Below are positions 1 through 64,000 of a DNA stretch of 64,000 bases, in pieces. Source of the stretch: Reichenbachiella agariperforans (GTDB taxonomy: Bacteria; Bacteroidota; Bacteroidia; Cytophagales; Cyclobacteriaceae). The stretch lies in assembly GCF_900142205.1 (NCBI RefSeq), contig NZ_FRAA01000007.1, forward strand, positions 186,001-250,000, read 5' to 3'. A program made the translations under genes and the position numbers. Under the pieces are notes generated by a model that saw nothing but the letters and a program-made list of their open reading frames with translations, did no database searches and was not told the origin of the DNA. The first letter of the stretch is position 1. Every line of letters starts with the position of its first letter.

Positions 1-1523
1 TTAGGGACTGATTTGGTGCCCGATACATCATTTCCGTCTACTAGGATTTTGAATTTCCCATTGCCGTTGATGGAGCTGACGCGTGTGTAGAAGTGGTAGT
101 CCATGCTAGAGTTGAATTGGGTAGTGTACTCTAACCATTCTCCAGTATTCATCCATCCGATATTGTAAGTACCACTGCTGTCGCCGGTGTTCTCTATGTC
201 TACCCCATCGGTTCTGTACTGGCCGCCATTGTTGCTAGCATCTGTGTCATGGTATGCGACTCCCTCTCCACCATTGTCATAGTTCTGAGCTTCTACTTTG
301 CCAGGGATAGCCCAAGCAGTGCCTCCATAGGCTGATTGGCTGCTTCCGCCGCTAGTCACAGTTACATTGTTGATCTGGCAAAAATCGGTGTTTTGCTGCC
401 AGTTGGTACCTACGGGACGGATACTTGTTTTGAAAATATAGTTGCTGCCTGCGGGAGGTGCACTACTCAGGTTGATGCTGATAGTGGCAGTACCACTTCC
501 TGCACCGACAGTGGTGCTACCATTACCTAACCAGCTGCTGCTCCAGAACTCAACCACTACATCTCTTGACTGGCTGGCAGTATAGGGTACAGAGACGGTT
601 ATAGTAGAGGATGAGGCTAAGCTCGTAGGTAGTTGACTACAGTTGATGTCGTCTGCGCCACCAGTAGTGGGGGTATTGATGACATAGCGATTCCAAAATT
701 TGCTAATGTTATCTGCGTCACTACCGATATCAAAGATCCACCAGTTTTCGGAGCAATCCGAAAAATCCACACCACCGCCAGCGATATTTGGATTTTCCCA
801 TGAAGCATTCCAGTTGTCACAGATTTGATCTGCCAGTGTCCAGTAGTTTTTAGATGCAGTGTTTGGGTTTCCAGAAGCTTTGGCTTGGTTCATCCAAGTA
901 GTATTGGATGTGTTGTAACCAGGCGTGCCATTGTTCGAACTATTGCCATCGTCGATCTTGTTGTAGTCCGTATTGTTTTTGACCCACGTGAGTTTCCATT
1001 GTGTTGCTTGGTCTTCGTTCCATTGGCTGTGTTGTACGACGATGATCTTGGATAAAACGGTGGATGCAGTGACACCATCATTTAAAAGTGCCTGACACAA
1101 ATCGTAGGTAAAGTCCGATTGACCTGCCTCTTGAACAAAGACTTTTCCTCCAGCATTGAGTATGGATTTGACCTTGTCTCTCACACGCGTCACCGAGGCG
1201 CTCCAGTTGGTGTGTGCATCCGTCCATTTTTGGTTTTGAGTTCCAAAAAGGCTGTTGTAAAACCCAGGGACTGCTGAGGTGATATAGGTCCCTCCTTGTA
1301 TACCGTATGCTCCTGCGACTACATAGTACTCGATACCCGATAGATCAGGATGCTGTAGCATACTGGCTAGAGCAGCTGCCGAATGGATGTCGTCTTCATC
1401 TGGTTTTAGATCAAAATTGGCTAACAATAGATCTTTGCTTTTGTCAAAATACTGACGGGCATGGATTTCGGTACTCCAGGTGACTACTAGGAGTACTAAG
1501 ATGGATAATAGTTTAATTTTCAT
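1..1523 (-). CDS. Secreted nucleoside-hydrolase-like protein with CBM6 module (3' end outside window)
   Basis: Translating the minus strand from the ATG at 1523 gives an open frame of 507 codons to the window edge. It starts with a signal peptide (MKIKLLSILVLLVV...). The next region (LLLANFDLKPDEDDIHSA) resembles the Asp-rich start of nucleoside-hydrolase/DUF1593-like proteins, followed by about 230 residues of that fold. A linker beta-sandwich (about 300-375) and a CBM6-like module (KVEAQNYDNGGEGVAYHDTD) follow. The last two modules are close copies of those in the adjacent GH86 protein. The gene lies 81 bp downstream of that GH86 gene on the same strand, probably in one operon. The substrate is unknown; CBM6 and context suggest algal galactan. 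The catalytic assignment is tentative, but the modular architecture is clear. A C-terminal T9SS tail is likely but lies outside the window. Confidence 0.72.
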   Translation of the reverse strand, partial: MKIKLLSILVLLVVTWSTEIHARQYFDKSKDLLLANFDLKPDEDDIHSAAALASMLQHPDLSGIEYYVVAGAYGIQGGTYITSAVPGFYNSLFGTQNQKWTDAHTNWSASVTRVRDKVKSILNAGGKVFVQEAGQSDFTYDLCQALLNDGVTASTVLSKIIVVQHSQWNEDQATQWKLTWVKNNTDYNKIDDGNSSNNGTPGYNTSNTTWMNQAKASGNPNTASKNYWTLADQICDNWNASWENPNIAGGGVDFSDCSENWWIFDIGSDADNISKFWNRYVINTPTTGGADDINCSQLPTSLASSSTITVSVPYTASQSRDVVVEFWSSSWLGNGSTTVGAGSGTATISINLSSAPPAGSNYIFKTSIRPVGTNWQQNTDFCQINNVTVTSGGSSQSAYGGTAWAIPGKVEAQNYDNGGEGVAYHDTDASNNGGQYRTDGVDIENTGDSSGTYNIGWMNTGEWLEYTTQFNSSMDYHFYTRVSSINGNGKFKILVDGNDVSGTKSVP

Positions 1524-1604
1524 AACTAAATTGGTTTATGTGAAAAGTATAATTTTCGAAAAGGAAATCAACCGGCTGATTGATTCGAGCCGGTTGATAA
1601 TTGT

Positions 1605-4529
1605 TTATTCTAGAATCAATTTTTTTGAGATCAGTCCATTCCTACTTTGGAATTGAAGCAGATAGATGCCTGACTGTGGCAATAACTGACGTTGGATACG
1701 TAGCGTCTTACCTTCCATTTTTTGATAGTAAGCTAGTCGACCATTCATATCATAGATCGATACCGTACCCTCCATGGTCTCGTTTTCTATTTTGATGTTC
1801 AAAACATCTTGATCGAGAGGGTTAGGATAAACCGAAAGCGTGTTGTCTAGATCTGATTTGTTTAACTCTTGGGCTATTCTGGCACCATTTTGTGCTTGCC
1901 ATGCTGCCCAGTTGTTGAAATTGAGGCCACCACTGATGACTTCAAAGCGAACGATATGTGTTCCGCTGGTTACATGGATATCTCTGAGGTGATGTGTCGA
2001 ATAACTCTGCCAACCGCCAGTGGCGGTTAGGTTTTTGGTCCCAGTTACATCCACGCCATCTACTAGAAAACGGTATTGTGCTCCACCATTGAGGGATGCC
2101 AAACGAGGGAAGAAGTCATAGTTTTGAGTCACAGTGAAGTTAACTGAGTATTCCAACCACTCTCCAGCATTCATCCAACCGATGTTGTATCCTCCACCAG
2201 TATCACCGCAAGCCTCTATGTCCACACCGTCACTTCTGTACTGCGAGCCATTGTTAGTAGCGTCTGTGTCGTGATATGCTACACCTTCTCCTCCATCATC
2301 ATAGTTTTCGGCTTCTACTTTTCCGGGGACTGTAGGAGCGGGGCTTCCGTAGGGGGTCTGCAGCGATGGAGCGGTGACGGTAATGTTGTTGGCCTGATCT
2401 GTATCTAGAGCAGTAGTCCAGTTGCCGTTGGTAGGTCTGATACTAGTCTTGATGACATAGCCAGTGCCAGGCGTGGGAGCGGTATTTAGATTGATGGAGA
2501 CACTTGATGAACCACTGCCTGCATTTACCACTGTTTTCCCTTGTCCTAGCCACCCTGTAGACGACCAGAACTCTACAATGAGGTCTCTAGTCGTGCTGGC
2601 GGAATAGTTGACCGTAAAGTTGAGCGTAGTGTTGGATTCTATTGCGCTGGGAGGAGAGGCTAGCCCAATGCCGTCTGTGACGCTCACCGCTTGGTCGTAC
2701 TTGCTCACCTCTAGAATCATAGAACTCACATGCCCGTCACTGTCTGGGAACTCAACGGTAATGGTATTGTTGTTTTGCAGTAGATTCATAGGGACAGGGA
2801 TGTCAATCGTCCCAAAGAAGTCATCTCTATTGGCCTGATCATAGCCCTTCCAGTTAGAGGGGACACTCACCGTCGTGCCGTTGACTTTGACTTCAGGAGC
2901 TTTGGATTTGTTGTGCTTGCGCCCTATGCCCATGTGCAGCACTGCGGTACCTGTACCAGTCGTCACGTTGTTGAACGTAAAACTAATAGCGGTATTCGCA
3001 AGGATGCTTTGTAGGTGCTTGCTCGTATAGTACTTTTTACTTCTGATGGTATTGTCAAAACTGATATTGCTAGCATAGCTGTACTCCAGGACGACCGTTT
3101 CTCCAGCTATCAGTGTGATGGACGAAGGGGCTGTGCTTTGCGTTGTAATGCTCATGTTAGGCATGCTTTGGTCATAGATTTTCAAACTTTTGACCTTTAC
3201 ATTTTGCAACCCAGATACTTGCTGGGCAAAGCTTAAGTTGACTGTTTCATTGCCTTCGTCTAGGTTGTTGATAGCCACATAGAGCTTGCTACCATCTACA
3301 AAGCCTTGCACCTGTACATCAGGGTTGTTGCTTGAGACATAAATACGCTTGCCTTTGACGTCTTTCCACAGCTCGTAGAAGTGAATGCGTGGCGTATATT
3401 CCCAGCCGGCAGGGTTGGGTTGTCCGATATTGGTTGGTTTGAAGAGTACCGCCTGATAGGGCTGGTAATTGTTGGCGGCAGTGATGTGCCATTCGGCCTT
3501 GCCGGTGATGAATGGAATTGAGATGGCCATTTTGTTTTCTCTCTCCAGTAGATTAAATAGCATGTGGTTGATGGAGCGTACAGTCTGGATACTTGCTATG
3601 TCGCTGTAGTTGTCTCCATACCCTTGCTCTATCGCACCATACTCAGATATGGCATGCGGTTTGACCGTTCCCCACTTAGTGTAGCTGTAGGTCTCGATCA
3701 GGTCGAGGATGGCTTCCGAATTGCTGCCCGATCGTTTGTTGTCCTGCCCTGAGACATTGACTCCATCATATAGATGAGTCGCAAATGCATCCATGTTGGC
3801 ACCTGCTACATCCATGAACATCTTCATGTTCTCGTCCCAATGACCAAAATTGTTAAGTTCTAAGGAAGGCCATGCAGAAGAATAACCTAGGATTTTCATA
3901 TTGGCTAGTTCTGGTGTTGCATGGAACTTGGCACCCACGGCACTGAACAACTCAGCCATCTGTAGTTTAATGCGATCGTTCTCGCTGCTGCTCCATGGTC
4001 CCGTGTAGAAGTCCTTGGCATGGACGAAGGGCTCATTCATCGGCTCAAAGAACTCTGGTCTACCCGATGCATCTACAAAGTCTAGGTAATACTCCGCAGC
4101 CCAGTTGGCAGCATTCTGGACATTGAGACCGTCTTTGAATGGGGCGGCAGGGTGCTCGGTACCGATGTAGCGGCTAACGCTTCGGATGCCTGTTCCTCCG
4201 GATTGAGGAGCAGGGTAGCTACCGACTGGGTTGCCTTTGCTGTTGGAGTAGGAAAAAGGACCCCAGAATCCACGTCCTTTGCCTACGTTATAGTCATTGT
4301 AGAAAGAGGTGAAGTCACTATCGTTGTTTGTTGCATGGATATTAAAGTATTTGGTTCTATCCAGCTGGGATACACTGCCTACATAGCGCTGTACCTTGGG
4401 TGAGATACTGACACTCGTCTGTGCGAATGTCAGTAGAGAGATGAGTAAAAGTGCCAGGGTTGCTAGCATTCGTTTGGACAGGAGATTTCCATCCATCTGT
4501 TTTTTGATGTAATTCTGTTTCATAATCAT
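1605..4529 (-). CDS. GH86 beta-agarase/porphyranase with CBM6 and T9SS sorting domain
   Basis: Secreted endo-acting galactanase of 974 residues. The signal peptide ends near residue 37 (LLTFAQ). A GH86 (beta/alpha)8 catalytic domain covers roughly 40-420, with acid/base E166 in MNEP and nucleophile E296 in ISEYG. Beta-sandwich domains follow to about 620, then a linker Ig-like module, a CBM6-like module (KVEAENYDDGGEGVAYHDTD) and a T9SS type A tail (VYPNPLDQDVLNIKIEN... to the C-terminus). GH86 enzymes hydrolyse beta-1,4 bonds in agarose or porphyran; which of the two cannot be decided here. Several Met codons occur before the hydrophobic core, so the exact start is uncertain. It is upstream of the CBM6 protein ending at the window edge. 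Its paralogue at 36797-39001 lacks the CBM6. Confidence 0.92.
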   Translation of the reverse strand: MIMKQNYIKKQMDGNLLSKRMLATLALLLISLLTFAQTSVSISPKVQRYVGSVSQLDRTKYFNIHATNNDSDFTSFYNDYNVGKGRGFWGPFSYSNSKGNPVGSYPAPQSGGTGIRSVSRYIGTEHPAAPFKDGLNVQNAANWAAEYYLDFVDASGRPEFFEPMNEPFVHAKDFYTGPWSSSENDRIKLQMAELFSAVGAKFHATPELANMKILGYSSAWPSLELNNFGHWDENMKMFMDVAGANMDAFATHLYDGVNVSGQDNKRSGSNSEAILDLIETYSYTKWGTVKPHAISEYGAIEQGYGDNYSDIASIQTVRSINHMLFNLLERENKMAISIPFITGKAEWHITAANNYQPYQAVLFKPTNIGQPNPAGWEYTPRIHFYELWKDVKGKRIYVSSNNPDVQVQGFVDGSKLYVAINNLDEGNETVNLSFAQQVSGLQNVKVKSLKIYDQSMPNMSITTQSTAPSSITLIAGETVVLEYSYASNISFDNTIRSKKYYTSKHLQSILANTAISFTFNNVTTGTGTAVLHMGIGRKHNKSKAPEVKVNGTTVSVPSNWKGYDQANRDDFFGTIDIPVPMNLLQNNNTITVEFPDSDGHVSSMILEVSKYDQAVSVTDGIGLASPPSAIESNTTLNFTVNYSASTTRDLIVEFWSSTGWLGQGKTVVNAGSGSSSVSINLNTAPTPGTGYVIKTSIRPTNGNWTTALDTDQANNITVTAPSLQTPYGSPAPTVPGKVEAENYDDGGEGVAYHDTDATNNGSQYRSDGVDIEACGDTGGGYNIGWMNAGEWLEYSVNFTVTQNYDFFPRLASLNGGAQYRFLVDGVDVTGTKNLTATGGWQSYSTHHLRDIHVTSGTHIVRFEVISGGLNFNNWAAWQAQNGARIAQELNKSDLDNTLSVYPNPLDQDVLNIKIENETMEGTVSIYDMNGRLAYYQKMEGKTLRIQRQLLPQSGIYLLQFQSRNGLISKKLILE

Positions 4530-4737
4530 AGTTATTTGTTAATTACCTGATCATCAGGTCTATGTTATGAATTTAGGGTCTCTTGCTGGAGTGGATAGGG
4601 GAATAAAAGTACTTGATTTGGGGGATGGAATTTTTGAAGAAGTTTATTTTTTGTACAAATGGTTTTCTGTATTGCTCAAATCGTTGTGTGGGAATATATG
4701 GATGAGTTTTTCTTGTCAATTCCTTAATATTGACTTT

Positions 4738-5730
4738 ATGAAAAGAAAAGGAATTATTATACAAGGAATAGCCTTGGTGTGTTTGTATTTGTCTGCTTCT
4801 GTAGCATGGTCACAGGAGTGGCAGACGATAGCGTGTGAAGGTCATGCTACGAAACGTCATGAGTCAGGACTTACGATCCATGATGGGAGTCTCTACCTGA
4901 TAGGGGGCAGAGGGGTCAAGCCTGTAGAAGCGTTAGATTTGAAAAAGAGCAGTTGGCAGCATCACGACCCTACTCCATTGGAGATGCATCACATTACCCC
5001 AGTATCGATTGGAGATAGGATTTATGTTGTCGGCGGACTGACTGGGGGCTACCCTACCGAGCAGCCTTTGACGCATGTCTATAGCTATGATCCGAATACC
5101 GATCAATGGAAAACTGTACTGGAGATACCCGTAGAAAGAAGAAGGGGGGCAGGAGGTGTGGTTGTACAGGGAGATGATATCTATTTGGTCAACGGAATCA
5201 CGAATGGTCATACTAGTGGAACCAATGCAATGATGGATGTATATCATACCAAGACCAATACTTGGGAGGTGCTACCAGATGTGCCACATATCCGTGATCA
5301 CAGTGCAGCAGTGATAATAGGTGAGCAGCTATATGCGCTAGGGGGTAGAAACACAAGCTATCACGAAGCGGATAATTTTATGGCTTTTTTTACGGCTGTT
5401 GTGACAGAAATTGATGTGTATGATATGAATGCCAAAGAATGGATGACCCTAGATGTGGAACTGCCCATTCCGTCAGCAGGCCCAGGTGTGGTGGTCTGGG
5501 AGGAGCAATTGATCTATCTGGGAGGCGAAACAGGTGATCTGCCAGCTAGAGATGAAGTCTACTCTTTTGATACCAAATCGGAAGTTTGGAAAGCACTACC
5601 CGAATTGAATCAAGGACGTCATGGAACCAATGCAGCGCTTTGGAAAGGGAAATTGTATATCGGAGCGGGGAGTGGCAACCGTGGAGGAGGTCCGGAACTC
5701 AATAGCGTGGAAGTGCTGGAGTTGGAATAA
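4738..5730 (+). CDS. Secreted Kelch-repeat beta-propeller protein
   Basis: 330-residue protein. The start was placed at the ATG at 4738 because it gives a clean signal peptide (MKRKGIIIQGIALVCLYLSA..VAWSQ); the frame is open further upstream but without such a peptide. The mature part has about six Kelch blades with the usual Gly-Gly, Tyr and Trp spacing (LYLIGGRG, IYVVGGLTGG, LYALGGRN, LIYLGGETG). Kelch propellers bind ligands or, in a few families, act as epimerases or oxidases; nothing here fixes a function. It is divergent from the GH86 gene and followed by a strong hairpin, so it is probably monocistronic. It may be periplasmic or exported. Confidence 0.8.
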   Translation: MKRKGIIIQGIALVCLYLSASVAWSQEWQTIACEGHATKRHESGLTIHDGSLYLIGGRGVKPVEALDLKKSSWQHHDPTPLEMHHITPVSIGDRIYVVGGLTGGYPTEQPLTHVYSYDPNTDQWKTVLEIPVERRRGAGGVVVQGDDIYLVNGITNGHTSGTNAMMDVYHTKTNTWEVLPDVPHIRDHSAAVIIGEQLYALGGRNTSYHEADNFMAFFTAVVTEIDVYDMNAKEWMTLDVELPIPSAGPGVVVWEEQLIYLGGETGDLPARDEVYSFDTKSEVWKALPELNQGRHGTNAALWKGKLYIGAGSGNRGGGPELNSVEVLELE

Positions 5731-5738
5731 TCATTATA

Positions 5739-5780
5739 AAAGAGGTGGGAGTTTTAAGGATATGAAACTCCCACCTCTTT
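5739..5780 (+). terminator. 16-bp perfect hairpin after the Kelch gene
   Basis: AAAGAGGTGGGAGTTT at 5739-5754 pairs perfectly with 5765-5780 around a 10-nt loop, 8 nt after the Kelch stop codon. The stem is A-rich at its left foot and T-rich at its right foot, so it could stop transcription from both sides. The group II intron relic begins almost directly after it. Confidence 0.75.
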
Positions 5781-5814
5781 CATTGTAGTTGTGGTTTTTA
5801 CTCTTGGTTCAATC

Positions 5815-5907
5815 CGTTATATCTTGAGAACGACCATTACCATCCCTAGACTTAAGAAAAGAGGCTATGAAAGTATGATGGATTACTACGCCAAAGTGAA
5901 AGTCTGA
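5815..5907 (+). pseudogene. C-terminal scrap of group II intron reverse transcriptase/maturase
   Basis: Reading from 5815 gives RYILRTTITIPRLKKRGY followed by ESMMDYYAKVKV and a TGA at 5905-5907. The basic 'LKKRGY..(M/L)..YY' ending is typical of the extreme C-terminus of group II intron-encoded proteins. The frame has no reverse-transcriptase motifs upstream and runs back into the Kelch terminator, so about 90% of the protein is gone. Its distance to the ribozyme 3' end (about 165 nt) is normal for such introns, which supports reading the two as one relic. Confidence 0.6.
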
Positions 5908-6075
5908 TTGGATGAACTGGGGCGGAGCGTAAAGAAAATGTCTGTTAGACATTTTTAGCGAGGAGCCAGCCTGTAAGGTAGGGATTGAGAACCGCTTGGT
6001 CTGTCCTGACGAAGAAAGGACCTGGTGGTGTGAGAGGCGCACTGGCGGTCATTTGACCGTCAGCCGTCTACTCGA
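5815..6075 (+). mobile_element. 3' remnant of a group II intron
   Basis: The first part encodes the C-terminus of an intron-encoded protein (stop at 5905-5907). The rest looks like the 3' ribozyme end: a paired segment starting GAACCGCTTGG near 5989 (domain V-like), GTGTGAGAGGCGC at about 6028-6040, a 10-bp hairpin CTGGCGGTCA/TGACCGTCAG at 6042-6051 and 6054-6063 (domain VI-like), and a terminal GTCTACTCGATT ending near 6077. Group II introns commonly end in this TCTACTCGAT-like way. The 5' ribozyme domains and most of the reverse transcriptase are missing. The exact 3' splice boundary is uncertain by a few bases. Confidence 0.7.
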
Positions 6076-7232
6076 TTATGTGTATTTACGAGTTCTTCAA
6101 GTTCGATGATCTCCTTTTTGCTAAATATGAAGTTGTGTTCGATAAAATTGGTATCACCGAGAAAATCCACACAGGATATGAATGCCTCATCATACTTCAT
6201 GTTAAATGGGTTCTTACTCTCTTTAAACTGTTTAAAGTCAAGTCCACTATAAGACCAACTATCTCTTTTTGATTTTGTTGTTGTAAAATACATGTGCATT
6301 CCTCCAATACTGTAAATCTTAGCTACTTTATCAGAAAAACTTGCAAGAAATACGGCAGCAAGGTCATGATGAGAAAGAAGGTGCTTTTGTTTTAGGATTT
6401 CATCAACCTTGGATTTATCAATAAACTGATCTTTAACTACGTTAGCCACTTCGTCAGATTTTGCTTCATCCTGCATAAAGGAATCGTACATTGTACTATA
6501 AAACTCGGTTTTCTTGTAAGACTCTATATTCGACTTACCAATATACTTTTCAACAAAATCTTCATTGTATTGAAAAGTCATCATATCTCCAGTTCTTCGA
6601 TAAATCTCTTCGTCCATTAACAGAATTGGGAAAGGATCAACAGTTAATCTTAGTACAGCAACAGCACCAATGCATTTTTTTAAGTGACCTTCAAATTCTT
6701 CAACAAACTTATCACGACTTTTGCTTTGATTGAAGGCATGATTTTTAGAAACATAAAAGGTGCTAAAACCTTGTTTATGGACATATTTGTTAAGCTTCTT
6801 TTTTGAGGATTCCAGCTCAGAAAAGTAATCCTTCATACAATCCTTAATATCTGCGTAAACGGATTGATCTTTCTCAAGAGCTTTTACCATCGCTCCATAC
6901 ATTGGAAAATGACCCTGCTCTTTCCATTTACTTAGTTCTACCTCTTTTTTTTCTTCTGTACCTTCAATCAAATATGTTAATGTCATTGAGACTTCCAACG
7001 CCTGTCGCAAAGAATAAAAAGCGCAATCGAATATTCCTCTTTCAAATAAATCTATGGAGTTTATTATAAGTTGTATCGCTTCATGAAAAAAAGTGTTGCT
7101 TATTTGAGCGTCCATTCGACCTGTCCAACTATTCTCGATATTGGATAAGTCCGAATAATAAGTCTCCTTGTTCGCTATATTGACAGGAACAATGTTTTGA
7201 GAGTTCTTTAGCTTGACAATGTCTGCATCCAT
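6060..7232 (-). CDS. Unrecognised AT-rich protein, C-terminus fused to the intron relic
   Basis: 390-residue soluble protein with no signal peptide; I do not recognise the family. Around 45-110 it has helical segments (FFHEAIQLIINSIDLFERGI, FDCAFYSLRQALEVSMTLTY) that recall HEPN-type or DUF5677-like helical bundles. The middle is charged, and the last third has mixed alpha/beta character. Base composition is visibly more AT-rich than the flanking glycan genes. The last residues (NTHNRVDG) are translated from the 3' end of the group II intron relic on the opposite strand, so the original C-terminus was probably lost or altered. It has no operon partner and looks like a transferred cargo gene. 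A defence role is possible for HEPN-like proteins but is not supported here. Confidence 0.6.
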   Translation of the reverse strand: MDADIVKLKNSQNIVPVNIANKETYYSDLSNIENSWTGRMDAQISNTFFHEAIQLIINSIDLFERGIFDCAFYSLRQALEVSMTLTYLIEGTEEKKEVELSKWKEQGHFPMYGAMVKALEKDQSVYADIKDCMKDYFSELESSKKKLNKYVHKQGFSTFYVSKNHAFNQSKSRDKFVEEFEGHLKKCIGAVAVLRLTVDPFPILLMDEEIYRRTGDMMTFQYNEDFVEKYIGKSNIESYKKTEFYSTMYDSFMQDEAKSDEVANVVKDQFIDKSKVDEILKQKHLLSHHDLAAVFLASFSDKVAKIYSIGGMHMYFTTTKSKRDSWSYSGLDFKQFKESKNPFNMKYDEAFISCVDFLGDTNFIEHNFIFSKKEIIELEELVNTHNRVDG

Positions 7233-7681
7233 TATTTTAAGGCTATTTGAGGTCTAAAGACGCTTTACATCTAACATTTCGCTATACGCAATTGCGTATA
7301 TATATTATTGGTGTCAAGCTAATCTAGTGGGTTTTTAATGTTTTTCATAGCGTTATGAGCAACATGTGTATAAAGCTCCCTAGTGCCTGCCGTGTCGGGA
7401 CACTGCTTTTCGTTTCAGTGGTTTTCAGTCACTCTGCGGAAGGCCTAAAACAACAGATAGCCAAGCTGCACACTATTCATTTTACACACTTTAAGAACTA
7501 CGGCTACCGACACCTTGTCAATCATTGATTTCCTCAAGAATACCCTTTTCCCAGCGTAGCGACAAGCAAGCGGGTCTTTAAGATCAAAGTACAGCCTATA
7601 TATACCCAAATCTAGGTAGTGGGTCAAAGGCTTTCACCTTTCAGATCGCTTTGAGGAGAGTAATACAGGTTCGGGTTTGTG

Positions 7682-7800
7682 CTTGCGCAAGCAGAAGGCC
7701 CACCTTGGGCAAGCAGACCGTTGCGCTTGCCCAAGCACAGGCTTCCCCTTGCGCAAGGGGAAGGCCGACCTTGCGCAAGTCCAAACCGCCGCTTGAAGTG
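7682..7800. repeat. Five palindromes CTTGSGCAAG at exact 22-bp spacing
   Basis: 10-bp palindromic cores start at 7682 (CTTGCGCAAG), 7704 (CTTGGGCAAG), 7726 (CTTGCCCAAG), 7748 (CTTGCGCAAG) and 7770 (CTTGCGCAAG). A decayed sixth, CTTGAAGTG, lies at 7792. Starts are exactly 22 bp apart, about two helical turns. The 12-bp spacers differ, though those after copies 1 and 4 are alike (..GAAGGCC.AC). The period is not a multiple of three, so this is not a coding repeat. It could be an array of sites for a dimeric DNA-binding protein, an iteron-like element or a hairpin-prone insertion product. Confidence 0.8.
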
Positions 7801-8006
7801 TTCCCAGTCTTCGGGTTCCTACTATTCAACTTATATGCCTTCATCGCACATTGTCTTCAAGCCAGACAGGGCATGCTTACGGCAGGTAAACACTTCTTTT
7901 TTCATGGCCAAAAAAGGAAGCAAAAAGGCTAGAAACCAACAAACTCGCTATCGCTCAGACAGTATGATTTTCGATAACCTTGAATTAAGAAGGAGATTTT
8001 TTGGAG

Positions 8007-8034
8007 AAAAGCCCTCTACAGAATTGCAGAGGGC
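8007..8034 (-). terminator. Rho-independent terminator of the GH2 gene
   Basis: On the minus strand GCCCTCT (8034-8028) pairs with AGAGGGC (8017-8011) around a 10-nt loop, and a TTTT run follows at 8010-8007. It lies 23 bp after the GH2 stop codon. Confidence 0.7.
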
Positions 8035-8056
8035 TAGTTAAGCAAAATAGGGGTTC

Positions 8057-10531
8057 TTATAGCGTTTGAATTGAGCTTTTTGCGGTGGTTAACTCATCTG
8101 CCTTCGCTTCAATTTTTATTTCTCCTTTCTCTCCTTTTTGAGACTGCACGATCAACATCAGTTGACCACTAAAGGCCTCCATTTTGTCTCCCTTGAAGCT
8201 TCGAAGCGAACGAGGGTTTCCATTGCCTACTGCAGCGATTGTGCCTGCTCCACTTACCTCAAACTGGATGAGGTGATCAGCATTGGGGACCAAATTACCC
8301 TCTTCATCTCTGATGCTCACTGTGACGAATGATAGGTCTTGGCCATCTGCATTGATTTGCGTTCGGTCTATGTCTAGTTGGATCTGAGTAGCTTCGCCTG
8401 CAGTAGACACTGATTTGCTAGCAACTTCTTGTCCATCGGTATAGGCGACCACCTTTAGGTCTCCTGGAGAGTAGGGCACTTCCCATGAGAGTCTGTACGG
8501 ACTCATATAGGTACCCTTGTCAAAGAAATGGAACTCGGCAGGGATCGGTGTTTTGTCCACTCCCTTCACTTTCTTTCCCATAGATTTTCCATTGACGAAT
8601 AGCTCTGCCTCTTCCGCATTGGTATAGGCATACACTGGGATTTTTTCTCCCTCTTTTCCTTCCCAGTTCCAGTGGGGTAGGAGATGAACCATAGGCTCTT
8701 TTGTCCATTGACTTTGGTAGAGGTAGTAGCGATCTTTTGGTAGTCCGACTAAATCTATAGGGGCGAAGTAGGATGAATGAGAAGGCCAGTCACCGTTCCA
8801 GTGGCCATTGGTAGAGTTGTCACGTCCGCCATAGGGTGTGGGCTCTCCTAGATAATCAAATCCAGTCCACATAAATTCACCCAGTGAGTGCGTATTGCGT
8901 TCTTGCTGTTCAAACTCTACATCTGGTGGGTATGCCCACGGAGGTCCCACGGTCCCGTCATAGCTGGAAACTTGCCCTGTTTCTTTGACTACATCAGCTT
9001 GGATAGGTAGGTGGTAGATGCCTCGGCTACTCGTTTGGGAGGAGGTTTCTGAGCCATATAGGATCATATCAGGGTACTGTTCTCTTAACTCTTTGAGCTG
9101 TAGAGGCCAGTAGTTGAGCCCTACTACGTCGACTTGAAACGCCAACTGGTTCTTGTAGGGTGCAGGATAGTAGTTGAACCCTATGGTGGTTTTACGACTA
9201 GGGTCTTCGTCGTGGCAAATAGCTGAGAGGTGCTTGGTTAGTTTCCAACCGTCTTTTTGCGACTGCTCTAGGATTTCATTGCCAATGCTCCACATGACGA
9301 CAGAGGGGTGGTTGCGGTCACGTTTGATCATATCTCTTAGATCACGTTCGTGCCATTCGTCAAAGAATAGGTTGTAGCCATTTTCTACTTTTCCTATCTT
9401 CCATTCATCAAAGGCTTCTACGATGACAAGAACGCCTTTTTTGTCACAAATCTCTAGCAATTCAGGTGAGGGAGGATTGTGACTTGTACGAATCGCATTG
9501 ACCCCCATGCTTTGTAGGATTTCAACTTGACGTTCGGTAGCTCTATAGTTGACTGCTGAGCCGAGGGGACCCAAATCGTGGTGCATACATACACCATTGA
9601 GCTGTACGCGCTCACCATTGACGAGTAGCCCTTCGTTGGTGGTGATTTCTATGTTTCGAATACCGAATGGTGTTTCATATCGATCAATGATTTGGTCTTG
9701 GTCTAGGATCTCCGATACTATTGTATAGAGGTAAGGTGAGTCGGGCTGCCAGAGCGATGGGGTATTGACCTGTAGTTCTGTCTCTAGTGTTATTTGCTCT
9801 GATTTAGATTGAATGCGCTGTGTCTTTGACTGGACCGTATTACCTTCTTGATCCAATAAGGTGGTTTTTAGTGTGACTTGTTTCGATGCTTGTGTATTTA
9901 GCTTGGTTTGAATTAGAACCACGGCTAGTGTACTTGTGATTTTGGGTGTAGTGATATAGGTTCCCCATTGTGCGATGTGAGTAGGGTCATTGTACTTGAT
10001 CCTTACGTTTCGGTATAGACCGGCGCCTGGGTACCACCTTGAACTAAGATCCTTTGGGTTGAGCCGAACGGCAATGACGTTTTTTTGTCCAAAGTTGACT
10101 TGATTGGTGATGTCAAACTCGAAACCAATGTAGCCAAATGGGCGATTACCGACTAGTTCTCCGTTGACCCAAACGTAGGCGTCATTCATAGCCCCATCAA
10201 ACTCGATGGAAATATTTTTTCCTTCCATACTGGGATCGATCTCAAAGGTTTTTCTATACCAGCCCATTCCAGTCACAGGGAGTCCTCCTGTACGTGCGTT
10301 GTGTTTTCTGTCGAATGGCCCAGCAATGGCCCAATCGTGCGGTAGGTTAACGATCTCCCAGTCAGTATCGTTGTAGTCGGTAGCTTGTGCTTCGAGTTCT
10401 CCTTTATGAAAGCGCCATCCGTCATTGAACGATTGGTCAGGAATGTGTGCGTTGCGCTCTTCTTTTTTACCACAGGCCAAAAGCAAACAGACCATGCCTA
10501 AGTAGAGTAATTTTCCAGTCTTTAAATGCAT
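8057..10531 (-). CDS. GH2 family beta-galactosidase-type lipoprotein
   Basis: 824 residues with a lipoprotein signal (MVCLLLACGKK, lipid Cys20). Order: sugar-binding jelly roll (about 30-180), Ig-like domain (about 190-295), TIM barrel with acid/base E419 in SIGNEI and nucleophile E495 in YGSE, a DUF4982-type Ig domain, and a C-terminal Ig-like domain (about 725-815). GH2 enzymes of this layout remove terminal beta-linked galactose or related sugars; in agar degraders they act on the galactose end of odd-numbered oligosaccharides. The true substrate is not shown by sequence. It is membrane-anchored, probably periplasmic or on the outer membrane. It stands alone, with its own terminator and a good -7 promoter motif 26 bp upstream. 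Its paralogue at 39004-41556 belongs to the AHG operon. Confidence 0.88.
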   Translation of the reverse strand: MHLKTGKLLYLGMVCLLLACGKKEERNAHIPDQSFNDGWRFHKGELEAQATDYNDTDWEIVNLPHDWAIAGPFDRKHNARTGGLPVTGMGWYRKTFEIDPSMEGKNISIEFDGAMNDAYVWVNGELVGNRPFGYIGFEFDITNQVNFGQKNVIAVRLNPKDLSSRWYPGAGLYRNVRIKYNDPTHIAQWGTYITTPKITSTLAVVLIQTKLNTQASKQVTLKTTLLDQEGNTVQSKTQRIQSKSEQITLETELQVNTPSLWQPDSPYLYTIVSEILDQDQIIDRYETPFGIRNIEITTNEGLLVNGERVQLNGVCMHHDLGPLGSAVNYRATERQVEILQSMGVNAIRTSHNPPSPELLEICDKKGVLVIVEAFDEWKIGKVENGYNLFFDEWHERDLRDMIKRDRNHPSVVMWSIGNEILEQSQKDGWKLTKHLSAICHDEDPSRKTTIGFNYYPAPYKNQLAFQVDVVGLNYWPLQLKELREQYPDMILYGSETSSQTSSRGIYHLPIQADVVKETGQVSSYDGTVGPPWAYPPDVEFEQQERNTHSLGEFMWTGFDYLGEPTPYGGRDNSTNGHWNGDWPSHSSYFAPIDLVGLPKDRYYLYQSQWTKEPMVHLLPHWNWEGKEGEKIPVYAYTNAEEAELFVNGKSMGKKVKGVDKTPIPAEFHFFDKGTYMSPYRLSWEVPYSPGDLKVVAYTDGQEVASKSVSTAGEATQIQLDIDRTQINADGQDLSFVTVSIRDEEGNLVPNADHLIQFEVSGAGTIAAVGNGNPRSLRSFKGDKMEAFSGQLMLIVQSQKGEKGEIKIEAKADELTTAKSSIQTL

Positions 10532-10556
10532 ATGCGTTTTATGAAATTGTTCTGTT

Positions 10557-10564
10557 CAAAAGTA
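10557..10564 (-). promoter_or_regulatory. Candidate Bacteroidota -7 element for the GH2 gene
   Basis: The minus strand reads TACTTTTG, a perfect match to the TAnnTTTG motif, 26 nt upstream of the GH2 ATG. No clear -33 element was found. One-mismatch versions (CAnnTTTG) also lie upstream of the GH16 genes (20488-20495 and 19346-19353, minus) and of the PSD1 gene (61495-61502, plus). Confidence 0.4.
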
Positions 10565-10710
10565 AAACCTTCATGGATTGTAGACGGGTTAGAAACGCAA
10601 GCAATCCCAAAGGGTAGGGGAAGGGATTGTGTTGAATATAAGGGGCAAATTGTCATAAGTGTTTTCTGTCTCCATATATAGGGAACTCAATCGCTATATT
10701 TTGAGATGAT

Positions 10711-13700
10711 TTGAAAATGAGCATGAGCGTGAAAATTACTATTAGCATCGTATTTGGCTTGAGCCTGTGTCTGCTGTGTGATCAGTTATGTGCACAGCGT
10801 TTTGAGAAAAGACAGTTGACTAGTCTAGAAAAGGTAGGTGGACAAAATGGAATAGCAGTGGCAGATTTTGATCAAGACGGTGATCTAGATGTGGTCATGG
10901 TCGAGCGTAGTGAACAGGCTCACCCTAGACGGGGAGGACGCACGGTTTTGCTGGCAAATCAGAACAATGGAAGTTTTTTGGATGTGACCGTGGAGAGCGG
11001 GATTAGTACGTATTACAACTATGGTAAAGAGGCAGAGTCAGACATGGGGACCAACAAAGGTGCGGCTTGGGCAGATTTTAACAATGATGGGTACCCCGAC
11101 TTGTTTTTAACCATGAAGAACCGTTGTTTTTTGTACAAGAATCTGGGAGGACACTTCATTGATATGACCGAACAAGCGGGCTTGCCTAGAATCGACACTT
11201 GTAATAATGCAGGATCGGCATGGTTGGATTATGATAATGATGGATTGCTGGATGTTTTTGTGAGTAAATATGGAGGCTGCAGCAGCAACCGTCTCTTTCA
11301 CAACAACGGCAATGAGACCTTTACAGAAGTGTCTGAGGCGGCTGGCGTAGGTGGTGAGCAACTGCATACTTGGATGGCACTACCAGTAGATCACAACGAG
11401 GATGGTTGGATGGATCTGTTGGTGATCAATGAGTTTTCTACACCGAATGAGTTGTTTATCAATCAACAGGATGGGAGCTTTATGGATGAAGCCACGGATG
11501 CCAATATCCTTGATATCGAAGATAGCATGGGGAGCGATTTAGGAGATGTGGATGGAGACGGAGATTTGGACGTATATATTACCAGCAATGGCCTAAGTTC
11601 ACTGTTTATAAAAGAAGGTAATGCCTACATCGATCGATCAGGAAGTTTGGGGACTGGAAACGCAGGTTGGGGGTGGGCAACTCGGTTTTTTGACTTTGAC
11701 CTGGATACAGATTTAGATATTTTGGCTGTCAATGGCTACATAGATACCTATGTAGAAACCAGCCGTCTGTTTGAGAATCAGTTGGCACAGGGAGAGTTGC
11801 GATTTCAAGATGTAGCGCTCAATAACGAGATGACAAGGAAGGGAGTTTCTTTCGGGAGCGAGGTATTCGACTATGACAATGATGGAGACCTAGACTTGAT
11901 AGAGGGCAATGCCTATGGTAGCCCCCAGTTTTTTGAGAACAGAACAATTGAGCAAGCTGATTTAGCCAAGCATTGGCTTCAGATCGAATTGGTAGGAGTT
12001 GTCGCCAACCGGGATGCATATGGAGCGGTGGTTTCGGTGACTCATGCATCGAATACGTGGACAGGTAGCAATCATGGCGTTGGTTTTCTGTCTCAGAGTA
12101 AAAGACCTATTCATTTTGGGTTCGGAGAATATTCTGGCGTAGTAGATGTAGTGGTTCGCTGGCCTGGGGGGGCTGAACAAAGCTTTCGATCTGTTGGTTT
12201 GGACCAATTTGTTAGGATCACAGAGGGAGACGATGACGTGGAGGTTTTGATGAGAGAATCCAGCACCAAGCCTATGGGATGTACAGACCCACATGCGTGC
12301 AACTACGATGACAAGGCTGTACAAAATGATGGCAGCTGCGAGTATTTGCCACAGCCCGAAATTATTGGAGAAACTCAGTCCCGTCCTTTGTCTAGGAGCG
12401 TTTATGGCGTGCAGAATGCTGTAGGAGATTTTGATTGGCAGTGGGGGTGTACGCAGGGTAAAATAGTGAATGGTCAAGGCACACCGCAGATAGAAGTAGA
12501 GTGGGGAGTGGCTGAGCAAGCAGAGATAATGCTTACCCAAATTGGAGAATGTCATAGTGAGTCAGCAAGACTCGGTGTCTCGCTAGATGTGCAGTCTAGT
12601 ATAGAAGGGAATCACTCGGTCGCCCGATTATGGAATGAACTGTTATTGGGAGCGATTAGGAAAGACTATGCTCGACCTACAGTGCATGCCCGAAATCTGT
12701 TTCATACGTCTGTCGTGATGTACGATGTATGGGCAGCTGTCACAGGGCAGGGGCAACCTTACTTTTTGGGTAATCAATGGGGGAATTATCAATTGCCTTT
12801 CGAAGGGTTTGCCACAGCGGATCAAACTCTAGATGCTCACAAGGCAATCAGCTACGCCATGTATAGGTTGCTGACACATCGTTTCAAGGATTCGCCGGGT
12901 GCCGAGCAATCTTTGGCGAGTTTTGATGAACTTATGGCTGCACTGGGTTATGATCCGAGTTTTCTGTCTACGGATTATCATTTGGGTGATGCTGGTGCCT
13001 TGGGCAACTATGTAGCGCAAGGTATGATCGCATTTGGACTTCAGGATGGATCGAATGAATTGAACAACTATGCCAATCGGTATTATCGACCAGTCAATGA
13101 TCCGATGAATCCTTTTGAGTCTGAGAGTATTTTAGGAATAAACCCGAACCGTTGGCAACCCTTAGCCATTAACGGGTTCATAGACCAGAGTGGAAACAAT
13201 CAAGAAGGAGGGGCAGCTAAATTTTTGAGTCCAGAGTGGGGACGTGTCCAGCCATTTGCACTCAACGAATCAGATCTTAGTGTTAAGAGTGGATCAACGA
13301 ACGACTATTGGGTGTATCATGATCCCGGCAGTCCACCACTACTGACGTCTACAGAGAAACAAGAGTATCAATGGGGTTTTTCGATGGTGTCGGTATGGGG
13401 TGGTCATCTAGACCCGAGTGATGGAGTCATGTGGGATATATCACCAGGAGGAATTGGTAATGTAGCACTAGAGTCTATTCCAAGTAGTTTTGAAGAATAC
13501 GATCAATTCTATGCCTATCAAGACGGAGGGGATACTGGGCTGGGACGAGAGACTAATCCTGTCACAGGAGCAGCCTACAAGCCCAATCGGGTACCTAGGG
13601 GAGATTATACTAGAGTGTTGGCGGAGTTTTGGGCTGATGGGCCAGACTCTGAAACTCCGCCGGGACATTGGTTTACTCTTCTCAATTATGTCCATGATCA

Positions 13701-14712
13701 TGAGCAGTTTGAGGCGAAAATGGAAGGGATAGGGGAAACATTAGCCCCTTTAGAGTGGGATGTGAAAGCCTATTTTGCACTTGGAGGAGCCATGCACGAT
13801 GCAGCGATTGCTGCCTGGGGGATCAAGGGATGGTACGATTATGTGAGACCTGTCACGGCCATTAGGTATATGGCTGAGAGAGGGCAGAGCAGTGATGTAG
13901 CTAAGGCCAATTATCACGAAAGGGGGATGCCGTTGGTAGCAGGGAGGATAGAACTGATAGAAGAGGGTGACCCCTTGGCTGGAGATCAGGGAGAGAATTT
14001 GGGTCAGATTAAACTTTACTCTTGGAGAGGTCATAACCGGGTATCTGACCCAGCCACAGATGTCGCTGGAGCAGGATGGATTCTAGCGAAGGAGTGGTGG
14101 CCTTATCAGAGGCCTTCTTTTGTGACGCCTCCATTTGCAGGGTACATATCTGGGCATTCTACTTATTCGCGCGCAGCTGCGGAAGTACTGACACGGTTGA
14201 CAGGTAGTTCTTATTTTCCAGGAGGAATGGGTGTTTTCATAGCCAAAAAAGATGAGTTCTTGGTGTTTGAGAAAGGGCCAAGTGTGGATGTCGCGTTGCA
14301 GTGGGCGACATATCAAGATGCGTCTGATCAGTGTAGTTTATCTCGGATATGGGGAGGGATTCATCCACCAGCGGATGATATACCCGGTAGAAAAATAGGC
14401 GCACTGATAGGAAATCGAAGTTTCGAGAAGGCCAAGACCTATTTTAATTCTACTTTGCTGGCATCTGAGCAGCAAGAGAAGGCTAAGTATTTTAGTCCGT
14501 TTCCTAACCCTGTTCACTCAGGAGACCAGATCACCCTGCCTGGATATGGTGGAGAATTCTTGACAGTCTATGATATGATGGGACGAAAAGTATATGACGG
14601 ATATACCGAAGGTTCGAAAGAGGGACACTCGTCAGTGGATTTGACTGGAGTGGAAAAAGGACTGTATATCTTTGCAGTCGGGAAAGAAAAATATAAAATC
14701 CTGATTGAATAA
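10711..14712 (+). CDS. FG-GAP/UnbV propeller fused to a vanadium-dependent haloperoxidase domain, T9SS-exported
   Basis: 1333 residues. Signal peptide to about residue 29. FG-GAP/VCBS Ca-binding repeats (DFDQDGDLDV, DFNNDGYPDL, DVDGDGDLDV, DYDNDGDLDL) run to about 410, then an ASPIC/UnbV domain (about 415-515). A Cys-containing linker starts GCTDPHACNYDD at about 523. From about 632 to 1250 there is a helical vanadium haloperoxidase-type domain. Its vanadate-site pattern is complete: K1039-x6-R1046-P, S1147-G-H1149, and S-R1212-x5-H1218, with the same K-to-R and R-to-H spacing as known vanadium chloroperoxidases. A T9SS tail (FNPVHSG-type, about 1260-1333) follows. Predicted role: extracellular halide oxidation or, less likely, phosphatase activity. 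The LacI gene starts 2 bp after the stop, so the two are coupled. Confidence 0.85.
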   Translation: MKMSMSVKITISIVFGLSLCLLCDQLCAQRFEKRQLTSLEKVGGQNGIAVADFDQDGDLDVVMVERSEQAHPRRGGRTVLLANQNNGSFLDVTVESGISTYYNYGKEAESDMGTNKGAAWADFNNDGYPDLFLTMKNRCFLYKNLGGHFIDMTEQAGLPRIDTCNNAGSAWLDYDNDGLLDVFVSKYGGCSSNRLFHNNGNETFTEVSEAAGVGGEQLHTWMALPVDHNEDGWMDLLVINEFSTPNELFINQQDGSFMDEATDANILDIEDSMGSDLGDVDGDGDLDVYITSNGLSSLFIKEGNAYIDRSGSLGTGNAGWGWATRFFDFDLDTDLDILAVNGYIDTYVETSRLFENQLAQGELRFQDVALNNEMTRKGVSFGSEVFDYDNDGDLDLIEGNAYGSPQFFENRTIEQADLAKHWLQIELVGVVANRDAYGAVVSVTHASNTWTGSNHGVGFLSQSKRPIHFGFGEYSGVVDVVVRWPGGAEQSFRSVGLDQFVRITEGDDDVEVLMRESSTKPMGCTDPHACNYDDKAVQNDGSCEYLPQPEIIGETQSRPLSRSVYGVQNAVGDFDWQWGCTQGKIVNGQGTPQIEVEWGVAEQAEIMLTQIGECHSESARLGVSLDVQSSIEGNHSVARLWNELLLGAIRKDYARPTVHARNLFHTSVVMYDVWAAVTGQGQPYFLGNQWGNYQLPFEGFATADQTLDAHKAISYAMYRLLTHRFKDSPGAEQSLASFDELMAALGYDPSFLSTDYHLGDAGALGNYVAQGMIAFGLQDGSNELNNYANRYYRPVNDPMNPFESESILGINPNRWQPLAINGFIDQSGNNQEGGAAKFLSPEWGRVQPFALNESDLSVKSGSTNDYWVYHDPGSPPLLTSTEKQEYQWGFSMVSVWGGHLDPSDGVMWDISPGGIGNVALESIPSSFEEYDQFYAYQDGGDTGLGRETNPVTGAAYKPNRVPRGDYTRVLAEFWADGPDSETPPGHWFTLLNYVHDHEQFEAKMEGIGETLAPLEWDVKAYFALGGAMHDAAIAAWGIKGWYDYVRPVTAIRYMAERGQSSDVAKANYHERGMPLVAGRIELIEEGDPLAGDQGENLGQIKLYSWRGHNRVSDPATDVAGAGWILAKEWWPYQRPSFVTPPFAGYISGHSTYSRAAAEVLTRLTGSSYFPGGMGVFIAKKDEFLVFEKGPSVDVALQWATYQDASDQCSLSRIWGGIHPPADDIPGRKIGALIGNRSFEKAKTYFNSTLLASEQQEKAKYFSPFPNPVHSGDQITLPGYGGEFLTVYDMMGRKVYDGYTEGSKEGHSSVDLTGVEKGLYIFAVGKEKYKILIE

Positions 14713-14714
14713 TC

Positions 14715-15746
14715 ATGCACAAAGGCCGTATCAATATTAAGGACATAGCTAAGGCATTAGGAGTTGCTCCTTCTACCGTGTCGCGGGCATTGAGTAATCA
14801 AGGCAGGGTTAGCCCAAAAACCAAAGCGTCTATCATGGAACTTGCAGAAAAATGGGGGTATCGACCCAATCCATTTGCCCGAAATCTGCAAAAAAACAAA
14901 TCAGGTTTGATAGGGCTCATTCTACCAGAGTTTACCCATCATTATTTTGCCAAAGTCCTTTCTGGGGTCAATAAAATCATCAATCAAAGTGACTATCGCT
15001 TGATTATCAATGTGCATGAGGGGAGTGTGGAAAAGGAAAAAGAGATCGTGAAGATGCTAAGCGAAATGCATGTAGATGGTGTACTGGCTTCTTATGCTCG
15101 TGAAACTGACGATTTCGAACATTATTTATCATTGATAGAAGAGGAAGTGCCTTTGGTGTTTGTAGATAGAATGTGTGAAGACTTAGATGCGTCCTATGTG
15201 ATCAGCGATGATTTTGATGGCAGCCGTTTGGCGATTGATCACTTGGTTCAGTCTGGTGCTCGTAGGATCGCTTATATTTCAGGGCCAGATCGTTTGTCTA
15301 CGACCTTTACGCGCCTCACGGGGTATAAGGAAGTCATGAACAAACATAGTCTGCCACACCCTGATCATTGGGTGCTGCCTACCAATGGTTCGGACTGGAC
15401 GGAACAGCTTGAGCACCTGGTGATGAATGAAAACATCGATGCACTGTTGGCTTACAGCGATTATCTGGCTTTTGATGCAGTACAAGTACTGAGAAGACTA
15501 GGGAAACGGGTGCCTGAAGATGTGGCAGTGGTAGGATTTGCTGACGAACCTATAGCCAGTTACATGACTCCTCAGCTCACTTCTGTGCACCAACCCGCAT
15601 TCGAAATGGGGCAAAAGGCCGCAGGGATTTTGTTGGACGAGTTGTCCAATCCCTCACAGGCCATTTCGTCACTTGTACTACCCAATCAATTGATTGCCAG
15701 GGACTCTACCAAATCTGATCACTCTCGTCTCCACAAGACGGGTTGA
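14715..15746 (+). CDS. LacI-family transcriptional regulator
   Basis: 343 residues. The N-terminal LacI helix-turn-helix is clear (IKDIAKALGVAPSTVSRALS), followed by the hinge (GYRPNPFARNLQ) and a periplasmic-binding-protein-like effector domain (about 60-335, with RRIAYISGP and VAVVGFADEP). The start is 2 bp after the haloperoxidase-fusion stop, so it is likely co-transcribed with it. LacI repressors usually respond to a small sugar or sugar phosphate. Here the effector could be a galactan breakdown product, but which gene set it controls is not visible. No obvious palindromic LacI operator was found right upstream of the fusion gene. Confidence 0.9.
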   Translation: MHKGRINIKDIAKALGVAPSTVSRALSNQGRVSPKTKASIMELAEKWGYRPNPFARNLQKNKSGLIGLILPEFTHHYFAKVLSGVNKIINQSDYRLIINVHEGSVEKEKEIVKMLSEMHVDGVLASYARETDDFEHYLSLIEEEVPLVFVDRMCEDLDASYVISDDFDGSRLAIDHLVQSGARRIAYISGPDRLSTTFTRLTGYKEVMNKHSLPHPDHWVLPTNGSDWTEQLEHLVMNENIDALLAYSDYLAFDAVQVLRRLGKRVPEDVAVVGFADEPIASYMTPQLTSVHQPAFEMGQKAAGILLDELSNPSQAISSLVLPNQLIARDSTKSDHSRLHKTG

Positions 15747-15770
15747 TAGATGGACTTTTTTAGGCTCGTT

Positions 15771-16187
15771 TTAGTTAACAGACTTTTTTTCTTCGCCCCA
15801 AAAGTCCAGCGTGAGCAGGTCTGCCATTAGTGGTTTGTTTTTGTCCACAACCTCCATATGGGCTGGATGTGGTAGGTATGCATCTCTAGCAGCTTCATCC
15901 TCGAATGTTAATATGTAGCAATGAGTGAAGCCTTTGCTAAAACCTTCCACACTTATGTCATCACCACCCTCAAACTTGATTAACCCTGGGATTTTGTTTT
16001 CGAGTGCTTTAAAATACTGTATGGCTTGTGTTTGATCTTGAATGGAAACACCTTCTTTGAAGGTAAATGCTACTACATGTCTGAGTACCTTTTGTGTTTC
16101 GACCTTGTCTGAATGACAAGAGCAAAGAATTGTAGTGCTAATAAGGAGACTGAAAATAATTGAATGTGATAAAATTGAGCTTTTCAT
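15771..16187 (-). CDS. Dabb-domain (stress-response A/B barrel) lipoprotein
   Basis: 138 residues. Lipoprotein-type signal (ISTTILCSCHS), then a Dabb ferredoxin-like domain (LRHVVAFTFKEGVS ... FTHCYILTFEDEAARDAYLPHPAH). Dabb proteins are small dimeric barrels; most have unknown roles, and some bind or cyclise small aromatic or polyketide molecules. It follows the secreted propeller gene by 32 bp on the same strand and is convergent with the LacI gene. An exported Dabb protein is unusual, since most are cytoplasmic. Function not assigned. Confidence 0.8.
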   Translation of the reverse strand: MKSSILSHSIIFSLLISTTILCSCHSDKVETQKVLRHVVAFTFKEGVSIQDQTQAIQYFKALENKIPGLIKFEGGDDISVEGFSKGFTHCYILTFEDEAARDAYLPHPAHMEVVDKNKPLMADLLTLDFWGEEKKSVN

Positions 16188-16219
16188 TTGGAAGATGTTC
16201 TATGTGATTGTTTTTTAAT

Positions 16220-17407
16220 TTATTGTTTGTCTAGGCGATACGAAACCATTGTTTTTCCATCTACGGATCCTGCAAAGAGAAAGAGTTGGCCGTCAATTTT
16301 GTAACCTGTCAAACCGTAGTATATTGGGAAACCTGTTTCTATTTTCCCTGCATCACTCAATCTACCATTTTGATTAATCATGCACAGTTGAATGCTTTGG
16401 TCGTCTCGTGTAGCTGCAGCAATCAGGTCAAAATTTTGGTTGTAGGGCAGTCGATGCAAGCGAGTTTGCCCCTGGATTAAAGTCTCATTGTTATCAATGA
16501 AAGCAGATCGTGGTACAAGTTGGCCTTGATTGTTGACCCAAAAAACGGTGATGGCATCACCATGATAGTAGTAGGAGTGGCGGTCTTTTACCCATGGTGT
16601 AGGTTGATAGTAACTGTGGTGTCGGTGTCCGACTATTACGTAGTTCCAGCCTTTTATGGTTGTAGAAATAACAGGATAGGTTCCGTTGAGAAATAGATTA
16701 TTGTCGTCTGGAATATTGCTAATGTTTTCAAATTGCCCATTTTCAAAAATTCTCCAACTACTCAATCCATTGTCTTGGAAACCTCCGGTAAGTAAGTAGG
16801 TTTTGCCATCAATTACGTGCAAGGACATACCTATGATTCCATCAGTAAAGATGGAATCAGTGTCAGCCATGGATTGGATATGCTCTAAATCCCCTTCAGG
16901 AGTAATCTTAAATGAACTTAGGCCAGGTGTTTTTTCTAATCCACCGACAAAAAGATAGGCGTTGTCTTTCATGTGGATCACTTGTAGTGTAATGACTATA
17001 CCGAGGTAGGTCGTGTCAGTATCTTTTGTGACGGAGAGAGACTGAAGTCGACCATTGGCTTTGATTTCGAACACTTCGACTGCATTTCCACCTTTTAGAC
17101 CAGCAAAGAGCAAGTCTTTCCCATGTACTGTGTCGCTTATTAAGCCCCGGACTGTTTTTTTGCCACCAGAAACTTCATAGCTTTCTATTGCTTTCATTTC
17201 GCCCTTCTGGTTGATGGCGAATAGATCTATCTGATTGCCATCACCAGCGCTGTAAAGGAAGTGTCCTTGTTTGGTTTGGTGTATCGTGTTTGTAACTGTG
17301 TTGAATGATGTTTCAACTTTATTTACAGTTTGTATGTCGAATTTTGGCTGGCTTAAAGTCATGGAGCATATCGCCATGCTCAGAACAAATAGGATTACAA
17401 ATTTCAT
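16220..17407 (-). CDS. Secreted lactonase-like beta-propeller protein
   Basis: 395 residues with a signal peptide (MKFVILFVLSMAICSMTLSQ). The mature chain is made of repeated blades with small motifs such as DLFAINQKGEMKAIESY, VEVFEIKANGRLQSL and LSSFKITPEGDLEHIQSM. This resembles the 7-bladed 6-phosphogluconolactonase-like (PF10282-type) propellers, although a His-rich stretch (VGHRHHSYYQPTPWVKDRHS) is not typical. Enzymatic activity is uncertain. It is probably co-transcribed with the downstream Dabb gene; the Crp-type regulator gene lies 224 bp upstream on the same strand. Confidence 0.65.
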   Translation of the reverse strand: MKFVILFVLSMAICSMTLSQPKFDIQTVNKVETSFNTVTNTIHQTKQGHFLYSAGDGNQIDLFAINQKGEMKAIESYEVSGGKKTVRGLISDTVHGKDLLFAGLKGGNAVEVFEIKANGRLQSLSVTKDTDTTYLGIVITLQVIHMKDNAYLFVGGLEKTPGLSSFKITPEGDLEHIQSMADTDSIFTDGIIGMSLHVIDGKTYLLTGGFQDNGLSSWRIFENGQFENISNIPDDNNLFLNGTYPVISTTIKGWNYVIVGHRHHSYYQPTPWVKDRHSYYYHGDAITVFWVNNQGQLVPRSAFIDNNETLIQGQTRLHRLPYNQNFDLIAAATRDDQSIQLCMINQNGRLSDAGKIETGFPIYYGLTGYKIDGQLFLFAGSVDGKTMVSYRLDKQ

Positions 17408-17631
17408 GTGTTATAAGATTGATTATGCGGCCCTGTGAGGGGTAGTATTGTTTTCTAGCGTTTCCGTTGATTCGCCTGAGCTTGATCAGCTGGAGATTCA
17501 AATAATAGATTGGTGAAAAGTAGGATGTGGAATAATGCTTTCATTGTCACGAGCTGTTTTTCTCCAATTCTATTTCTGCAAAACTGACTGATACCGAAAA
17601 CAATTTTCTTGAACTAGTTTAAGAAATAAGC

Positions 17632-18219
17632 TCAGGTCTTTTCCAGTTGCCTTCTTTTTCGGATAACACTTACGAACTCCTGAGTAATGCCCAAATAGCT
17701 CGCGATGTGTTTGTTCGTCAATTGCCCACTTAGGGTTGGGTAGGTGTCGATAAAATGCAGATAGCGCTCTTCGGCAGTCATGGTGTGATTGCGGATCAGA
17801 CGTCTTTGCCAGGCCGCGATAGCTTTTTGGGACATGATTCGAAATAGTCGCTCTACCTTTGGTATTTGTGCATAGAGCCTTTCTTTATCAGTCCATGATA
17901 TGGTGAGTAAAGTACTGTTTTTAAGGGCTCGAATGTTTAGTTCTGATGCAGTTTGATGCAGGAAACTGTCAATTTCCATCACCCACCAATCTTTCCCGGC
18001 AAAGTATAAAATTTTCTCTTCTCCTTTCGAATTGGTTGTATAGACTTTTAAGCATCCCTCGACCACATAACCTTCGAATCTACAAATCTGTCCTGACCTT
18101 AGGAGGTATTCTCCCTTGGGTATTGTTTTTACATGGAAATACGAATTTATCGTTTCCAGTTCTTCGGGAGAAAAAGTGACAAGATGGTTAATGTATCGTG
18201 TTAATGCCTTTTTGTCCAT
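17632..18219 (-). CDS. Crp/Fnr-family transcriptional regulator
   Basis: 195 residues. An N-terminal cyclic-nucleotide-binding-like beta-roll (about 15-120, IPKGEYLLRSGQICRFEGYV) is followed by a dimerisation helix and a C-terminal winged helix (IASYLGITQEFVSVIRKRR). It lacks the Cys cluster of FNR. Bacteroidota carry many such small members whose ligands are unknown. It sits between the GH16 lipoprotein gene (47 bp upstream) and the propeller/Dabb pair, all on the minus strand, and may control either. Confidence 0.88.
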   Translation of the reverse strand: MDKKALTRYINHLVTFSPEELETINSYFHVKTIPKGEYLLRSGQICRFEGYVVEGCLKVYTTNSKGEEKILYFAGKDWWVMEIDSFLHQTASELNIRALKNSTLLTISWTDKERLYAQIPKVERLFRIMSQKAIAAWQRRLIRNHTMTAEERYLHFIDTYPTLSGQLTNKHIASYLGITQEFVSVIRKRRQLEKT

Positions 18220-18266
18220 TCCAATGTCGTAGTGATTGAATTTTACATATTCGGGTCTGTTGATTG

Positions 18267-19304
18267 CTATTTAGCTTCCAGTGTCCAAGTTCTGACCCAG
18301 TCGATGCGCATAGTATTGATGTTGTCGTTTTCTAGATCTGCTTTTGGGGGTAGGCCTCCTAGCCAGTCAGCCTCGTTGCTCCAGAGGTCGAAAATGATTT
18401 CTAGGTCTTTGGTAAATTCCCTATTGGGGTAGAATTGACCTGAGCGATCGTCTCCGACTTTTACATGCCCTGCAGGTTCTCCGTCCAGATAGAATTGGAT
18501 GTTCTGCGCGTCTTTCCACCACAGGCCGTAGGTATGATAGGCTTCATTCCAGCCGCTGTTCTTGAGTGGGTTGGCATCCGATAGTCCTGATCTGTTGAAG
18601 TTGGCATGCTCGCGCACTTCCTGTGGAGTCAAGTCTGGATCTACATGGAAATATTGGGCATTCATCCGCTCGGGCATGTCTGGCTGACAGTCGCATGAGG
18701 GGTTAGAGTTGTTTTCTATGATGTCTATTTCATCTCTTTCATCGATGTTGCCATTGTTGAGCCAGTAGGTGTTGTAGGCAGAGATATGAGAGGTTTTGAT
18801 GCTCGCTTCCGTGTACATGGGGTAGCTTATCTTTGTTCTCGAGTGGATTCTGGCGGTTTGAAACCATCGGTCTTCGGGATTGCTCTCGTTCAGCGTGGCT
18901 TTGATCCACAGATTCCCTTCACTTACGCCAGAGTTGTCCGCGTCGGTTGTCATGTAGACAGGCACTTCGTAGTTCCATGTGGATTTGAACCATTTGTCCG
19001 CGTCCCATGCTTCAAATTCGTCTGATAGGGTTTCTACTTTTATCCACTCCATGTTTGCGGGAGTAGAGTCCTGAATAGATACAAAAGAGGGGAAGTCAGG
19101 GTCTATGTTTTCGAAATTTTCTGTTGTCAATTCCGTGCTTTCGTTTTCCTGCTCTTCTTTATTTTCTTCTTTCTCCTCTACTTCTTCTTTTTCCTCTTCT
19201 TCCAGTACGCTGTCTTGACCACAGCCTGCAAGCGACAGGAAAAAAACGAGAGTAAATAGGTACAAATAGGTGTAGATTTTCTTTGAAACGATGTTGATAA
19301 ACAT
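18267..19304 (-). CDS. GH16 beta-galactanase lipoprotein with acidic tether
   Basis: 345 residues. Lipoprotein signal with lipobox LAGC (Cys28), then a striking Glu-rich tether (about 34-58) and a GH16 jelly roll (about 85-345). The catalytic motif is E192-I-D194-I-I-E197 (nucleophile E192, acid/base E197). The beta-bulge ExDxxE form is that of agarases, porphyranases and carrageenases. Context favours agar or porphyran; exact subfamily not decided. The long acidic spacer after the lipid anchor suggests a surface-exposed enzyme held away from the membrane. A CATCTTTG motif 42 nt upstream may be its -7 element. Confidence 0.88.
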   Translation of the reverse strand: MFINIVSKKIYTYLYLFTLVFFLSLAGCGQDSVLEEEEKEEVEEKEENKEEQENESTELTTENFENIDPDFPSFVSIQDSTPANMEWIKVETLSDEFEAWDADKWFKSTWNYEVPVYMTTDADNSGVSEGNLWIKATLNESNPEDRWFQTARIHSRTKISYPMYTEASIKTSHISAYNTYWLNNGNIDERDEIDIIENNSNPSCDCQPDMPERMNAQYFHVDPDLTPQEVREHANFNRSGLSDANPLKNSGWNEAYHTYGLWWKDAQNIQFYLDGEPAGHVKVGDDRSGQFYPNREFTKDLEIIFDLWSNEADWLGGLPPKADLENDNINTMRIDWVRTWTLEAK

Positions 19305-19577
19305 TTGTGATTTGTTATATACTGAAACGAAAAGTAATTACCCTGCAAAGATGATACTGGATCAATAAAGTCCGTGGAACAAAAACTAACCATTGTCGGG
19401 GGCTTTTGGGTAGGGCAATTTTACTGGAAATACCGTCCGAAACCTGCATAGTTTTACAAGCCAGACAGCCTTGTCTAGCTTTTGTCGAGTTCAATTCTTC
19501 GTAGGAAGGTTTCCTTGGAGACAATGACTAGATATGTAGTGTTTTTTATGAGTTTAAAATGTGGCCTGATTTTCTTA

Positions 19578-20465
19578 TTATTGGGTCCAGACGCGCATAT
19601 ATTTAATATGGAACTCTTTGTCAGTGCGTTCGTCTGGCAATGCACCAAACCACTTGTTCGATTCATTATTGATGTTGATTTCAAGAGGCTGGTGCCAGTG
19701 GGTGTTTTCTGCTTCTCTGAACAGGATACCGTCTATGTAGAACCGGATCACGTCTTCATTCCATTCGAGCCCCCATACATGGTAGTCTGCTTGTAGTTCA
19801 AAAGGAATGAAGTAGGTCTTTGATCGCATGAAATGCTTCTGGACATCTCCATGCTCTGGTGGTGATCTGAAGACATGTATGTTGGAGTGCAAGTCGTGTC
19901 TGTTTTCTGCCACACCGGGATCATTTTCGCAGATGTCGATTTCCGTCCACCAGTCCTTGCTCCCATTGGTGACCCAAAAACCCGAAACCCAAGGTGCATC
20001 CATGAGCTTCATCTCTGCTTCCAGATAGCCATATTTTAGCTTTTGCTTCGATTTGATGAATCCTGCCGTGTGTGTATAGCCTTCTGGGATTTCTTCATCG
20101 CCATGCTGATTGATCTTCAGTACCAATTCTCCTTTTTTTAGGCTTACGTTCGAGCCGTGAAAGTAGGTAGGTTGTCGACCTTTCCATCCTGGATTGTTGG
20201 GATGCCACCTGTCGATGTTTAGCTTTTTACCCTTAAATTCATCTGAGAGCTCTTTGTTGATTTTCCATCCCCCTTCATTGTTTTGGTCAGAGAGAGGAAA
20301 TTTTTGGTTGAGTCTAGGCGGCGCAGCAGCTATGTCGACGGTGTCTGTATAGTAGCCCGCTGGTTTGGTTGGTGGATTGTCTGTATCGTTCTCGTTCTGA
20401 GCAGCGATTTGGAGTAATGGAAGCCCCCATAGCAAAAGGGTGAATAGTTTTAATCGATAGTTCAT
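19578..20465 (-). CDS. Secreted GH16 beta-agarase/porphyranase-like enzyme
   Basis: 295 residues from the ATG at 20465, chosen because it gives a signal peptide (LLLWGLPLLQIAAQ); the longer upstream frame has none. A Pro-rich stretch (about 25-60) leads into the GH16 jelly roll with E175-I-D177-I-C-E180 as catalytic motif. Substrate-groove residues such as YFHGSN and SGFWVTNGSKDWW are of the agarase/porphyranase kind. It has no CBM or T9SS tail, so it is probably periplasmic or released by another route. It lies upstream of the lipoprotein GH16 with a 273-bp gap and is divergent from the L-galactose operon. Confidence 0.87.
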   Translation of the reverse strand: MNYRLKLFTLLLWGLPLLQIAAQNENDTDNPPTKPAGYYTDTVDIAAAPPRLNQKFPLSDQNNEGGWKINKELSDEFKGKKLNIDRWHPNNPGWKGRQPTYFHGSNVSLKKGELVLKINQHGDEEIPEGYTHTAGFIKSKQKLKYGYLEAEMKLMDAPWVSGFWVTNGSKDWWTEIDICENDPGVAENRHDLHSNIHVFRSPPEHGDVQKHFMRSKTYFIPFELQADYHVWGLEWNEDVIRFYIDGILFREAENTHWHQPLEININNESNKWFGALPDERTDKEFHIKYMRVWTQ

Positions 20466-20663
20466 GCTTATTAATGTTTTAAAAGCACAAAGGTGACTTA
20501 AGTTGGTTGTTATGAAGTATTCTATTTTTTCCAAAACTTTCTCTATTCTGTAGAGAGATTGGTTGTGGGCTATGCTACCAAATTTGCGCAACCGTTTGCT
20601 CATGATTACCTGAAGCCAAAGAACAATGTTTGTATTCAAATCGATAGAGAAAAGGATACAAAT

Positions 20664-21677
20664 ATGAAATACATCGTGTGCGAAGAACCCGGCAAATTTG
20701 AGCTCAGGGAGAAAGAAGCACCAGTGAGAAAAGCTGGAGAGGCATTACTTAAAATCAACAAAGTCGGGATATGTGGTACGGATTTGCATGCCTATGCAGG
20801 CAATCAGGCCTTCTTTACATACCCAAGGATATTAGGACACGAACTAGCATCTACTGTGTTAGAGATTGACGAAAATCCACAAGGGATCAAAGTAGGAGAT
20901 GGCGTGATCGTGATGCCCTATGTGAGCTGTGGTGAGTGTGTGGCATGTAGAGCTGGCAAGACCAATTGCTGTTCTAATATCACCGTACTGGGTGTACATG
21001 GAGACGGAGGTATGCAGGAGCAAATTGCTGTGCCGACCAATATTCTACTCCCTGCGGGTGATTTGTCTGATGACGAGATGGCAATCGTCGAGCCGTTAGC
21101 GATCGGTGCACATGCGATCAGAAGAGCTGCTGTGCAGCCCGGCGAAACTGTCGTGGTTATCGGGTGCGGCCCTATAGGTATAGGGATGATGAAACTGGCG
21201 CAAATAGCGGGTGCGAAAGTAATTGCCTTGGATATGAATGATGATCGGCTGAAGTATGCGAAAGAAGAGATAGGTGTAGACTACATCGTCAATGTGAAAG
21301 ATAAGCCTGTGGATAAAGTGGCTGAGATTACGGGGGGAGATTTAGCCACCGCTGTATTTGATGCCTCTGGACACAAAGGAGCGTTAGAGTCAGGGCCTGA
21401 TTACATGGCGCATGGTGGGAGATATGTATTGGTGGGATTATCCAAAGGAGAGTTGACGTTTGTTCATCCTAAAATACATGCCAAAGAAACCACCATCATG
21501 TGTAGTAGAAATGCTACCCTAGAAGATTTCGAACATGTTGTAGAGGTACTGAGCAGTGGTGAATTTCCCACATCTTCATTCATCACACACAATGTGGATT
21601 TTAGCACGATGATCCAACACTTTGATAGCTGGCTCAAACCAGAAACAGGAGTGATCAAAGCGACTGTCAATTTCTAA
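20664..21677 (+). CDS. Zn-dependent dehydrogenase, likely L-galactonate 5-dehydrogenase (LgoD-like)
   Basis: 337-residue medium-chain dehydrogenase. The start at 20664 was chosen for its N-terminal MDR strand. Catalytic zinc ligands C37 (GICGTD) and H59-E60 (LGHE), and a complete structural zinc loop (C89, C92, C95 and C102 or C103). Rossmann motif GCGPIG near 175. It opens an operon with UxaA and UxaB, 10 bp before UxaA. In E. coli a homologous MDR enzyme (LgoD) oxidises L-galactonate to D-tagaturonate, exactly the substrate UxaB needs, so this is the favoured role (inference). An alternative is 2-keto-3-deoxy-L-fuconate dehydrogenase in an L-fucose route. Confidence 0.8.
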   Translation: MKYIVCEEPGKFELREKEAPVRKAGEALLKINKVGICGTDLHAYAGNQAFFTYPRILGHELASTVLEIDENPQGIKVGDGVIVMPYVSCGECVACRAGKTNCCSNITVLGVHGDGGMQEQIAVPTNILLPAGDLSDDEMAIVEPLAIGAHAIRRAAVQPGETVVVIGCGPIGIGMMKLAQIAGAKVIALDMNDDRLKYAKEEIGVDYIVNVKDKPVDKVAEITGGDLATAVFDASGHKGALESGPDYMAHGGRYVLVGLSKGELTFVHPKIHAKETTIMCSRNATLEDFEHVVEVLSSGEFPTSSFITHNVDFSTMIQHFDSWLKPETGVIKATVNF

Positions 21678-21687
21678 ACAAGCAAAG

Positions 21688-23340
21688 ATGTCGAATAGAT
21701 ATGTGCAAATCGATCCACGTGACAATCTGATTGTTGCAATTCAGGATTTGAAAAAGAACGAAGAAATATCCGTAGCAGATACGATTCTGGTACTCAAAGA
21801 GGATGTGCAGGCCAAACACAAGTTTGCGTTGCAAGATTTGGCTGAGGGAGACTTAGTATACATGTATGGTGTGCTCGTGGGTAAAGCGACCACTGCTATT
21901 GAACAAGGACGGTCGATCACGGTTCGAAACATGAAACATGCTTCTGCAGAGTACTCTGGTAAGAGAGAAAAAAAACATTGGGTAGGGCCAGATGTGAGCA
22001 AGTGGCAGGGGCGAACATTCAATGGTTATCACCGTGCAGACGGGAAGGTAGGCACAGGTAACTATTGGATTGTGTTTGCATTGACCTTCTGCGAAAATAG
22101 AAATTTGGATGTACTCAAAGCTGCCTTGACAGAATCTCTCGGTTACCAGACCGAAAAGGACTATGTCGTGAATACAGAGGAGTTGGTACGCGTTATGCAG
22201 CGTGGAGGAGGACAAGAGGATATTCTCAATACCGAGATTATCAAGTCGCAAGAGGAGATTATCAAAAACCGTGTGTTTCCAAATGTGGACGGAATCAAAA
22301 TACTAAGACATGAAGGGGGGTGTGGAGGTACTCGTGCAGACTCGGAGGTGCTGTGTAACCTACTCGCAGGATACTTGACCAATCCCAACGTAGCTGGCGC
22401 TACTGTCCTTAGTCTAGGTTGTCAAAATGCCCAAATTGAAGTGTTAGAAGAGGCGATTAAGAAAAAGGACTCAAACTTTTCTAAACCGCTTCATATCTTA
22501 GAACAGCAGCAGAGCAAAAGTGAACGCTCTTTTATAGAAGGTGCCGTGAAGATGACTTTCATAGGGCTACAAGAGGTCAATAAACTAGAAAGAAAACCTG
22601 CACCACTCAGCAAACTTGTGTTAGGACTGGAGTGCGGTGGATCGGATGGTTTTTCTGGGATATCGGCTAATCCTTCCCTAGGCTATGCTTCTGATATATT
22701 GGCAGCTCTGGGTGGTTCGCCTGTTTTGAGTGAGTTTCCTGAACTGAATGGCGTGGAGCAAGAGTTGATCGATAGATGTGTCGAAGAAAAAGACGCAGAA
22801 AAATTTTCCGCTCTGATGAAGGCTTATGGAGATAAGGCCATCGCAGTGGGATCTGGGTTTGAAAGTAATCCATCCCCAGGTAATATCAAGGATGGTCTGA
22901 TCACTGATGCTATGAAATCAGCAGGAGCAGCTAAGAAAGGTGGTACTTCACCTATTAGTGAGGTGCTAGACTACACTGAGTCAGTGACGAAACCAGGGCT
23001 CAACCTGCTGTGTACTCCTGGTAATGATGTCGAAAGTACCACAGGACTAGCAGGATCAGGTTGCAACCTGATCGTATTCACCACTGGACTGGGTACACCT
23101 ACTGGTAATCCAGTCGTACCGGTAGTGAAGCTGTCCAGTAACAATAAGTTGTCTGAGAAAATGAAAGACGTGATAGATGTCAATGCAGGCACGGTGATCA
23201 GTGGAGAGGATACCATAGAGTCCAAGGGAGAAGAGTTGTTTGAGTACTTGATACAAGTGGCCAGTGGTGAAGTGGTACCGCACGCTGTACGCCTTGGGCA
23301 CGATGACTTTATCCCCTGGAAACGAGATATCTCACTTTAA
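21688..23340 (+). CDS. uxaA: UxaA family D-altronate dehydratase
   Basis: 550 residues. N-terminal SAF domain (about 1-95) and the large dehydratase domain with family motifs GGTRADSEVLCNLL, LGLECGGSDGFSGI and SGCNLIVFTTGLGTPTGNPV. UxaA removes water from D-altronate to give 2-keto-3-deoxy-D-gluconate using Fe(II). It is somewhat longer than E. coli UxaA and fully intact. UxaB starts 7 bp later, which supports altronate as substrate. In some Bacteroidota, members of this family have been annotated as sugar-acid dehydratases for L-fuconate, so that remains the main alternative. Confidence 0.9.
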   Translation: MSNRYVQIDPRDNLIVAIQDLKKNEEISVADTILVLKEDVQAKHKFALQDLAEGDLVYMYGVLVGKATTAIEQGRSITVRNMKHASAEYSGKREKKHWVGPDVSKWQGRTFNGYHRADGKVGTGNYWIVFALTFCENRNLDVLKAALTESLGYQTEKDYVVNTEELVRVMQRGGGQEDILNTEIIKSQEEIIKNRVFPNVDGIKILRHEGGCGGTRADSEVLCNLLAGYLTNPNVAGATVLSLGCQNAQIEVLEEAIKKKDSNFSKPLHILEQQQSKSERSFIEGAVKMTFIGLQEVNKLERKPAPLSKLVLGLECGGSDGFSGISANPSLGYASDILAALGGSPVLSEFPELNGVEQELIDRCVEEKDAEKFSALMKAYGDKAIAVGSGFESNPSPGNIKDGLITDAMKSAGAAKKGGTSPISEVLDYTESVTKPGLNLLCTPGNDVESTTGLAGSGCNLIVFTTGLGTPTGNPVVPVVKLSSNNKLSEKMKDVIDVNAGTVISGEDTIESKGEELFEYLIQVASGEVVPHAVRLGHDDFIPWKRDISL

Positions 23341-23347
23341 TCAACGA

Positions 23348-24796
23348 ATGAAAACAATGAAACAATTAAATAGATCAACACATCAAACGAAGAGTTATAA
23401 AGAAAGAATTGTGCAGTTTGGAGAGGGGAATTTTCTCCGAGCATTTGCTGACTGGATGATTCATCAGATGAACCAAAAGGCTGGATTTGATGGAGGAGTA
23501 GTTGCTGTACAACCTATTGACAAGGGGCTGGTTCCAATGTTAAACGAGCAAGAAGGTCTTTACACTGTATACCTCAACGGGATCAAAGACGGAGAAGCTG
23601 TCAGCGAACACGAGATAGTAGACTGTATTCAGCGTGGGTTGGATCCCTATAGGCAGTTCGAGGAGTATATGGCACTAGCAGACAATCCTGACCTTAGGTT
23701 TGTCCTGTCTAATACTACCGAAGCAGGAATTGCTTATCACGAGAATAATTCGATCCATGATACACCACCGAGTAGTTTTCCAGCCAAGGTGACTTTGTTG
23801 ATGCACAAACGTTACGAGGCTTTTGAGGGAGCAGCAGACAAAGGTTTGATCTTCATCCCTTGCGAACTGATCGATAGAAATGGTGACAATCTGAAGCGTA
23901 TCATCCTGCAATATGTAGAGGAGTGGCAACTGTCTGGTGCATTTAAGGACTGGATAGAAAAACACAATGTTTTTACCAACACACTAGTAGATCGTATTGT
24001 GCCAGGATATCCCAAAGACAAAATGGACGAGATTACTCAGCAATTGGGGTACAAGGACCAGTTGGTCGTAGAAGGGGAGCAGTTTCACCTTTGGGTGATA
24101 GAAGGAGCAGAGCAGTTTCGTGAGGAATTCCCAGCAGAAGCTTGTGGTTTGAATGTCGTCTTTACAGACAATATGGAGCCCTATCGTACACGAAAGGTAC
24201 GTATTCTCAATGGAGCCCATACGACTATGGTACCTGTAGCTTATCTCTATGGGATCGAGTATGTGAGAGAGTCAGTGGAGGATGAGGTGTTCGGAGAGTG
24301 GATTCGTCAGGCCATCTTTGAAGAGATATGTCCTACTCTGGATCTTCCAGACGAAGAGTTGAGATCATTTGCCAACGACGTACTAGATCGTTTTAGAAAT
24401 CCATATCTCAAGCACGCGCTGATGAGTATTTCGCTTAACTCAGTGTCCAAATTTAAAACAAGGGTCTTGCCATCATTGTTGGGGTATGTGGAGAGAAAAG
24501 GCTCTCTGCCTGTAAAATTGAGTATATCACTGGCAGCACTCATTGCATTTTATCGTGGTGAAGTAGCTGGTAAGTCTATTGAGCGAAACGATGACCAGGC
24601 AGTGATCAATTTTGCAGATAAAGTTTGGTCGGCATACAATGATGAAGCATCACTGACGAAGGTGTCGAGCGATTTTCTGGGCAATCAAGAGTTTTGGGGG
24701 CGGGACTTGAATAAGATCGCTAACCTGACTAACACCGTTGCGAGATATTTGAGTGAAATATTAGACGGAAACATACAAAAACTACTCAAATCATGA
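23348..24796 (+). CDS. uxaB: UxaB family tagaturonate reductase (altronate oxidoreductase)
   Basis: 482 residues from the ATG at 23348 (a second ATG lies 9 bp on). Mannitol-dehydrogenase-type long-chain fold: an NAD-binding half with IVQFGEGNFLRAFADW, middle motif FIPCELIDRNGDNL, and a C-terminal helical half with the catalytic Lys/Asn region (RKVRILNGAHT). It reduces D-tagaturonate to D-altronate, feeding UxaA. This gene is the strongest argument that the operon runs through tagaturonate (from L-galactonate or galacturonate) and not through fuconate. Its end overlaps the lactonase start by 4 bp (ATGA). Confidence 0.9.
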   Translation: MKTMKQLNRSTHQTKSYKERIVQFGEGNFLRAFADWMIHQMNQKAGFDGGVVAVQPIDKGLVPMLNEQEGLYTVYLNGIKDGEAVSEHEIVDCIQRGLDPYRQFEEYMALADNPDLRFVLSNTTEAGIAYHENNSIHDTPPSSFPAKVTLLMHKRYEAFEGAADKGLIFIPCELIDRNGDNLKRIILQYVEEWQLSGAFKDWIEKHNVFTNTLVDRIVPGYPKDKMDEITQQLGYKDQLVVEGEQFHLWVIEGAEQFREEFPAEACGLNVVFTDNMEPYRTRKVRILNGAHTTMVPVAYLYGIEYVRESVEDEVFGEWIRQAIFEEICPTLDLPDEELRSFANDVLDRFRNPYLKHALMSISLNSVSKFKTRVLPSLLGYVERKGSLPVKLSISLAALIAFYRGEVAGKSIERNDDQAVINFADKVWSAYNDEASLTKVSSDFLGNQEFWGRDLNKIANLTNTVARYLSEILDGNIQKLLKS

Positions 24797-25623
24797 GAAT
24801 AGATTCACACCAACATTTTTGGCAATATAATACCAAAAAACATGCTTGGATCAATGCTGAAATGGCAGTGATTCAAAAGGATTTTTTCCCTTCTGATCTT
24901 AGAGATGTTTTGATTCACAGCGGTCTCGAAGGGTCAGTTGCTGTACAGGCTGATCAGACGGAGACAGAGACAGAGTTTCTGTTAGATATGGCTGTCAAAT
25001 ACGATTTTATCAAGGCAGTAGTGGGGTGGGTCGATTTGCGATCGCCAGACGTAGCAAGCAGACTAGCACATTATTCGAAAAATGAAAAGTTCGTAGGCGT
25101 GCGTCATGTAGTACAGGATGAGCCAGACCCTGAGTTTATGCTTCGAGAGGATTTTCAAAGGGGATTGGCGCAATTGAAGGATTATGGGCTGACCTATGAT
25201 GTTTTAATCTTTCCTACTCAGATGAAGGCTGCATTGGAGACAATTGAGCGACATCCCGAGCAACCTTTCGTGATTGATCACATCGCCAAGCCTTATATCA
25301 AAGCGGGTAAGATTGATGAATGGAAGGATTATATGCAGCAGATAGCAAGTCATCACAACGTGATGTGTAAGCTATCTGGTATGGTTACCGAAGCAGATTG
25401 GACTCGCTGGAGGTATGATGATTTTGTACCGTATCTAGATGTAGTGGTAGATGCCTTTGGGGTGGATAGACTTATGTATGGTTCGGATTGGCCGGTGTGT
25501 CTGTTGGGAGGTACTTATGAGGTGATTAAGTCAGTCGTGGATCAGTATTTTGCATCCTATAGCCTTACTGACCAGAGTAAGATTTATGGGGAGAATGCCG
25601 TGAGGTTTTATGGTATCAAATGA
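24793..25623 (+). CDS. Amidohydrolase-family sugar lactonase (L-fucono/L-galactonolactonase type)
   Basis: 276 residues, COG3618 amidohydrolase fold. N-terminal metal motif DSHQHFW, mid-chain VGVRHVVQDEPDPEF, FVIDHIAKP and CKLSGMVTEADW, and C-terminal LMYGSDWPVC carrying the catalytic Asp. Relatives open L-fucono- and L-galactono-lactones made by sugar dehydrogenases. L-fucose and L-galactose differ only at C6, so the family fits either sugar. ATGA overlaps on both sides (with UxaB and the SDR) show tight translational coupling. Confidence 0.85.
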   Translation: MRIDSHQHFWQYNTKKHAWINAEMAVIQKDFFPSDLRDVLIHSGLEGSVAVQADQTETETEFLLDMAVKYDFIKAVVGWVDLRSPDVASRLAHYSKNEKFVGVRHVVQDEPDPEFMLREDFQRGLAQLKDYGLTYDVLIFPTQMKAALETIERHPEQPFVIDHIAKPYIKAGKIDEWKDYMQQIASHHNVMCKLSGMVTEADWTRWRYDDFVPYLDVVVDAFGVDRLMYGSDWPVCLLGGTYEVIKSVVDQYFASYSLTDQSKIYGENAVRFYGIK

Positions 25624-26426
25624 AAGAAATAATGGATTTGAAATTGAAAGATAAAGTAGTCATGATCACAGGAGGTGCTGGTATGAAAGGTAGTATCGGG
25701 GAGACGATTGTGAGAAAATTAGCAGAAGAGGGAGCTATTCCAATCATCGTGGATCGTAACACGAGGGGAAAAGGCTATGTGGACGAGTTAAACCAAAAAG
25801 GGGGAGATGCTATGTTCATAGCGACAGACCTAACCCAGCCAGAGCAGATAGCATCTGCCATAGAAGCAGTGGGCGAAAAGTACGGTAGAATTGATGTGTT
25901 GATCAATAACGTCGGAGTGAATGATGGGGCAGGTTTGGAGGAATCACTTGAGGCTTTCATGGATTCACTCAAACTCAATATGGTTAGTTATTTTCTGATG
26001 ACCAAGTATTGTTTGCCATGGTTGAAGCAGTCGAAAGGTAATATATTGAATATTGGTTCTAAAGTAGGCTATACAGGTCAGGGAGGAACCTCAGGGTATG
26101 CTGCATCAAAGGGAGGCGTACTGGCGCTAACCCGTGAATGGGCAGTGGATCTGATCCAATATGATATACGAGTCAACTGCCTGATTATATCCGAGAGTTA
26201 TACACCAGCTTATGAAGAATGGATCAAGACACTGGAGGATGGTGAGCAGAAGTTGAATTCAATCAAGGATAAGATCCCTTTTGGCAACCGAATGACTGAG
26301 CCAGTAGAGATAGCCAATCAGACTTTGTTTACGATTTCTGAACTATCCTCTCATACCACAGGACAGCACATATTTGTGGATGGAGGCTATGTGCATCTCG
26401 ATAGAGCGTTGCTACCTGCTCACTAA
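25620..26426 (+). CDS. SDR sugar 1-dehydrogenase (L-galactose/L-fucose type)
   Basis: 268 residues. NAD(P)-binding motif ITGGAGMKGSIG (an extended form of TGxxxGxG), NNVG, active-site Ser in NIGSKVG and catalytic YAASK (Y-x3-K). The C-terminal VDGGY is typical of classical SDRs. In this operon it is best read as the first step: oxidation of the free L-sugar to its lactone, which the overlapping lactonase opens. The exact sugar is inferred from neighbours, not from residues. Confidence 0.82.
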   Translation: MKEIMDLKLKDKVVMITGGAGMKGSIGETIVRKLAEEGAIPIIVDRNTRGKGYVDELNQKGGDAMFIATDLTQPEQIASAIEAVGEKYGRIDVLINNVGVNDGAGLEESLEAFMDSLKLNMVSYFLMTKYCLPWLKQSKGNILNIGSKVGYTGQGGTSGYAASKGGVLALTREWAVDLIQYDIRVNCLIISESYTPAYEEWIKTLEDGEQKLNSIKDKIPFGNRMTEPVEIANQTLFTISELSSHTTGQHIFVDGGYVHLDRALLPAH

Positions 26427-26455
26427 ATCAAACACTTACAGAAAGACTAAATATT

Positions 26456-27778
26456 ATGAAAAAGATACCCGTAGTATCAAAGCAGTACCTTTTCCCTTTT
26501 ATCATTATTACATCTCTTTTTGCACTTTGGGGGATTGCCAATGATTTGACCAATCCCATGGTGTCGGCATTTAAGAAAGTGATGCCCGAACTGTCCAATA
26601 CCCAGGCGTCATTGGTTCAGTTTGCCTTTTATTTTGGCTACTTTTTTATGGCTATGCCAGCGGCGTTGTTTATTCGTCGATTTAGTTACAAGGCTGGGAT
26701 CATACTAGGTCTCTCTTTTTATGCAGTAGGTGCTTTTTTGTTTTACCCTGCTGCCCAATTGGAGAGTTTTGAGTTTTACTTGATTTCTCTTTGGGTAATT
26801 ACTTGTGGATTGGCCTTTTTAGAAACGACCTCTAATCCTCTGGTACTGGCGTTGGGAGATCAAGAAACAGCTACACGCAGGCTCAATCTTGCCCAAGCCT
26901 TTAACCCTATAGGCTCTCTGACAGGGATGTTGATGGCGCAGGTTTTGGTGATAGGGACGCTGCGTTCGTCGGGATACTCTCCAGAAAGCTACGATCTACT
27001 ATCTGCTGCCGATAAAGCTGCCATACGAGTCAATGATCTCGGAGTGATTAGTTTGCCGTACATCGGCTTAGGAGTGGTGGTGCTTGCCATTTTAGTGGTA
27101 GTGATCGTGACCAAAATTCCAACTACTGGTGAACATCAAAAGATGAAGCTAGGAGACTCTTTTAGTCTGTTGTTTCAGAACAAGAGGTATGTACTGGGTG
27201 TAGTAGCACAGATGTTTTATGTAGGGGCTCAGATTATGTGCTGGACTTATATCTATCAGTATGTAGATCACCTGAATGCTAGTTTGCCTTCAGATGAACA
27301 GGTGACTGCTACGTGGTACAACATGGCGGCCATGATCATGTTTTTAGCAGGTAGATGGATAGGTACTGCCTTGATGAAGAGGGTTGTGCCAGCTCAGTTG
27401 CTCCATGTTTTTGGTATTGGAGGAGTGGTTTGTTTGCTCGTGACCATATTGGCAGGAGGTATGCCTGGACTTTTTGCACTCGTGATGACATCCATGTTCA
27501 TGTCAATAATGTTTCCAACTATTTATGGAATAGCGCTCAAGGATATGGGAGACGAAGCGAAAATAGGATCTGCTGGCTTGGTGATGGCCATCGTAGGTGG
27601 GTCATTTGGCCCGCTGCTATTCGGTACGATTCTGGACATGGGAGGGTCTGGACTCGCAGATGTCGATGTTTTGGGCTGGATACCAGAGGTGAACTTTGCG
27701 TTTATCGTGCCTTTGGTATGTTTGGCTGTAGTAGCGATGTATGGTGAAATCTCAAAAGAAAAGAATGAATCAAAATAA
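26456..27778 (+). CDS. fucP: FucP-type sugar:proton symporter
   Basis: 440 residues with about 12 membrane segments, major facilitator superfamily, FucP/glucose-galactose porter branch: FALWGIANDLTNPM in helix 1, FFMAMPAA in helix 2, and LETTSNPLVLALGDQETATR after helix 4. E. coli FucP carries L-fucose and also L-galactose, so this permease can serve the L-galactose reading of the operon. Inner-membrane location. The mutarotase gene overlaps its end by 14 bp. Confidence 0.9.
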   Translation: MKKIPVVSKQYLFPFIIITSLFALWGIANDLTNPMVSAFKKVMPELSNTQASLVQFAFYFGYFFMAMPAALFIRRFSYKAGIILGLSFYAVGAFLFYPAAQLESFEFYLISLWVITCGLAFLETTSNPLVLALGDQETATRRLNLAQAFNPIGSLTGMLMAQVLVIGTLRSSGYSPESYDLLSAADKAAIRVNDLGVISLPYIGLGVVVLAILVVVIVTKIPTTGEHQKMKLGDSFSLLFQNKRYVLGVVAQMFYVGAQIMCWTYIYQYVDHLNASLPSDEQVTATWYNMAAMIMFLAGRWIGTALMKRVVPAQLLHVFGIGGVVCLLVTILAGGMPGLFALVMTSMFMSIMFPTIYGIALKDMGDEAKIGSAGLVMAIVGGSFGPLLFGTILDMGGSGLADVDVLGWIPEVNFAFIVPLVCLAVVAMYGEISKEKNESK

Positions 27779-28112
27779 ACAATACTGTTTGGCTCTTGAT
27801 CTCAAGGATGATCAAGAGCTCATCTCAAAATATAAAGCGTATCATGCGTCAGGGAATGCTTGGCCAGAGATCACAGATAGCATCAAGTCTGCTGGGATTT
27901 TGGATATGCAGATATATTGTACGGGCAACCGTCTCTTTATGATTATGGAAGTAGATCAAACGTTTGATCCAGATCTAAAAGCTGAAATGGATGCGGGTAA
28001 CCCCAAGGTGCAAGAATGGGAGTCTCTAATGGATCAGTTTCAGGTCCCCTTGCCCTGGGCCGATGAGGGGCAAAAGTGGGTACCCATGGATAAAATCTTT
28101 CAGTTGGTATAG
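27765..28112 (+). CDS. rhaM: RhaM-type L-sugar mutarotase
   Basis: 115 residues from the ATG at 27765, inside the end of the permease gene. L-rhamnose mutarotase fold: CLALDLKDDQELISKYKAYH, then the SGNAWPEITDSIKSAGILDMQIY region, the LFMIMEVD strand and a WESLMDQFQVPLPWADEGQKW tail. It interconverts alpha and beta pyranose forms so the SDR can oxidise the right anomer. RhaM-like proteins are found in both L-rhamnose and L-fucose gene sets; here the partner sugar is probably L-galactose. Confidence 0.87.
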   Translation: MNQNKQYCLALDLKDDQELISKYKAYHASGNAWPEITDSIKSAGILDMQIYCTGNRLFMIMEVDQTFDPDLKAEMDAGNPKVQEWESLMDQFQVPLPWADEGQKWVPMDKIFQLV

Positions 28113-28129
28113 TTCCCCGTAAAATTAAC

Positions 28130-28164
28130 CCCCTGATGTCAAATACAATTATTGATGTCAGGGG
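28130..28164 (+). terminator. Hairpin after the L-galactose operon
   Basis: CCCCTGA (28130-28136) pairs with TCAGGGG (28158-28164), and the stem can extend inward with G-U pairs and a TCAA/TTGA segment. It lies between the mutarotase stop and the convergent regulator gene. No T-run follows, so termination is plausible but not certain. Confidence 0.45.
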
Positions 28165-28215
28165 ACTAATGCAATAATTAACGTCTAGACGACTCAGTCA
28201 GTGTTGAAAAACTGA

Positions 28216-29922
28216 CTATTCAATCCCCGCAATCATCTCCTCCAAATTATCACTTCTGTCGAGGTTCATTTTTTTTCTAAGGCGGTATCTAGTCGTATGT
28301 ACACTCTCTACTGATATTCCTAGAAGCTTTGCCATGTCCTTACTACTGAAATTTAGTTTGATGAGGGCACAGATTTTCTTATCGCTTTGGGAGAGGTTAG
28401 GGTATTGGTTTTGCAGGTTTTTATAAAATCTTTTGTTGACAGATATAAAGCGTGCTTCGAATTCCTTCCAGTCATTGCTAGTAGTGGTATTGATGCTTTT
28501 TGCGAGTTTGTTGAGTTTGTTTTTGTCTGGATTTTCTTTTTGCTCATTAAGTTGTTTTTTGAGTTCTTCGAGGGTTTCTTCTCGTTGGATAACTTGTAAA
28601 GCGGAAGCTGTGAGTTCTTTGTTTTTGACCTCTAGAACTTCTCTTGATTTTTGTCTTTCAAGGGTCCTTTTTTCGTCGAGAAGTCTCTTTTTGGCTTTAT
28701 ACTTAGAACGGAAAAATCGGTATATCAGGAAAATGAGAATGACCATGAAACCAATCGTGCCATAGAGAATATAGGATTTTAGTCGCCATATTTTATCCTC
28801 TTGTTCAAACTGTTTTATTTTTTGTTCCTGAAGTTGTTGCAGTTGTTTCTCTTTTGCCATTCGAAACTCATCTTTGATTTCAAGAAGGAATTTGTTGTTT
28901 TCACTACGACTACCAAATTGACGCTCTGTTTGTTCTTTCGCTTTTTTAAGCATTTCGTAGGCCTTGCTGGGGTCTCCCGTTTCGAATAAGAAATCGGAGT
29001 AGGTCTCATACACATCTGGAAGTAGATCAGCATGACTCTTGTGTTTGATACCAGCTGAAATGGCACTGAGGTAGTATTCATCAGCTAACCCATATTGATG
29101 TAAGGACTGATAGCATTGCGCTAAGAAATAATGATACATGACCAAATAGTAATGGTGATACTGGGTAAGGTGTGCATTGATGGGGAGGAGTATTTTTAAG
29201 GCTTCATTTGGTTTCCCTTCTAGAAAACGAATATAGCCGAGTTCTGCAGTGATAAATGCAGATCCAAATGGCTGTGTCGGGTCATTTACTTTGATGAAGC
29301 TACAGCTGTCTAGGTAGGTTTTGGCTAGGTTATACTGCCCTCTTTTTCGATATAAAGAAGCTAATGGATAGTATCCTGAGATAAGCCCTTCTTGACCTTC
29401 TCCTGTTTTTTGGATGTGTTCCTTTCGTATCTGTAGGGATTTATTGAAGTTGTGAATTGCCAATTCGTCTCTTTGGTATAGTATGTAAAGCCACCCTAGG
29501 CCAGACTCGATGGAGGCTTTGGCCATTTGATTGTCTAATGCATCGGCTAGGGTGAGTGCTTCCCAGTACCCATCGTAGGATGCACTGAAATTACCATTGT
29601 GAGCATATAGATCTGAGAGCTCTACGATACACTTGATGAGCATTACAGTATCCTTGGCTTGGATGAATTTGTTTTGACTCATCTTGAAGAGTAGAGTAGA
29701 GCTATCGGGGTTCTGAAATTTTAGTTCAAGCGCTTTGTCTAGTAGCTGGTGAGCTAGTGAATCGGTACTGTTTTTTTGAAAACCTTGACAATAGACTGTA
29801 CAAAGTGTTCCCATGACAAGACATAGTGTAAGTAATAGTTGTCTAGTTTGTTTTGGTGCTATTATGTATGTTTTGTTATTGTTAATTATCTGTATATCAG
29901 TTGATAGTGTGTTTTCTTTCAT
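28216..29922 (-). CDS. TPR membrane regulator with C-terminal LuxR-like HTH
   Basis: 568 residues. N-terminal hydrophobic stretch (about 27-46), six or more tetratricopeptide repeats (about 50-335), a coiled coil, one membrane span (YILYGTIGFMVILIFLIYRF, about 385-404), a second coiled coil and a C-terminal helix-turn-helix (KICALIKLNFSSKDMAKLLG then SVESVHTTRYRLRKKM). The sensor TPR part is expected in the periplasm and the HTH in the cytoplasm. It is divergent from the SusC operon, so it is a good candidate for its regulator. The protein at 59744-61363 has the same layout and HTH wording. Confidence 0.85.
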   Translation of the reverse strand: MKENTLSTDIQIINNNKTYIIAPKQTRQLLLTLCLVMGTLCTVYCQGFQKNSTDSLAHQLLDKALELKFQNPDSSTLLFKMSQNKFIQAKDTVMLIKCIVELSDLYAHNGNFSASYDGYWEALTLADALDNQMAKASIESGLGWLYILYQRDELAIHNFNKSLQIRKEHIQKTGEGQEGLISGYYPLASLYRKRGQYNLAKTYLDSCSFIKVNDPTQPFGSAFITAELGYIRFLEGKPNEALKILLPINAHLTQYHHYYLVMYHYFLAQCYQSLHQYGLADEYYLSAISAGIKHKSHADLLPDVYETYSDFLFETGDPSKAYEMLKKAKEQTERQFGSRSENNKFLLEIKDEFRMAKEKQLQQLQEQKIKQFEQEDKIWRLKSYILYGTIGFMVILIFLIYRFFRSKYKAKKRLLDEKRTLERQKSREVLEVKNKELTASALQVIQREETLEELKKQLNEQKENPDKNKLNKLAKSINTTTSNDWKEFEARFISVNKRFYKNLQNQYPNLSQSDKKICALIKLNFSSKDMAKLLGISVESVHTTRYRLRKKMNLDRSDNLEEMIAGIE

Positions 29923-30010
29923 GGTATTGTCTAGTTTTTTTCTTCAAAAAAATACCCCTTGTTCAGTTTGTGTATAGTGCCAAAGTAAGGATAAAGTTAT
30001 GATATATTCC

Positions 30011-30039
30011 ATATTTGATTTGTCGATAAGGTCAAATAT
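30011..30039. promoter_or_regulatory. Inverted repeat in the regulator-SusC divergent region
   Basis: ATATTTGA (30011-30018) and TCAAATAT (30032-30039) are perfect inverted copies with a 13-bp spacer. A second pair, GATATAT (30001-30007) and ATATATC (30036-30042), overlaps it. The arms contain -7-like motifs in both directions: CATATTTG on plus, TATATTTG on minus. This could be an operator over overlapping promoters for the SusC operon and the TPR regulator. Confidence 0.4.
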
Positions 30040-30111
30040 ATCTGTCGAATACTGTTCAGAGTGTTTCGGTTTTGTCGGATTACTATTTATTATTAACTAA
30101 AGCATAATTGA

Positions 30112-33100
30112 ATGAAAAGACTATTTACATTAATGAAATGTTGCCTCTTTTTAGTGATGTGTATGGGCATGAGCAATCTAGTCCACGCGCAATCCAAAAT
30201 AGTAGGTAAAGTGACAGATGATGGGGATGGCTCGGAGATTCCGGGGGTCAACGTGATGGTAAAAGGTACGACTGTCGGTACTGTTACAGATTTGGATGGT
30301 AACTATAGTTTGGAGTTGCCAGCTGATGCGGAAGCTCTTGTGTTTAGCTATATAGGCTATTTGAAGCAAGATGTACTGATAGGAGGACGATCAAGTATTG
30401 ACGTAGGTCTTGTCACTGATGTGGAGCAACTGGACGAAGTGGTAGTAGTAGGCTATGGGGTTCAGAAAAAGAAAGAAGTAACTGGAGCAGTTGCCTCGAT
30501 CAAATCTGAAGAGCTGTTGAAAAATGCTACTCCGGATATTGGGGATGCGATGCAGGGACAAATTGCGGGTGTAAACGTGCAAGCAGCCAGTGGCCGTCCA
30601 GGTGCAAAATCAAATGTTCAGATTAGAGGTATTGGTTCGGTTAGCGCAGGTGCATTGGGTCCACTCTATGTCGTAGATGGCGTCCCTTACCAGCGTGATC
30701 CTAACGTTGCTCCAGAGCAAATCGAATCTATCGAAGTATTGAAAGATGGAGCTGCGGCGGCTATCTATGGTGTAAGGGCTTCTAATGGAGTAGTCTTGAT
30801 CACGACCAAGAGAGGACAAGCAGGTCGTATGCAAGTTGATTTTTCTGCATACGGAGGGGTTCAAAACATTACCTCAGGGACTCCTTTGATGAATACAAAG
30901 GAGCAAATGTACGTGGAGGAAGTAAGACTGGAAGCAATAGGGCAGGAACCACAGATTTTCCAGTTTACTCCAGACGCTCTGGATTATGATACGGACTTTG
31001 TAGGGGATGTACAGAATGACAATGCCAAAATGCAGAGTTATAACCTCAACGTGAGCGGAGGACAAGAAAACCTCACCTTCAGTTTAAATGCCAACTATTT
31101 TGAGCAAGATGGGGTGTTGATCAATTCTGGTTATGATCGTTTTACTACGCGCTTGAGTGGTGAATACAAACTGAATAAGTTTCGTGCTTTTGCTACTCTG
31201 GCTATGACCCAAGAGAACACAGAGCAGGAGCCTTGGGCGTTGTATGAGCTGGCCATTGTTCAAAAACCATGGCAAAGAGGGATTAATGACATAGAAAACA
31301 TTGGAACCAATGAAGTTTTAGTCCCTTCTGACAATCCTATTCAGTTTGGTTATTTGGCTAGACAGCTGCAAAACGAAGACGATAGAATTGTCAATAGCAA
31401 TAATATGGCAATCAACCTTGAGTATGAGTTCATCCCAGGATTGAGCTTTCAGGTGAATCTAGGACGTAATAGTTGGAATTACAGAAGAAAATTCTTCCGA
31501 CCTCAGTATCTGGCTTATAGTATTGATGGAGGACTGCAGCCTGCAGGTTCTACCCTAAATGCATTGCTTAATGAAGAGTATATATTTTCTACCAAAAACA
31601 CGCTTGAAAACATTTTGAAATTCAACCGTCAGTTTGGTAAACACAACGTGGGAGCCACTTTGGTATTGTCTTACGAAAACTTCGAAAATAAAAATACGGG
31701 TGTGGGTGTAGTAGGCCTATTGAGTAATGATACCAAAGTACTCGGTGCAGGAACTACAGGCACTAAACCAACAGGTACAGAATCCACTCAGAACATCGTA
31801 GGTAAAATGGCTCGTGTCCAGTATGGATACAACGAAAAGTACTTGATGTCTGCCAGCATTCGATACGATGGTTCTTCTATTTTCGGAGAGCAAAATAGAT
31901 ACAATACATTTTATGGAGTATCAGCAGGTTGGAATATCAGCGAAGAAAATTTCTTCAAAAACGCAGGGCTCAACTTTATCAACAATTTGAAAGTGAGAGG
32001 GAGTTATGCTGAGTTAGGAAACCAGAGCGTTGCTCCATATCAGTATGCTGCGACTATCGAAAGTGGTATCGACTACCCATTTGGCCCAGAAGGCGCAGAG
32101 ACTCTCGGTATTGGTGCTATTCAAAGACGATACGCTAATCCGTTGATTCAGTGGGAAACCACTATTTCTAGAAATATCGGTTTGGATATGAACATGTTCG
32201 AAGGGAGATTGAATTTTAATGCAGATGTCTACTTGAACGATAAGCAGGATATGTTACTGTCAGAAAGGCTAGCTCCATCGTCAGGTACCTGGCAGACACG
32301 TGCGATTGGTGCGTACGATGTACGTACTATCAATGCGGGAAATATGCAAAACAAAGGTATTGAACTAGCACTGGGATACAGAGACGAAACAGAATTTGGT
32401 TTGACATGGAGTGTCAACGGTACCTTCACTAAAAATGTGAATGAAGTAACAGATTTGAATGGAGTGGAAGGGATTGCATACGGTGGTGGACGTCCAGTTA
32501 CTTCACGTGGCGAAAGAACTGATTTTACTACTTTCCTTTCTGAAGGATATGAAGGTGGAGCATTCTTCCTACTGGAGCATGAAGGAGTAATCAAAAACCA
32601 AGAGCAATTGGATGAATACAAGCTATTGGATCCAGGCGCAATGATGGGAGACATGATGTACAAGGATCAGCTGACAGTGGATACAGACGGTGATGGAGTA
32701 CCTGATGCTGGTAATGGCACCATAGACGATGCGGATAGAGTATATGCAGGGTCTGGTATGCCAGAGTTTGAGGCGGGGCTAATGCTTAATGCCGGGTTCA
32801 AAGGTTTTGATTTTTATGTGCAGGCTTATTACTCGTATGGTGCAGAAGTGTACAACGGAGCAAAGCTTTACGCATATGGCACGACTCGTCACAAGGACTT
32901 ATACTACATGTGGTCTCCGCAAAATGCTGATTCTGATATACCTATGGCTAGAAGTAATCAGGAACACAACAACACGCGTGCTAGATCTGATTTCTTTTTA
33001 GAGGATGGTACTTACTTGAGAATCAGAAATATTACAGTGGGTTACACAATTCCAAAACGTGTGTTTAATGATAAAATCAACAAGTTGAGATTCTATCTCA

Positions 33101-33243
33101 CTGCTCAAAACCCATTCACTTTTACCAACTATGGGGGGTATGACCCTGAGGTCGGTGGTGATGGTTTGTTCACTAGAGGTGTTGATCAAGGGAACTACCC
33201 GATTACAAGAAAATTCTTGGCGGGTCTACAACTACAGTTTTAA
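30112..33243 (+). CDS. SusC-type TonB-dependent outer-membrane transporter
   Basis: 1043 residues. Signal peptide (to about residue 26), carboxypeptidase-like regulatory domain (VGKVTDDGDGSEIPGVNVMV, about 28-105), TonB box/plug start DEVVVVGYGVQKKKEVTGA, plug domain and a 22-strand beta-barrel ending in an aromatic residue (LQLQF). It imports oligosaccharides across the outer membrane with its SusD lid. It is the only SusC/D pair in the window, so it presumably serves agar/porphyran oligosaccharides. First gene of a three-gene operon. Confidence 0.95.
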   Translation: MKRLFTLMKCCLFLVMCMGMSNLVHAQSKIVGKVTDDGDGSEIPGVNVMVKGTTVGTVTDLDGNYSLELPADAEALVFSYIGYLKQDVLIGGRSSIDVGLVTDVEQLDEVVVVGYGVQKKKEVTGAVASIKSEELLKNATPDIGDAMQGQIAGVNVQAASGRPGAKSNVQIRGIGSVSAGALGPLYVVDGVPYQRDPNVAPEQIESIEVLKDGAAAAIYGVRASNGVVLITTKRGQAGRMQVDFSAYGGVQNITSGTPLMNTKEQMYVEEVRLEAIGQEPQIFQFTPDALDYDTDFVGDVQNDNAKMQSYNLNVSGGQENLTFSLNANYFEQDGVLINSGYDRFTTRLSGEYKLNKFRAFATLAMTQENTEQEPWALYELAIVQKPWQRGINDIENIGTNEVLVPSDNPIQFGYLARQLQNEDDRIVNSNNMAINLEYEFIPGLSFQVNLGRNSWNYRRKFFRPQYLAYSIDGGLQPAGSTLNALLNEEYIFSTKNTLENILKFNRQFGKHNVGATLVLSYENFENKNTGVGVVGLLSNDTKVLGAGTTGTKPTGTESTQNIVGKMARVQYGYNEKYLMSASIRYDGSSIFGEQNRYNTFYGVSAGWNISEENFFKNAGLNFINNLKVRGSYAELGNQSVAPYQYAATIESGIDYPFGPEGAETLGIGAIQRRYANPLIQWETTISRNIGLDMNMFEGRLNFNADVYLNDKQDMLLSERLAPSSGTWQTRAIGAYDVRTINAGNMQNKGIELALGYRDETEFGLTWSVNGTFTKNVNEVTDLNGVEGIAYGGGRPVTSRGERTDFTTFLSEGYEGGAFFLLEHEGVIKNQEQLDEYKLLDPGAMMGDMMYKDQLTVDTDGDGVPDAGNGTIDDADRVYAGSGMPEFEAGLMLNAGFKGFDFYVQAYYSYGAEVYNGAKLYAYGTTRHKDLYYMWSPQNADSDIPMARSNQEHNNTRARSDFFLEDGTYLRIRNITVGYTIPKRVFNDKINKLRFYLTAQNPFTFTNYGGYDPEVGGDGLFTRGVDQGNYPITRKFLAGLQLQF

Positions 33244-33261
33244 TCCTAAATGTGTAGAAAG

Positions 33262-34971
33262 ATGAATAAGAAACTTATATATATATTAATGATACCTGTC
33301 TTCCTGCTCAATATGAGTTGTAATGAGGACGAATTTTTGACAGAGGTGAATCCAAATGCCATCACTACAGAGGTGTTTTGGGAAACGAGCGATGATTTTG
33401 AGAAAGCGCTGAATACCGTTTATGGTGCGCTTCAATTTCCATCTGTAAGTGGTGGTAATTTGAGTTATGAGATGGTACAAGGCGACTTGGCAGGTACAGA
33501 AAATTGGTATCCTCAGAGCCCATTTGGTGAGCTTAATTTTACTGATGCGACTGAACATGTACAGAATAAATGGAACGAGCTGTATATCGGTATCTTTAGA
33601 GCCAATCAAGTGCTTCATTATATAGCAGATGCTGATATTGAAGATGAAGAGAAAGCCCTAGTCATCGGACAGGCGAGGTTTTTGAGAGCATTCTTTTACT
33701 TTCAACTTGCTCATACCTACGGAGGCGCAGTGATCCATACTGCCCTGCCAGTGACCGATGAGGATTTTGAGAAGCCATTCGAATCTATCGATGAAGTGAC
33801 GACTCAGGTGATAGTACCAGACTTGGAATTCGCAAAGGCAAACCTTGAAGGAATATCTTGGACGGGAGATGATTTGGGTAGAGTCTCGTGGGGTGCCGCT
33901 ACTTCGCTATTGGGTAAGGTGTACCTATACGATGAGAGTTGGTCCGAAGCTGCGGTACAGTTCAAAGAAGTCATCGATTCACAAATCTATAGTTTGACAG
34001 CTAGCTATATGGACAACTTTACACATGAAAATGAATTCAATAGTGAATCAATTTTCGAAGTGAGTTATTCTGACGTACTAAAACCAGGAGTGAATGGAAA
34101 TACAATAGACGATACTCCAAGTGAGACGGGATCGGAAGCTACGGCATTGAACATTTCTATGGCTCAGCTCAATTTTGGAGGCTACAACACGGTACTTTCT
34201 TCCTATTATCTCCATGAATTGATGGTGTATGATGAAATCGATCCTTCTAAAACTGTAAACAATGGTTTTACTTTCTCTCAGCGTATGTATGCGAGCATTG
34301 TACCAATCAACGGTGATGGTGAATATTATGGCTTGCCGATTGGAGACAAACCAGGATGGGCTTTTGGGCAGAGTGCTTATGTGAAGAAATTTTCCAACTG
34401 GTATCATTTGGAGATCGAGGATGGAAACCAGCGTTCAGGTATCAACTTTAGACATATCAGATATGCGGACGTACTACTGATGTATGCTGAAGCTATCTTG
34501 AATGATCAGGGAAATGCAGCAGTGGCTGAAGCCATCAGCTACATTGATATGATACGTGATAGAGCGGGTGTGTTGACCATTCAGCAATATCTGAATGATA
34601 ATGGAAACACCTTCCCCGCAATGCATAGAAGTGTTCAGGTGCACGGAGCCTTTGATATGGTAGCTCCGACAGCTGATAACCTACTTACGCACATCATGCT
34701 AGTCGAGCGACCTATTGAACTGTGCTTTGAAGGCCACAGATGGAAGGACTTAGTGAGATGGGATATTGTAAGCAATCAGCTCACTACGCTTCGTGCAGAT
34801 GAAGTTTGGAGAGAAAATAACCTTGCTACCATTCAGGGTCAACCTCCATTGATGATTACTGAGAGGATTCGTCCTGATTATGCGGTATCGGCAGGTAGCT
34901 ATACAGCTAGTGATAACTACTTTCCAATACCGACTGGAGAGAAGCAGATCAATGCAGGCCTAGGATTGTAA
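33262..34971 (+). CDS. SusD-type glycan-binding lipoprotein
   Basis: 569 residues from the ATG at 33262, preferred over the in-frame ATG at 33250 because it gives a standard lipoprotein signal (MIPVFLLNMSCNEDEF). RagB/SusD helical fold with TPR-like pairs (FLRAFFYFQLAHTYGGAV) and the C-terminal SusD region (IMLVERPIELCFEGHRWKDLVRW). It caps the SusC barrel on the cell surface and binds the glycan. It starts 18 bp after SusC. Confidence 0.94.
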   Translation: MNKKLIYILMIPVFLLNMSCNEDEFLTEVNPNAITTEVFWETSDDFEKALNTVYGALQFPSVSGGNLSYEMVQGDLAGTENWYPQSPFGELNFTDATEHVQNKWNELYIGIFRANQVLHYIADADIEDEEKALVIGQARFLRAFFYFQLAHTYGGAVIHTALPVTDEDFEKPFESIDEVTTQVIVPDLEFAKANLEGISWTGDDLGRVSWGAATSLLGKVYLYDESWSEAAVQFKEVIDSQIYSLTASYMDNFTHENEFNSESIFEVSYSDVLKPGVNGNTIDDTPSETGSEATALNISMAQLNFGGYNTVLSSYYLHELMVYDEIDPSKTVNNGFTFSQRMYASIVPINGDGEYYGLPIGDKPGWAFGQSAYVKKFSNWYHLEIEDGNQRSGINFRHIRYADVLLMYAEAILNDQGNAAVAEAISYIDMIRDRAGVLTIQQYLNDNGNTFPAMHRSVQVHGAFDMVAPTADNLLTHIMLVERPIELCFEGHRWKDLVRWDIVSNQLTTLRADEVWRENNLATIQGQPPLMITERIRPDYAVSAGSYTASDNYFPIPTGEKQINAGLGL

Positions 34972-34994
34972 GTCAAACTAAAGAGAATTTAGCA

Positions 34995-36611
34995 ATGAAA
35001 AATTTATTGAAATATATCGCTGCAGCTTCATTCCTTTTACTAGGAATGACTGCCTGCGACAAGGAATATGAAGCTCCTAATGCTGGAGCGAAGAATAGCG
35101 TAGTTTACAGTTCTGAAACTACATTCGCTAATCAGGTACAGGTGTATGGGGAAATTTCGTTTGGGGATGTTTCTTCAGGCGTACTAGCCAGAGAATGGAC
35201 GGTTCCCGAAGGCATAGGCTATATCGTGTCTGATGATAGTGTGGCCGCTTCTGATCAGTCTAACATCAAAGTGGTGTTTAGCGAGCCAGGTATGCATGAG
35301 GTGAAATTGCACCAAGAGTTTGATGGTGATTTTTTCGTAGGAGAGGATGTATTGAACTCTTCGTATGATACGACCATTATGGTGACAGTACTTGATTCAG
35401 TTTCTATGGGCTTTACTGCTCACCATATCAATGATGACGGGACAGTTGGTGCAGAGTTGGTTTTGTCTGATGGAGCTAAAAACCAGGTGACGGCTAGTAA
35501 AATTGTAAGGTTTACTTACCTAGCTGAAGGTGCACCACAAGAGTTATATTGGACATTTGGTGGAGGGTCTCCCTCTGTCGTCGAATACGATGGCAATCAA
35601 ATGGCTGATGGTACTGCTGATGAAACAAATGTCCAATACAAAAAGATAGGCACTTTTGATATACAGTTTATCGGGTATAGGGATAGACCTTATGGAAGTG
35701 ATACAATTGCGTTTACTGATTTTATAGAGGTGATTCCATCAACTGACCCTGTGACTTTAGATGCTGTTCAGGATCGTGGAAATATGGTTGAGTTATCATT
35801 TAGTAGGGAGATAGATCCTAACTCTGTCAATGCCACAGATTTTGAAGTGAGTATCGCAAATGGCGGAGTTGTATTTTCTCCGACAGTTTCTGGCGTTTCT
35901 GTTGATCCTAATGATGGTACATTGGTTTTGTTGACATTAGAAGGGGAGCGATTTTATCGAGATGATGTAGTTACAGTCTCTTATACACCTGGTGTGATGC
36001 AAACCACAGACTTAGTGACTGCAGATGCTTTTGCTGATGTGGTGATGACTTTTAAGCCAGGTACTAATGTGTTGGCAGGCGAAAGTTCTGGTGTGCAGTA
36101 TGACTTTGAGGAATCAGCTGATGGTAATACCAATTGGCCATACCAGTGGTGGGGAGCTCCTTGGGATCAGTATACACTGGCAGTAGGTTCTGTGAGAGCA
36201 CACTCTGGTAACAAGAGCGCTAAAGTTACTATGCAACCAGCCGGCGGTATGATAATCTCTAACACTGATGCTGATGGAAATAAATTCACATTTGATGTGA
36301 AGAGTGGTAAAACTTACGAAATAGGTGTTTGGATTTATGTAGAGTCCTTGGGCAATATCGATGATATGGCTGGAGAGGTGCCAAACTTAATATTCTTCTA
36401 TCAACCAGCGACAAACTGGGGTGCTGGAAGGTTCAATTTCTTGTCAACTACTGCTACTGGCGAATGGATTTATGCACGAACCACCTTCGAGAGTTTTGGT
36501 GCTGATGCTACGATTAGCCCAGTTATCAGAGGAAGTAATGCAGGCAATGCTGAATCAATCACTTTCTATATGGATGATTGGACAGTTACCGAAGTAGAAC
36601 TAAGACCATAA
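34995..36611 (+). CDS. Surface glycan-binding-type lipoprotein (SusE/F position)
   Basis: 538 residues. Lipoprotein signal (LLLGMTACDKEY, Cys21), two PKD-like Ig domains (about 40-245), an Ig-like domain with LSFSREIDPNSVNATDF (about 250-350), and a C-terminal CBM4/9-like jelly roll (about 365-535; VRAHSGNKSAKVTMQ, GEWIYARTTFES, ITFYMDDWTV). It follows SusD by 23 bp and is the last gene before a strong terminator. The layout is that of surface glycan-binding proteins; the C-terminal module is the likely galactan-binding part. Confidence 0.82.
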   Translation: MKNLLKYIAAASFLLLGMTACDKEYEAPNAGAKNSVVYSSETTFANQVQVYGEISFGDVSSGVLAREWTVPEGIGYIVSDDSVAASDQSNIKVVFSEPGMHEVKLHQEFDGDFFVGEDVLNSSYDTTIMVTVLDSVSMGFTAHHINDDGTVGAELVLSDGAKNQVTASKIVRFTYLAEGAPQELYWTFGGGSPSVVEYDGNQMADGTADETNVQYKKIGTFDIQFIGYRDRPYGSDTIAFTDFIEVIPSTDPVTLDAVQDRGNMVELSFSREIDPNSVNATDFEVSIANGGVVFSPTVSGVSVDPNDGTLVLLTLEGERFYRDDVVTVSYTPGVMQTTDLVTADAFADVVMTFKPGTNVLAGESSGVQYDFEESADGNTNWPYQWWGAPWDQYTLAVGSVRAHSGNKSAKVTMQPAGGMIISNTDADGNKFTFDVKSGKTYEIGVWIYVESLGNIDDMAGEVPNLIFFYQPATNWGAGRFNFLSTTATGEWIYARTTFESFGADATISPVIRGSNAGNAESITFYMDDWTVTEVELRP

Positions 36612-36631
36612 ATCATATAATAGTTTATTTA

Positions 36632-36674
36632 AAACCGGGGCGGTTGTATGGCTTCCGCCCCGGTTTATTTTTTC
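36632..36674 (+). terminator. Strong terminator of the SusCD operon
   Basis: AAACCGGGGCGG (36632-36643) pairs perfectly with CCGCCCCGGTTT (36655-36666) around an 11-nt loop, followed by ATTTTTTC. It begins 20 bp after the glycan-binding lipoprotein stop and separates the SusCD operon from the GH86/AHG operon. Confidence 0.9.
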
Positions 36675-36796
36675 AAATGGGGGCAAATCTATTTGAATAG
36701 GATAGGGATATGTGTTGTCTAGTTATTGTACAGTTTTTTGGTGTACATGCAGAAGCGCTATGTCCTAATTTCATCACACAATAAATTGAATAAATC

Positions 36797-39001
36797 ATGG
36801 GATTGAAATATTTACATATTGCCTGTGGAATGCTATGCCTCGCGATAGGTGCCAAGGCACAGGTACGCGTAGATATCAACCTCGACCTCAAACACCAAGT
36901 CGGCCAAATTGACCAGTTTGACCGAAACAAATTCGTCGCGATTCACGCCAATACAACGGAGCGAGAATGGGACGGAGACAATTTTACAACAGACCTAAGA
37001 AACGACTTTTTGAACGGGTACGATGTGTACCTAGGGCGTGATACAGGAGGCATCTCCTGGGCGCTCAATAGCAATACCGACGAAGACCCTGCTCGTCCTG
37101 GATTCGCAGATCCTGCGGGTATCGAGAGCTACGGTACGACAGTCAAAAATAATTATGCTGCACAGACCAGTTGGCATCCATATGAGGATAGAAATGACCA
37201 AATCCTGGCGGCACAGTTACACCCCTTTTGGCCTGATGGTCAAGAGACCAACCGGGGATGGGCGTTTTCAGAAGCAGATACTGAGGCAGAGCCTTTTGGG
37301 ACAGCTACTGGGGAGTACATGGGGCGCTATATTCGAGATAGCTATGGTACGGGAGGTACAACAGGCGCCAAAAAGCCACTTTATGTAGAGGTGATCAACG
37401 AACCACTTTGGCATCTTGTTGATTTTGGGACAGATGAACCGGAGAAGATCTTCAGGTTTCACAATGCAGTCGCCGACCAAATCCGAAAATACAATGACGA
37501 TGTCTTGATCGGTGGTTTTTGTACTGCATTTCCTGACCATGAAAATCGAGGGTTCGCGCAATGGAATGAAAGGTGGAAGCTTTTCATGGATATGTCTGGC
37601 GATAAAATGGATTATTGGACGATCCATCTCTATGATTTTCCCTCGATCAACAATGGTAAGCAACGCTACCGAAAGGGCAGCAACATGGAGGCAACCTTCG
37701 ATTTGATGGAGCAATACAGTTATATGCAATTTGGAGAAGTGAAGCCGTTCATGATCTCCGAATATGGGGCTCAGATGCACGATTATTTCGGTGCTTGGTC
37801 TCCCTACAGAGATTGGTTGCATCTCAAATCCGTCAATTCCATGATGATGCAGTTCATGGAGCGCGCAAACATCATCAACAAGACCCTCAATTTTTTGCCT
37901 GTCAAGGCAGAATGGGGCACCAATGGGGTGGACGATACTTACAACCACCGGTTGATGCGAAAGGCAGACGAACCACAGGCCTATACAGGAGAGTGGGTCT
38001 ATTCGGACATGGTCAAGACCTATCAGCTATGGTCTGAAGTCAAGGGTACACGTGTGGACAGCTATGCCACCTCACTAGACCTATTGGTGGATGCCTATGT
38101 TGATGGCAAGACAGCTTACGTGATTCTCAACAACCTCAAGTTCGAAGCAGTCCAAATCGAGCTGAACGCGCTAGGGCTGTCGACTGCTGTAGTGGAAGAG
38201 ACAGATCTCAAGCACCTCTACCTAGAGGGACAGGTGCCTGTACTTGAGCAATCCAATCAACAAGGGCTACCTGAGGCTGTGAGCTTGGAGAGTGAAGCCA
38301 CGATGATACTCAAACTGACGCTGAACGAGGCACCGAGTATTGACCAAACTTCAGTGGAGACGAAATACTATGCGACGGATTACCTCCAAGAGATCCATGC
38401 CAATGAGCCACTTACTTTTACGATTTCGGGAGTGCAGTTGGGGGATCATGGTGAAGCCATGCTGCGTCTAGGCTTGGGCAGAGCACATGGAAAGTCTCTC
38501 GTGCCGACCGTTCTAGTCAACGGGTTCGCACTAGATGTGCCGGTAGATTTTCGGGGAGATGATCAGGCGGACAGAGACAGTTTTTTTGGAGTGATAGAAA
38601 TCCCTGTGCCCTACCAACAGCTGCAAAATAGCAACGAAGTGAAAGTGACTTTCGCAGATGAAGGTGGACATCTGAGCAGTGTCGCCATGCAGGTGTATGG
38701 GTTTAGTCGTGAAGTCGATCGCTCGAATCCTGTGCTGGGACTTGAGGACAAAATAGCCTCAACCAGCCTACAAATGAAAGTATATCCCAACCCAAGTTTT
38801 GATAGTGTCCGCCTCGAAGTGGCCCCTGATTTTGTCGGTGGACAGTGGCAAATCATGACACTATCGGGACAAGTAGCACAAGAAGCAAAGATTGATCAGG
38901 AGGTGATGCTCGTGGATGCTTCTGTACTCCCTAGCGGTGTGTACCTGATTCGTGTGAGCAACCAGGGGGAAGTTTTAACAAGGAAATTAGTATTGAAATA
39001 A
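36797..39001 (+). CDS. GH86 beta-agarase/porphyranase with T9SS tail
   Basis: 734 residues. Signal peptide (CLAIGAKAQ), GH86 barrel with acid/base E202 in VINEP and nucleophile E322 in MISEYG, two beta-sandwich domains (about 420-650) and a T9SS tail (MKVYPNPSFDSVRLEV onward). Secreted endo-hydrolase of beta-1,4-galactosyl bonds in agarose or porphyran. Compared with the GH86 at 1605-4529 it has different loops before the acid/base and no CBM6, so the two may favour different polymers or regions. First gene of the AHG operon; the GH2 gene follows after 2 bp. Confidence 0.92.
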   Translation: MGLKYLHIACGMLCLAIGAKAQVRVDINLDLKHQVGQIDQFDRNKFVAIHANTTEREWDGDNFTTDLRNDFLNGYDVYLGRDTGGISWALNSNTDEDPARPGFADPAGIESYGTTVKNNYAAQTSWHPYEDRNDQILAAQLHPFWPDGQETNRGWAFSEADTEAEPFGTATGEYMGRYIRDSYGTGGTTGAKKPLYVEVINEPLWHLVDFGTDEPEKIFRFHNAVADQIRKYNDDVLIGGFCTAFPDHENRGFAQWNERWKLFMDMSGDKMDYWTIHLYDFPSINNGKQRYRKGSNMEATFDLMEQYSYMQFGEVKPFMISEYGAQMHDYFGAWSPYRDWLHLKSVNSMMMQFMERANIINKTLNFLPVKAEWGTNGVDDTYNHRLMRKADEPQAYTGEWVYSDMVKTYQLWSEVKGTRVDSYATSLDLLVDAYVDGKTAYVILNNLKFEAVQIELNALGLSTAVVEETDLKHLYLEGQVPVLEQSNQQGLPEAVSLESEATMILKLTLNEAPSIDQTSVETKYYATDYLQEIHANEPLTFTISGVQLGDHGEAMLRLGLGRAHGKSLVPTVLVNGFALDVPVDFRGDDQADRDSFFGVIEIPVPYQQLQNSNEVKVTFADEGGHLSSVAMQVYGFSREVDRSNPVLGLEDKIASTSLQMKVYPNPSFDSVRLEVAPDFVGGQWQIMTLSGQVAQEAKIDQEVMLVDASVLPSGVYLIRVSNQGEVLTRKLVLK

Positions 39002-39003
39002 GG

Positions 39004-41556
39004 ATGAAAAGGACAATAAATAAGGTACTCGGATTGGCGCTTGGTTTGGCTATATCTTGGGGAGCAAAAGCGACTGAAGCCGTTGATTTTAATTTTGATT
39101 GGCAGTTTAGACTGACACAAGACTCTGTCATGGGAGGGGATTACACGCACAATCTCCAAACGGATGATGGATGGACAGAGGTCAGACTACCGCACGATTG
39201 GGTCATCGGTGGGACTTACGATCAGGCCAATGCACAGTTTGCGCCAGCGACAGGCTACATCTATGGAGGTGGATACGGTTGGTACCAGAAGACCTTTGAC
39301 CTCCATGTCAGCGAGGACAGCTTGCATCATATTTTGTTTGACGGGGTGTACAATCACTCCGAAGTATGGATCAACGGTCATTCTCTCGGAGAGCATCCCT
39401 ACGGTTATTCGCCCTTCTACTATGACTTGACTCCCTATCTCAATGCAGATGGAAAAGACAACCTATTGGTCGTCAAGATCGATCATACGCGCTATGCGGA
39501 TAGCAGATGGTACACGGGGGCGGGGATCTACCGCAACGTCAAGTTGGTGTCCAGTCACAAACTACGTGTACCGATATGGGGCACCTTCGTCCAAACACCC
39601 GAAGTGACGACCGAGCAAGCACTCGTCAGCATGGAGTTTACCTTGGACAATGGACTAGACAAGAAGACCAAAGCATCCTACACCGTAGAGATTGTAGATC
39701 CTATGGGAGTTGTCGTGGCGACTCAAACCGAAAAGATCAAGCTGACACAGTCTAGTCAGCAAAAGGTCAACGTGAATCTGACCGTGGATCACCCTGAACT
39801 ATGGGGAATAGATGATCCGAAGCTTTACCAAGCAGTCACGACCGTTTATGTCAAGGATACCCCAGTGGATCAGCAGAAAACTCGTTTTGGCATTCGTACC
39901 ATCCGCTTCGATGCGAACGAGGGTTTTTTCCTCAATGGAGAAAACATGAAAATCAAAGGGGTCTGCTTGCATCATGATGGTGGACTTGTGGGTACTGCAG
40001 TACCTCGTGGCGTATGGGAGCGTAGGTTTAAGGTATTGAAAGAGGCGGGGTGCAACGCGATTCGCATTTCACACAATCCAGGTTCTGAGGAGTTTTTACA
40101 ACTGTGCGACGAGATGGGATTTTTGGTACAGGATGAGTTTTTTGACGAGTGGGACAACCCCAAAGACAAACGCTGGAACACCAAGGAGAAAGAAGTTCAC
40201 TACGAGACTCAAGGGGCGTCACAGTATTTTCAGGAGTGGGCTGAGAGTGACCTGAAGTCAGTCATGTTGGCACATAGAAACCATCCGAGTATCATCCAAT
40301 GGAGCATCGGTAACGAGATCGAATGGACTTATCCACGGACTGCAGAGGCTACAGGATTCTTCAACAACATGGATTGGAATGGCAACTATTTTTGGTCAGA
40401 ACCACCTTACAATACCGAGCAGATTGCTCAGAGATTGGATACTCTTCCTAGAGGCAAGTACGATATCGGAGAGACGGCACAAAAGCTCGCAGCATGGACC
40501 AGAGAGATGGACACGTCTCGACCTGTAGTGGCCAATTGTATCCTGCCTTCTGCCAGCCATCTGACTGGGTATGGACAGACCTTGGACATAGTTGGGTACA
40601 GCTACCGTCGTATTCTTTATGATTATGGACATGAAAACTACCCTGACAAAGTCATCATGGGGACAGAGAATCTGGCGCAATACCACGAATGGAAGGCCAT
40701 CATGGAGCGACCGTTTATTTCAGGTACCTACTTGTGGACAGGGATTGACTACTTGGGAGAGATCAGGGGACCATGGCCCAAAAAAGGCACGGGAAGTGGA
40801 ATAGTAGATTTTGCGGGGTTCGCCAAGCCGTCTTACCACATGATGAAGTCCCTCTGGAACGAGGAACCAAGCATCTACATCGCCACGCAGACACTCGACC
40901 GATCCATCAACGCGATAGACGAAGCTACTGGTCTCATGGTAGCCAAGGATCCAGAGGCTTGGCAGCATGCACTTTGGGAGTGGCATGATGTCAACAACTA
41001 CTGGGAGTACGAAGAGGGAGAAATGATCAGTGTCGAACTGTACTCCAACTGTGATGAGATTGAGTTGTTTTTGAATGACAGCAGCTTGGGCAAACGTAGT
41101 TTGTCGGAGTTTGAAGATCATATCTACAAGTGGGCCGTGCCTTTTGCTCAAGGAGAACTCAAAGCGGTCGGTACGCTGGATGGTATTCAGATAGAGGAGG
41201 TGCTTTACAGTACCACGGCTCCATATGCAGTAGAGCTCAAGGTAGATCAGCAGCAGATCGATGCAGATGGGTACGATGTAGTACATGTCGTAGCACAGCT
41301 AGTGGATAGAAGCGGTCGCCCTGTCAAAGACCAAAACAGAAAAATCACATTCGATATCGCTGGAGAAGCGAGACTGCTGGGAGTAGACACAGGGTCGGTG
41401 TACAATGTGCAACAGCACAGTACCAATGCGCTAGTCACAGATCAGGGCAGGGCTTTGATGATTTTTCAATCCATCAAAGGCAAAACAGGAGAAGTCAAAG
41501 TGACCGTCTCGGCAGACGGATTGGAAGCTGGCGTAGCGAAGGTCACAATCAAATAA
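39004..41556 (+). CDS. GH2 agarolytic beta-galactosidase-type enzyme
   Basis: 850 residues. Signal peptide (LGLALGLAISWGAKAT), jelly roll (about 28-185), Ig domain, TIM barrel with acid/base E438 in SIGNEI and nucleophile E555 in MGTEN, DUF4982-type Ig domain and a C-terminal Ig domain (about 755-850). It starts 2 bp after the GH86 stop, so it is translationally coupled. In agar degraders a GH2 enzyme removes the non-reducing galactose of agaro-oligosaccharides so GH50 and GH117 can proceed; that role fits here. The galactose produced could go to the epimerase encoded downstream. Probably periplasmic. Confidence 0.9.
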   Translation: MKRTINKVLGLALGLAISWGAKATEAVDFNFDWQFRLTQDSVMGGDYTHNLQTDDGWTEVRLPHDWVIGGTYDQANAQFAPATGYIYGGGYGWYQKTFDLHVSEDSLHHILFDGVYNHSEVWINGHSLGEHPYGYSPFYYDLTPYLNADGKDNLLVVKIDHTRYADSRWYTGAGIYRNVKLVSSHKLRVPIWGTFVQTPEVTTEQALVSMEFTLDNGLDKKTKASYTVEIVDPMGVVVATQTEKIKLTQSSQQKVNVNLTVDHPELWGIDDPKLYQAVTTVYVKDTPVDQQKTRFGIRTIRFDANEGFFLNGENMKIKGVCLHHDGGLVGTAVPRGVWERRFKVLKEAGCNAIRISHNPGSEEFLQLCDEMGFLVQDEFFDEWDNPKDKRWNTKEKEVHYETQGASQYFQEWAESDLKSVMLAHRNHPSIIQWSIGNEIEWTYPRTAEATGFFNNMDWNGNYFWSEPPYNTEQIAQRLDTLPRGKYDIGETAQKLAAWTREMDTSRPVVANCILPSASHLTGYGQTLDIVGYSYRRILYDYGHENYPDKVIMGTENLAQYHEWKAIMERPFISGTYLWTGIDYLGEIRGPWPKKGTGSGIVDFAGFAKPSYHMMKSLWNEEPSIYIATQTLDRSINAIDEATGLMVAKDPEAWQHALWEWHDVNNYWEYEEGEMISVELYSNCDEIELFLNDSSLGKRSLSEFEDHIYKWAVPFAQGELKAVGTLDGIQIEEVLYSTTAPYAVELKVDQQQIDADGYDVVHVVAQLVDRSGRPVKDQNRKITFDIAGEARLLGVDTGSVYNVQQHSTNALVTDQGRALMIFQSIKGKTGEVKVTVSADGLEAGVAKVTIK

Positions 41557-41593
41557 GTGGGTTTTACAACAATGAATAACAAGAGACAAAACG

Positions 41594-42613
41594 ATGAAGG
41601 CAGCATTTTATAAAGAAAAAGGGAAGTTCGAAATTGGTGAAGGTCAACAGATCAAACCTGGAGCGGGCGAAGTAAGATTAGATGTGGCGTACTGCGGCGT
41701 ATGCGGGACAGATGTACACATCTATCACGGGGTGATGGATGCGAGAGTGAAGCCACCGATGACCGTAGGACACGAAGCATCTGCTACGGTAGCTGAATTG
41801 GGTGAAGGAGTATCCAACGTCAAAGTGGGAGACAAAGTAGCAGTTCGTCCGTTGCACTTTGGTGCACCGCATGCTTTTGACAAAGGCTTTGCGCATGTAG
41901 GTAAAAACTTGAAGTTTATCGGAATCGATAGCCAGGGAGCTTTTCAAAATAGCTGGACGGTGCCTGCCTATACTTTGCACAAGTTGCCCGAGAGCTTGTC
42001 GCTCAAGCATGGTGCATTTATCGAACCATTGGCAGTGGCGTGTCACGATGTGAAAATCGGACGTGTAGTCGCTGGAGAGCATACGCTGGTGATTGGAGGT
42101 GGCCCTATTGGGACTTTGATCGCGTATGTATTGCAAGAAAAGGGAGCGCATGTCATCATCTCTGAAGTCAACGAAAACAGACTGAAGATGCTCAATGACC
42201 TAGGGTTCACAACGATCAATCCTGCCAAAGAAAGTTTGACAGAGCGCATCAGTGAGCTCACCAACGAAAAAATGATTGACTGTGCATTTGAAGTGTCGGG
42301 TTCAGCACCTGGAGTAGAGGCGATGACGCAGGTCGTCAATGTGAGAGGTCGCATCGTGATGGTGGCCATCCATGGTGGCGAGAAGAAACCCGTCGATTTG
42401 TTCAAATTCTTCTGGTCAGAGATCGAGCTATTGGGCGCGAGATTGTACGAGGAGGAGGATTATGAGGAGGCCATCCGTATCGCAGATTCAGGGCAAGTGC
42501 CTTTCGAAAAACTCATCACACAAGTGGATACTTTGGACAATATCCAGTCGATTTTCGAAACGATCGACAACAATCCTGCAGGTATGAAATACTTGATTGA
42601 CTGTCAACAGTAA
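41594..42613 (+). CDS. MDR dehydrogenase without structural zinc; candidate 2-keto-3-deoxy-L-galactonate dehydrogenase
   Basis: 339 residues. Catalytic zinc ligands C37 (GVCGTD) and H60-E61 (VGHEAS), and a Rossmann motif GGGPIG near 165. The loop that normally holds the four-Cys structural zinc has no Cys (RPLHFGAPHAFDKGFAHVGK), unlike the MDR at 20664-21677. In the AHG pathway described for marine agar degraders, 2-keto-3-deoxy-L-galactonate is oxidised at C5 to the 2,5-diketo acid and then reduced to KDG; this enzyme and the next SDR fit those two steps (inference). Gaps: 37 bp after GH2, 39 bp before the SDR. Confidence 0.78.
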   Translation: MKAAFYKEKGKFEIGEGQQIKPGAGEVRLDVAYCGVCGTDVHIYHGVMDARVKPPMTVGHEASATVAELGEGVSNVKVGDKVAVRPLHFGAPHAFDKGFAHVGKNLKFIGIDSQGAFQNSWTVPAYTLHKLPESLSLKHGAFIEPLAVACHDVKIGRVVAGEHTLVIGGGPIGTLIAYVLQEKGAHVIISEVNENRLKMLNDLGFTTINPAKESLTERISELTNEKMIDCAFEVSGSAPGVEAMTQVVNVRGRIVMVAIHGGEKKPVDLFKFFWSEIELLGARLYEEEDYEEAIRIADSGQVPFEKLITQVDTLDNIQSIFETIDNNPAGMKYLIDCQQ

Positions 42614-42652
42614 ACAGAACTACCAATAGAAATTCACACAACATAAGATACA

Positions 42653-43423
42653 ATGAGCATATTAGATACATTCAAATTAGAAGGAAAAGTAGCCCTAGTG
42701 ACTGGGTGCAAGAGAGGAATCGGCAAAGCCATGGCCGTAGGTTTGGCAGAGGCAGGGGCAGACATCATCGGGGTGAGTGCTTCTTTGGAAAAATCTGGAT
42801 CAGAAGTCGAAAAGGCTGTCACTGCTTTGGGCAGAAAGTTCAAGGCTTACACATGTGATTTTTCGGATAGAAACGCTTTGTATGAGTTCATCAAAGAAGT
42901 GAAAGGAGACTTTCCAGTGATCGATATTTTGGTCAACAATGCGGGAACCATCCTCCGAACTCCTGCAGCCGAGCACCCAGATGAAATGTGGGACAAGGTC
43001 ATCGAAGTGAACCAAAATTCACAATTCATTTTGACACGAGAGATTGGGAAAGAAATGGTTGCTAGAGGCAGTGGCAAAGTGATTTTCACGGCTTCTCTAT
43101 TGACTTTCCAAGGCGGCATCACCGTACCTGGTTATGCTGCGAGCAAGGGAGCAATCGGTCAGATGACGATGGCTTTTGCCAACGAATGGGCAGGCAAAGG
43201 GGTCAATGTCAATGCAATCGCACCTGGCTACATCAGCACTGACAATACCGAGGCATTGAGAAACGATGCGGACAGATCTGCGTCGATTCTCTCTAGAATT
43301 CCTGCAGGACGGTGGGGCGAAGCGACGGATTTTGCAGGACCTACAGTGTTTCTCGCATCTGCGGCATCTAGCTACATGCACGGCAGCATCATGCTAGTCG
43401 ACGGAGGCTGGATGGGACGTTAA
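42653..43423 (+). CDS. KduD-like SDR, candidate 2,5-diketo-3-deoxy-L-galactonate reductase
   Basis: 256 residues. Classical SDR: VTGCKRGIGKAM cofactor motif, LVNNAGTILR, active-site TASLLTFQGG and YAASK, and LVDGGW at the end. The sequence is close in style to KduD (2-deoxy-D-gluconate 3-dehydrogenase), with DTFKLEGKVALVTG and PAGRWGEATDFAGPTVFLAS. KduD reduces 2,5-diketo-3-deoxy-D-gluconate to KDG. Oxidation of 2-keto-3-deoxy-L-galactonate at C5 gives the same diketo compound, because the two acids differ only at C5, so a KduD-type enzyme is chemically what the AHG route needs here. Confidence 0.82.
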   Translation: MSILDTFKLEGKVALVTGCKRGIGKAMAVGLAEAGADIIGVSASLEKSGSEVEKAVTALGRKFKAYTCDFSDRNALYEFIKEVKGDFPVIDILVNNAGTILRTPAAEHPDEMWDKVIEVNQNSQFILTREIGKEMVARGSGKVIFTASLLTFQGGITVPGYAASKGAIGQMTMAFANEWAGKGVNVNAIAPGYISTDNTEALRNDADRSASILSRIPAGRWGEATDFAGPTVFLASAASSYMHGSIMLVDGGWMGR

Positions 43424-43426
43424 TGA

Positions 43427-43520
43427 GTGCTCAGTACTTGGTACCATAGACTAAGTACTGAATCTCTTTTACCTATAAAATATTAAGAGTCTTTGTGCTC
43501 TCTACTTAGTACTAAATACT
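43427..43520. repeat. Degenerate intercistronic repeat with AGTACT motifs
   Basis: Two related segments, GTGCTCAGTACTTGGTAC at 43427-43444 and GTGCTCTCTACTTAGTAC at 43495-43512, are 68 bp apart. CAGTACTT (43432-43439) and AAGTACTG (43453-43460) form a perfect inverted repeat, and CTTAGTACTAAATACTTG repeats the theme just before the aldehyde dehydrogenase ATG. This is the longest gap in the AHG operon (104 bp). It could be an RNA-processing or attenuation site or just a decayed repeat. Confidence 0.5.
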
Positions 43521-43527
43521 TGAAAAA

Positions 43528-44967
43528 ATGAAGGATTACAAATTGTTTATCAACGGAGAGTGGGTAGAATCCACGACTGGAGACAGAGATACCGTATATA
43601 GCCCGATCGACGAGAGCAGTGTAGCTACTACGGCGATGGGAGTAGAAGCGGACGCTGTTCTCGCCCTCCAAGCGGCAGAAACAGCGCAGAAGGAATGGAA
43701 AAAATGGCCAGCCAAAAAGAGAGCAGACTTATTGAGGAAGTTTGCAGCGGAGATTCGTGCCAACCGAGATAGACTCGGTGAGTTGCTCACCAGAGAGCAA
43801 GGCAAATTGCTGTCGTTGGCCAAGTTCGAAGTAGATGTGACGGCCAGTTTCATCGAGTATGCCTGTGATGGTGCCAGAGCCATAGAAGGAGATATCGTCC
43901 AGTCGGACAACCCTGATGAGCACATTTGGATTCACAAAATCCCGAGAGGAGTGGTCGTAGCGATCACGGCATGGAACTTCCCACTGGCACTGGCTGGTCG
44001 CAAGATCGGTCCAGCATTGATCGCTGGTAACGCCATAGTCGTGAAGCCTACGCAGGAGACACCACTGGCGACTTTGGAGTTAGGTGACATTGCCAACAAA
44101 GTTGGCTTGCCAAAGGGACTATTGAATATCGTCACTGGTTCAGGTCGTGTATTGGGCGAAGCATTGGTAGCCAATCCAATCACTAAGATGGTGACCATGA
44201 CGGGTAGTACGCCTGCAGGTCAGTCGATCTTCAAGACTGCTGCGCAGAATTTGACACATGTACAGTTGGAGTTGGGAGGCAAAGCACCATCAATAGTTTT
44301 CGCGGATGCGGATATAGATCAGGCGGTAGAGGCGACTTTTCACTCACGATGGGACAACTGCGGACAGGTATGCACCTGCAACGAACGCATGTATGTGCAC
44401 GAGGATATCTACGACGTATTTATGGAGAAGTTTCTCGCCAAGACGCGCGCAATCAAAGTAGGCAATCCGATGGAAGAGGGTGTAGATATGGGACCAAAAG
44501 TCAACGCCAACGAACTCAAAAACATGGAGCATCTGGTAGCGAAAAGTATCGAGGAAGGCGCGACGATCGCATTTGGAGGCAAGAAACCTACCGGCAAGGG
44601 ATTTGACAAAGGGCACTGGTTCGAACCGACCGTGATCACAGATGTGACCCAAGACATGACGATCGTACACGAGGAGGCTTTTGGACCGATTTTGCCCGTT
44701 ATCAAGTTCAAGGATTTTGATCAAGTGATCGCTTGGGCCAACGACTGTGCGTACGGATTGGCTGCTATGGTGTTCACGACTGACATGAAGAAAATCCTCA
44801 GACTCAACGACGAGTTGGAGTTCGGGGAGATCTATGTCAACAGAGGACATGGCGAACAGCACCAAGGATTCCACAACGGCTACAAACTCAGCGGTAGCGG
44901 AGGAGAAGACGGTAAATATGGTTTCGAACAGTACATGGAGAAGAAAACGTTTTACGTGAAATATTAA
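43528..44967 (+). CDS. NAD(P)-dependent aldehyde dehydrogenase, candidate 3,6-anhydro-L-galactose dehydrogenase
   Basis: 479 residues. Complete ALDH active site: N150 (AWNFP), E248 (LELGGK) and nucleophile C282 (GQVC). The C-terminal region (VNRGHGEQHQGFHNGYKLSG) resembles lactaldehyde dehydrogenase AldA. Placed between the KduD-like SDR and the cycloisomerase, it fits the first intracellular AHG step: oxidation of the aldehyde to 3,6-anhydro-L-galactonate. The product then goes to the enzyme encoded next. Substrate is inferred from gene order. Confidence 0.86.
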   Translation: MKDYKLFINGEWVESTTGDRDTVYSPIDESSVATTAMGVEADAVLALQAAETAQKEWKKWPAKKRADLLRKFAAEIRANRDRLGELLTREQGKLLSLAKFEVDVTASFIEYACDGARAIEGDIVQSDNPDEHIWIHKIPRGVVVAITAWNFPLALAGRKIGPALIAGNAIVVKPTQETPLATLELGDIANKVGLPKGLLNIVTGSGRVLGEALVANPITKMVTMTGSTPAGQSIFKTAAQNLTHVQLELGGKAPSIVFADADIDQAVEATFHSRWDNCGQVCTCNERMYVHEDIYDVFMEKFLAKTRAIKVGNPMEEGVDMGPKVNANELKNMEHLVAKSIEEGATIAFGGKKPTGKGFDKGHWFEPTVITDVTQDMTIVHEEAFGPILPVIKFKDFDQVIAWANDCAYGLAAMVFTTDMKKILRLNDELEFGEIYVNRGHGEQHQGFHNGYKLSGSGGEDGKYGFEQYMEKKTFYVKY

Positions 44968-44975
44968 AGTATTCG

Positions 44976-44998
44976 GGAGTCCATGATATATGGGCTCC
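44976..44998 (+). other. Intercistronic RNA hairpin
   Basis: GGAGTCCAT (44976-44984) pairs with ATGGGCTCC (44990-44998; one G-U pair) around a 5-nt loop, between the dehydrogenase and cycloisomerase genes. No T-run follows, so it is more likely a processing or stability element than a terminator. Confidence 0.45.
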
Positions 44999-45024
44999 TG
45001 ACTATTGCCTATAGATTTTTCAAA

Positions 45025-46146
45025 ATGAGCAAAATAAAAAATATCAAAGTACGGCTTTTTAATGTCCCACTATCGGAGGTGCTGTCGGATGCCAAGCATG
45101 GTGATCATACGCACTTCGAATTGGTGACTACTACGATCACACTAGAGGATGGGAGTGAAGGTACGGGCTATACCTATACAGGTGGCAAAGGAGGGCACAG
45201 CATCAAGGCGATGCTAGAGCATGACATAGCACCTGCTCTGCTAGGCAAGGATGGTACTGCCATTGACGAGATTTATGATTTCATGGAGTGGCACATTCAC
45301 TACGTGGGTAGAGGTGGGATTGCTTCGTTTGCGATCTCTACGGTGGACATAGCACTATGGGATATCAAGGGCAAAAAGACAGGACAGCCCCTCTGGAAAA
45401 TGGCTGGCGGTGCGGGGCATACGTGCAAGGCATATTGTGGCGGGATCGATTTGATGTTTCCCCTCGAAAAGCTATTGAACAACATGAAGGGCTACCTCGC
45501 AGCAGGTTTCAATGCCGTCAAAATCAAGATAGGAAGAGAAAATCTCGACGAAGATATCGCGCGCATCAAGGCAGTACGCGAATACATCGGTCCAGACGTG
45601 ACCTTCATGGTGGATGCCAACTACTCGATGAGTGTAGACAAGGCCATCGAGTGCTCCAAGAGGATGGAGGAGTGTGATATCACGTGGTTCGAAGAACCGA
45701 CGATTCCGGATGACTATTTGGGCTTTTCCAAAATTGCAGAGGCAACCAATGTGCCCTTGGCGATGGGAGAAAACCTACATACCATCCATGAGTTCGAATA
45801 TGCATTTGAGCAAGCCAAACTAGGTTTCATTCAGCCAGATGCATCCAACTGTGGAGGCATCACAGGATGGCTCAAAGCGGCCGAACTGTCCAGAAAATAC
45901 AACACACCTGTTTGTTCGCATGGGATGCAGGAACTACACGTGAGCTTGGTGTCTGCACAGCCCAACAGTGGGTGGTTGGAAGTGCACAGCTTCCCAATAG
46001 ATGAGTACACCATCCGTCCATTGGTAGTAGAAAACCACAGAGCTGTAGCTCCAGATGAGCCAGGGATAGGAGTCACTTTTGAGTGGAACAAGTTGGAATC
46101 ATACGAAGTGAAGAGTGCGCCCGTGGCTTATTCGGGGCATGTGTAG
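45025..46146 (+). CDS. Enolase-superfamily enzyme, candidate 3,6-anhydro-L-galactonate cycloisomerase
   Basis: 373 residues from the ATG at 45025. Mandelate racemase/muconate-lactonising fold: capping domain (1-125), then a barrel with K166-x-K168 (VKIKIG), metal ligands D197 (MVDANYS), E223 (FEEP) and E249 (MGEN), and general-base His299 (CSHGMQELH). All catalytic residues are present. In AHG-using bacteria an enzyme of this superfamily opens the anhydro ring of 3,6-anhydrogalactonate to 2-keto-3-deoxy-L-galactonate. The directly preceding aldehyde dehydrogenase and the GH117 in the same operon make that role likely. An ordinary sugar-acid dehydratase is the alternative. Confidence 0.85.
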
Positions 46147-46166
46147 ACATTGAAACAAATCATGAT

Positions 46167-47195
46167 ATGAAAGTAGAGAAAAGAGCATTTGGGAAATATG
46201 AAGGTGAGGACATCGAGCAATATGTCTTGTCCAACGACCAAGGGATGAAGGTAAAGATCATTACCTACGGTGCAACGATCAGTTCGATCGAGCTGCCTAC
46301 AGCGGATGGTCATGTCGATGTGGTGTGTGGATTCAACTCGATGGAAGGATACCAGTCTGAAGCCTATTTGGCGAATGCTCCTTATTTTGGGTGTACGGTG
46401 GGTCGATTTGCTTCGCGCATCAAGGATGGTAGATTCTCTGTGGATGGAATAGAGTATAGCGTCGCGACCAATGATGGCTCCAATCATTTGCATGGAGGTG
46501 TCAAGGCTTTCAACAAACGAATATGGAAAGGGGAAGTCATCGATGGAGGTGTAGCGATGAGCCTTTTTAGCCCTCACATGGAAGAGGGATTTCCTGGCAA
46601 TGTGCAAGTCACCGTGCAGTTCGTGCTCAATGAGGCCAACGAGCTGTCCATTAGTTACCATGCTACGACGGACCAAAAGACACCACTTTCACTCACCAAT
46701 CATTCGTATTTCAACCTGTCGGGGTTTCAAAAAACGATTGAAGATACCCAAGCAACCATTTTGGCAGATTGCTACCTGAAACCAGACACAACCAATGTAC
46801 CCAACGGGGAACTGGCGTCTGTGGTAGGGGATCCGTCGGATTTGCGTGAAGGAAAAAGGTTCAGCGAGGCACTTGCTCAGATGGAGACTGGATTCGAGCA
46901 TTATTATGTGTTTGATGAAAATACGGAGCTACGTAAGGTGGCGATTTTTGACGAACCAGCCACTGACCGCAAGTTGGAGATATTGACGACCGAGCCAGGC
47001 ATGTTATTTTATTCTGGTTATTTCACCTCCGATGCGCTGCATCGTGAATCGGGAGAGCAGTACGGTAGATACCGTGGCTTTTGCTGCGAGACCCACCGCT
47101 ATCCCAACGGCCCGAATATAGCAGGAGCTCCAGAAGTATTTGCGACACCAGGAGCACCATACAAGAGCCAGACGGTGTACAGATTTGATTTTTAA
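46167..47195 (+). CDS. galM: Aldose 1-epimerase (galactose mutarotase)
   Basis: 342 residues from the ATG at 46167. GalM beta-sandwich with H107 (NHLHGG), catalytic acid His179 (NHSYFNLSG) and base Glu at about 308 (CCETHRYPN). It interconverts the anomers of galactose released by GH2 or GH50/GH117 action. There is no signal peptide, so it acts in the cytoplasm. It starts 20 bp after the cycloisomerase stop. An added role on AHG or other aldoses is possible but not shown. Confidence 0.9.
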   Translation: MKVEKRAFGKYEGEDIEQYVLSNDQGMKVKIITYGATISSIELPTADGHVDVVCGFNSMEGYQSEAYLANAPYFGCTVGRFASRIKDGRFSVDGIEYSVATNDGSNHLHGGVKAFNKRIWKGEVIDGGVAMSLFSPHMEEGFPGNVQVTVQFVLNEANELSISYHATTDQKTPLSLTNHSYFNLSGFQKTIEDTQATILADCYLKPDTTNVPNGELASVVGDPSDLREGKRFSEALAQMETGFEHYYVFDENTELRKVAIFDEPATDRKLEILTTEPGMLFYSGYFTSDALHRESGEQYGRYRGFCCETHRYPNGPNIAGAPEVFATPGAPYKSQTVYRFDF

Positions 47196-47269
47196 TAAAT
47201 GAGAACCATGAGCCATAGAAGCAAGAGAGAATCTTGACTCTTGATTTTTGACTCTAAAATCTAAAGAAC

Positions 47270-48271
47270 ATGATAGAAGGAATACTATGGGCCGTATTGG
47301 CCGGACTGATGCTAGGGTTGTATGCCTTGCCAGAGAAATTTACCAAGGATTTCGAATTTGAAAACACTTGGAGTTTGTTTTTTGCCATCAACACTTTCGT
47401 GGTACCCAATGTAGCGGCATTTCTACTGATCGATGGGTTCAGTGAAGTACTGGCAGCCATCCCTATGGGCATACTGATCGGCATGGTCGTAGCAAGTTTG
47501 CTATGGGGTATTGGCGTGATGATGTGGGGCAAGGCCATCAACCATATCGGTTTGTCACTCGGTTTCTCTCTTTTCATAGGGACGATCATCCTTGTGGGGT
47601 CATTGATACCATTCGTGATCAATGGACTGCCAGAGAGGCCAGTCTTTGCGACGATCATGGGAGGGATATTCGTGGTACTCGTAGGTGTAGTGGCCAATGG
47701 CAAAGCGGGTATTATGCGCCAAGCCGATGAACAAGTAAACCAGGAGAAAAAAGGCTCGATGGCTACAGGTATTTTGATTGCTGTGGTGGGCGGATTGCTC
47801 GCTACAGGATTCAGCTATGCCAATACCGTCGGAGGAGCTGTCATTCATGAGGCGGTCATCGCGCAGGGCAATCCCGAATGGATGAGTGCTGTAGCGGTGA
47901 TGTATGTGATCTACATGGCTGGAGGAGTAGCCATCGCAGTTTATTTCATCCAGCAGTTGACTGCCAAGAAGCTGTGGTCAAAATTCAACTCACCGAGTTT
48001 TGGTAGAAACGCAGGGTTGGCGACCGTGATGGGGATACTCAACTTCGCGGCATCTGCCGGATTTGCGTATGCAGCTTTCAAACTCGGTAGTACAGGGGGG
48101 ACAGTAGGATACGCTATATTTAATACCGTATCGGTAGCCGTGGCGATCGTCAGTGGCTTGATCACCAAGGAGTGGATCAATGCCTCTTCCAAATCAAAAA
48201 ATGCCCTGTATTTGGGATTGATCTGCATGATCTTGGGTATTGTGATCGTAGCGATTGGCAATGGTCTGTAG
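47270..48271 (+). CDS. rhaT: RhaT-family sugar:proton symporter, candidate AHG importer
   Basis: 333 residues with about ten membrane helices, L-rhamnose:H+ symporter (RhaT) family of the drug/metabolite transporter superfamily: ILWAVLAGLMLGLYALPEKF, LLWGIGVMMWGKAINHIGLS and GTVGYAIFNTVSVAVAIVSG. No rhamnose genes are nearby. It lies between the galactose epimerase and GH117, whose product is free AHG, so it is a candidate inner-membrane importer for AHG or galactose (inference). The 74-bp gap before it holds a small TTGACTCT direct repeat. Confidence 0.85.
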   Translation: MIEGILWAVLAGLMLGLYALPEKFTKDFEFENTWSLFFAINTFVVPNVAAFLLIDGFSEVLAAIPMGILIGMVVASLLWGIGVMMWGKAINHIGLSLGFSLFIGTIILVGSLIPFVINGLPERPVFATIMGGIFVVLVGVVANGKAGIMRQADEQVNQEKKGSMATGILIAVVGGLLATGFSYANTVGGAVIHEAVIAQGNPEWMSAVAVMYVIYMAGGVAIAVYFIQQLTAKKLWSKFNSPSFGRNAGLATVMGILNFAASAGFAYAAFKLGSTGGTVGYAIFNTVSVAVAIVSGLITKEWINASSKSKNALYLGLICMILGIVIVAIGNGL

Positions 48272-48310
48272 GCATAAGAGATGTAATTAGGGAAGATAAA
48301 TTAGAACAAA

Positions 48311-49543
48311 ATGAGCAAAAAAATGGGATTACAAAAGATAGCAGTAGCGCTGATGGTAGCAGCAGGGTTGAATGCCTGTCAGCCACCGGAGGCCGAAAAA
48401 GATTGTGACAAGATTGTCATCACTCCAGAAAAGGTAGACTTCTTGGGGATCACAGACACGACACACCTGAGTGCAGCGTCCAAGCGCGCACTGAGGTGGC
48501 CCGATGAGTTGACCAATGAGTGGTTTGGTGAGTTTGAGCAGTTCTATCTCCAAGGAGACTTGGCTTATGAAGAAGGAGTGGTTCGTAGAGACCCAAGTGC
48601 CTTGATCAAGGTCGATGGCAAATATTTCGTATGGTATAGCAAGAGTGTCGGTCCGACAGACGGTTTTGCCGGAGATATCGAAACCGAAAAGGTGTTTCCA
48701 TGGGATAGATGTGATATCTGGTATGCAACGTCCGAAGACGGCATCACCTGGAAAGAAGAAGGAATGGCCGTCGCTCGTGGCGAAAAAGGAGCCTATGACG
48801 ATCGTTCAGTATTCACCGTCGAGATCATGGAGTGGGAGGGGATGTACTACCTCAGCTACCAGACCGTCAAATCCCCCTACAACGTACGGGTAAAAAATCA
48901 AGTCGGTCTGGCATGGTCTGATTCTCCTCATGGTCCCTGGACGAAAAGCAAAGAACCAATCCTCAGCCCTGCTGACAATGGCGTCTGGGCAGGTACCGAA
49001 GACAACCGATTCAAAGTGGAGAAAAAAGGGGATTTTGATAGTCACAAAGTTCATGATCCATGTATTTTGCCATACAAGGGCAAGTTCTATCTCTACTACA
49101 AAGGAGAGCAAATGGGAGAACAAATTACTTTTGGCGGACGCCAAATCAGACATGGTGTCGCCATCGCGGACAACCCAAAAGGGCCCTATGTCAAGTCGCC
49201 GTACAATCCGATCTCCAACAGTGGACATGAAATCTGCGTATGGCCGCACAAGGGAGGGATTGCTTCGCTGATCACCACTGACGGCCCAGAAAAGAACACC
49301 GTACAGTGGTCTCCTGATGGGATCAATTTTGACATCATCGCCTCCATTCCTGCTCCACCACATGCAATAGGATTGGATAGAACCAAAGATACCGAAGAGC
49401 CATTTGCAATTTTCGGTTTTGGTCTCACACACGAGTATGTGTCCTATGACTACCAGTGCATCAAAGGGTTCAGAGGCAAAAGAAAAACGACCCATGTAGG
49501 CAAAGGAGAGGCTGGCTCTACGAAAGGGAGTGACGAGAAATAA
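48311..49543 (+). CDS. GH117 alpha-1,3-(3,6-anhydro)-L-galactosidase lipoprotein
   Basis: 410 residues. Lipoprotein signal (MVAAGLNACQ, Cys23), then a five-bladed propeller with GH117 hallmarks: LSAASKRALRWPDELTNEW, RRDPSALIKVDGKYFVWYS (D94), HKVHDPCILPYKGKFYLYYK (H248-D249) and SGHEICVWPHKGG. GH117 releases AHG from the non-reducing end of neoagaro-oligosaccharides. It is lipid-anchored, probably facing the periplasm. Last gene of the AHG operon, 20 bp before a terminator. This is the clearest marker that the operon is for agarose-type units. Confidence 0.93.
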   Translation: MSKKMGLQKIAVALMVAAGLNACQPPEAEKDCDKIVITPEKVDFLGITDTTHLSAASKRALRWPDELTNEWFGEFEQFYLQGDLAYEEGVVRRDPSALIKVDGKYFVWYSKSVGPTDGFAGDIETEKVFPWDRCDIWYATSEDGITWKEEGMAVARGEKGAYDDRSVFTVEIMEWEGMYYLSYQTVKSPYNVRVKNQVGLAWSDSPHGPWTKSKEPILSPADNGVWAGTEDNRFKVEKKGDFDSHKVHDPCILPYKGKFYLYYKGEQMGEQITFGGRQIRHGVAIADNPKGPYVKSPYNPISNSGHEICVWPHKGGIASLITTDGPEKNTVQWSPDGINFDIIASIPAPPHAIGLDRTKDTEEPFAIFGFGLTHEYVSYDYQCIKGFRGKRKTTHVGKGEAGSTKGSDEK

Positions 49544-49562
49544 GTAGTTTGATTTAGTAATT

Positions 49563-49594
49563 GTTGCTGCCTCACTCGAGGTAGCAACATTTTT
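49563..49594 (+). terminator. Terminator of the AHG operon
   Basis: GTTGCTGCCTC (49563-49573) pairs with GAGGTAGCAAC (49578-49588; one G-U pair) around a 4-nt loop, followed by ATTTTT. It lies between GH117 and GH50, making GH50 the head of a separate or read-through unit. Confidence 0.85.
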
Positions 49595-49617
49595 CCAATC
49601 CGTATAAAAGCACTCAA

Positions 49618-51738
49618 GTGTATTTTCATAAAACCATTTCAATACCCAAACTATTTTTGGTAGCAGCCATGCTGTGGTCATCGTGCGCTGATCAACGCAT
49701 GACAAATAGTGACCGTACCAGTTTGTTGTTTGACGCACAGGGCAGCCTAGATACCTCACGTCTGCAAGTGTCGGGACTAGACTATCAGTTGATCAATACA
49801 GAAGGTGGAGAGGGGTTGCGCATCCGTACCAACGAAGAAGTAAAAGGGCAATTTTTGACGCTACGCAGTGCGGCAAACCAACCATGGGAGTTGGGGGATA
49901 CATGGCAAGTCCAGGCCGTGGTTTCCAACATCGGCAGTGAGCCCATGCAGGCAGAGATGTTTGTAGGCAATGATCCCGATGGTCTTGTACGCTGGTACTG
50001 TTCGGACTATATCGACTTGGTGCCGGGCCAAACGGACACGATCACGGTCAACCTAGCTTGGACGCCATGGATCAACGAACCCACAGTTCCTCTTGTCGGG
50101 ATGCGTGGAGCTCCAGGCATGACCAAAACCGATTTGGCTAAAATTCAATCGATACAGTTTAGGCCTAGGTATGCGACTCGTGAGACCGTATTTGTGCTGC
50201 ACGATGTGTGGGCTGTAGGGTCACTACAGTCGCATTCCTCCGAATCATTTTTACCTTTCATTGATTCATTTGGTCAATACAAGCATCAAGATTGGCCAAG
50301 CAAAACGCACAGCACACAAGAGTTGAAAGACAACTACACCCAAGAGATCGAGACAATGAGTGCCTCGAAATCAGGATGGATATTTGATCCATACGGGGGC
50401 TATGCTCAAGGGCCACTACGCAAAGCTACTGGCTTTTTTAGAGTGGAAAAGTATGAAGGGAAATGGTGGATGGTAGACCCAGAGGGACGTTTGTTTTGGA
50501 GCAATGGACTCAACTGTGTCAATGCCAACATGACATTGACAGGTATAGATGGGAGAGAGGACTATTTTGAAGGGTTACCCACCGAACTTGAGCCTTTGGG
50601 GCAGTTTTACAGAGCTGGTACTTGGGCCTCCCATGGTTTTTACAAGGACAAAATACCTTTCCAAGCTTACAGTTTTTTGGAGGCCAACCTCTACCGAACA
50701 TTCGGTGATACATGGAAAGAAGAGTTCCTTGATTTGACACACAGACGTATGCGATACTGGGGGATGAATACGCTCGGCAATGTGTCCGATGCACAACTCA
50801 AAGCACAACAACGAACACCATACGTCGGTACTGTCTGGATTCGCAATACCCCCAAAATCGAAGGGTCTGAGGGGTTTTGGGGCAAGTTTCACGATGTGTT
50901 TGATCCTGCGTTTAGGCTCGCAGTGCGTGACAACATGGCTTCACAGCGACAGGGTGCAGGTGATCCATGGTGTATGGGCTTTTTCGTGGACAATGAAATG
51001 TCCTGGGGATTGAAAGGTTCTTTGGCTATCGCTGCGCTCCATAGCCCAGCTACTCAAGCTTCCAAAATTGAGTTTGTCAAGGATCTTCAAGAAAAATACA
51101 TCGACATCAAAGCATTGAATGGCGCATGGAAGACGGATTATGCCTCATGGCAGGATTTGCTAATTCGCCAAGAGCATGAGGGATTGGAAAATGCACAATC
51201 CGATTTGAATGCGTTTTATGGGAAGATCGCTGAAACTTATTTTCGAATAGTGAGCGAAGAGCTTCATCGTATCGCTCCCAATCAGATGTACCTAGGCTGT
51301 CGTTTTGCCTGGGCTAACAATGACCTAACCGTGGCTGCTGCTGCGGAGTACTGCGACATAGTGAGTTTCAACAAGTACGAGTACAGCATCGCCAATTTGA
51401 GCCTGCCGACTGGGATAGATCGCCCCATCATGATCGGAGAGTATCACTTCGGAGCGACCGATCGCGGACATACGCATCCTGGCGTGAAGGTGGCCAAAAA
51501 CCAAGCCGATAGAGGACACAAGTATGCCGAGTACATCCGTGGTGCGATAGCCAATCCACAGATTGTAGGGGCACATTGGTTTCAGTACACGGATCAAGCG
51601 GTGACTGGACGTGAGGACGGAGAAAACTACAATGTAGGGTTTGTAACCATCACGAATACGCCCTACCAAGAGTTGGTGGATTCGGTGCGGATGGTCAATC
51701 ATCAGATGTACCAGAGACGATTGGGTTCAACTGAATAG
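49618..51738 (+). CDS. GH50 exo-beta-agarase lipoprotein
   Basis: 706 residues. The start is a GTG at 49618; no ATG gives a complete lipoprotein signal, whereas the GTG does (VAAMLWSSCADQ, Cys23). An N-terminal CBM-like jelly roll (about 30-200) precedes the GH50 barrel (about 240-700) with acid/base E460 (FFVDNEMSW) and nucleophile E608 (IMIGEYHFG). GH50 enzymes cut neoagarobiose units from agarose chains, giving the GH117 substrate. Membrane-anchored, likely periplasmic. First gene of a unit with an FG-GAP lipoprotein, a secreted repeat protein and two sulfatases. Confidence 0.9.
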   Translation: MYFHKTISIPKLFLVAAMLWSSCADQRMTNSDRTSLLFDAQGSLDTSRLQVSGLDYQLINTEGGEGLRIRTNEEVKGQFLTLRSAANQPWELGDTWQVQAVVSNIGSEPMQAEMFVGNDPDGLVRWYCSDYIDLVPGQTDTITVNLAWTPWINEPTVPLVGMRGAPGMTKTDLAKIQSIQFRPRYATRETVFVLHDVWAVGSLQSHSSESFLPFIDSFGQYKHQDWPSKTHSTQELKDNYTQEIETMSASKSGWIFDPYGGYAQGPLRKATGFFRVEKYEGKWWMVDPEGRLFWSNGLNCVNANMTLTGIDGREDYFEGLPTELEPLGQFYRAGTWASHGFYKDKIPFQAYSFLEANLYRTFGDTWKEEFLDLTHRRMRYWGMNTLGNVSDAQLKAQQRTPYVGTVWIRNTPKIEGSEGFWGKFHDVFDPAFRLAVRDNMASQRQGAGDPWCMGFFVDNEMSWGLKGSLAIAALHSPATQASKIEFVKDLQEKYIDIKALNGAWKTDYASWQDLLIRQEHEGLENAQSDLNAFYGKIAETYFRIVSEELHRIAPNQMYLGCRFAWANNDLTVAAAAEYCDIVSFNKYEYSIANLSLPTGIDRPIMIGEYHFGATDRGHTHPGVKVAKNQADRGHKYAEYIRGAIANPQIVGAHWFQYTDQAVTGREDGENYNVGFVTITNTPYQELVDSVRMVNHQMYQRRLGSTE

Positions 51739-51769
51739 GTGTCATATCAAGCAGTAGAAGAGAAATAGA

Positions 51770-53959
51770 ATGTCAAGAAATAGCCAGATAGTAATTGTAG
51801 TTTTTTGTTTTTTAACGGCGTGTGCCGCACCGAATTCCAACCCAATCCACCTAGAGCAGGTCCTCCCTGTGGAGGGCCTGACTCTACCTGCTATGCAAGT
51901 AGAAGTAGCTGGACACTACCGTGTCGTGTGCGAAGTAGAGGCGTTGGAGCGAGAGGCAAGGTTGAGTATGTTGGAGGGAGAGACGGTGCTTTTGGATCGG
52001 GTCAGTATTCCAGGCCTAGGGCTACACCAGGTGGATGTGGTCTTGGCACGTAGACTTACAGCAGGAGAGCATAGGTATACCCTTCGGGCAAATGGTGGAA
52101 CCCTTCGAATCAAGAGCCTAGCCTTGCAGCGATATGAAGGTCCGGCATTGCCTCGTTTTGTAGATATCTCTACAGCTGCGGAGTTTGATACGGAGCTGAC
52201 CTGGAAATATGGGGGACCCAGTGTAGCAGATATCGATGGGGATGGAGACTATGATTTTGTCCTCAACAACCATGACAAAGTACCCGCTCAGGTGTTTTGG
52301 AACCAAGGTAATGGCACTGTCATAGAAAATGAAAAGCCGCTTATTCGTTGGGATGTACACGGTACTGCAGCGGGAGATTATGATCGAGATGGAGATTTGG
52401 ATATCATCGTGGCACAGGGAGGTGGCAATGGCACAACTCCAGCACCACCCCATTTGTTTCGAAACGATGAAGGGGAGTTTGTCGAAGTGACCCAGGAGGT
52501 AGGTGTCACGCAAGGGGCACGTGGACGCTCGGTGCGATGGATTGACATGGATTTAGACGGAGATTTGGATCTCTTGATGATCAATGCAGGCCAAATCATC
52601 CACGAAACTGGACCAAGGAATTTTGTGTATGAAAACAAAGGAGATGGAAGTTTTACCTATTTCAGTAGCCCAGAGATAGAGCATGCCGATGCTGAGCGTA
52701 TCTTGGTGACTGATCTCAACGGCGATAGTTATGACGATTTAGTGTTGTTTTCACCACTGTCTCTGTGGTTGGGAGATGGAGACTTGACTTTCACGGAAGT
52801 ATCAGAAAAAATGCTACCGAAAGGCTACCAAGGGATGAAGCTGATTACTGCCGCTGCACCTGTGGATTATGATCGAGACGGAGATTTGGATATTTATTTG
52901 ACGCGAGGCAAGGTGTACTATGAATTAGCTAATCAATCCTTGGATTTTGATGCTATAGCGGGGACAGTGGATCTCAGGGACGATGGAAGTGAAGGTCGGC
53001 GTGGATTGACCTTTGAGACGGAGGGCGATCTGATATTGGAGGAGTTCTTTCATTGGTATAGAGGATATGATGGAGCGTACCCAATCTATCTAGGGAGAGA
53101 GAAGCTGACGATGGACACGCCGACGGAGGCAATTGTACTACAGCCTGAGCAAGCAACAGGCTGGCCTGATGATCGTCGTGCCAATGGATGGTATGTGGGC
53201 TACTTGGGTGAGGGGAAGTGGCAGATGGAATGGGTCAAAGACGCGAATATATTCTGGGGGATGCGGATGTCTCTGGGTGGTGTGAAGACCGTCCATACCG
53301 ATTGGGCTCCACAGAATAGCAATGTACAGGATGTACTGTTGCGCAACGATGGGGAGCAGTTTGTCGAGGTAGCTACAGAGACGAATATCCCGAAGGGTGG
53401 CAATCACCAAGGTGTGACAGTGGCGGATTTTAACAACGACGGGTATGACGACCTCTTTGTCTATCGATTCGGGATGCTGCGTCAGCGGGTAGAAGACCTC
53501 CTACTGATCAATGATCAAAATGGACACTTTGTACAAGTCATGAGCCATGGGGCACACGATTGGGAAGACCCTGGACACGGAGACATGGGCCAGGGGTTTG
53601 ATTTTGACTTGGATGGTAAAATTGACATGCTCAATGGGAGTGATAACCCTGGTCGCTGGTACCTCTATGGCAATCAAACAACCAAGCTGGGTGGTTTTGC
53701 ACTGATTCATGTAGGCTATAGTCCTGTCGGACAAGTAGACCCTCTCTCTGCTGTAGTGGAGATCGAGACAGCTAGCGGCACTCAAAAAAGAAGAGTGGCT
53801 TCTGCGGGAGCTATTCACTCACAGAGTTTGCTCAACATAGTTCACTTTGGTTTGGCAGAAAACCAATCAATCGATAAGCTGACTGTGACATGGCGCAATG
53901 GCGAACAAATAGTACGGACCAATCAGGTAGTCAATCAAGTCATCAAATTGGGATTGTAA
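51770..53959 (+). CDS. FG-GAP/VCBS-repeat lipoprotein with UnbV domain
   Basis: 729 residues. Lipoprotein signal (VFCFLTACAAP, Cys18), a beta-sandwich domain (about 25-120) and FG-GAP/VCBS propeller repeats with Ca-binding loops (DIDGDGDYDF, DYDRDGDLDI, DMDLDGDLDL, DFNNDGYDDL, DFDLDGKIDM). An unrelated insert at about 380-510 interrupts the propeller, and an ASPIC/UnbV-type end follows (GAIHSQSLLNIVHFGL). It resembles the N-terminal half of the haloperoxidase fusion at 10711. Probably a surface-bound carbohydrate- or protein-binding scaffold; no enzymatic residues recognised. It lies 31 bp after GH50. Confidence 0.85.
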   Translation: MSRNSQIVIVVFCFLTACAAPNSNPIHLEQVLPVEGLTLPAMQVEVAGHYRVVCEVEALEREARLSMLEGETVLLDRVSIPGLGLHQVDVVLARRLTAGEHRYTLRANGGTLRIKSLALQRYEGPALPRFVDISTAAEFDTELTWKYGGPSVADIDGDGDYDFVLNNHDKVPAQVFWNQGNGTVIENEKPLIRWDVHGTAAGDYDRDGDLDIIVAQGGGNGTTPAPPHLFRNDEGEFVEVTQEVGVTQGARGRSVRWIDMDLDGDLDLLMINAGQIIHETGPRNFVYENKGDGSFTYFSSPEIEHADAERILVTDLNGDSYDDLVLFSPLSLWLGDGDLTFTEVSEKMLPKGYQGMKLITAAAPVDYDRDGDLDIYLTRGKVYYELANQSLDFDAIAGTVDLRDDGSEGRRGLTFETEGDLILEEFFHWYRGYDGAYPIYLGREKLTMDTPTEAIVLQPEQATGWPDDRRANGWYVGYLGEGKWQMEWVKDANIFWGMRMSLGGVKTVHTDWAPQNSNVQDVLLRNDGEQFVEVATETNIPKGGNHQGVTVADFNNDGYDDLFVYRFGMLRQRVEDLLLINDQNGHFVQVMSHGAHDWEDPGHGDMGQGFDFDLDGKIDMLNGSDNPGRWYLYGNQTTKLGGFALIHVGYSPVGQVDPLSAVVEIETASGTQKRRVASAGAIHSQSLLNIVHFGLAENQSIDKLTVTWRNGEQIVRTNQVVNQVIKLGL

Positions 53960-53971
53960 TAGAGAGAAATA

Positions 53972-55132
53972 ATGAAAGGGAGTAAGGGAATATGGGCAAT
54001 TGCTGTGGGACTCATGTTGTGGTCTAGTGTGCTGTATGCAGCAGATTTGAATGTGACCAGTGGTATGGATATTGAAATTTCTACGAACGAAACCTATGAC
54101 AATATCACCATCAGTGGAGGGAGTTTGACTATAAAGGCTGGAGCAGCGGTCTCTGTCAATGCAGAGGTCAATGTGCAAGGAGGGGGAGGTCTTACTGTCG
54201 AAAATGGAGCATCACTGGAGTGGTTGTCATTTGGAGCGATGAACTTGTATCAAAATGTCCATCTCTATGGTACAATTGTTCTCAATGGAAACCTGCACCT
54301 CAGTGCCACTGGGCATCTGGTGGTGTACGATGGAGGGAGCCTGGTGCAGACAGCTGGGACCTCAGTCAATTATGGTGGAGTGACTGTGCTCAGTAGTGGT
54401 GTCGCTAGTTTTTCTGGGAATTTCGACAACAAAGGTACAGGCAATCTAGCCTTAGATGGTGCTGCGTCTTTTGATAGTGACTTGATCAATATGGGGACGG
54501 TAGATGGCTCAGGTAGTGCACAAGTAGATGGTACGACTAGCAATTCAGGTGTTTTCTTTGGGTCGACTGACCCAAACCCAGACTGTAGTACAGCTTGTTC
54601 ACAATCCTCTCTGCCAGTGGGGTTCGATTCCATGGAGCTTCGCTTTGCAGGTGGAGTGTATACACTCCTCTGGTCTGTGTATTCTGAGACCGACAATGCA
54701 TTCTTTACCGTCGAAGTTTCTGAAGAAGGCATGATATACGACCGATTAGTGGTCGTTGAGGGTAGAGGAACAAGCAATGTACCCAAGACGTATCGACATG
54801 TATTGGTGTCAGGAGTGAGGGGACAATATATTCGTTTGAGTCAAACGGATTTTGACGGTACGACAACTGTCCTTCGAGTACTACAAACAGATGCGGGGCG
54901 GCAAGAACAAGAGAACGTAGCGTTGTATCCGACATGGGTGAGGAATCGAAAACCTATTCATGTCAAGGGGGCAGAAGAGACCGATAGTTGGAAACTCGTC
55001 GGTAGAGAGGGACAGGTGCTAGAGCATGGATACTTGGATCAAGGTCGCGTTTGGTTAGAGACACAATGCAGTGGGGTGTACTTTTTGATTATCGGAAAGC
55101 ATCTACCACAGAAAATTAAGATTGGATATTAA
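53972..55132 (+). CDS. Secreted beta-helix-like repeat protein with degenerate T9SS tail
   Basis: 386 residues. Signal peptide (AVGLMLWSSVLYAAD), then short Gly/Val/Asn-rich repeats (LTIKAGAAVSVNAEVNVQGG, LTVENGASLEWL, LVVYDGGSLVQTAG, LALDGAASFDSDL) typical of right-handed beta-helix or filamentous surface proteins (about 25-190). A Cys pair region (DCSTACSQS), an Ig-like domain (about 210-300) and a C-terminal 75 residues that look like a worn T9SS sorting domain (VALYPTWVRNRKPIHV ... YFLIIGKHLPQKIKIGY) follow. No family recognised. It sits 12 bp after the FG-GAP gene and 10 bp before a sulfatase gene. Confidence 0.75.
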   Translation: MKGSKGIWAIAVGLMLWSSVLYAADLNVTSGMDIEISTNETYDNITISGGSLTIKAGAAVSVNAEVNVQGGGGLTVENGASLEWLSFGAMNLYQNVHLYGTIVLNGNLHLSATGHLVVYDGGSLVQTAGTSVNYGGVTVLSSGVASFSGNFDNKGTGNLALDGAASFDSDLINMGTVDGSGSAQVDGTTSNSGVFFGSTDPNPDCSTACSQSSLPVGFDSMELRFAGGVYTLLWSVYSETDNAFFTVEVSEEGMIYDRLVVVEGRGTSNVPKTYRHVLVSGVRGQYIRLSQTDFDGTTTVLRVLQTDAGRQEQENVALYPTWVRNRKPIHVKGAEETDSWKLVGREGQVLEHGYLDQGRVWLETQCSGVYFLIIGKHLPQKIKIGY

Positions 55133-55142
55133 ATTGAGAAGG

Positions 55143-56681
55143 ATGCAATACAGATACATCAAAACATTTATTCTACTCGCCGTGGTTGGGGGCTTGGTTT
55201 CCTGTCAAGAGCAAGTGCAAAAAAGAACGATAGTGGAAAAACCCAACATCGTCATCTTCTATGTAGATGACTTGGGTTATGGAGATGTTGGCTGCTATGG
55301 AGCCAAGGGCGTGCAAACACCCGTAGTGGATCGACTGGCTGCACAGGGCTTGCGCATGACAGATGCCCATAGTGGGGCTTCTACTTGTACGCCATCCCGT
55401 TATTCGCTGTTGACAGGACGATATGCCTTTCGCAATCAAGCTGCCGTGTTGCCCGGTGATGCGCCATTGTTGATCGATACGGCTCAGATTACATTGCCCA
55501 AGTTACTTGGGCGTGCGGGGTATCGCAGCGCAGTAGTTGGCAAGTGGCACTTGGGTCTGGGCAATGGCAACATTGATTGGAATGGATCGGTATCGCCGGG
55601 TCCGTTGGAGATAGGTTTTGATTACAGCTATTTGTTGCCTGCCACGGGTGATCGAGTACCCACGGTGTATCTCGAAAATCATGAAGTGGTGAATTTGGAT
55701 CCAAATGATCCGATCAGTGTGTCCTATGGAGCGCCCATTGGCGACCGACCGCTGGGATACGAGCATCCGGAGTTGCTGCGCTATGGAGCGGATCGTCAGC
55801 ATGGCGAAACGATCGTCAACGGCATCAGCCGCATAGGCTACATGGCCGGTGGCGAAGAGGCACTTTGGGTAGACGAAGAGTTTCCTGAGGTGCTCAATCA
55901 AAAGGCGATCAATTTCATCCAGGAGAGCAAGGGTGATCCTTTCTTTTTGTTCTATTCATTTCATGACATCCACGTGCCCCGCTTACCCAATGAGCAGTTT
56001 CAAGGAGCCTCTACCATGGGTGTGAGAGGGGACGCGATCGCGCAAATGGACTGGACAGTAGGACAGATACTGAATGAAATCGAGCGTTTGGGATTGGCTG
56101 AGAATACCTTGGTGATTTTTACCAGCGACAATGGCCCAGTGCTCAATGATGGTTATGATGATCAGGCCGTCGAGTTACTAGGTGATCATCTGCCTGGCGG
56201 CATATACAGAGGGGGGAAGTATTCTGCTTTCGAAGCAGGCACGCGTGTACCGACGATCGTTTACTGGCCGGGACAGGTGCAGCCTGCCGTGTCAGAGGCA
56301 CTTTTCACGCAAGTGGATCTCATGGCTTCTTTGAGTGCGCTGGCCGGTGTACAGGCTGCAGACAGCGAACTGAGCGACAGTCAAAACCAGATGGAGGCCA
56401 TGCTTGGGCGCTCGGCGCAAGGGCGAAAGTACATGCTCGAAGAGGCATACACCATGGCGATTCGCAGCAAGGATTGGAAATACATCGCTCCGGTGCCTGC
56501 TGATAAAGCCTATCCCGCGTGGCTAAAGGATAAGGACGTGGAAGGGGGAATGGATACCATCCCACAACTCTACCATGTAGCCAATGACCCAAGCGAACAG
56601 GTAAACGTCGCGGCACAAAACCCTGAAGTGGTAGCCGAATTGACAAATGAATTGAATGAGCTATTGAAAGACAACCTATGA
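55143..56681 (+). CDS. S1-family sulfatase lipoprotein
   Basis: 512 residues from the ATG at 55143, chosen because a GAGAAGG motif precedes it and it gives a lipoprotein signal ([11 protein letters not shown], Cys21). Formylglycine-dependent sulfatase fold: metal site [10 protein letters not shown], the modified Cys82 in [19 protein letters not shown], and the second metal site FTSDNGPV. S1 sulfatases remove sulfate esters from sugars; in a porphyran/agar locus the likely target is galactose-linked sulfate such as L-galactose-6-sulfate. Substrate and subfamily not decided by eye. The maturation enzyme (FGE or anSME) is not in the window. Confidence 0.92.
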
Positions 56682-58078
56682 AATCGCTAAGGCGAATCAT
56701 ACGAGTGGTAGGCCTGCTCGGTTTTTTATATTTCACTTGCCCGACGGTATATGCACAGCCCAATGTGCTGCTGATATTTTCAGACGATGCAGGCTATGCA
56801 GATTTTGGATTTCAGGGTAGCGAAGAGATCAAGACGCCAAATCTGGATCAATTGGCCACCGAAGGTATGCGTTTTGAACAAGCATACGTATCAGCGGCGG
56901 TTTGTGGGCCGTCCAGGGCTGGGCTGCTGACGGGGCGATACCAGCAACGATTTGGCTATGAGGAAAATAACGTGCCGGGATATATGAGTAAGTCTTGTTT
57001 GCCTGATGATATGATGGGGCTGCCTTTAGATCAAGTGACTGTTGCCAATTATCTGAAGGAGCAGGGGTATCGTACTGGACTGTTTGGCAAATGGCATTTG
57101 GGCAATGACGATCAGTTTCATCCCACCAAGCGTGGTTTTGATGAGTTTTATGGTTTTCGAGGAGGTGCGAGGAGCTACTTCGAATACAATGAGGAGCATC
57201 CCAATCACCGTCAAGAGGATTATTTGGAACGTGGTTTTGGCAATTTTGAGGAGTCTGAAGAGTACTTGACGGACGCCCTGGCTGATGAGACCATTGCTTT
57301 TATGGAACGCAATAGAGATCAGCCATTTTTCGCCATGTTGTCATTCAATGCGGTGCATACACCGATGGAAGCTGACCCCAAGGACTTGAAGGAGTTTCCA
57401 GAACTTACGGGCAAACGACAGCAACTGGCAGCCATGACTTTGTCGATGGATCGTGCTTGTGGTCGCGTGCTCAAAGCGCTCAAAAAAATCGGATTGGACG
57501 ACAATACCCTGGTGGTTTTCACCAATGACAATGGCGGCCCCTCAGACGCTAATGCTTCCAATAATGCTCCGTTGAGTGGTACGAAAGCCAACCACTTGGA
57601 GGGAGGCATTCGTGTCCCGATGCTGATGCGCTGGCCGGGTGTGATTTCTGCCCATACGACTTATCCTTTTCCGGTGAGTACCCTTGATTTGTTGCCGACG
57701 TTTGTGCAGTTAGCAGGAGGCAATGTGGATGAATTGAAGCAGTTGGATGGGGTAGATTTAAAGCCCTATGTCAGTGGAGAAAATCAAGAGCGCCCCCACG
57801 AGGTACTGTATTGGAAGAAGGAAAATAGAGGAGCCATTCGCATGGGTGACTGGAAGCTGTTGCGCTATCCAGATCGTCCCGCCGAACTGTATGATCTTTC
57901 TAAAGATGAAAGCGAAGTGTACGATTTGGCCAATCAATACCCTGACAAAGTACGCGACATGTACAAGCAATTGTTCGACTGGGAATGCACGCTAGATAGA
58001 CCTAAATGGCAACTGAAACGCAAATATGAAAAAGATGCGATGGATAGGATGGATGCTTATCATCAAGATCAAAAGTGA
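56678..58078 (+). CDS. S1-family sulfatase, secreted
   Basis: 466 residues. Signal peptide ([15 protein letters not shown]), metal site [11 protein letters not shown], modified Cys76 in [33 protein letters not shown], and [12 protein letters not shown]. It overlaps the preceding sulfatase by 4 bp (ATGA), so the two are made together. Its active-site surroundings ([20 protein letters not shown]) differ enough from the first sulfatase to suggest a different sulfate position or saccharide. Last gene of the GH50 unit; the next gene is convergent. Confidence 0.92.
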
Positions 58079-58208
58079 TTATATGACAGTGAAGCAAAGG
58101 GCTGTCCTTGTCCTTGTCGCTTTTTTGAGTTTTGAGTGATACGATTCTATATCACACAATACAGTGATCGGACAGTAGCAGATGGACGGTTGGTCTTTGG
58201 TCCAAACG

Positions 58209-59567
58209 TCACCTTTTGACAAAGGTCTCCGTGGTGCTCTGACCGTCAGCAGTCCAAATTCGCAAGAGGTAGGTTCCCTGTTGTAATCCGGACAAGGGAA
58301 TGTCGGTTTTTTGGGAGTTTGGAGTGATTTGTAGTTGTACTCTACCACTCAGGTCATAGATTGTCGCCTTACGGATGACTTGACTATCAGCAGATAGGTA
58401 GAGGTTACTGTCGGCAGGGTTTGGGTAGACTTGGTAGCCCAGTCCTTCGTCCTTGTTGGACAATACAAAATCAGGGTCTTCTATGGGTTTGTAGATTCTG
58501 ATCCAATCTACTTTCATCGTGTTTTTGTCTGGATCACTGAGGTCATCATCATTCGGTGTTCGTCCAGCTTCTACGTGCCAATCTTGAGATTCGACATTGA
58601 TGATGATGTCCAGTTCTTTGGTGAATCCCTGTCCATTTTGATAGTCGTAGGGATCGATGACGCTGGTGTTGGAGAGCGCACTTGCTTCACTCAGTGTAGC
58701 AAAAGAATAGCTGCTTCCCGTGGCATATTCAGTTACTTTTTGATAGCCGTTTTCAAAATCCAATTGACCGTCCGTCATGCTAGGGTAGGTATAGTGCCAA
58801 GTGCCATTGATGTTGCTAGCAAAGGCTTTGTCATACAGCACACGGACCAATACTCCGTCGATGTAGTACTCGAAATGTTTGGGACCTATCCAGTTGACTC
58901 CTACGCGCACATAGGTACGATCCCCTTCATTCCAGCAGTATTCTCCCCAGCTGGTGACTCCATCGGTTCCCCACCAGCTGTTGCGGTCTCGGGGTTGGTA
59001 GTCTTGAAAGGGGTTGCGTATGAAAGAATGGTGACTCAGGTGAATGTATTGCGCAAAGAAGTCGTTGTTGCTCTGGGCACCTCCATAGCACTCGATGATA
59101 TCGATCTCTTGCGTGTCATCTGGGCTCAATAGCCAAACATCCGAAGCGAGCGTGATGTTGGCCACACTGATATTTGATTCGACAAAGACGGGGTATTTGA
59201 CGCGGTGATTGGATGTGATACAACCTGCATTGACACCAGGTACACCCATTTTGGAGGTGCTGGGATTGCGAGACGATCGAATGACCAAATCATGTCCGTC
59301 GACTGAGACATGGTTGTATTGCCAGTAGGTAGTGCCTGGTCCATTCCAATGGTTGTGGTAGAAGTTGTACCACTTGTTATCTCCAAAATTCGTTTGCTGG
59401 TTTGCCTCATCAAAGGTGTAATTGAAATCATCCGAAGCGTTGGACTGTAAAACCCACTTGTTGCCTAGACCCGCCTCGGCAGGAACAGGGATATTTGCCC
59501 AGTCTTGAGCGGATAGTAGCGAAGTGGATAGTGTAATTAAGGTAAGCGCGATTAAATATTTTCTCAT
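58209..59567 (-). CDS. GH16 beta-agarase with T9SS tail
   Basis: 452 residues from the ATG at 59567, which gives the signal peptide (LITLSTSLLSAQ). The GH16 domain (about 22-370) has E154-I-D156-I-I-E159 and beta-agarase wording around it (GNKWVLQ, NHRVKYPVFVE, VWLLSPDDTQEIDIIECYGG, QDWHVEAGRTP). A T9SS tail covers about 383-452 (YQVYPNPADSNLYLSADS). Of the three GH16 proteins in the window this is the closest to classic secreted endo-beta-agarases. Convergent with the sulfatase operon; its upstream neighbour is the second TPR regulator on the same strand (176 bp). Confidence 0.92.
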   Translation of the reverse strand: MRKYLIALTLITLSTSLLSAQDWANIPVPAEAGLGNKWVLQSNASDDFNYTFDEANQQTNFGDNKWYNFYHNHWNGPGTTYWQYNHVSVDGHDLVIRSSRNPSTSKMGVPGVNAGCITSNHRVKYPVFVESNISVANITLASDVWLLSPDDTQEIDIIECYGGAQSNNDFFAQYIHLSHHSFIRNPFQDYQPRDRNSWWGTDGVTSWGEYCWNEGDRTYVRVGVNWIGPKHFEYYIDGVLVRVLYDKAFASNINGTWHYTYPSMTDGQLDFENGYQKVTEYATGSSYSFATLSEASALSNTSVIDPYDYQNGQGFTKELDIIINVESQDWHVEAGRTPNDDDLSDPDKNTMKVDWIRIYKPIEDPDFVLSNKDEGLGYQVYPNPADSNLYLSADSQVIRKATIYDLSGRVQLQITPNSQKTDIPLSGLQQGTYLLRIWTADGQSTTETFVKR

Positions 59568-59743
59568 TTTTCTACGAGTACTGTGATCTTTCGTTTTTTT
59601 AAATTTAGGTGTCAGGTTTTGATACAGTAAAAGTATGGTGTTTAGTGTTGCTCTTGTTTTTTGACCACTAGACAAATACTCGACAAGGGTCATTTTTATG
59701 CGTCAATTGAGGGGTCAACTCAAAGCATGCTTGGGTGAAAAAT

Positions 59744-61363
59744 CTAAACTTTGTCGATAAACTCCTTCAGATTATCACCCTTTTCTAGTCCCAGTCGCTT
59801 GCGCAGGCGATAGCGGGAGGTGTTGGCACTTTCTGCTGAGATTCCGAGGAGTTGTGCCATTTCCTTGCCAGAAAAATCCAGTTTGATCAAGGCACAAATC
59901 TTATGGTCGTAGGGTTTGAGTTCAGGAAACTGCGCTCGCAGTTTGTCAAAGAAGTCGTTATTGACAGCTGCAAATTGCTTCTCGAAGGCAAGCCAACTTT
60001 GGTCTTTGTTGAGTTGGATGGTTTGGATGAGTTTACGTATTTCTGGCGAATGCCCTTCTTTTTGGAGAGTGGTGAGTTGGGTTTTGACCTCCGAAAGTAG
60101 TTCGTCTTTGGCGATGATTTGCAGGGTAGTATTGGTGAGTTCCTTGTTTTTGACTTCCAAAATGGCCTGGTTCTTTTCTTGTTCCTGCTGTTGTCGCAGG
60201 TGCAGAGCGGTGCGCTCCAGTTTGTGCTTTCTTCTGATTTTTCGGGTCCAAACGATCGCCGCAAAACCCACGAGCACGAGGGTCACTACGAGCACGACGG
60301 TTTTCAATATCCAGATATACTCTTCTTGTTCCAATTGTCGGAGGCGTTGTTCTTGTATGATTTGTGCTTGGCGCTCTTGCTCTTCGCGGTATTTGTCTTT
60401 GATTTCCAATAGGAAGTGATTGTTGGGACTTTTGGCACTGTAGAGCCATTGGTCGAGTGCATACGCTGTCTGCATGTAGGTGTTGGCTGCTGTGGGTTTT
60501 TGCAGGACGGTCATGACCTTGGACAATTTGAAATAGGTGTCGGGGACAAAATTAAGGTGTGCCAAATGGGTTTTGGCGGAGTTGAGTGCCAGCTGGTAGT
60601 GCGTCTGTGCTTTGGCGAAAGCCTCCCACGCAACGTACAAGTCGCCAAGTAGTGAGTGATAGATCACCAGATAGGAAGGAAGGAAGTCTGTGAGCTCTGC
60701 TTGGAGAGGAAGCAACAGTGCTTCTGCTTCTGGATAGTGGTGCGATTGGATCAGGAGGTAGGCCCGTTCGGCTTTGACTAGGGTATTGGCATAAGGACTT
60801 TTTAGAGGGATACTTTCACAACTGTCAAGGTAGGCATTGGCAAGAGACACTTCGTTTTGATATCTAAAATGGATCGCTAAAGCGAAATAGTTGTCTCGCA
60901 ATTTGAGAGAGTCAATTTCACCCGTAGCGAGTAATCGCTTGTTGATGGTGAGGGATTGGAGGTAGCTGTCCAGAGCGGCGTCTCTTCGTTCGTAGAGACT
61001 GTAGAGGATTCCCAGTCCGTTGTAGGAGTCTGCTTGGGTACGTTTGTCACCGACCTGTTCTGCCAGCAGGAGCGCTTGCCAGTAGCAGTCATAGGCCTGA
61101 CTGTAGTCTACACGGTTGCTATAGCGCATGGCGAGCTTATTGAGAGCAGGTATGGCTTGCAGGGTGTCCCCTTTTTTTAGCCATTCACGTATCTGGTTTT
61201 CTTGTTGGGTAGTGGTGCTGTCTCCCATTTGACTTTGAATGAATATGGGTGTGATCAGAAGGGGCAGATCCGAAGCAGTTGTACTGCTGCTGGACTGTGC
61301 AGACCTACATCCTATTGCTAACAAAAAAATCAAGCAGAGTCTATGTGTTATTTGTCTTGTCAT
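59744..61363 (-). CDS. TPR membrane regulator with C-terminal LuxR-like HTH (second copy)
   Basis: 539 residues from the ATG at 61363, chosen because it yields a lipoprotein-like signal (LIFLLAIGCRS). TPR repeats (about 50-310), coiled coil with a Gln-rich run, one membrane span (TVVLVVTLVLVGFAAIVW), a second coiled coil, and a C-terminal HTH (KICALIKLDFSGKEMAQLLG then SAESANTSRYRLRKRL). It is a paralogue of the protein at 28216-29922 over the whole length. It lies upstream of the GH16 agarase on the same strand and divergent from the PSD1 gene, so either may be a target. Confidence 0.85.
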   Translation of the reverse strand: MTRQITHRLCLIFLLAIGCRSAQSSSSTTASDLPLLITPIFIQSQMGDSTTTQQENQIREWLKKGDTLQAIPALNKLAMRYSNRVDYSQAYDCYWQALLLAEQVGDKRTQADSYNGLGILYSLYERRDAALDSYLQSLTINKRLLATGEIDSLKLRDNYFALAIHFRYQNEVSLANAYLDSCESIPLKSPYANTLVKAERAYLLIQSHHYPEAEALLLPLQAELTDFLPSYLVIYHSLLGDLYVAWEAFAKAQTHYQLALNSAKTHLAHLNFVPDTYFKLSKVMTVLQKPTAANTYMQTAYALDQWLYSAKSPNNHFLLEIKDKYREEQERQAQIIQEQRLRQLEQEEYIWILKTVVLVVTLVLVGFAAIVWTRKIRRKHKLERTALHLRQQQEQEKNQAILEVKNKELTNTTLQIIAKDELLSEVKTQLTTLQKEGHSPEIRKLIQTIQLNKDQSWLAFEKQFAAVNNDFFDKLRAQFPELKPYDHKICALIKLDFSGKEMAQLLGISAESANTSRYRLRKRLGLEKGDNLKEFIDKV

Positions 61364-61420
61364 TTGGTCTTTTCGAGTGAAAACCTTTTCAAAACTGCAT
61401 GAAATGCATTTTTGAAGCAA

Positions 61421-61452
61421 TATAGATAGATTAAAATTTGCTTCTGTCTATA
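61421..61452. promoter_or_regulatory. Near-perfect inverted repeat upstream of the second TPR regulator
   Basis: TATAGATAGA (61421-61430) and TCTGTCTATA (61443-61452) are inverted copies with 9 of 10 positions matching and a 12-bp spacer. They sit in the divergent gap between the TPR regulator and the PSD1 gene. Arm and spacer sizes resemble the repeat at 30011-30039 next to the other TPR regulator, but the sequence differs. Confidence 0.4.
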
Positions 61453-61543
61453 TGGAGTCTATATCGAATATTAGGCTTGGTAGGCTGATGATGTCATCTT
61501 TGGGATAGTCAAATTGTAAAAGTGAAAAGTGAATTTTCAAAGC

Positions 61544-64000
61544 ATGAAGAGGACAAATACATTACAAAACCTATGGCGTACGATGTGTGGATATATCTTG
61601 GTGATCATCGGGTTGTCAGCTTGTCAGCCAGACTTGCCCGAAGAAGTCGCCGTAGCTTATCAAAGCCTGCCCCAAGAGTTGGATTTTAACGTTCATGTCA
61701 AGCCTATTTTGTCGGACAAGTGTTTTGCTTGTCACGGACCAGACAAGGGGAAGATAGTAGCAGGGCTACAATTGCATGAAGCAGCTACAGCCTATGCGGA
61801 ACTCCCAGAGTCACCAGGCAAGTATGCCATCGTGCCAAGGAATTTGGCCAAGAGTGAGGTGGCTCATCGTATTTTGAGTTCAGATCCAGAAGTGATCATG
61901 CCCAACCCCGAATCTAACCTGAAACTGACGGCTTATGAAAAGGCAATTTTGGTCAAATGGATAGAAGAGGGCGCAGTGTACAAACCGCATTGGGCATTTG
62001 AGGCACCTAAGGAAGTAGCGTTACCTGCCAGGGGACAACAGTGGGCGACCAATGCCATCGATCGTTTCATCAGTGCTAAATTGGAGCAGGAAGGCTTGAC
62101 CCCTTCTCCACAAGCGGACAAGGAGTTGCTCTTGCGCAGAGTATCGCTTGATTTGACAGGTTTACCACCTACACCACAAGAGATAAAGGCATTTTTGAGC
62201 GATGAGCGACCCGATGCTTATGAAAAACAAGTCGATAGGTTGTTGGCCTCTCCGCACTATGGTGAGAAGATGGCGGTGGATTGGCTTGATTTGGCTCGCT
62301 ATGCAGATACGCATGGCTACCAGATCGACCGATACCGTGACATGAGTCCGTGGCGTGATTGGGTGATCGAGTCATTCAATGCCAACATGCCTTACGATCA
62401 GTTCTTGACTTGGCAGTTGGCTGGGGACTTGCTCCCTGATGCATCGCGCGAACAGATTATCGCGACGGGTTTCAACCGTCTGCATCCTCAAAATGCCGAA
62501 GGAGGTATCGTGGATGAGGAGTTTCGAGTGGAGTATGTGGCGGACCGTACCGCCGTATTGAGTACTGGCGTGATGGGGCTCACCGTGGCTTGTGCCAGGT
62601 GCCATGATCACAAGTACGACCCGATTTCCCAAAAGAACCATTACGAATTGTTTGCCTTCTTCAACAATATCAATGAAACGGGACAAATCTCGTGGGACGC
62701 TGATGATATTCCTGTACCCAACATACTTGTACCTACCAAAGAACAAGAAGAGATCATTAGTTACGTAGAGTCATTGATTGACCAATCCGAAGAGGGTTTG
62801 GCAGAGGCCAAAGAAAAGGAACTTGGAGAGGTCAACGCTTGGATAGCGGAAGGGAAATACACTCAGCTCAGCAAGAAGGAGTTGCTAAAAGGGGCTGTGG
62901 CCAAGTTTGATTTGGATCACAACCTGATGGATCAAATCAGTGGACAGTCGGGCAAGATGGGATTGATGTATCAGCAGGCAGGGCCAGCGACATTCGCAGC
63001 GGGCAAGCGAGGCAAGGCCATCGATCTGGATGGGGATGCTTGGTTGGATCTGAAACCCGTAGGCATCTACGACCGCAGCGAACCTTTTAGCATTGGGTTG
63101 TGGGTATATGTACCAGACTCTGTGGAGGAGGGCGTGATTTTTCACAAAAACATCGCCGTGATGCTGCACAGCAAGAAGGGCTATCATTTGTATCTCAAAG
63201 ACAACAAACTTGAAATGGTGATGGCACATACATGGCCAGACAATGCCATCGAGGAAGTAAGTCAAGTGGAGCTGCCCAAGGAGGAGTGGGTGCAATTGAC
63301 CATGACTTACGATGGATCGAGTCGGGCGGAGGGATTGCGTCTCTATATGAATGGGAGGGAGTTGGTCACCCAGGTGAACATTGATAATCTCTACAAGGAC
63401 ATCCTGTTTCATGACTATGAAGACCAAATCTATGCTGAGCCGATGGAGCCAGGTTTGATGATCGGTGCACGTTGGCGGGGGATTGGGTTGAGAAAGGGTC
63501 GTGCAGATGAAGTGGCCGTATTTGACCGTACGCTTTCTGCTTTGGAAGTAGCGGCACTGGCGGAGAGCGATCAGTTGGATCAAATACTGAGCAAGGCTCC
63601 TGCAGACCTGTTGGCGGCGGAAAAGGCCATCCTACAAGAATATTATTTTTATAGAAAGTCAAAGGCATATCGAGCCAAACAGACGGAATTGATGGCTCAG
63701 CGTAGCAGACTCAACGAGGAGGTAGAACCCGTCAAGCAGGTTATGGTGATGAAGGAAATGGAAACACCTCGTCAAGCCTATGTTCTGGAGCGGGGACAGT
63801 ACAGCGCGTATGGTGAGGAGGTATTTCCCAATACACCCGAGAGCATCTTGCCGTTCCCAGATAGTCTGCCGCGCAACCGTCTGGGCTTGGCCAAGTGGCT
63901 TTTCTTGCCCGAGCATCCACTGACGGCACGTGTAGCTGTCAACCGGTATTGGCAGAACTACTTTGGGCGAGGAATTGTCCGTACGACGGAGGATTTTGGC
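61544..64000 (+). CDS. Planctomycete-type cytochrome c/DUF1549/LamG/DUF1553 (PSD1) lipoprotein, 3' end outside window
   Basis: Open frame of 819 codons to the window edge from the ATG at 61544. Lipoprotein signal (LVIIGLSACQPD, Cys27), a cytochrome c-like domain with C60-x2-C63-H64 (DKCFACHGPDKGK), a DUF1549 domain (NAIDRFISAKLEQEGL ... DLTGLPPTPQE; LARYADTHGYQIDRYRDM), a second CxxCH at C350-H354 (CARCHDHKYDP), a LamG-like domain (about 490-680; GKAIDLDGDAWLDLK, FSIGLWVYV) and the start of DUF1553/PSD1 (NRLGLAKWLFLPEHPLTARV). Typical length is about 1000-1150 residues, so roughly a fifth or more is missing. The function of this family is unknown; it is common next to sulfatases and glycosidases. 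A CATCTTTG -7-like motif lies 41 nt upstream. Confidence 0.88.
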   Translation, partial: MKRTNTLQNLWRTMCGYILVIIGLSACQPDLPEEVAVAYQSLPQELDFNVHVKPILSDKCFACHGPDKGKIVAGLQLHEAATAYAELPESPGKYAIVPRNLAKSEVAHRILSSDPEVIMPNPESNLKLTAYEKAILVKWIEEGAVYKPHWAFEAPKEVALPARGQQWATNAIDRFISAKLEQEGLTPSPQADKELLLRRVSLDLTGLPPTPQEIKAFLSDERPDAYEKQVDRLLASPHYGEKMAVDWLDLARYADTHGYQIDRYRDMSPWRDWVIESFNANMPYDQFLTWQLAGDLLPDASREQIIATGFNRLHPQNAEGGIVDEEFRVEYVADRTAVLSTGVMGLTVACARCHDHKYDPISQKNHYELFAFFNNINETGQISWDADDIPVPNILVPTKEQEEIISYVESLIDQSEEGLAEAKEKELGEVNAWIAEGKYTQLSKKELLKGAVAKFDLDHNLMDQISGQSGKMGLMYQQAGPATFAAGKRGKAIDLDGDAWLDLKPVGIYDRSEPFSIGLWVYVPDSVEEGVIFHKNIAVMLHSKKGYHLYLKDNKLEMVMAHTWPDNAIEEVSQVELPKEEWVQLTMTYDGSSRAEGLRLYMNGRELVTQVNIDNLYKDILFHDYEDQIYAEPMEPGLMIGARWRGIGLRKGRADEVAVFDRTLSALEVAALAESDQLDQILSKAPADLLAAEKAILQEYYFYRKSKAYRAKQTELMAQRSRLNEEVEPVKQVMVMKEMETPRQAYVLERGQYSAYGEEVFPNTPESILPFPDSLPRNRLGLAKWLFLPEHPLTARVAVNRYWQNYFGRGIVRTTEDFG

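Follow-up and report, generated by a model that had tools for sequence, protein, structure and literature searches.

Architecture of the fusion protein and its locus

The window analysed here is a 64,000-nucleotide stretch of the Reichenbachiella agariperforans genome (contig NZ_FRAA01000007.1, positions 186,001 to 250,000). The ORF listing and Pfam place on its forward strand a single uninterrupted reading frame (10711 to 14712) encoding 1333 residues, in which a propeller is fused to a vanadium haloperoxidase (VHPO). The start is listed as TTG; judged from the sequence, the ATG two codons on, at 10717, is at least as likely. A likely Sec signal peptide, read from the sequence as a hydrophobic stretch ending in LCAQ (10717-10797), leads into an FG-GAP beta-propeller (10786-12015; Pfam FG-GAP_3, 2e-38) in which a motif scan found seven copies of the Ca-binding-type motif D-x-D/N-x-D/N-G/T-x-x-D, followed by a UnbV/ASPIC domain (12016-12213, residues 436-501; Pfam UnbV_ASPIC, 2.5e-12). 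The N-terminal half thus combines FG-GAP repeats, Ca motifs and a UnbV domain, as UnbV/ASPIC FG-GAP propellers do. Foldseek matched the fusion model (whole-fusion pTM 0.60, with an unreliable domain arrangement that was left unused) best to murine CRTAC1 (9etn; 9.9e-22; phmmer 7.9e-11), which likewise has a propeller and UnbV domain but whose 586-residue chain lacks a peroxidase. Together with the Pfam matches and the seven motifs, this structural match bears out the Ca-binding propeller of the original prediction. To our knowledge, bacterial UnbV/ASPIC propeller proteins have no established function.

The propeller half is followed by a cysteine module, GCTDPxxCNY...DGSC (12277-12339), defined by alignment and motif pattern, whose three cysteines are invariant in 42 aligned rows (this protein and 41 others) and whose pattern occurs in 55 of the 60 fusions described below, and by a PKD-like domain (12391-12567, residues 561-619) that falls under the Pfam cut-off here (PKD_6, E 4.6e-4) and over it in the relative L036. 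The VHPO domain (12601-14475) was assigned from Pfam, an alignment and a fold model, the Pfam matches being DUF6851 (4.8e-10, residues 708-817) and VCPO_2nd (1.3e-6, residues 1189-1218). The protein ends in a type A sorting tail of the type IX secretion system (T9SS; 14500-14697, residues 1264-1329), which lies under the Pfam Por_Secre_tail cut-off of 27 (23.9 bits, E 5.2e-5) but over the cut-off of 23 of NCBIfam TIGR04183 for T9SS type A (24.3 bits), so that the predicted tail stands. PorV, the T9SS component searched for, is encoded in the genome (212 bits), and by its sequence the protein is probably exported to the cell surface through the T9SS.

The setting is an agar/porphyran locus, as predicted. 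A LacI-family regulator (14715-15746, forward strand; ORF listing, Pfam) begins 2 bp after the fusion stop codon, and a GalB-like GH2 beta-galactosidase (8057-10531, reverse strand; Pfam, NCBIfam) is transcribed divergently, 179 bp away. Inverted repeats at 10519-10544 and 10669-10706 lie by this divergent region (10532-10710), and nothing ties either of them to LacI. Further out are a porphyranase-type enzyme with a CBM and a T9SS tail (1605-4529, reverse strand; Pfam) and, from neighbor annotation, a GH16 (19578-20639, reverse strand), a forward-strand pair (30112-34971) of SusC-like (30112-33243) and SusD-like (33250-34971) genes, and a second porphyranase-type enzyme with a T9SS tail (36797-39001, forward strand). 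A sulfatase is likewise present.

Active site and fold of the peroxidase domain

Every vanadate-binding residue named in the original prediction is in place: K1039, R1046-P1047, S1147-G1148-H1149, R1212 and H1218. In an alignment of 83 VHPO domains, from which the partial sequence L052 was left out, motif 1 (K-x6-R-P; K1039, R1046, P1047) and motif 2 (S-G-H with the catalytic histidine H1149) are conserved in all 83 rows, as is the vanadate-linked histidine of motif 3 (R-x5-H; H1218); R1212 is found in 82 rows, the remaining row having an X.

A model of the VHPO domain (625 residues; pLDDT 87.8, pTM 0.91) adopts the two-bundle VHPO fold, bacterial and fungal VHPOs matching it over 394-442 residues with Z 22-29. 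The closest folds are NapH1 (3w35), a vanadium chloroperoxidase of Streptomyces, at Z 29.2 over 438 residues, and XhnO11 (9l8x), a halogenase, at Z 28.5; the two are tied, and their solved chains of 528-531 residues have neither propeller nor T9SS tail. XhnO11 is also the best PDB sequence match (3.5e-13); it has S-G-S where the Reichenbachiella protein has S-G-H, and NapH1 is reported, in a published excerpt, with Ser/Thr at the position of the motif-2 histidine, which is His here. The vanadium iodoperoxidase of Zobellia galactanivorans (4cit/4usz), likewise from a marine Bacteroidota, matches with Z 25.8 (4usz) despite weak sequence likeness (profile 1.4e-7), its 458-residue chain comparing with 625 residues for our VHPO domain alone and its solved chain lacking a propeller. 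The fungal chloroperoxidase of Curvularia inaequalis (1vnc series), also without a propeller, is a further two-bundle enzyme; it aligns over 420 residues with Z 22.8 and 17% identity, and its vanadate-binding residues are of the same kinds as those found here. Algal and Acaryochloris bromoperoxidases (Z 8.8-10.4 over 299-323 residues) match no better than acid phosphatases, which cover about 190-200 of the 625 residues with Z about 10, against ~440 residues and Z 29 for the nearest VHPOs. No match of the protein to the PAP2 Pfam family is listed at E 0.1, and the PAP2 match in L036 is below cut-off. The two-bundle fold match and the motifs speak against a PAP2 or class A acid phosphatase, the identity against which the VHPO assignment was to be checked; fold and active-site comparisons both favor VHPO.

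A phenylalanine seven residues before the motif-2 histidine is also present in all 83 domains. It is unusable as a marker of halide preference, because the Zobellia iodoperoxidase, with its PPF..SGHS motif, has the same Phe and His, and because VHPO halide specificity is said, in a passage of PMC11871015, to lie outside the first sphere.

Distribution and evolution of the fusion

Bacterial VHPOs are mostly known as solo enzymes or biosynthetic tools. Removal of duplicates from 122 VHPO matches left 113 distinct family members, the Reichenbachiella protein among them, and 60 of these are fusions, a proportion that is no natural frequency since the 113 are the best matches to VHPO queries built around this protein; L086 and L137, which are cut or broken, were nevertheless placed with the fusions, and L089, truncated by a contig end, with the solo proteins. 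At least 579 relatives were found, and in the broad-spread survey fusions and solo proteins were told apart by frame length alone. The genome itself encodes a second fusion, the 58% identical paralog L039. With 60 of 113 members fused, this paralog included, a sequencing error or chance join of two genes is ruled out, and the architecture proves widespread in Bacteroidota rather than peculiar to one locus. In a quick tree, 56 of the 60 fusions fall in one clade (57 rows, SH-aLRT 95), the Reichenbachiella protein branches just outside it, and the fusions L040, L046 and L150, which have other linkers, fall among solo VHPOs. Propeller and VHPO thus also occur together outside the main form, either through other linkers or as adjacent genes: in L062 and L130 the UnbV propeller is encoded by a gene of its own, carries a T9SS tail and precedes a solo VHPO by 12 and 26 bp, and in L058 a PorV-like gene sits between the separate propeller and VHPO genes. 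A plasmid search with the whole protein returned 20 partly matching records, none over 80% of the query. The original prediction knew of no described propeller-peroxidase fusion, and among the open-licence PMC literature (CC0/CC BY/CC BY-SA) we found no paper naming the pairing.

Genomic neighborhoods

Several fusions lie inside wall-degrading gene runs. The paralog L039 belongs to a same-strand run of GH97, GH43-CBM6, glucuronyl esterase, fusion, GH10 and arabinofuranosidase; the L045 fusion lies between two porphyranases, 234 and 70 bp away, that of L051 5 bp from a porphyranase and that of L040 3 bp from a GH10 with a GH115 next, and that of L049 overlaps a GH30 by 4 bp. Among 12 genomes searched, seven hold a GH10, which adjoins the fusion in G000 and G076 (both discovery cases), and four hold a glucuronyl esterase, which adjoins the fusion in G000 only. 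A porphyranase lies within 20 kb of a fusion in 4 of the 10 genomes holding both, a count based on two scored candidates per genome, so that some may be missed, and including one added G019 porphyranase seen in L051. When the discovery genome G000 was removed along with this addition, the link weakened, to 3/9 genomes within 20 kb (P 5.6e-4) and 1/9 within 10 or 15 kb (P 0.09 and 0.13).

Two tests showed no general association of the fusions with PULs or CAZymes, the fusions not exceeding random regions taken from seven genomes of R. agariperforans' own family, with other families unmatched. General polysaccharide-locus markers were present at 15 of 54 loci with a fusion, at 8 of 42 without one and in 7 of 20 random regions (fusion versus random P 0.58; loci under 15 kb excluded). 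CAZyme/sulfatase queries, partly drawn from fusion neighbors and hence biased toward fusions, matched within 6 kb of 17/60 fusions, 7/41 solos, 0/6 other forms and 7/20 random regions (P 0.58; loci under 10 kb excluded). Glycosidase-type direct neighbors were enriched among the 25 of 115 families listed (12/112 versus 2/114 in the control, P 0.005). The denominator of 112 still includes 24 neighbors from housekeeping or common clusters that were excluded from the scan; it omits a few neighbors that were absent or truncated, fell outside the length limits at either end or were fusions themselves. The P value becomes 0.06 without DUF2264, which was counted as glycosidase-type and is of unknown function according to Pfam, and 0.50 with seven control sulfatases added. 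A LacI-type gene directly adjoins two of the 60 fusions, the present one and L101, and common, mostly housekeeping, gene clusters lie within three genes of 18 of them. LacI coupling is thereby ruled out as a family trait, and the predicted combination of regulator and galactan locus describes this locus rather than the fusion.

Proposed role and alternatives

From the architecture, residues, fold match, recurrence and neighbors established above, we infer export, chemistry, propeller role and purpose as follows. Directed by its signal peptide and then carried across the outer membrane by the type IX system, as its tail suggests, the protein would come to lie on or near the cell surface. Its C-terminal domain would bind vanadate in a standard VHPO pocket and, judging from the fold and the invariant residues, use H2O2 to oxidize a halide, in seawater most likely bromide or iodide, to hypohalous acid. 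The Ca-binding UnbV propeller may serve for positioning, keeping the catalytic domain in contact with a surface or polymer, a role suggested by its repeated pairing with VHPO. At the agar/porphyran locus the H2O2 could come from red algae sensing oligoagars, Gracilaria conferta being described in part of PMC10806984 as releasing H2O2 on oligoagars, and the enzyme would consume this algal H2O2 to make hypohalite, with wall material or cells close by as the targets of its attack. According to a section of PMC10278073, the Curvularia chloroperoxidase halogenates lignin fragments.

From its copies in xylan-type as well as porphyran gene runs, the enzyme looks like a general oxidative helper in wall digestion rather than one dedicated to a single polymer. 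The xylan-type setting of the second copy in the same genome lends some support to the predicted loosening of the wall matrix, and because of it detoxification of red-algal halogen chemistry, also proposed originally, is not favored. The protein is thus best read as a putative surface enzyme forming hypohalite and recruited to several wall-degrading loci. As an overall explanation, a surface VHPO whose hypohalite helps wall digestion and whose propeller serves for positioning has, in our estimate, close to an even chance of being right; the lack of general polysaccharide-locus enrichment around the fusions and the other chemistry of some homologs of the same fold, such as NapH3, count against it. 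The broader proposal, that T9SS-displayed propeller-VHPOs are an oxidative auxiliary activity of Bacteroidota polysaccharide loci, with paralogs in agar/porphyran and glucuronoxylan runs docking on the wall by their propellers and local hypohalite loosening or breaking the matrix for hydrolases, we regard as rather doubtful.

A protective role, in which the surface VHPO mainly removes H2O2 arising, while walls are digested, from algae or extracellular oxidases and the hypohalite is a by-product quenched in seawater, is unlikely but deserves serious weight. The H2O2 release by Gracilaria (PMC10806984, in part) would fit it equally, as would the up-regulation of Zobellia vIPO3 on Ascophyllum, reported in the relevant part of a study stressing ROS detoxification, and the many fusions outside CAZyme surroundings suit a general stress enzyme. 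However, it is general knowledge that catalase-type enzymes remove H2O2 without making hypohalite, and a protective role leaves unexplained both the dedicated propeller and the placement with GH10 and esterase.

The broad spread of the fusion, not bound to one polymer, and the release and non-specific reactivity of hypohalite noted in a passage of PMC10427571 would also suit chemical warfare or signaling, with surface hypohalite killing competitors or breaking quorum-sensing molecules on shared surfaces; yet no immunity or competition genes were noticed among the neighbor families listed (25 of 115), some copies lie inside CAZyme runs, and we consider it improbable. Lastly, VHPOs and acid phosphatases are generally understood to share a pocket, and NapH3 (8cxl), a rearrangement catalyst by its PDB title, ranks with the closest structural matches (Z 28.3), so that the domain might bind vanadate or phosphate without oxidizing halide, as a phosphatase or NapH3-like enzyme. 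Against this stand the motif-2 histidine kept in 83 of 83 domains, the halogenating activity that NapH1 and Mcl24 retain despite Ser/Thr at that position (PMC13198595, in part) and the short match of the acid phosphatases (about 190-200 residues, Z about 10), which together make it very improbable.

If propeller-VHPOs do serve as an oxidative auxiliary activity of polysaccharide loci, they would be the vanadium-based equivalent of the oxidative attack on walls that relies on copper. A widespread, probably surface-exported propeller-VHPO with copies in wall-degrading runs would tie marine polysaccharide turnover to halogen oxidation, that is, to organobromine and organoiodine formation, and the fusion would provide a testable function for UnbV propellers. 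Annotation by the propeller half or the peroxidase half alone may hide a single two-part enzyme in genomes.

Architecture of the fusion protein

The window open reading frame at 10711-14712 (forward strand) is intact and encodes 1333 residues, with translation likely starting at the ATG at 10717. At the N-terminus a hydrophobic signal stretch precedes an FG-GAP propeller that carries seven Ca-type motifs. A UnbV domain follows, then a GCTDP-type cysteine module and a PKD-like domain, ahead of the vanadium haloperoxidase (VHPO) domain (residues 631-1255) and a terminal T9SS tail. The active-site residues of the original prediction (Lys1039, Arg1046, Ser1147, His1149, Arg1212 and His1218) were all located at these numbers. 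Among openly licensed PMC papers, none was found to pair a haloperoxidase with FG-GAP, T9SS, UnbV or CRTAC1; six mention vanadium-dependent haloperoxidase together with Bacteroidetes, and in passages of one of them (PMC12188728) the enzyme name occurs in a reference only.

The C-terminal half is related to haloperoxidases

Sequence and profile searches identified VHPOs as the solved-structure relatives of the C-terminal half (9l8x at 3.5e-13, 9ptr, NapH3, NapH1 and Zobellia 4cit). The AlphaFold2 model of the domain is confident (pLDDT 87.8, pTM 0.91), and all 17 Foldseek matches at E ≤0.001 are VHPOs or VHPO homologues. Pairwise VIA-align comparison gave Z scores of 29.2 for NapH1, 28.5 for XhnO11, 25.8 for the Zobellia iodoperoxidase and 22.8 for Curvularia VCPO, in contrast to ~10 over ~190-200 residues for acid phosphatases and just 8.8-10.4 over 299-323 residues for the algal and Acaryochloris bromoperoxidases. 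All 83 aligned family members share the Lys, Arg, Pro, Ser and Gly as well as the two His, and 82 of them have the last active-site Arg, the remaining row carrying X. The motif-2 His is described as replaced in NapH1 and Mcl24 (PMC13198595) but is retained here. The domain is predicted to have halide activity.

Distribution and origin of the pairing

The window genome also encodes a second fusion (58% identical, frame of 1340) and a solo VHPO, lacking the propeller (52%, frame of 764). Of 295 genomes of the window's family, 92 matched at 1e-10, distant VHPOs included; there were 87 matches at 1e-160 or better, of which 15 had frames of 1270 aa or more and 64 had frames of 700-910. A second family matched in 108 of 397 genomes at 1e-100, 55 of its 122 matches having frames of 1300 aa or more, an assignment by length alone; phylum-wide, 22 of 395 genomes matched at 1e-100. 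Named genomes of Winogradskyella, Maribacter, Tamlana, Bizionia, Marinoscillum and others carry fusions. The 113 distinct members including the window, which are best matches to VHPO queries built around it, so that their proportions are not natural frequencies, comprise 60 fusions, 44 solos, 7 solos extended at the C-terminus and 2 whose N-terminal half differs (L047 8273-11761, with Ig and LRR domains, and L050 1222-4686, both on the reverse strand). Overlapping fusions form a tandem pair in Tamlana nanhaiensis (L081 8066-16145, forward strand), and a further tandem pair, with equal scores, lies on G895 C5. Solo relatives L102, L117, L118 and L146 come from MAG contigs that bear the labels KSB1, Neomarinimicrobiota, Gammaproteobacteria and Gemmatimonadetes, which may reflect transfer or binning error.

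A VHPO tree was generated by quick search with SH-aLRT support. One group unites 56 fusions with one contig-cut "solo" (support 95); the window copy forms a long branch just outside it, with weak placement, and the propeller fusions L040, L046 and L150, whose linkers differ, are placed among solos. The fusion label changes five times on the tree, at least four changes being forced by supported branches, and losses, or the contig-cut row, may account for part of the five. In loci L062 and L130 a separate propeller gene with its own T9SS tail, preceded by SusC- and SusD-like genes, lies 12 and 26 bp, respectively, upstream of a solo VHPO. In L058 the separate UnbV propeller gene and the solo VHPO flank a gene for a PorV-like T9SS protein (11665-12828, reverse strand), as though the cargo had brought a shuttle of its own. 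An upstream same-strand propeller was found in 6 of 53 non-fused members, in three cases at a distance above 6 kb; a propeller was present in 2 of 20 random regions. Propeller and VHPO have thus come together on more than one occasion, suggesting that the two serve a common task.

Genomic surroundings

The window fusion lies 179 bp from a GH2 gene in a locus with porphyranase, GH16 and SusCD. The same genome has an additional porphyranase match a short way upstream of the window (C14:183076-184989), so that the locus reaches past it. Elsewhere in this locus, a second FG-GAP/UnbV propeller protein of 729 aa, devoid of peroxidase, is encoded close to a sulfatase (51770-53959, forward strand), and two forward-strand products, of 538 aa after SusD (34995-36611) and of 706 aa (49618-51738), matched no Pfam family at 1e-6.

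Ten genomes contain both a fusion-length VHPO and a porphyranase match, and in four of them the two lie within 20 kb of each other (expected 0.22, P 3.6e-5); among genomes with solo VHPO only, a porphyranase lay within 20 kb in 0 of 6. With the discovery genome and a post-hoc match removed, three of nine genomes had the two within 20 kb (P 5.6e-4); at limits of 15 and 10 kb, one of nine did (P 0.13 and 0.09, respectively). Some of the genomes with a porphyranase show the link, which is no family trait.

General markers were not enriched in either test, being present in 15/54 fusion, 8/42 non-fusion and 7/20 control loci (P 0.58), and around 17/60 fusions, 7/41 solos, 0/6 others and 7/20 controls (P 0.58). 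A SprT-like neighbor is common to 12 of 60 fusions, and 18 of 60 have some common-cluster gene at most three genes away. Direct neighbors are telling in single cases: two porphyranases flank the L045 fusion (inferred Marinoscillum furvescens), a porphyranase lies 5 bp from that of L051, GH10 and then GH115 lie next to that of L040, and that of L049 overlaps GH30. The second fusion of the window genome (L039) lies on one strand in the order GH97, GH43-CBM6, glucuronyl esterase, fusion, GH10 and arabinofuranosidase, with flanking gaps of 86 and 104 bp. The glycosidase-type families shown by the scan accounted for 12 of 112 fusion neighbors (P 0.005 against 2 of 114 genes in the control), or 8 of 112 (P 0.06) without the DUF2264 gene that precedes four fusions, and the difference vanishes when the control's seven sulfatases are added (P 0.50); the excess is a lead, no proof.

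Proposed role

The most economical account is a surface enzyme that would turn ambient or host-derived H2O2 into hypohalite. Gracilaria conferta is reported to release H2O2 on oligoagars (PMC10806984), the product type that would be expected of the enzymes neighboring the window fusion. Curvularia VCPO is described as halogenating lignin fragments (PMC10278073), and the brown alga Ascophyllum as raising Zobellia vIPO3 (PMC9296495). The benefit to the cell may be H2O2 removal, matrix oxidation or competitor killing, each a candidate. The original prediction had also offered detoxification of algal halogen chemistry, a reading disfavored by the second copy; one genome has sister copies in a porphyran-type and a glucuronoxylan-type setting, which favors a general wall-related role of the fusion over red-algal halogen defense.
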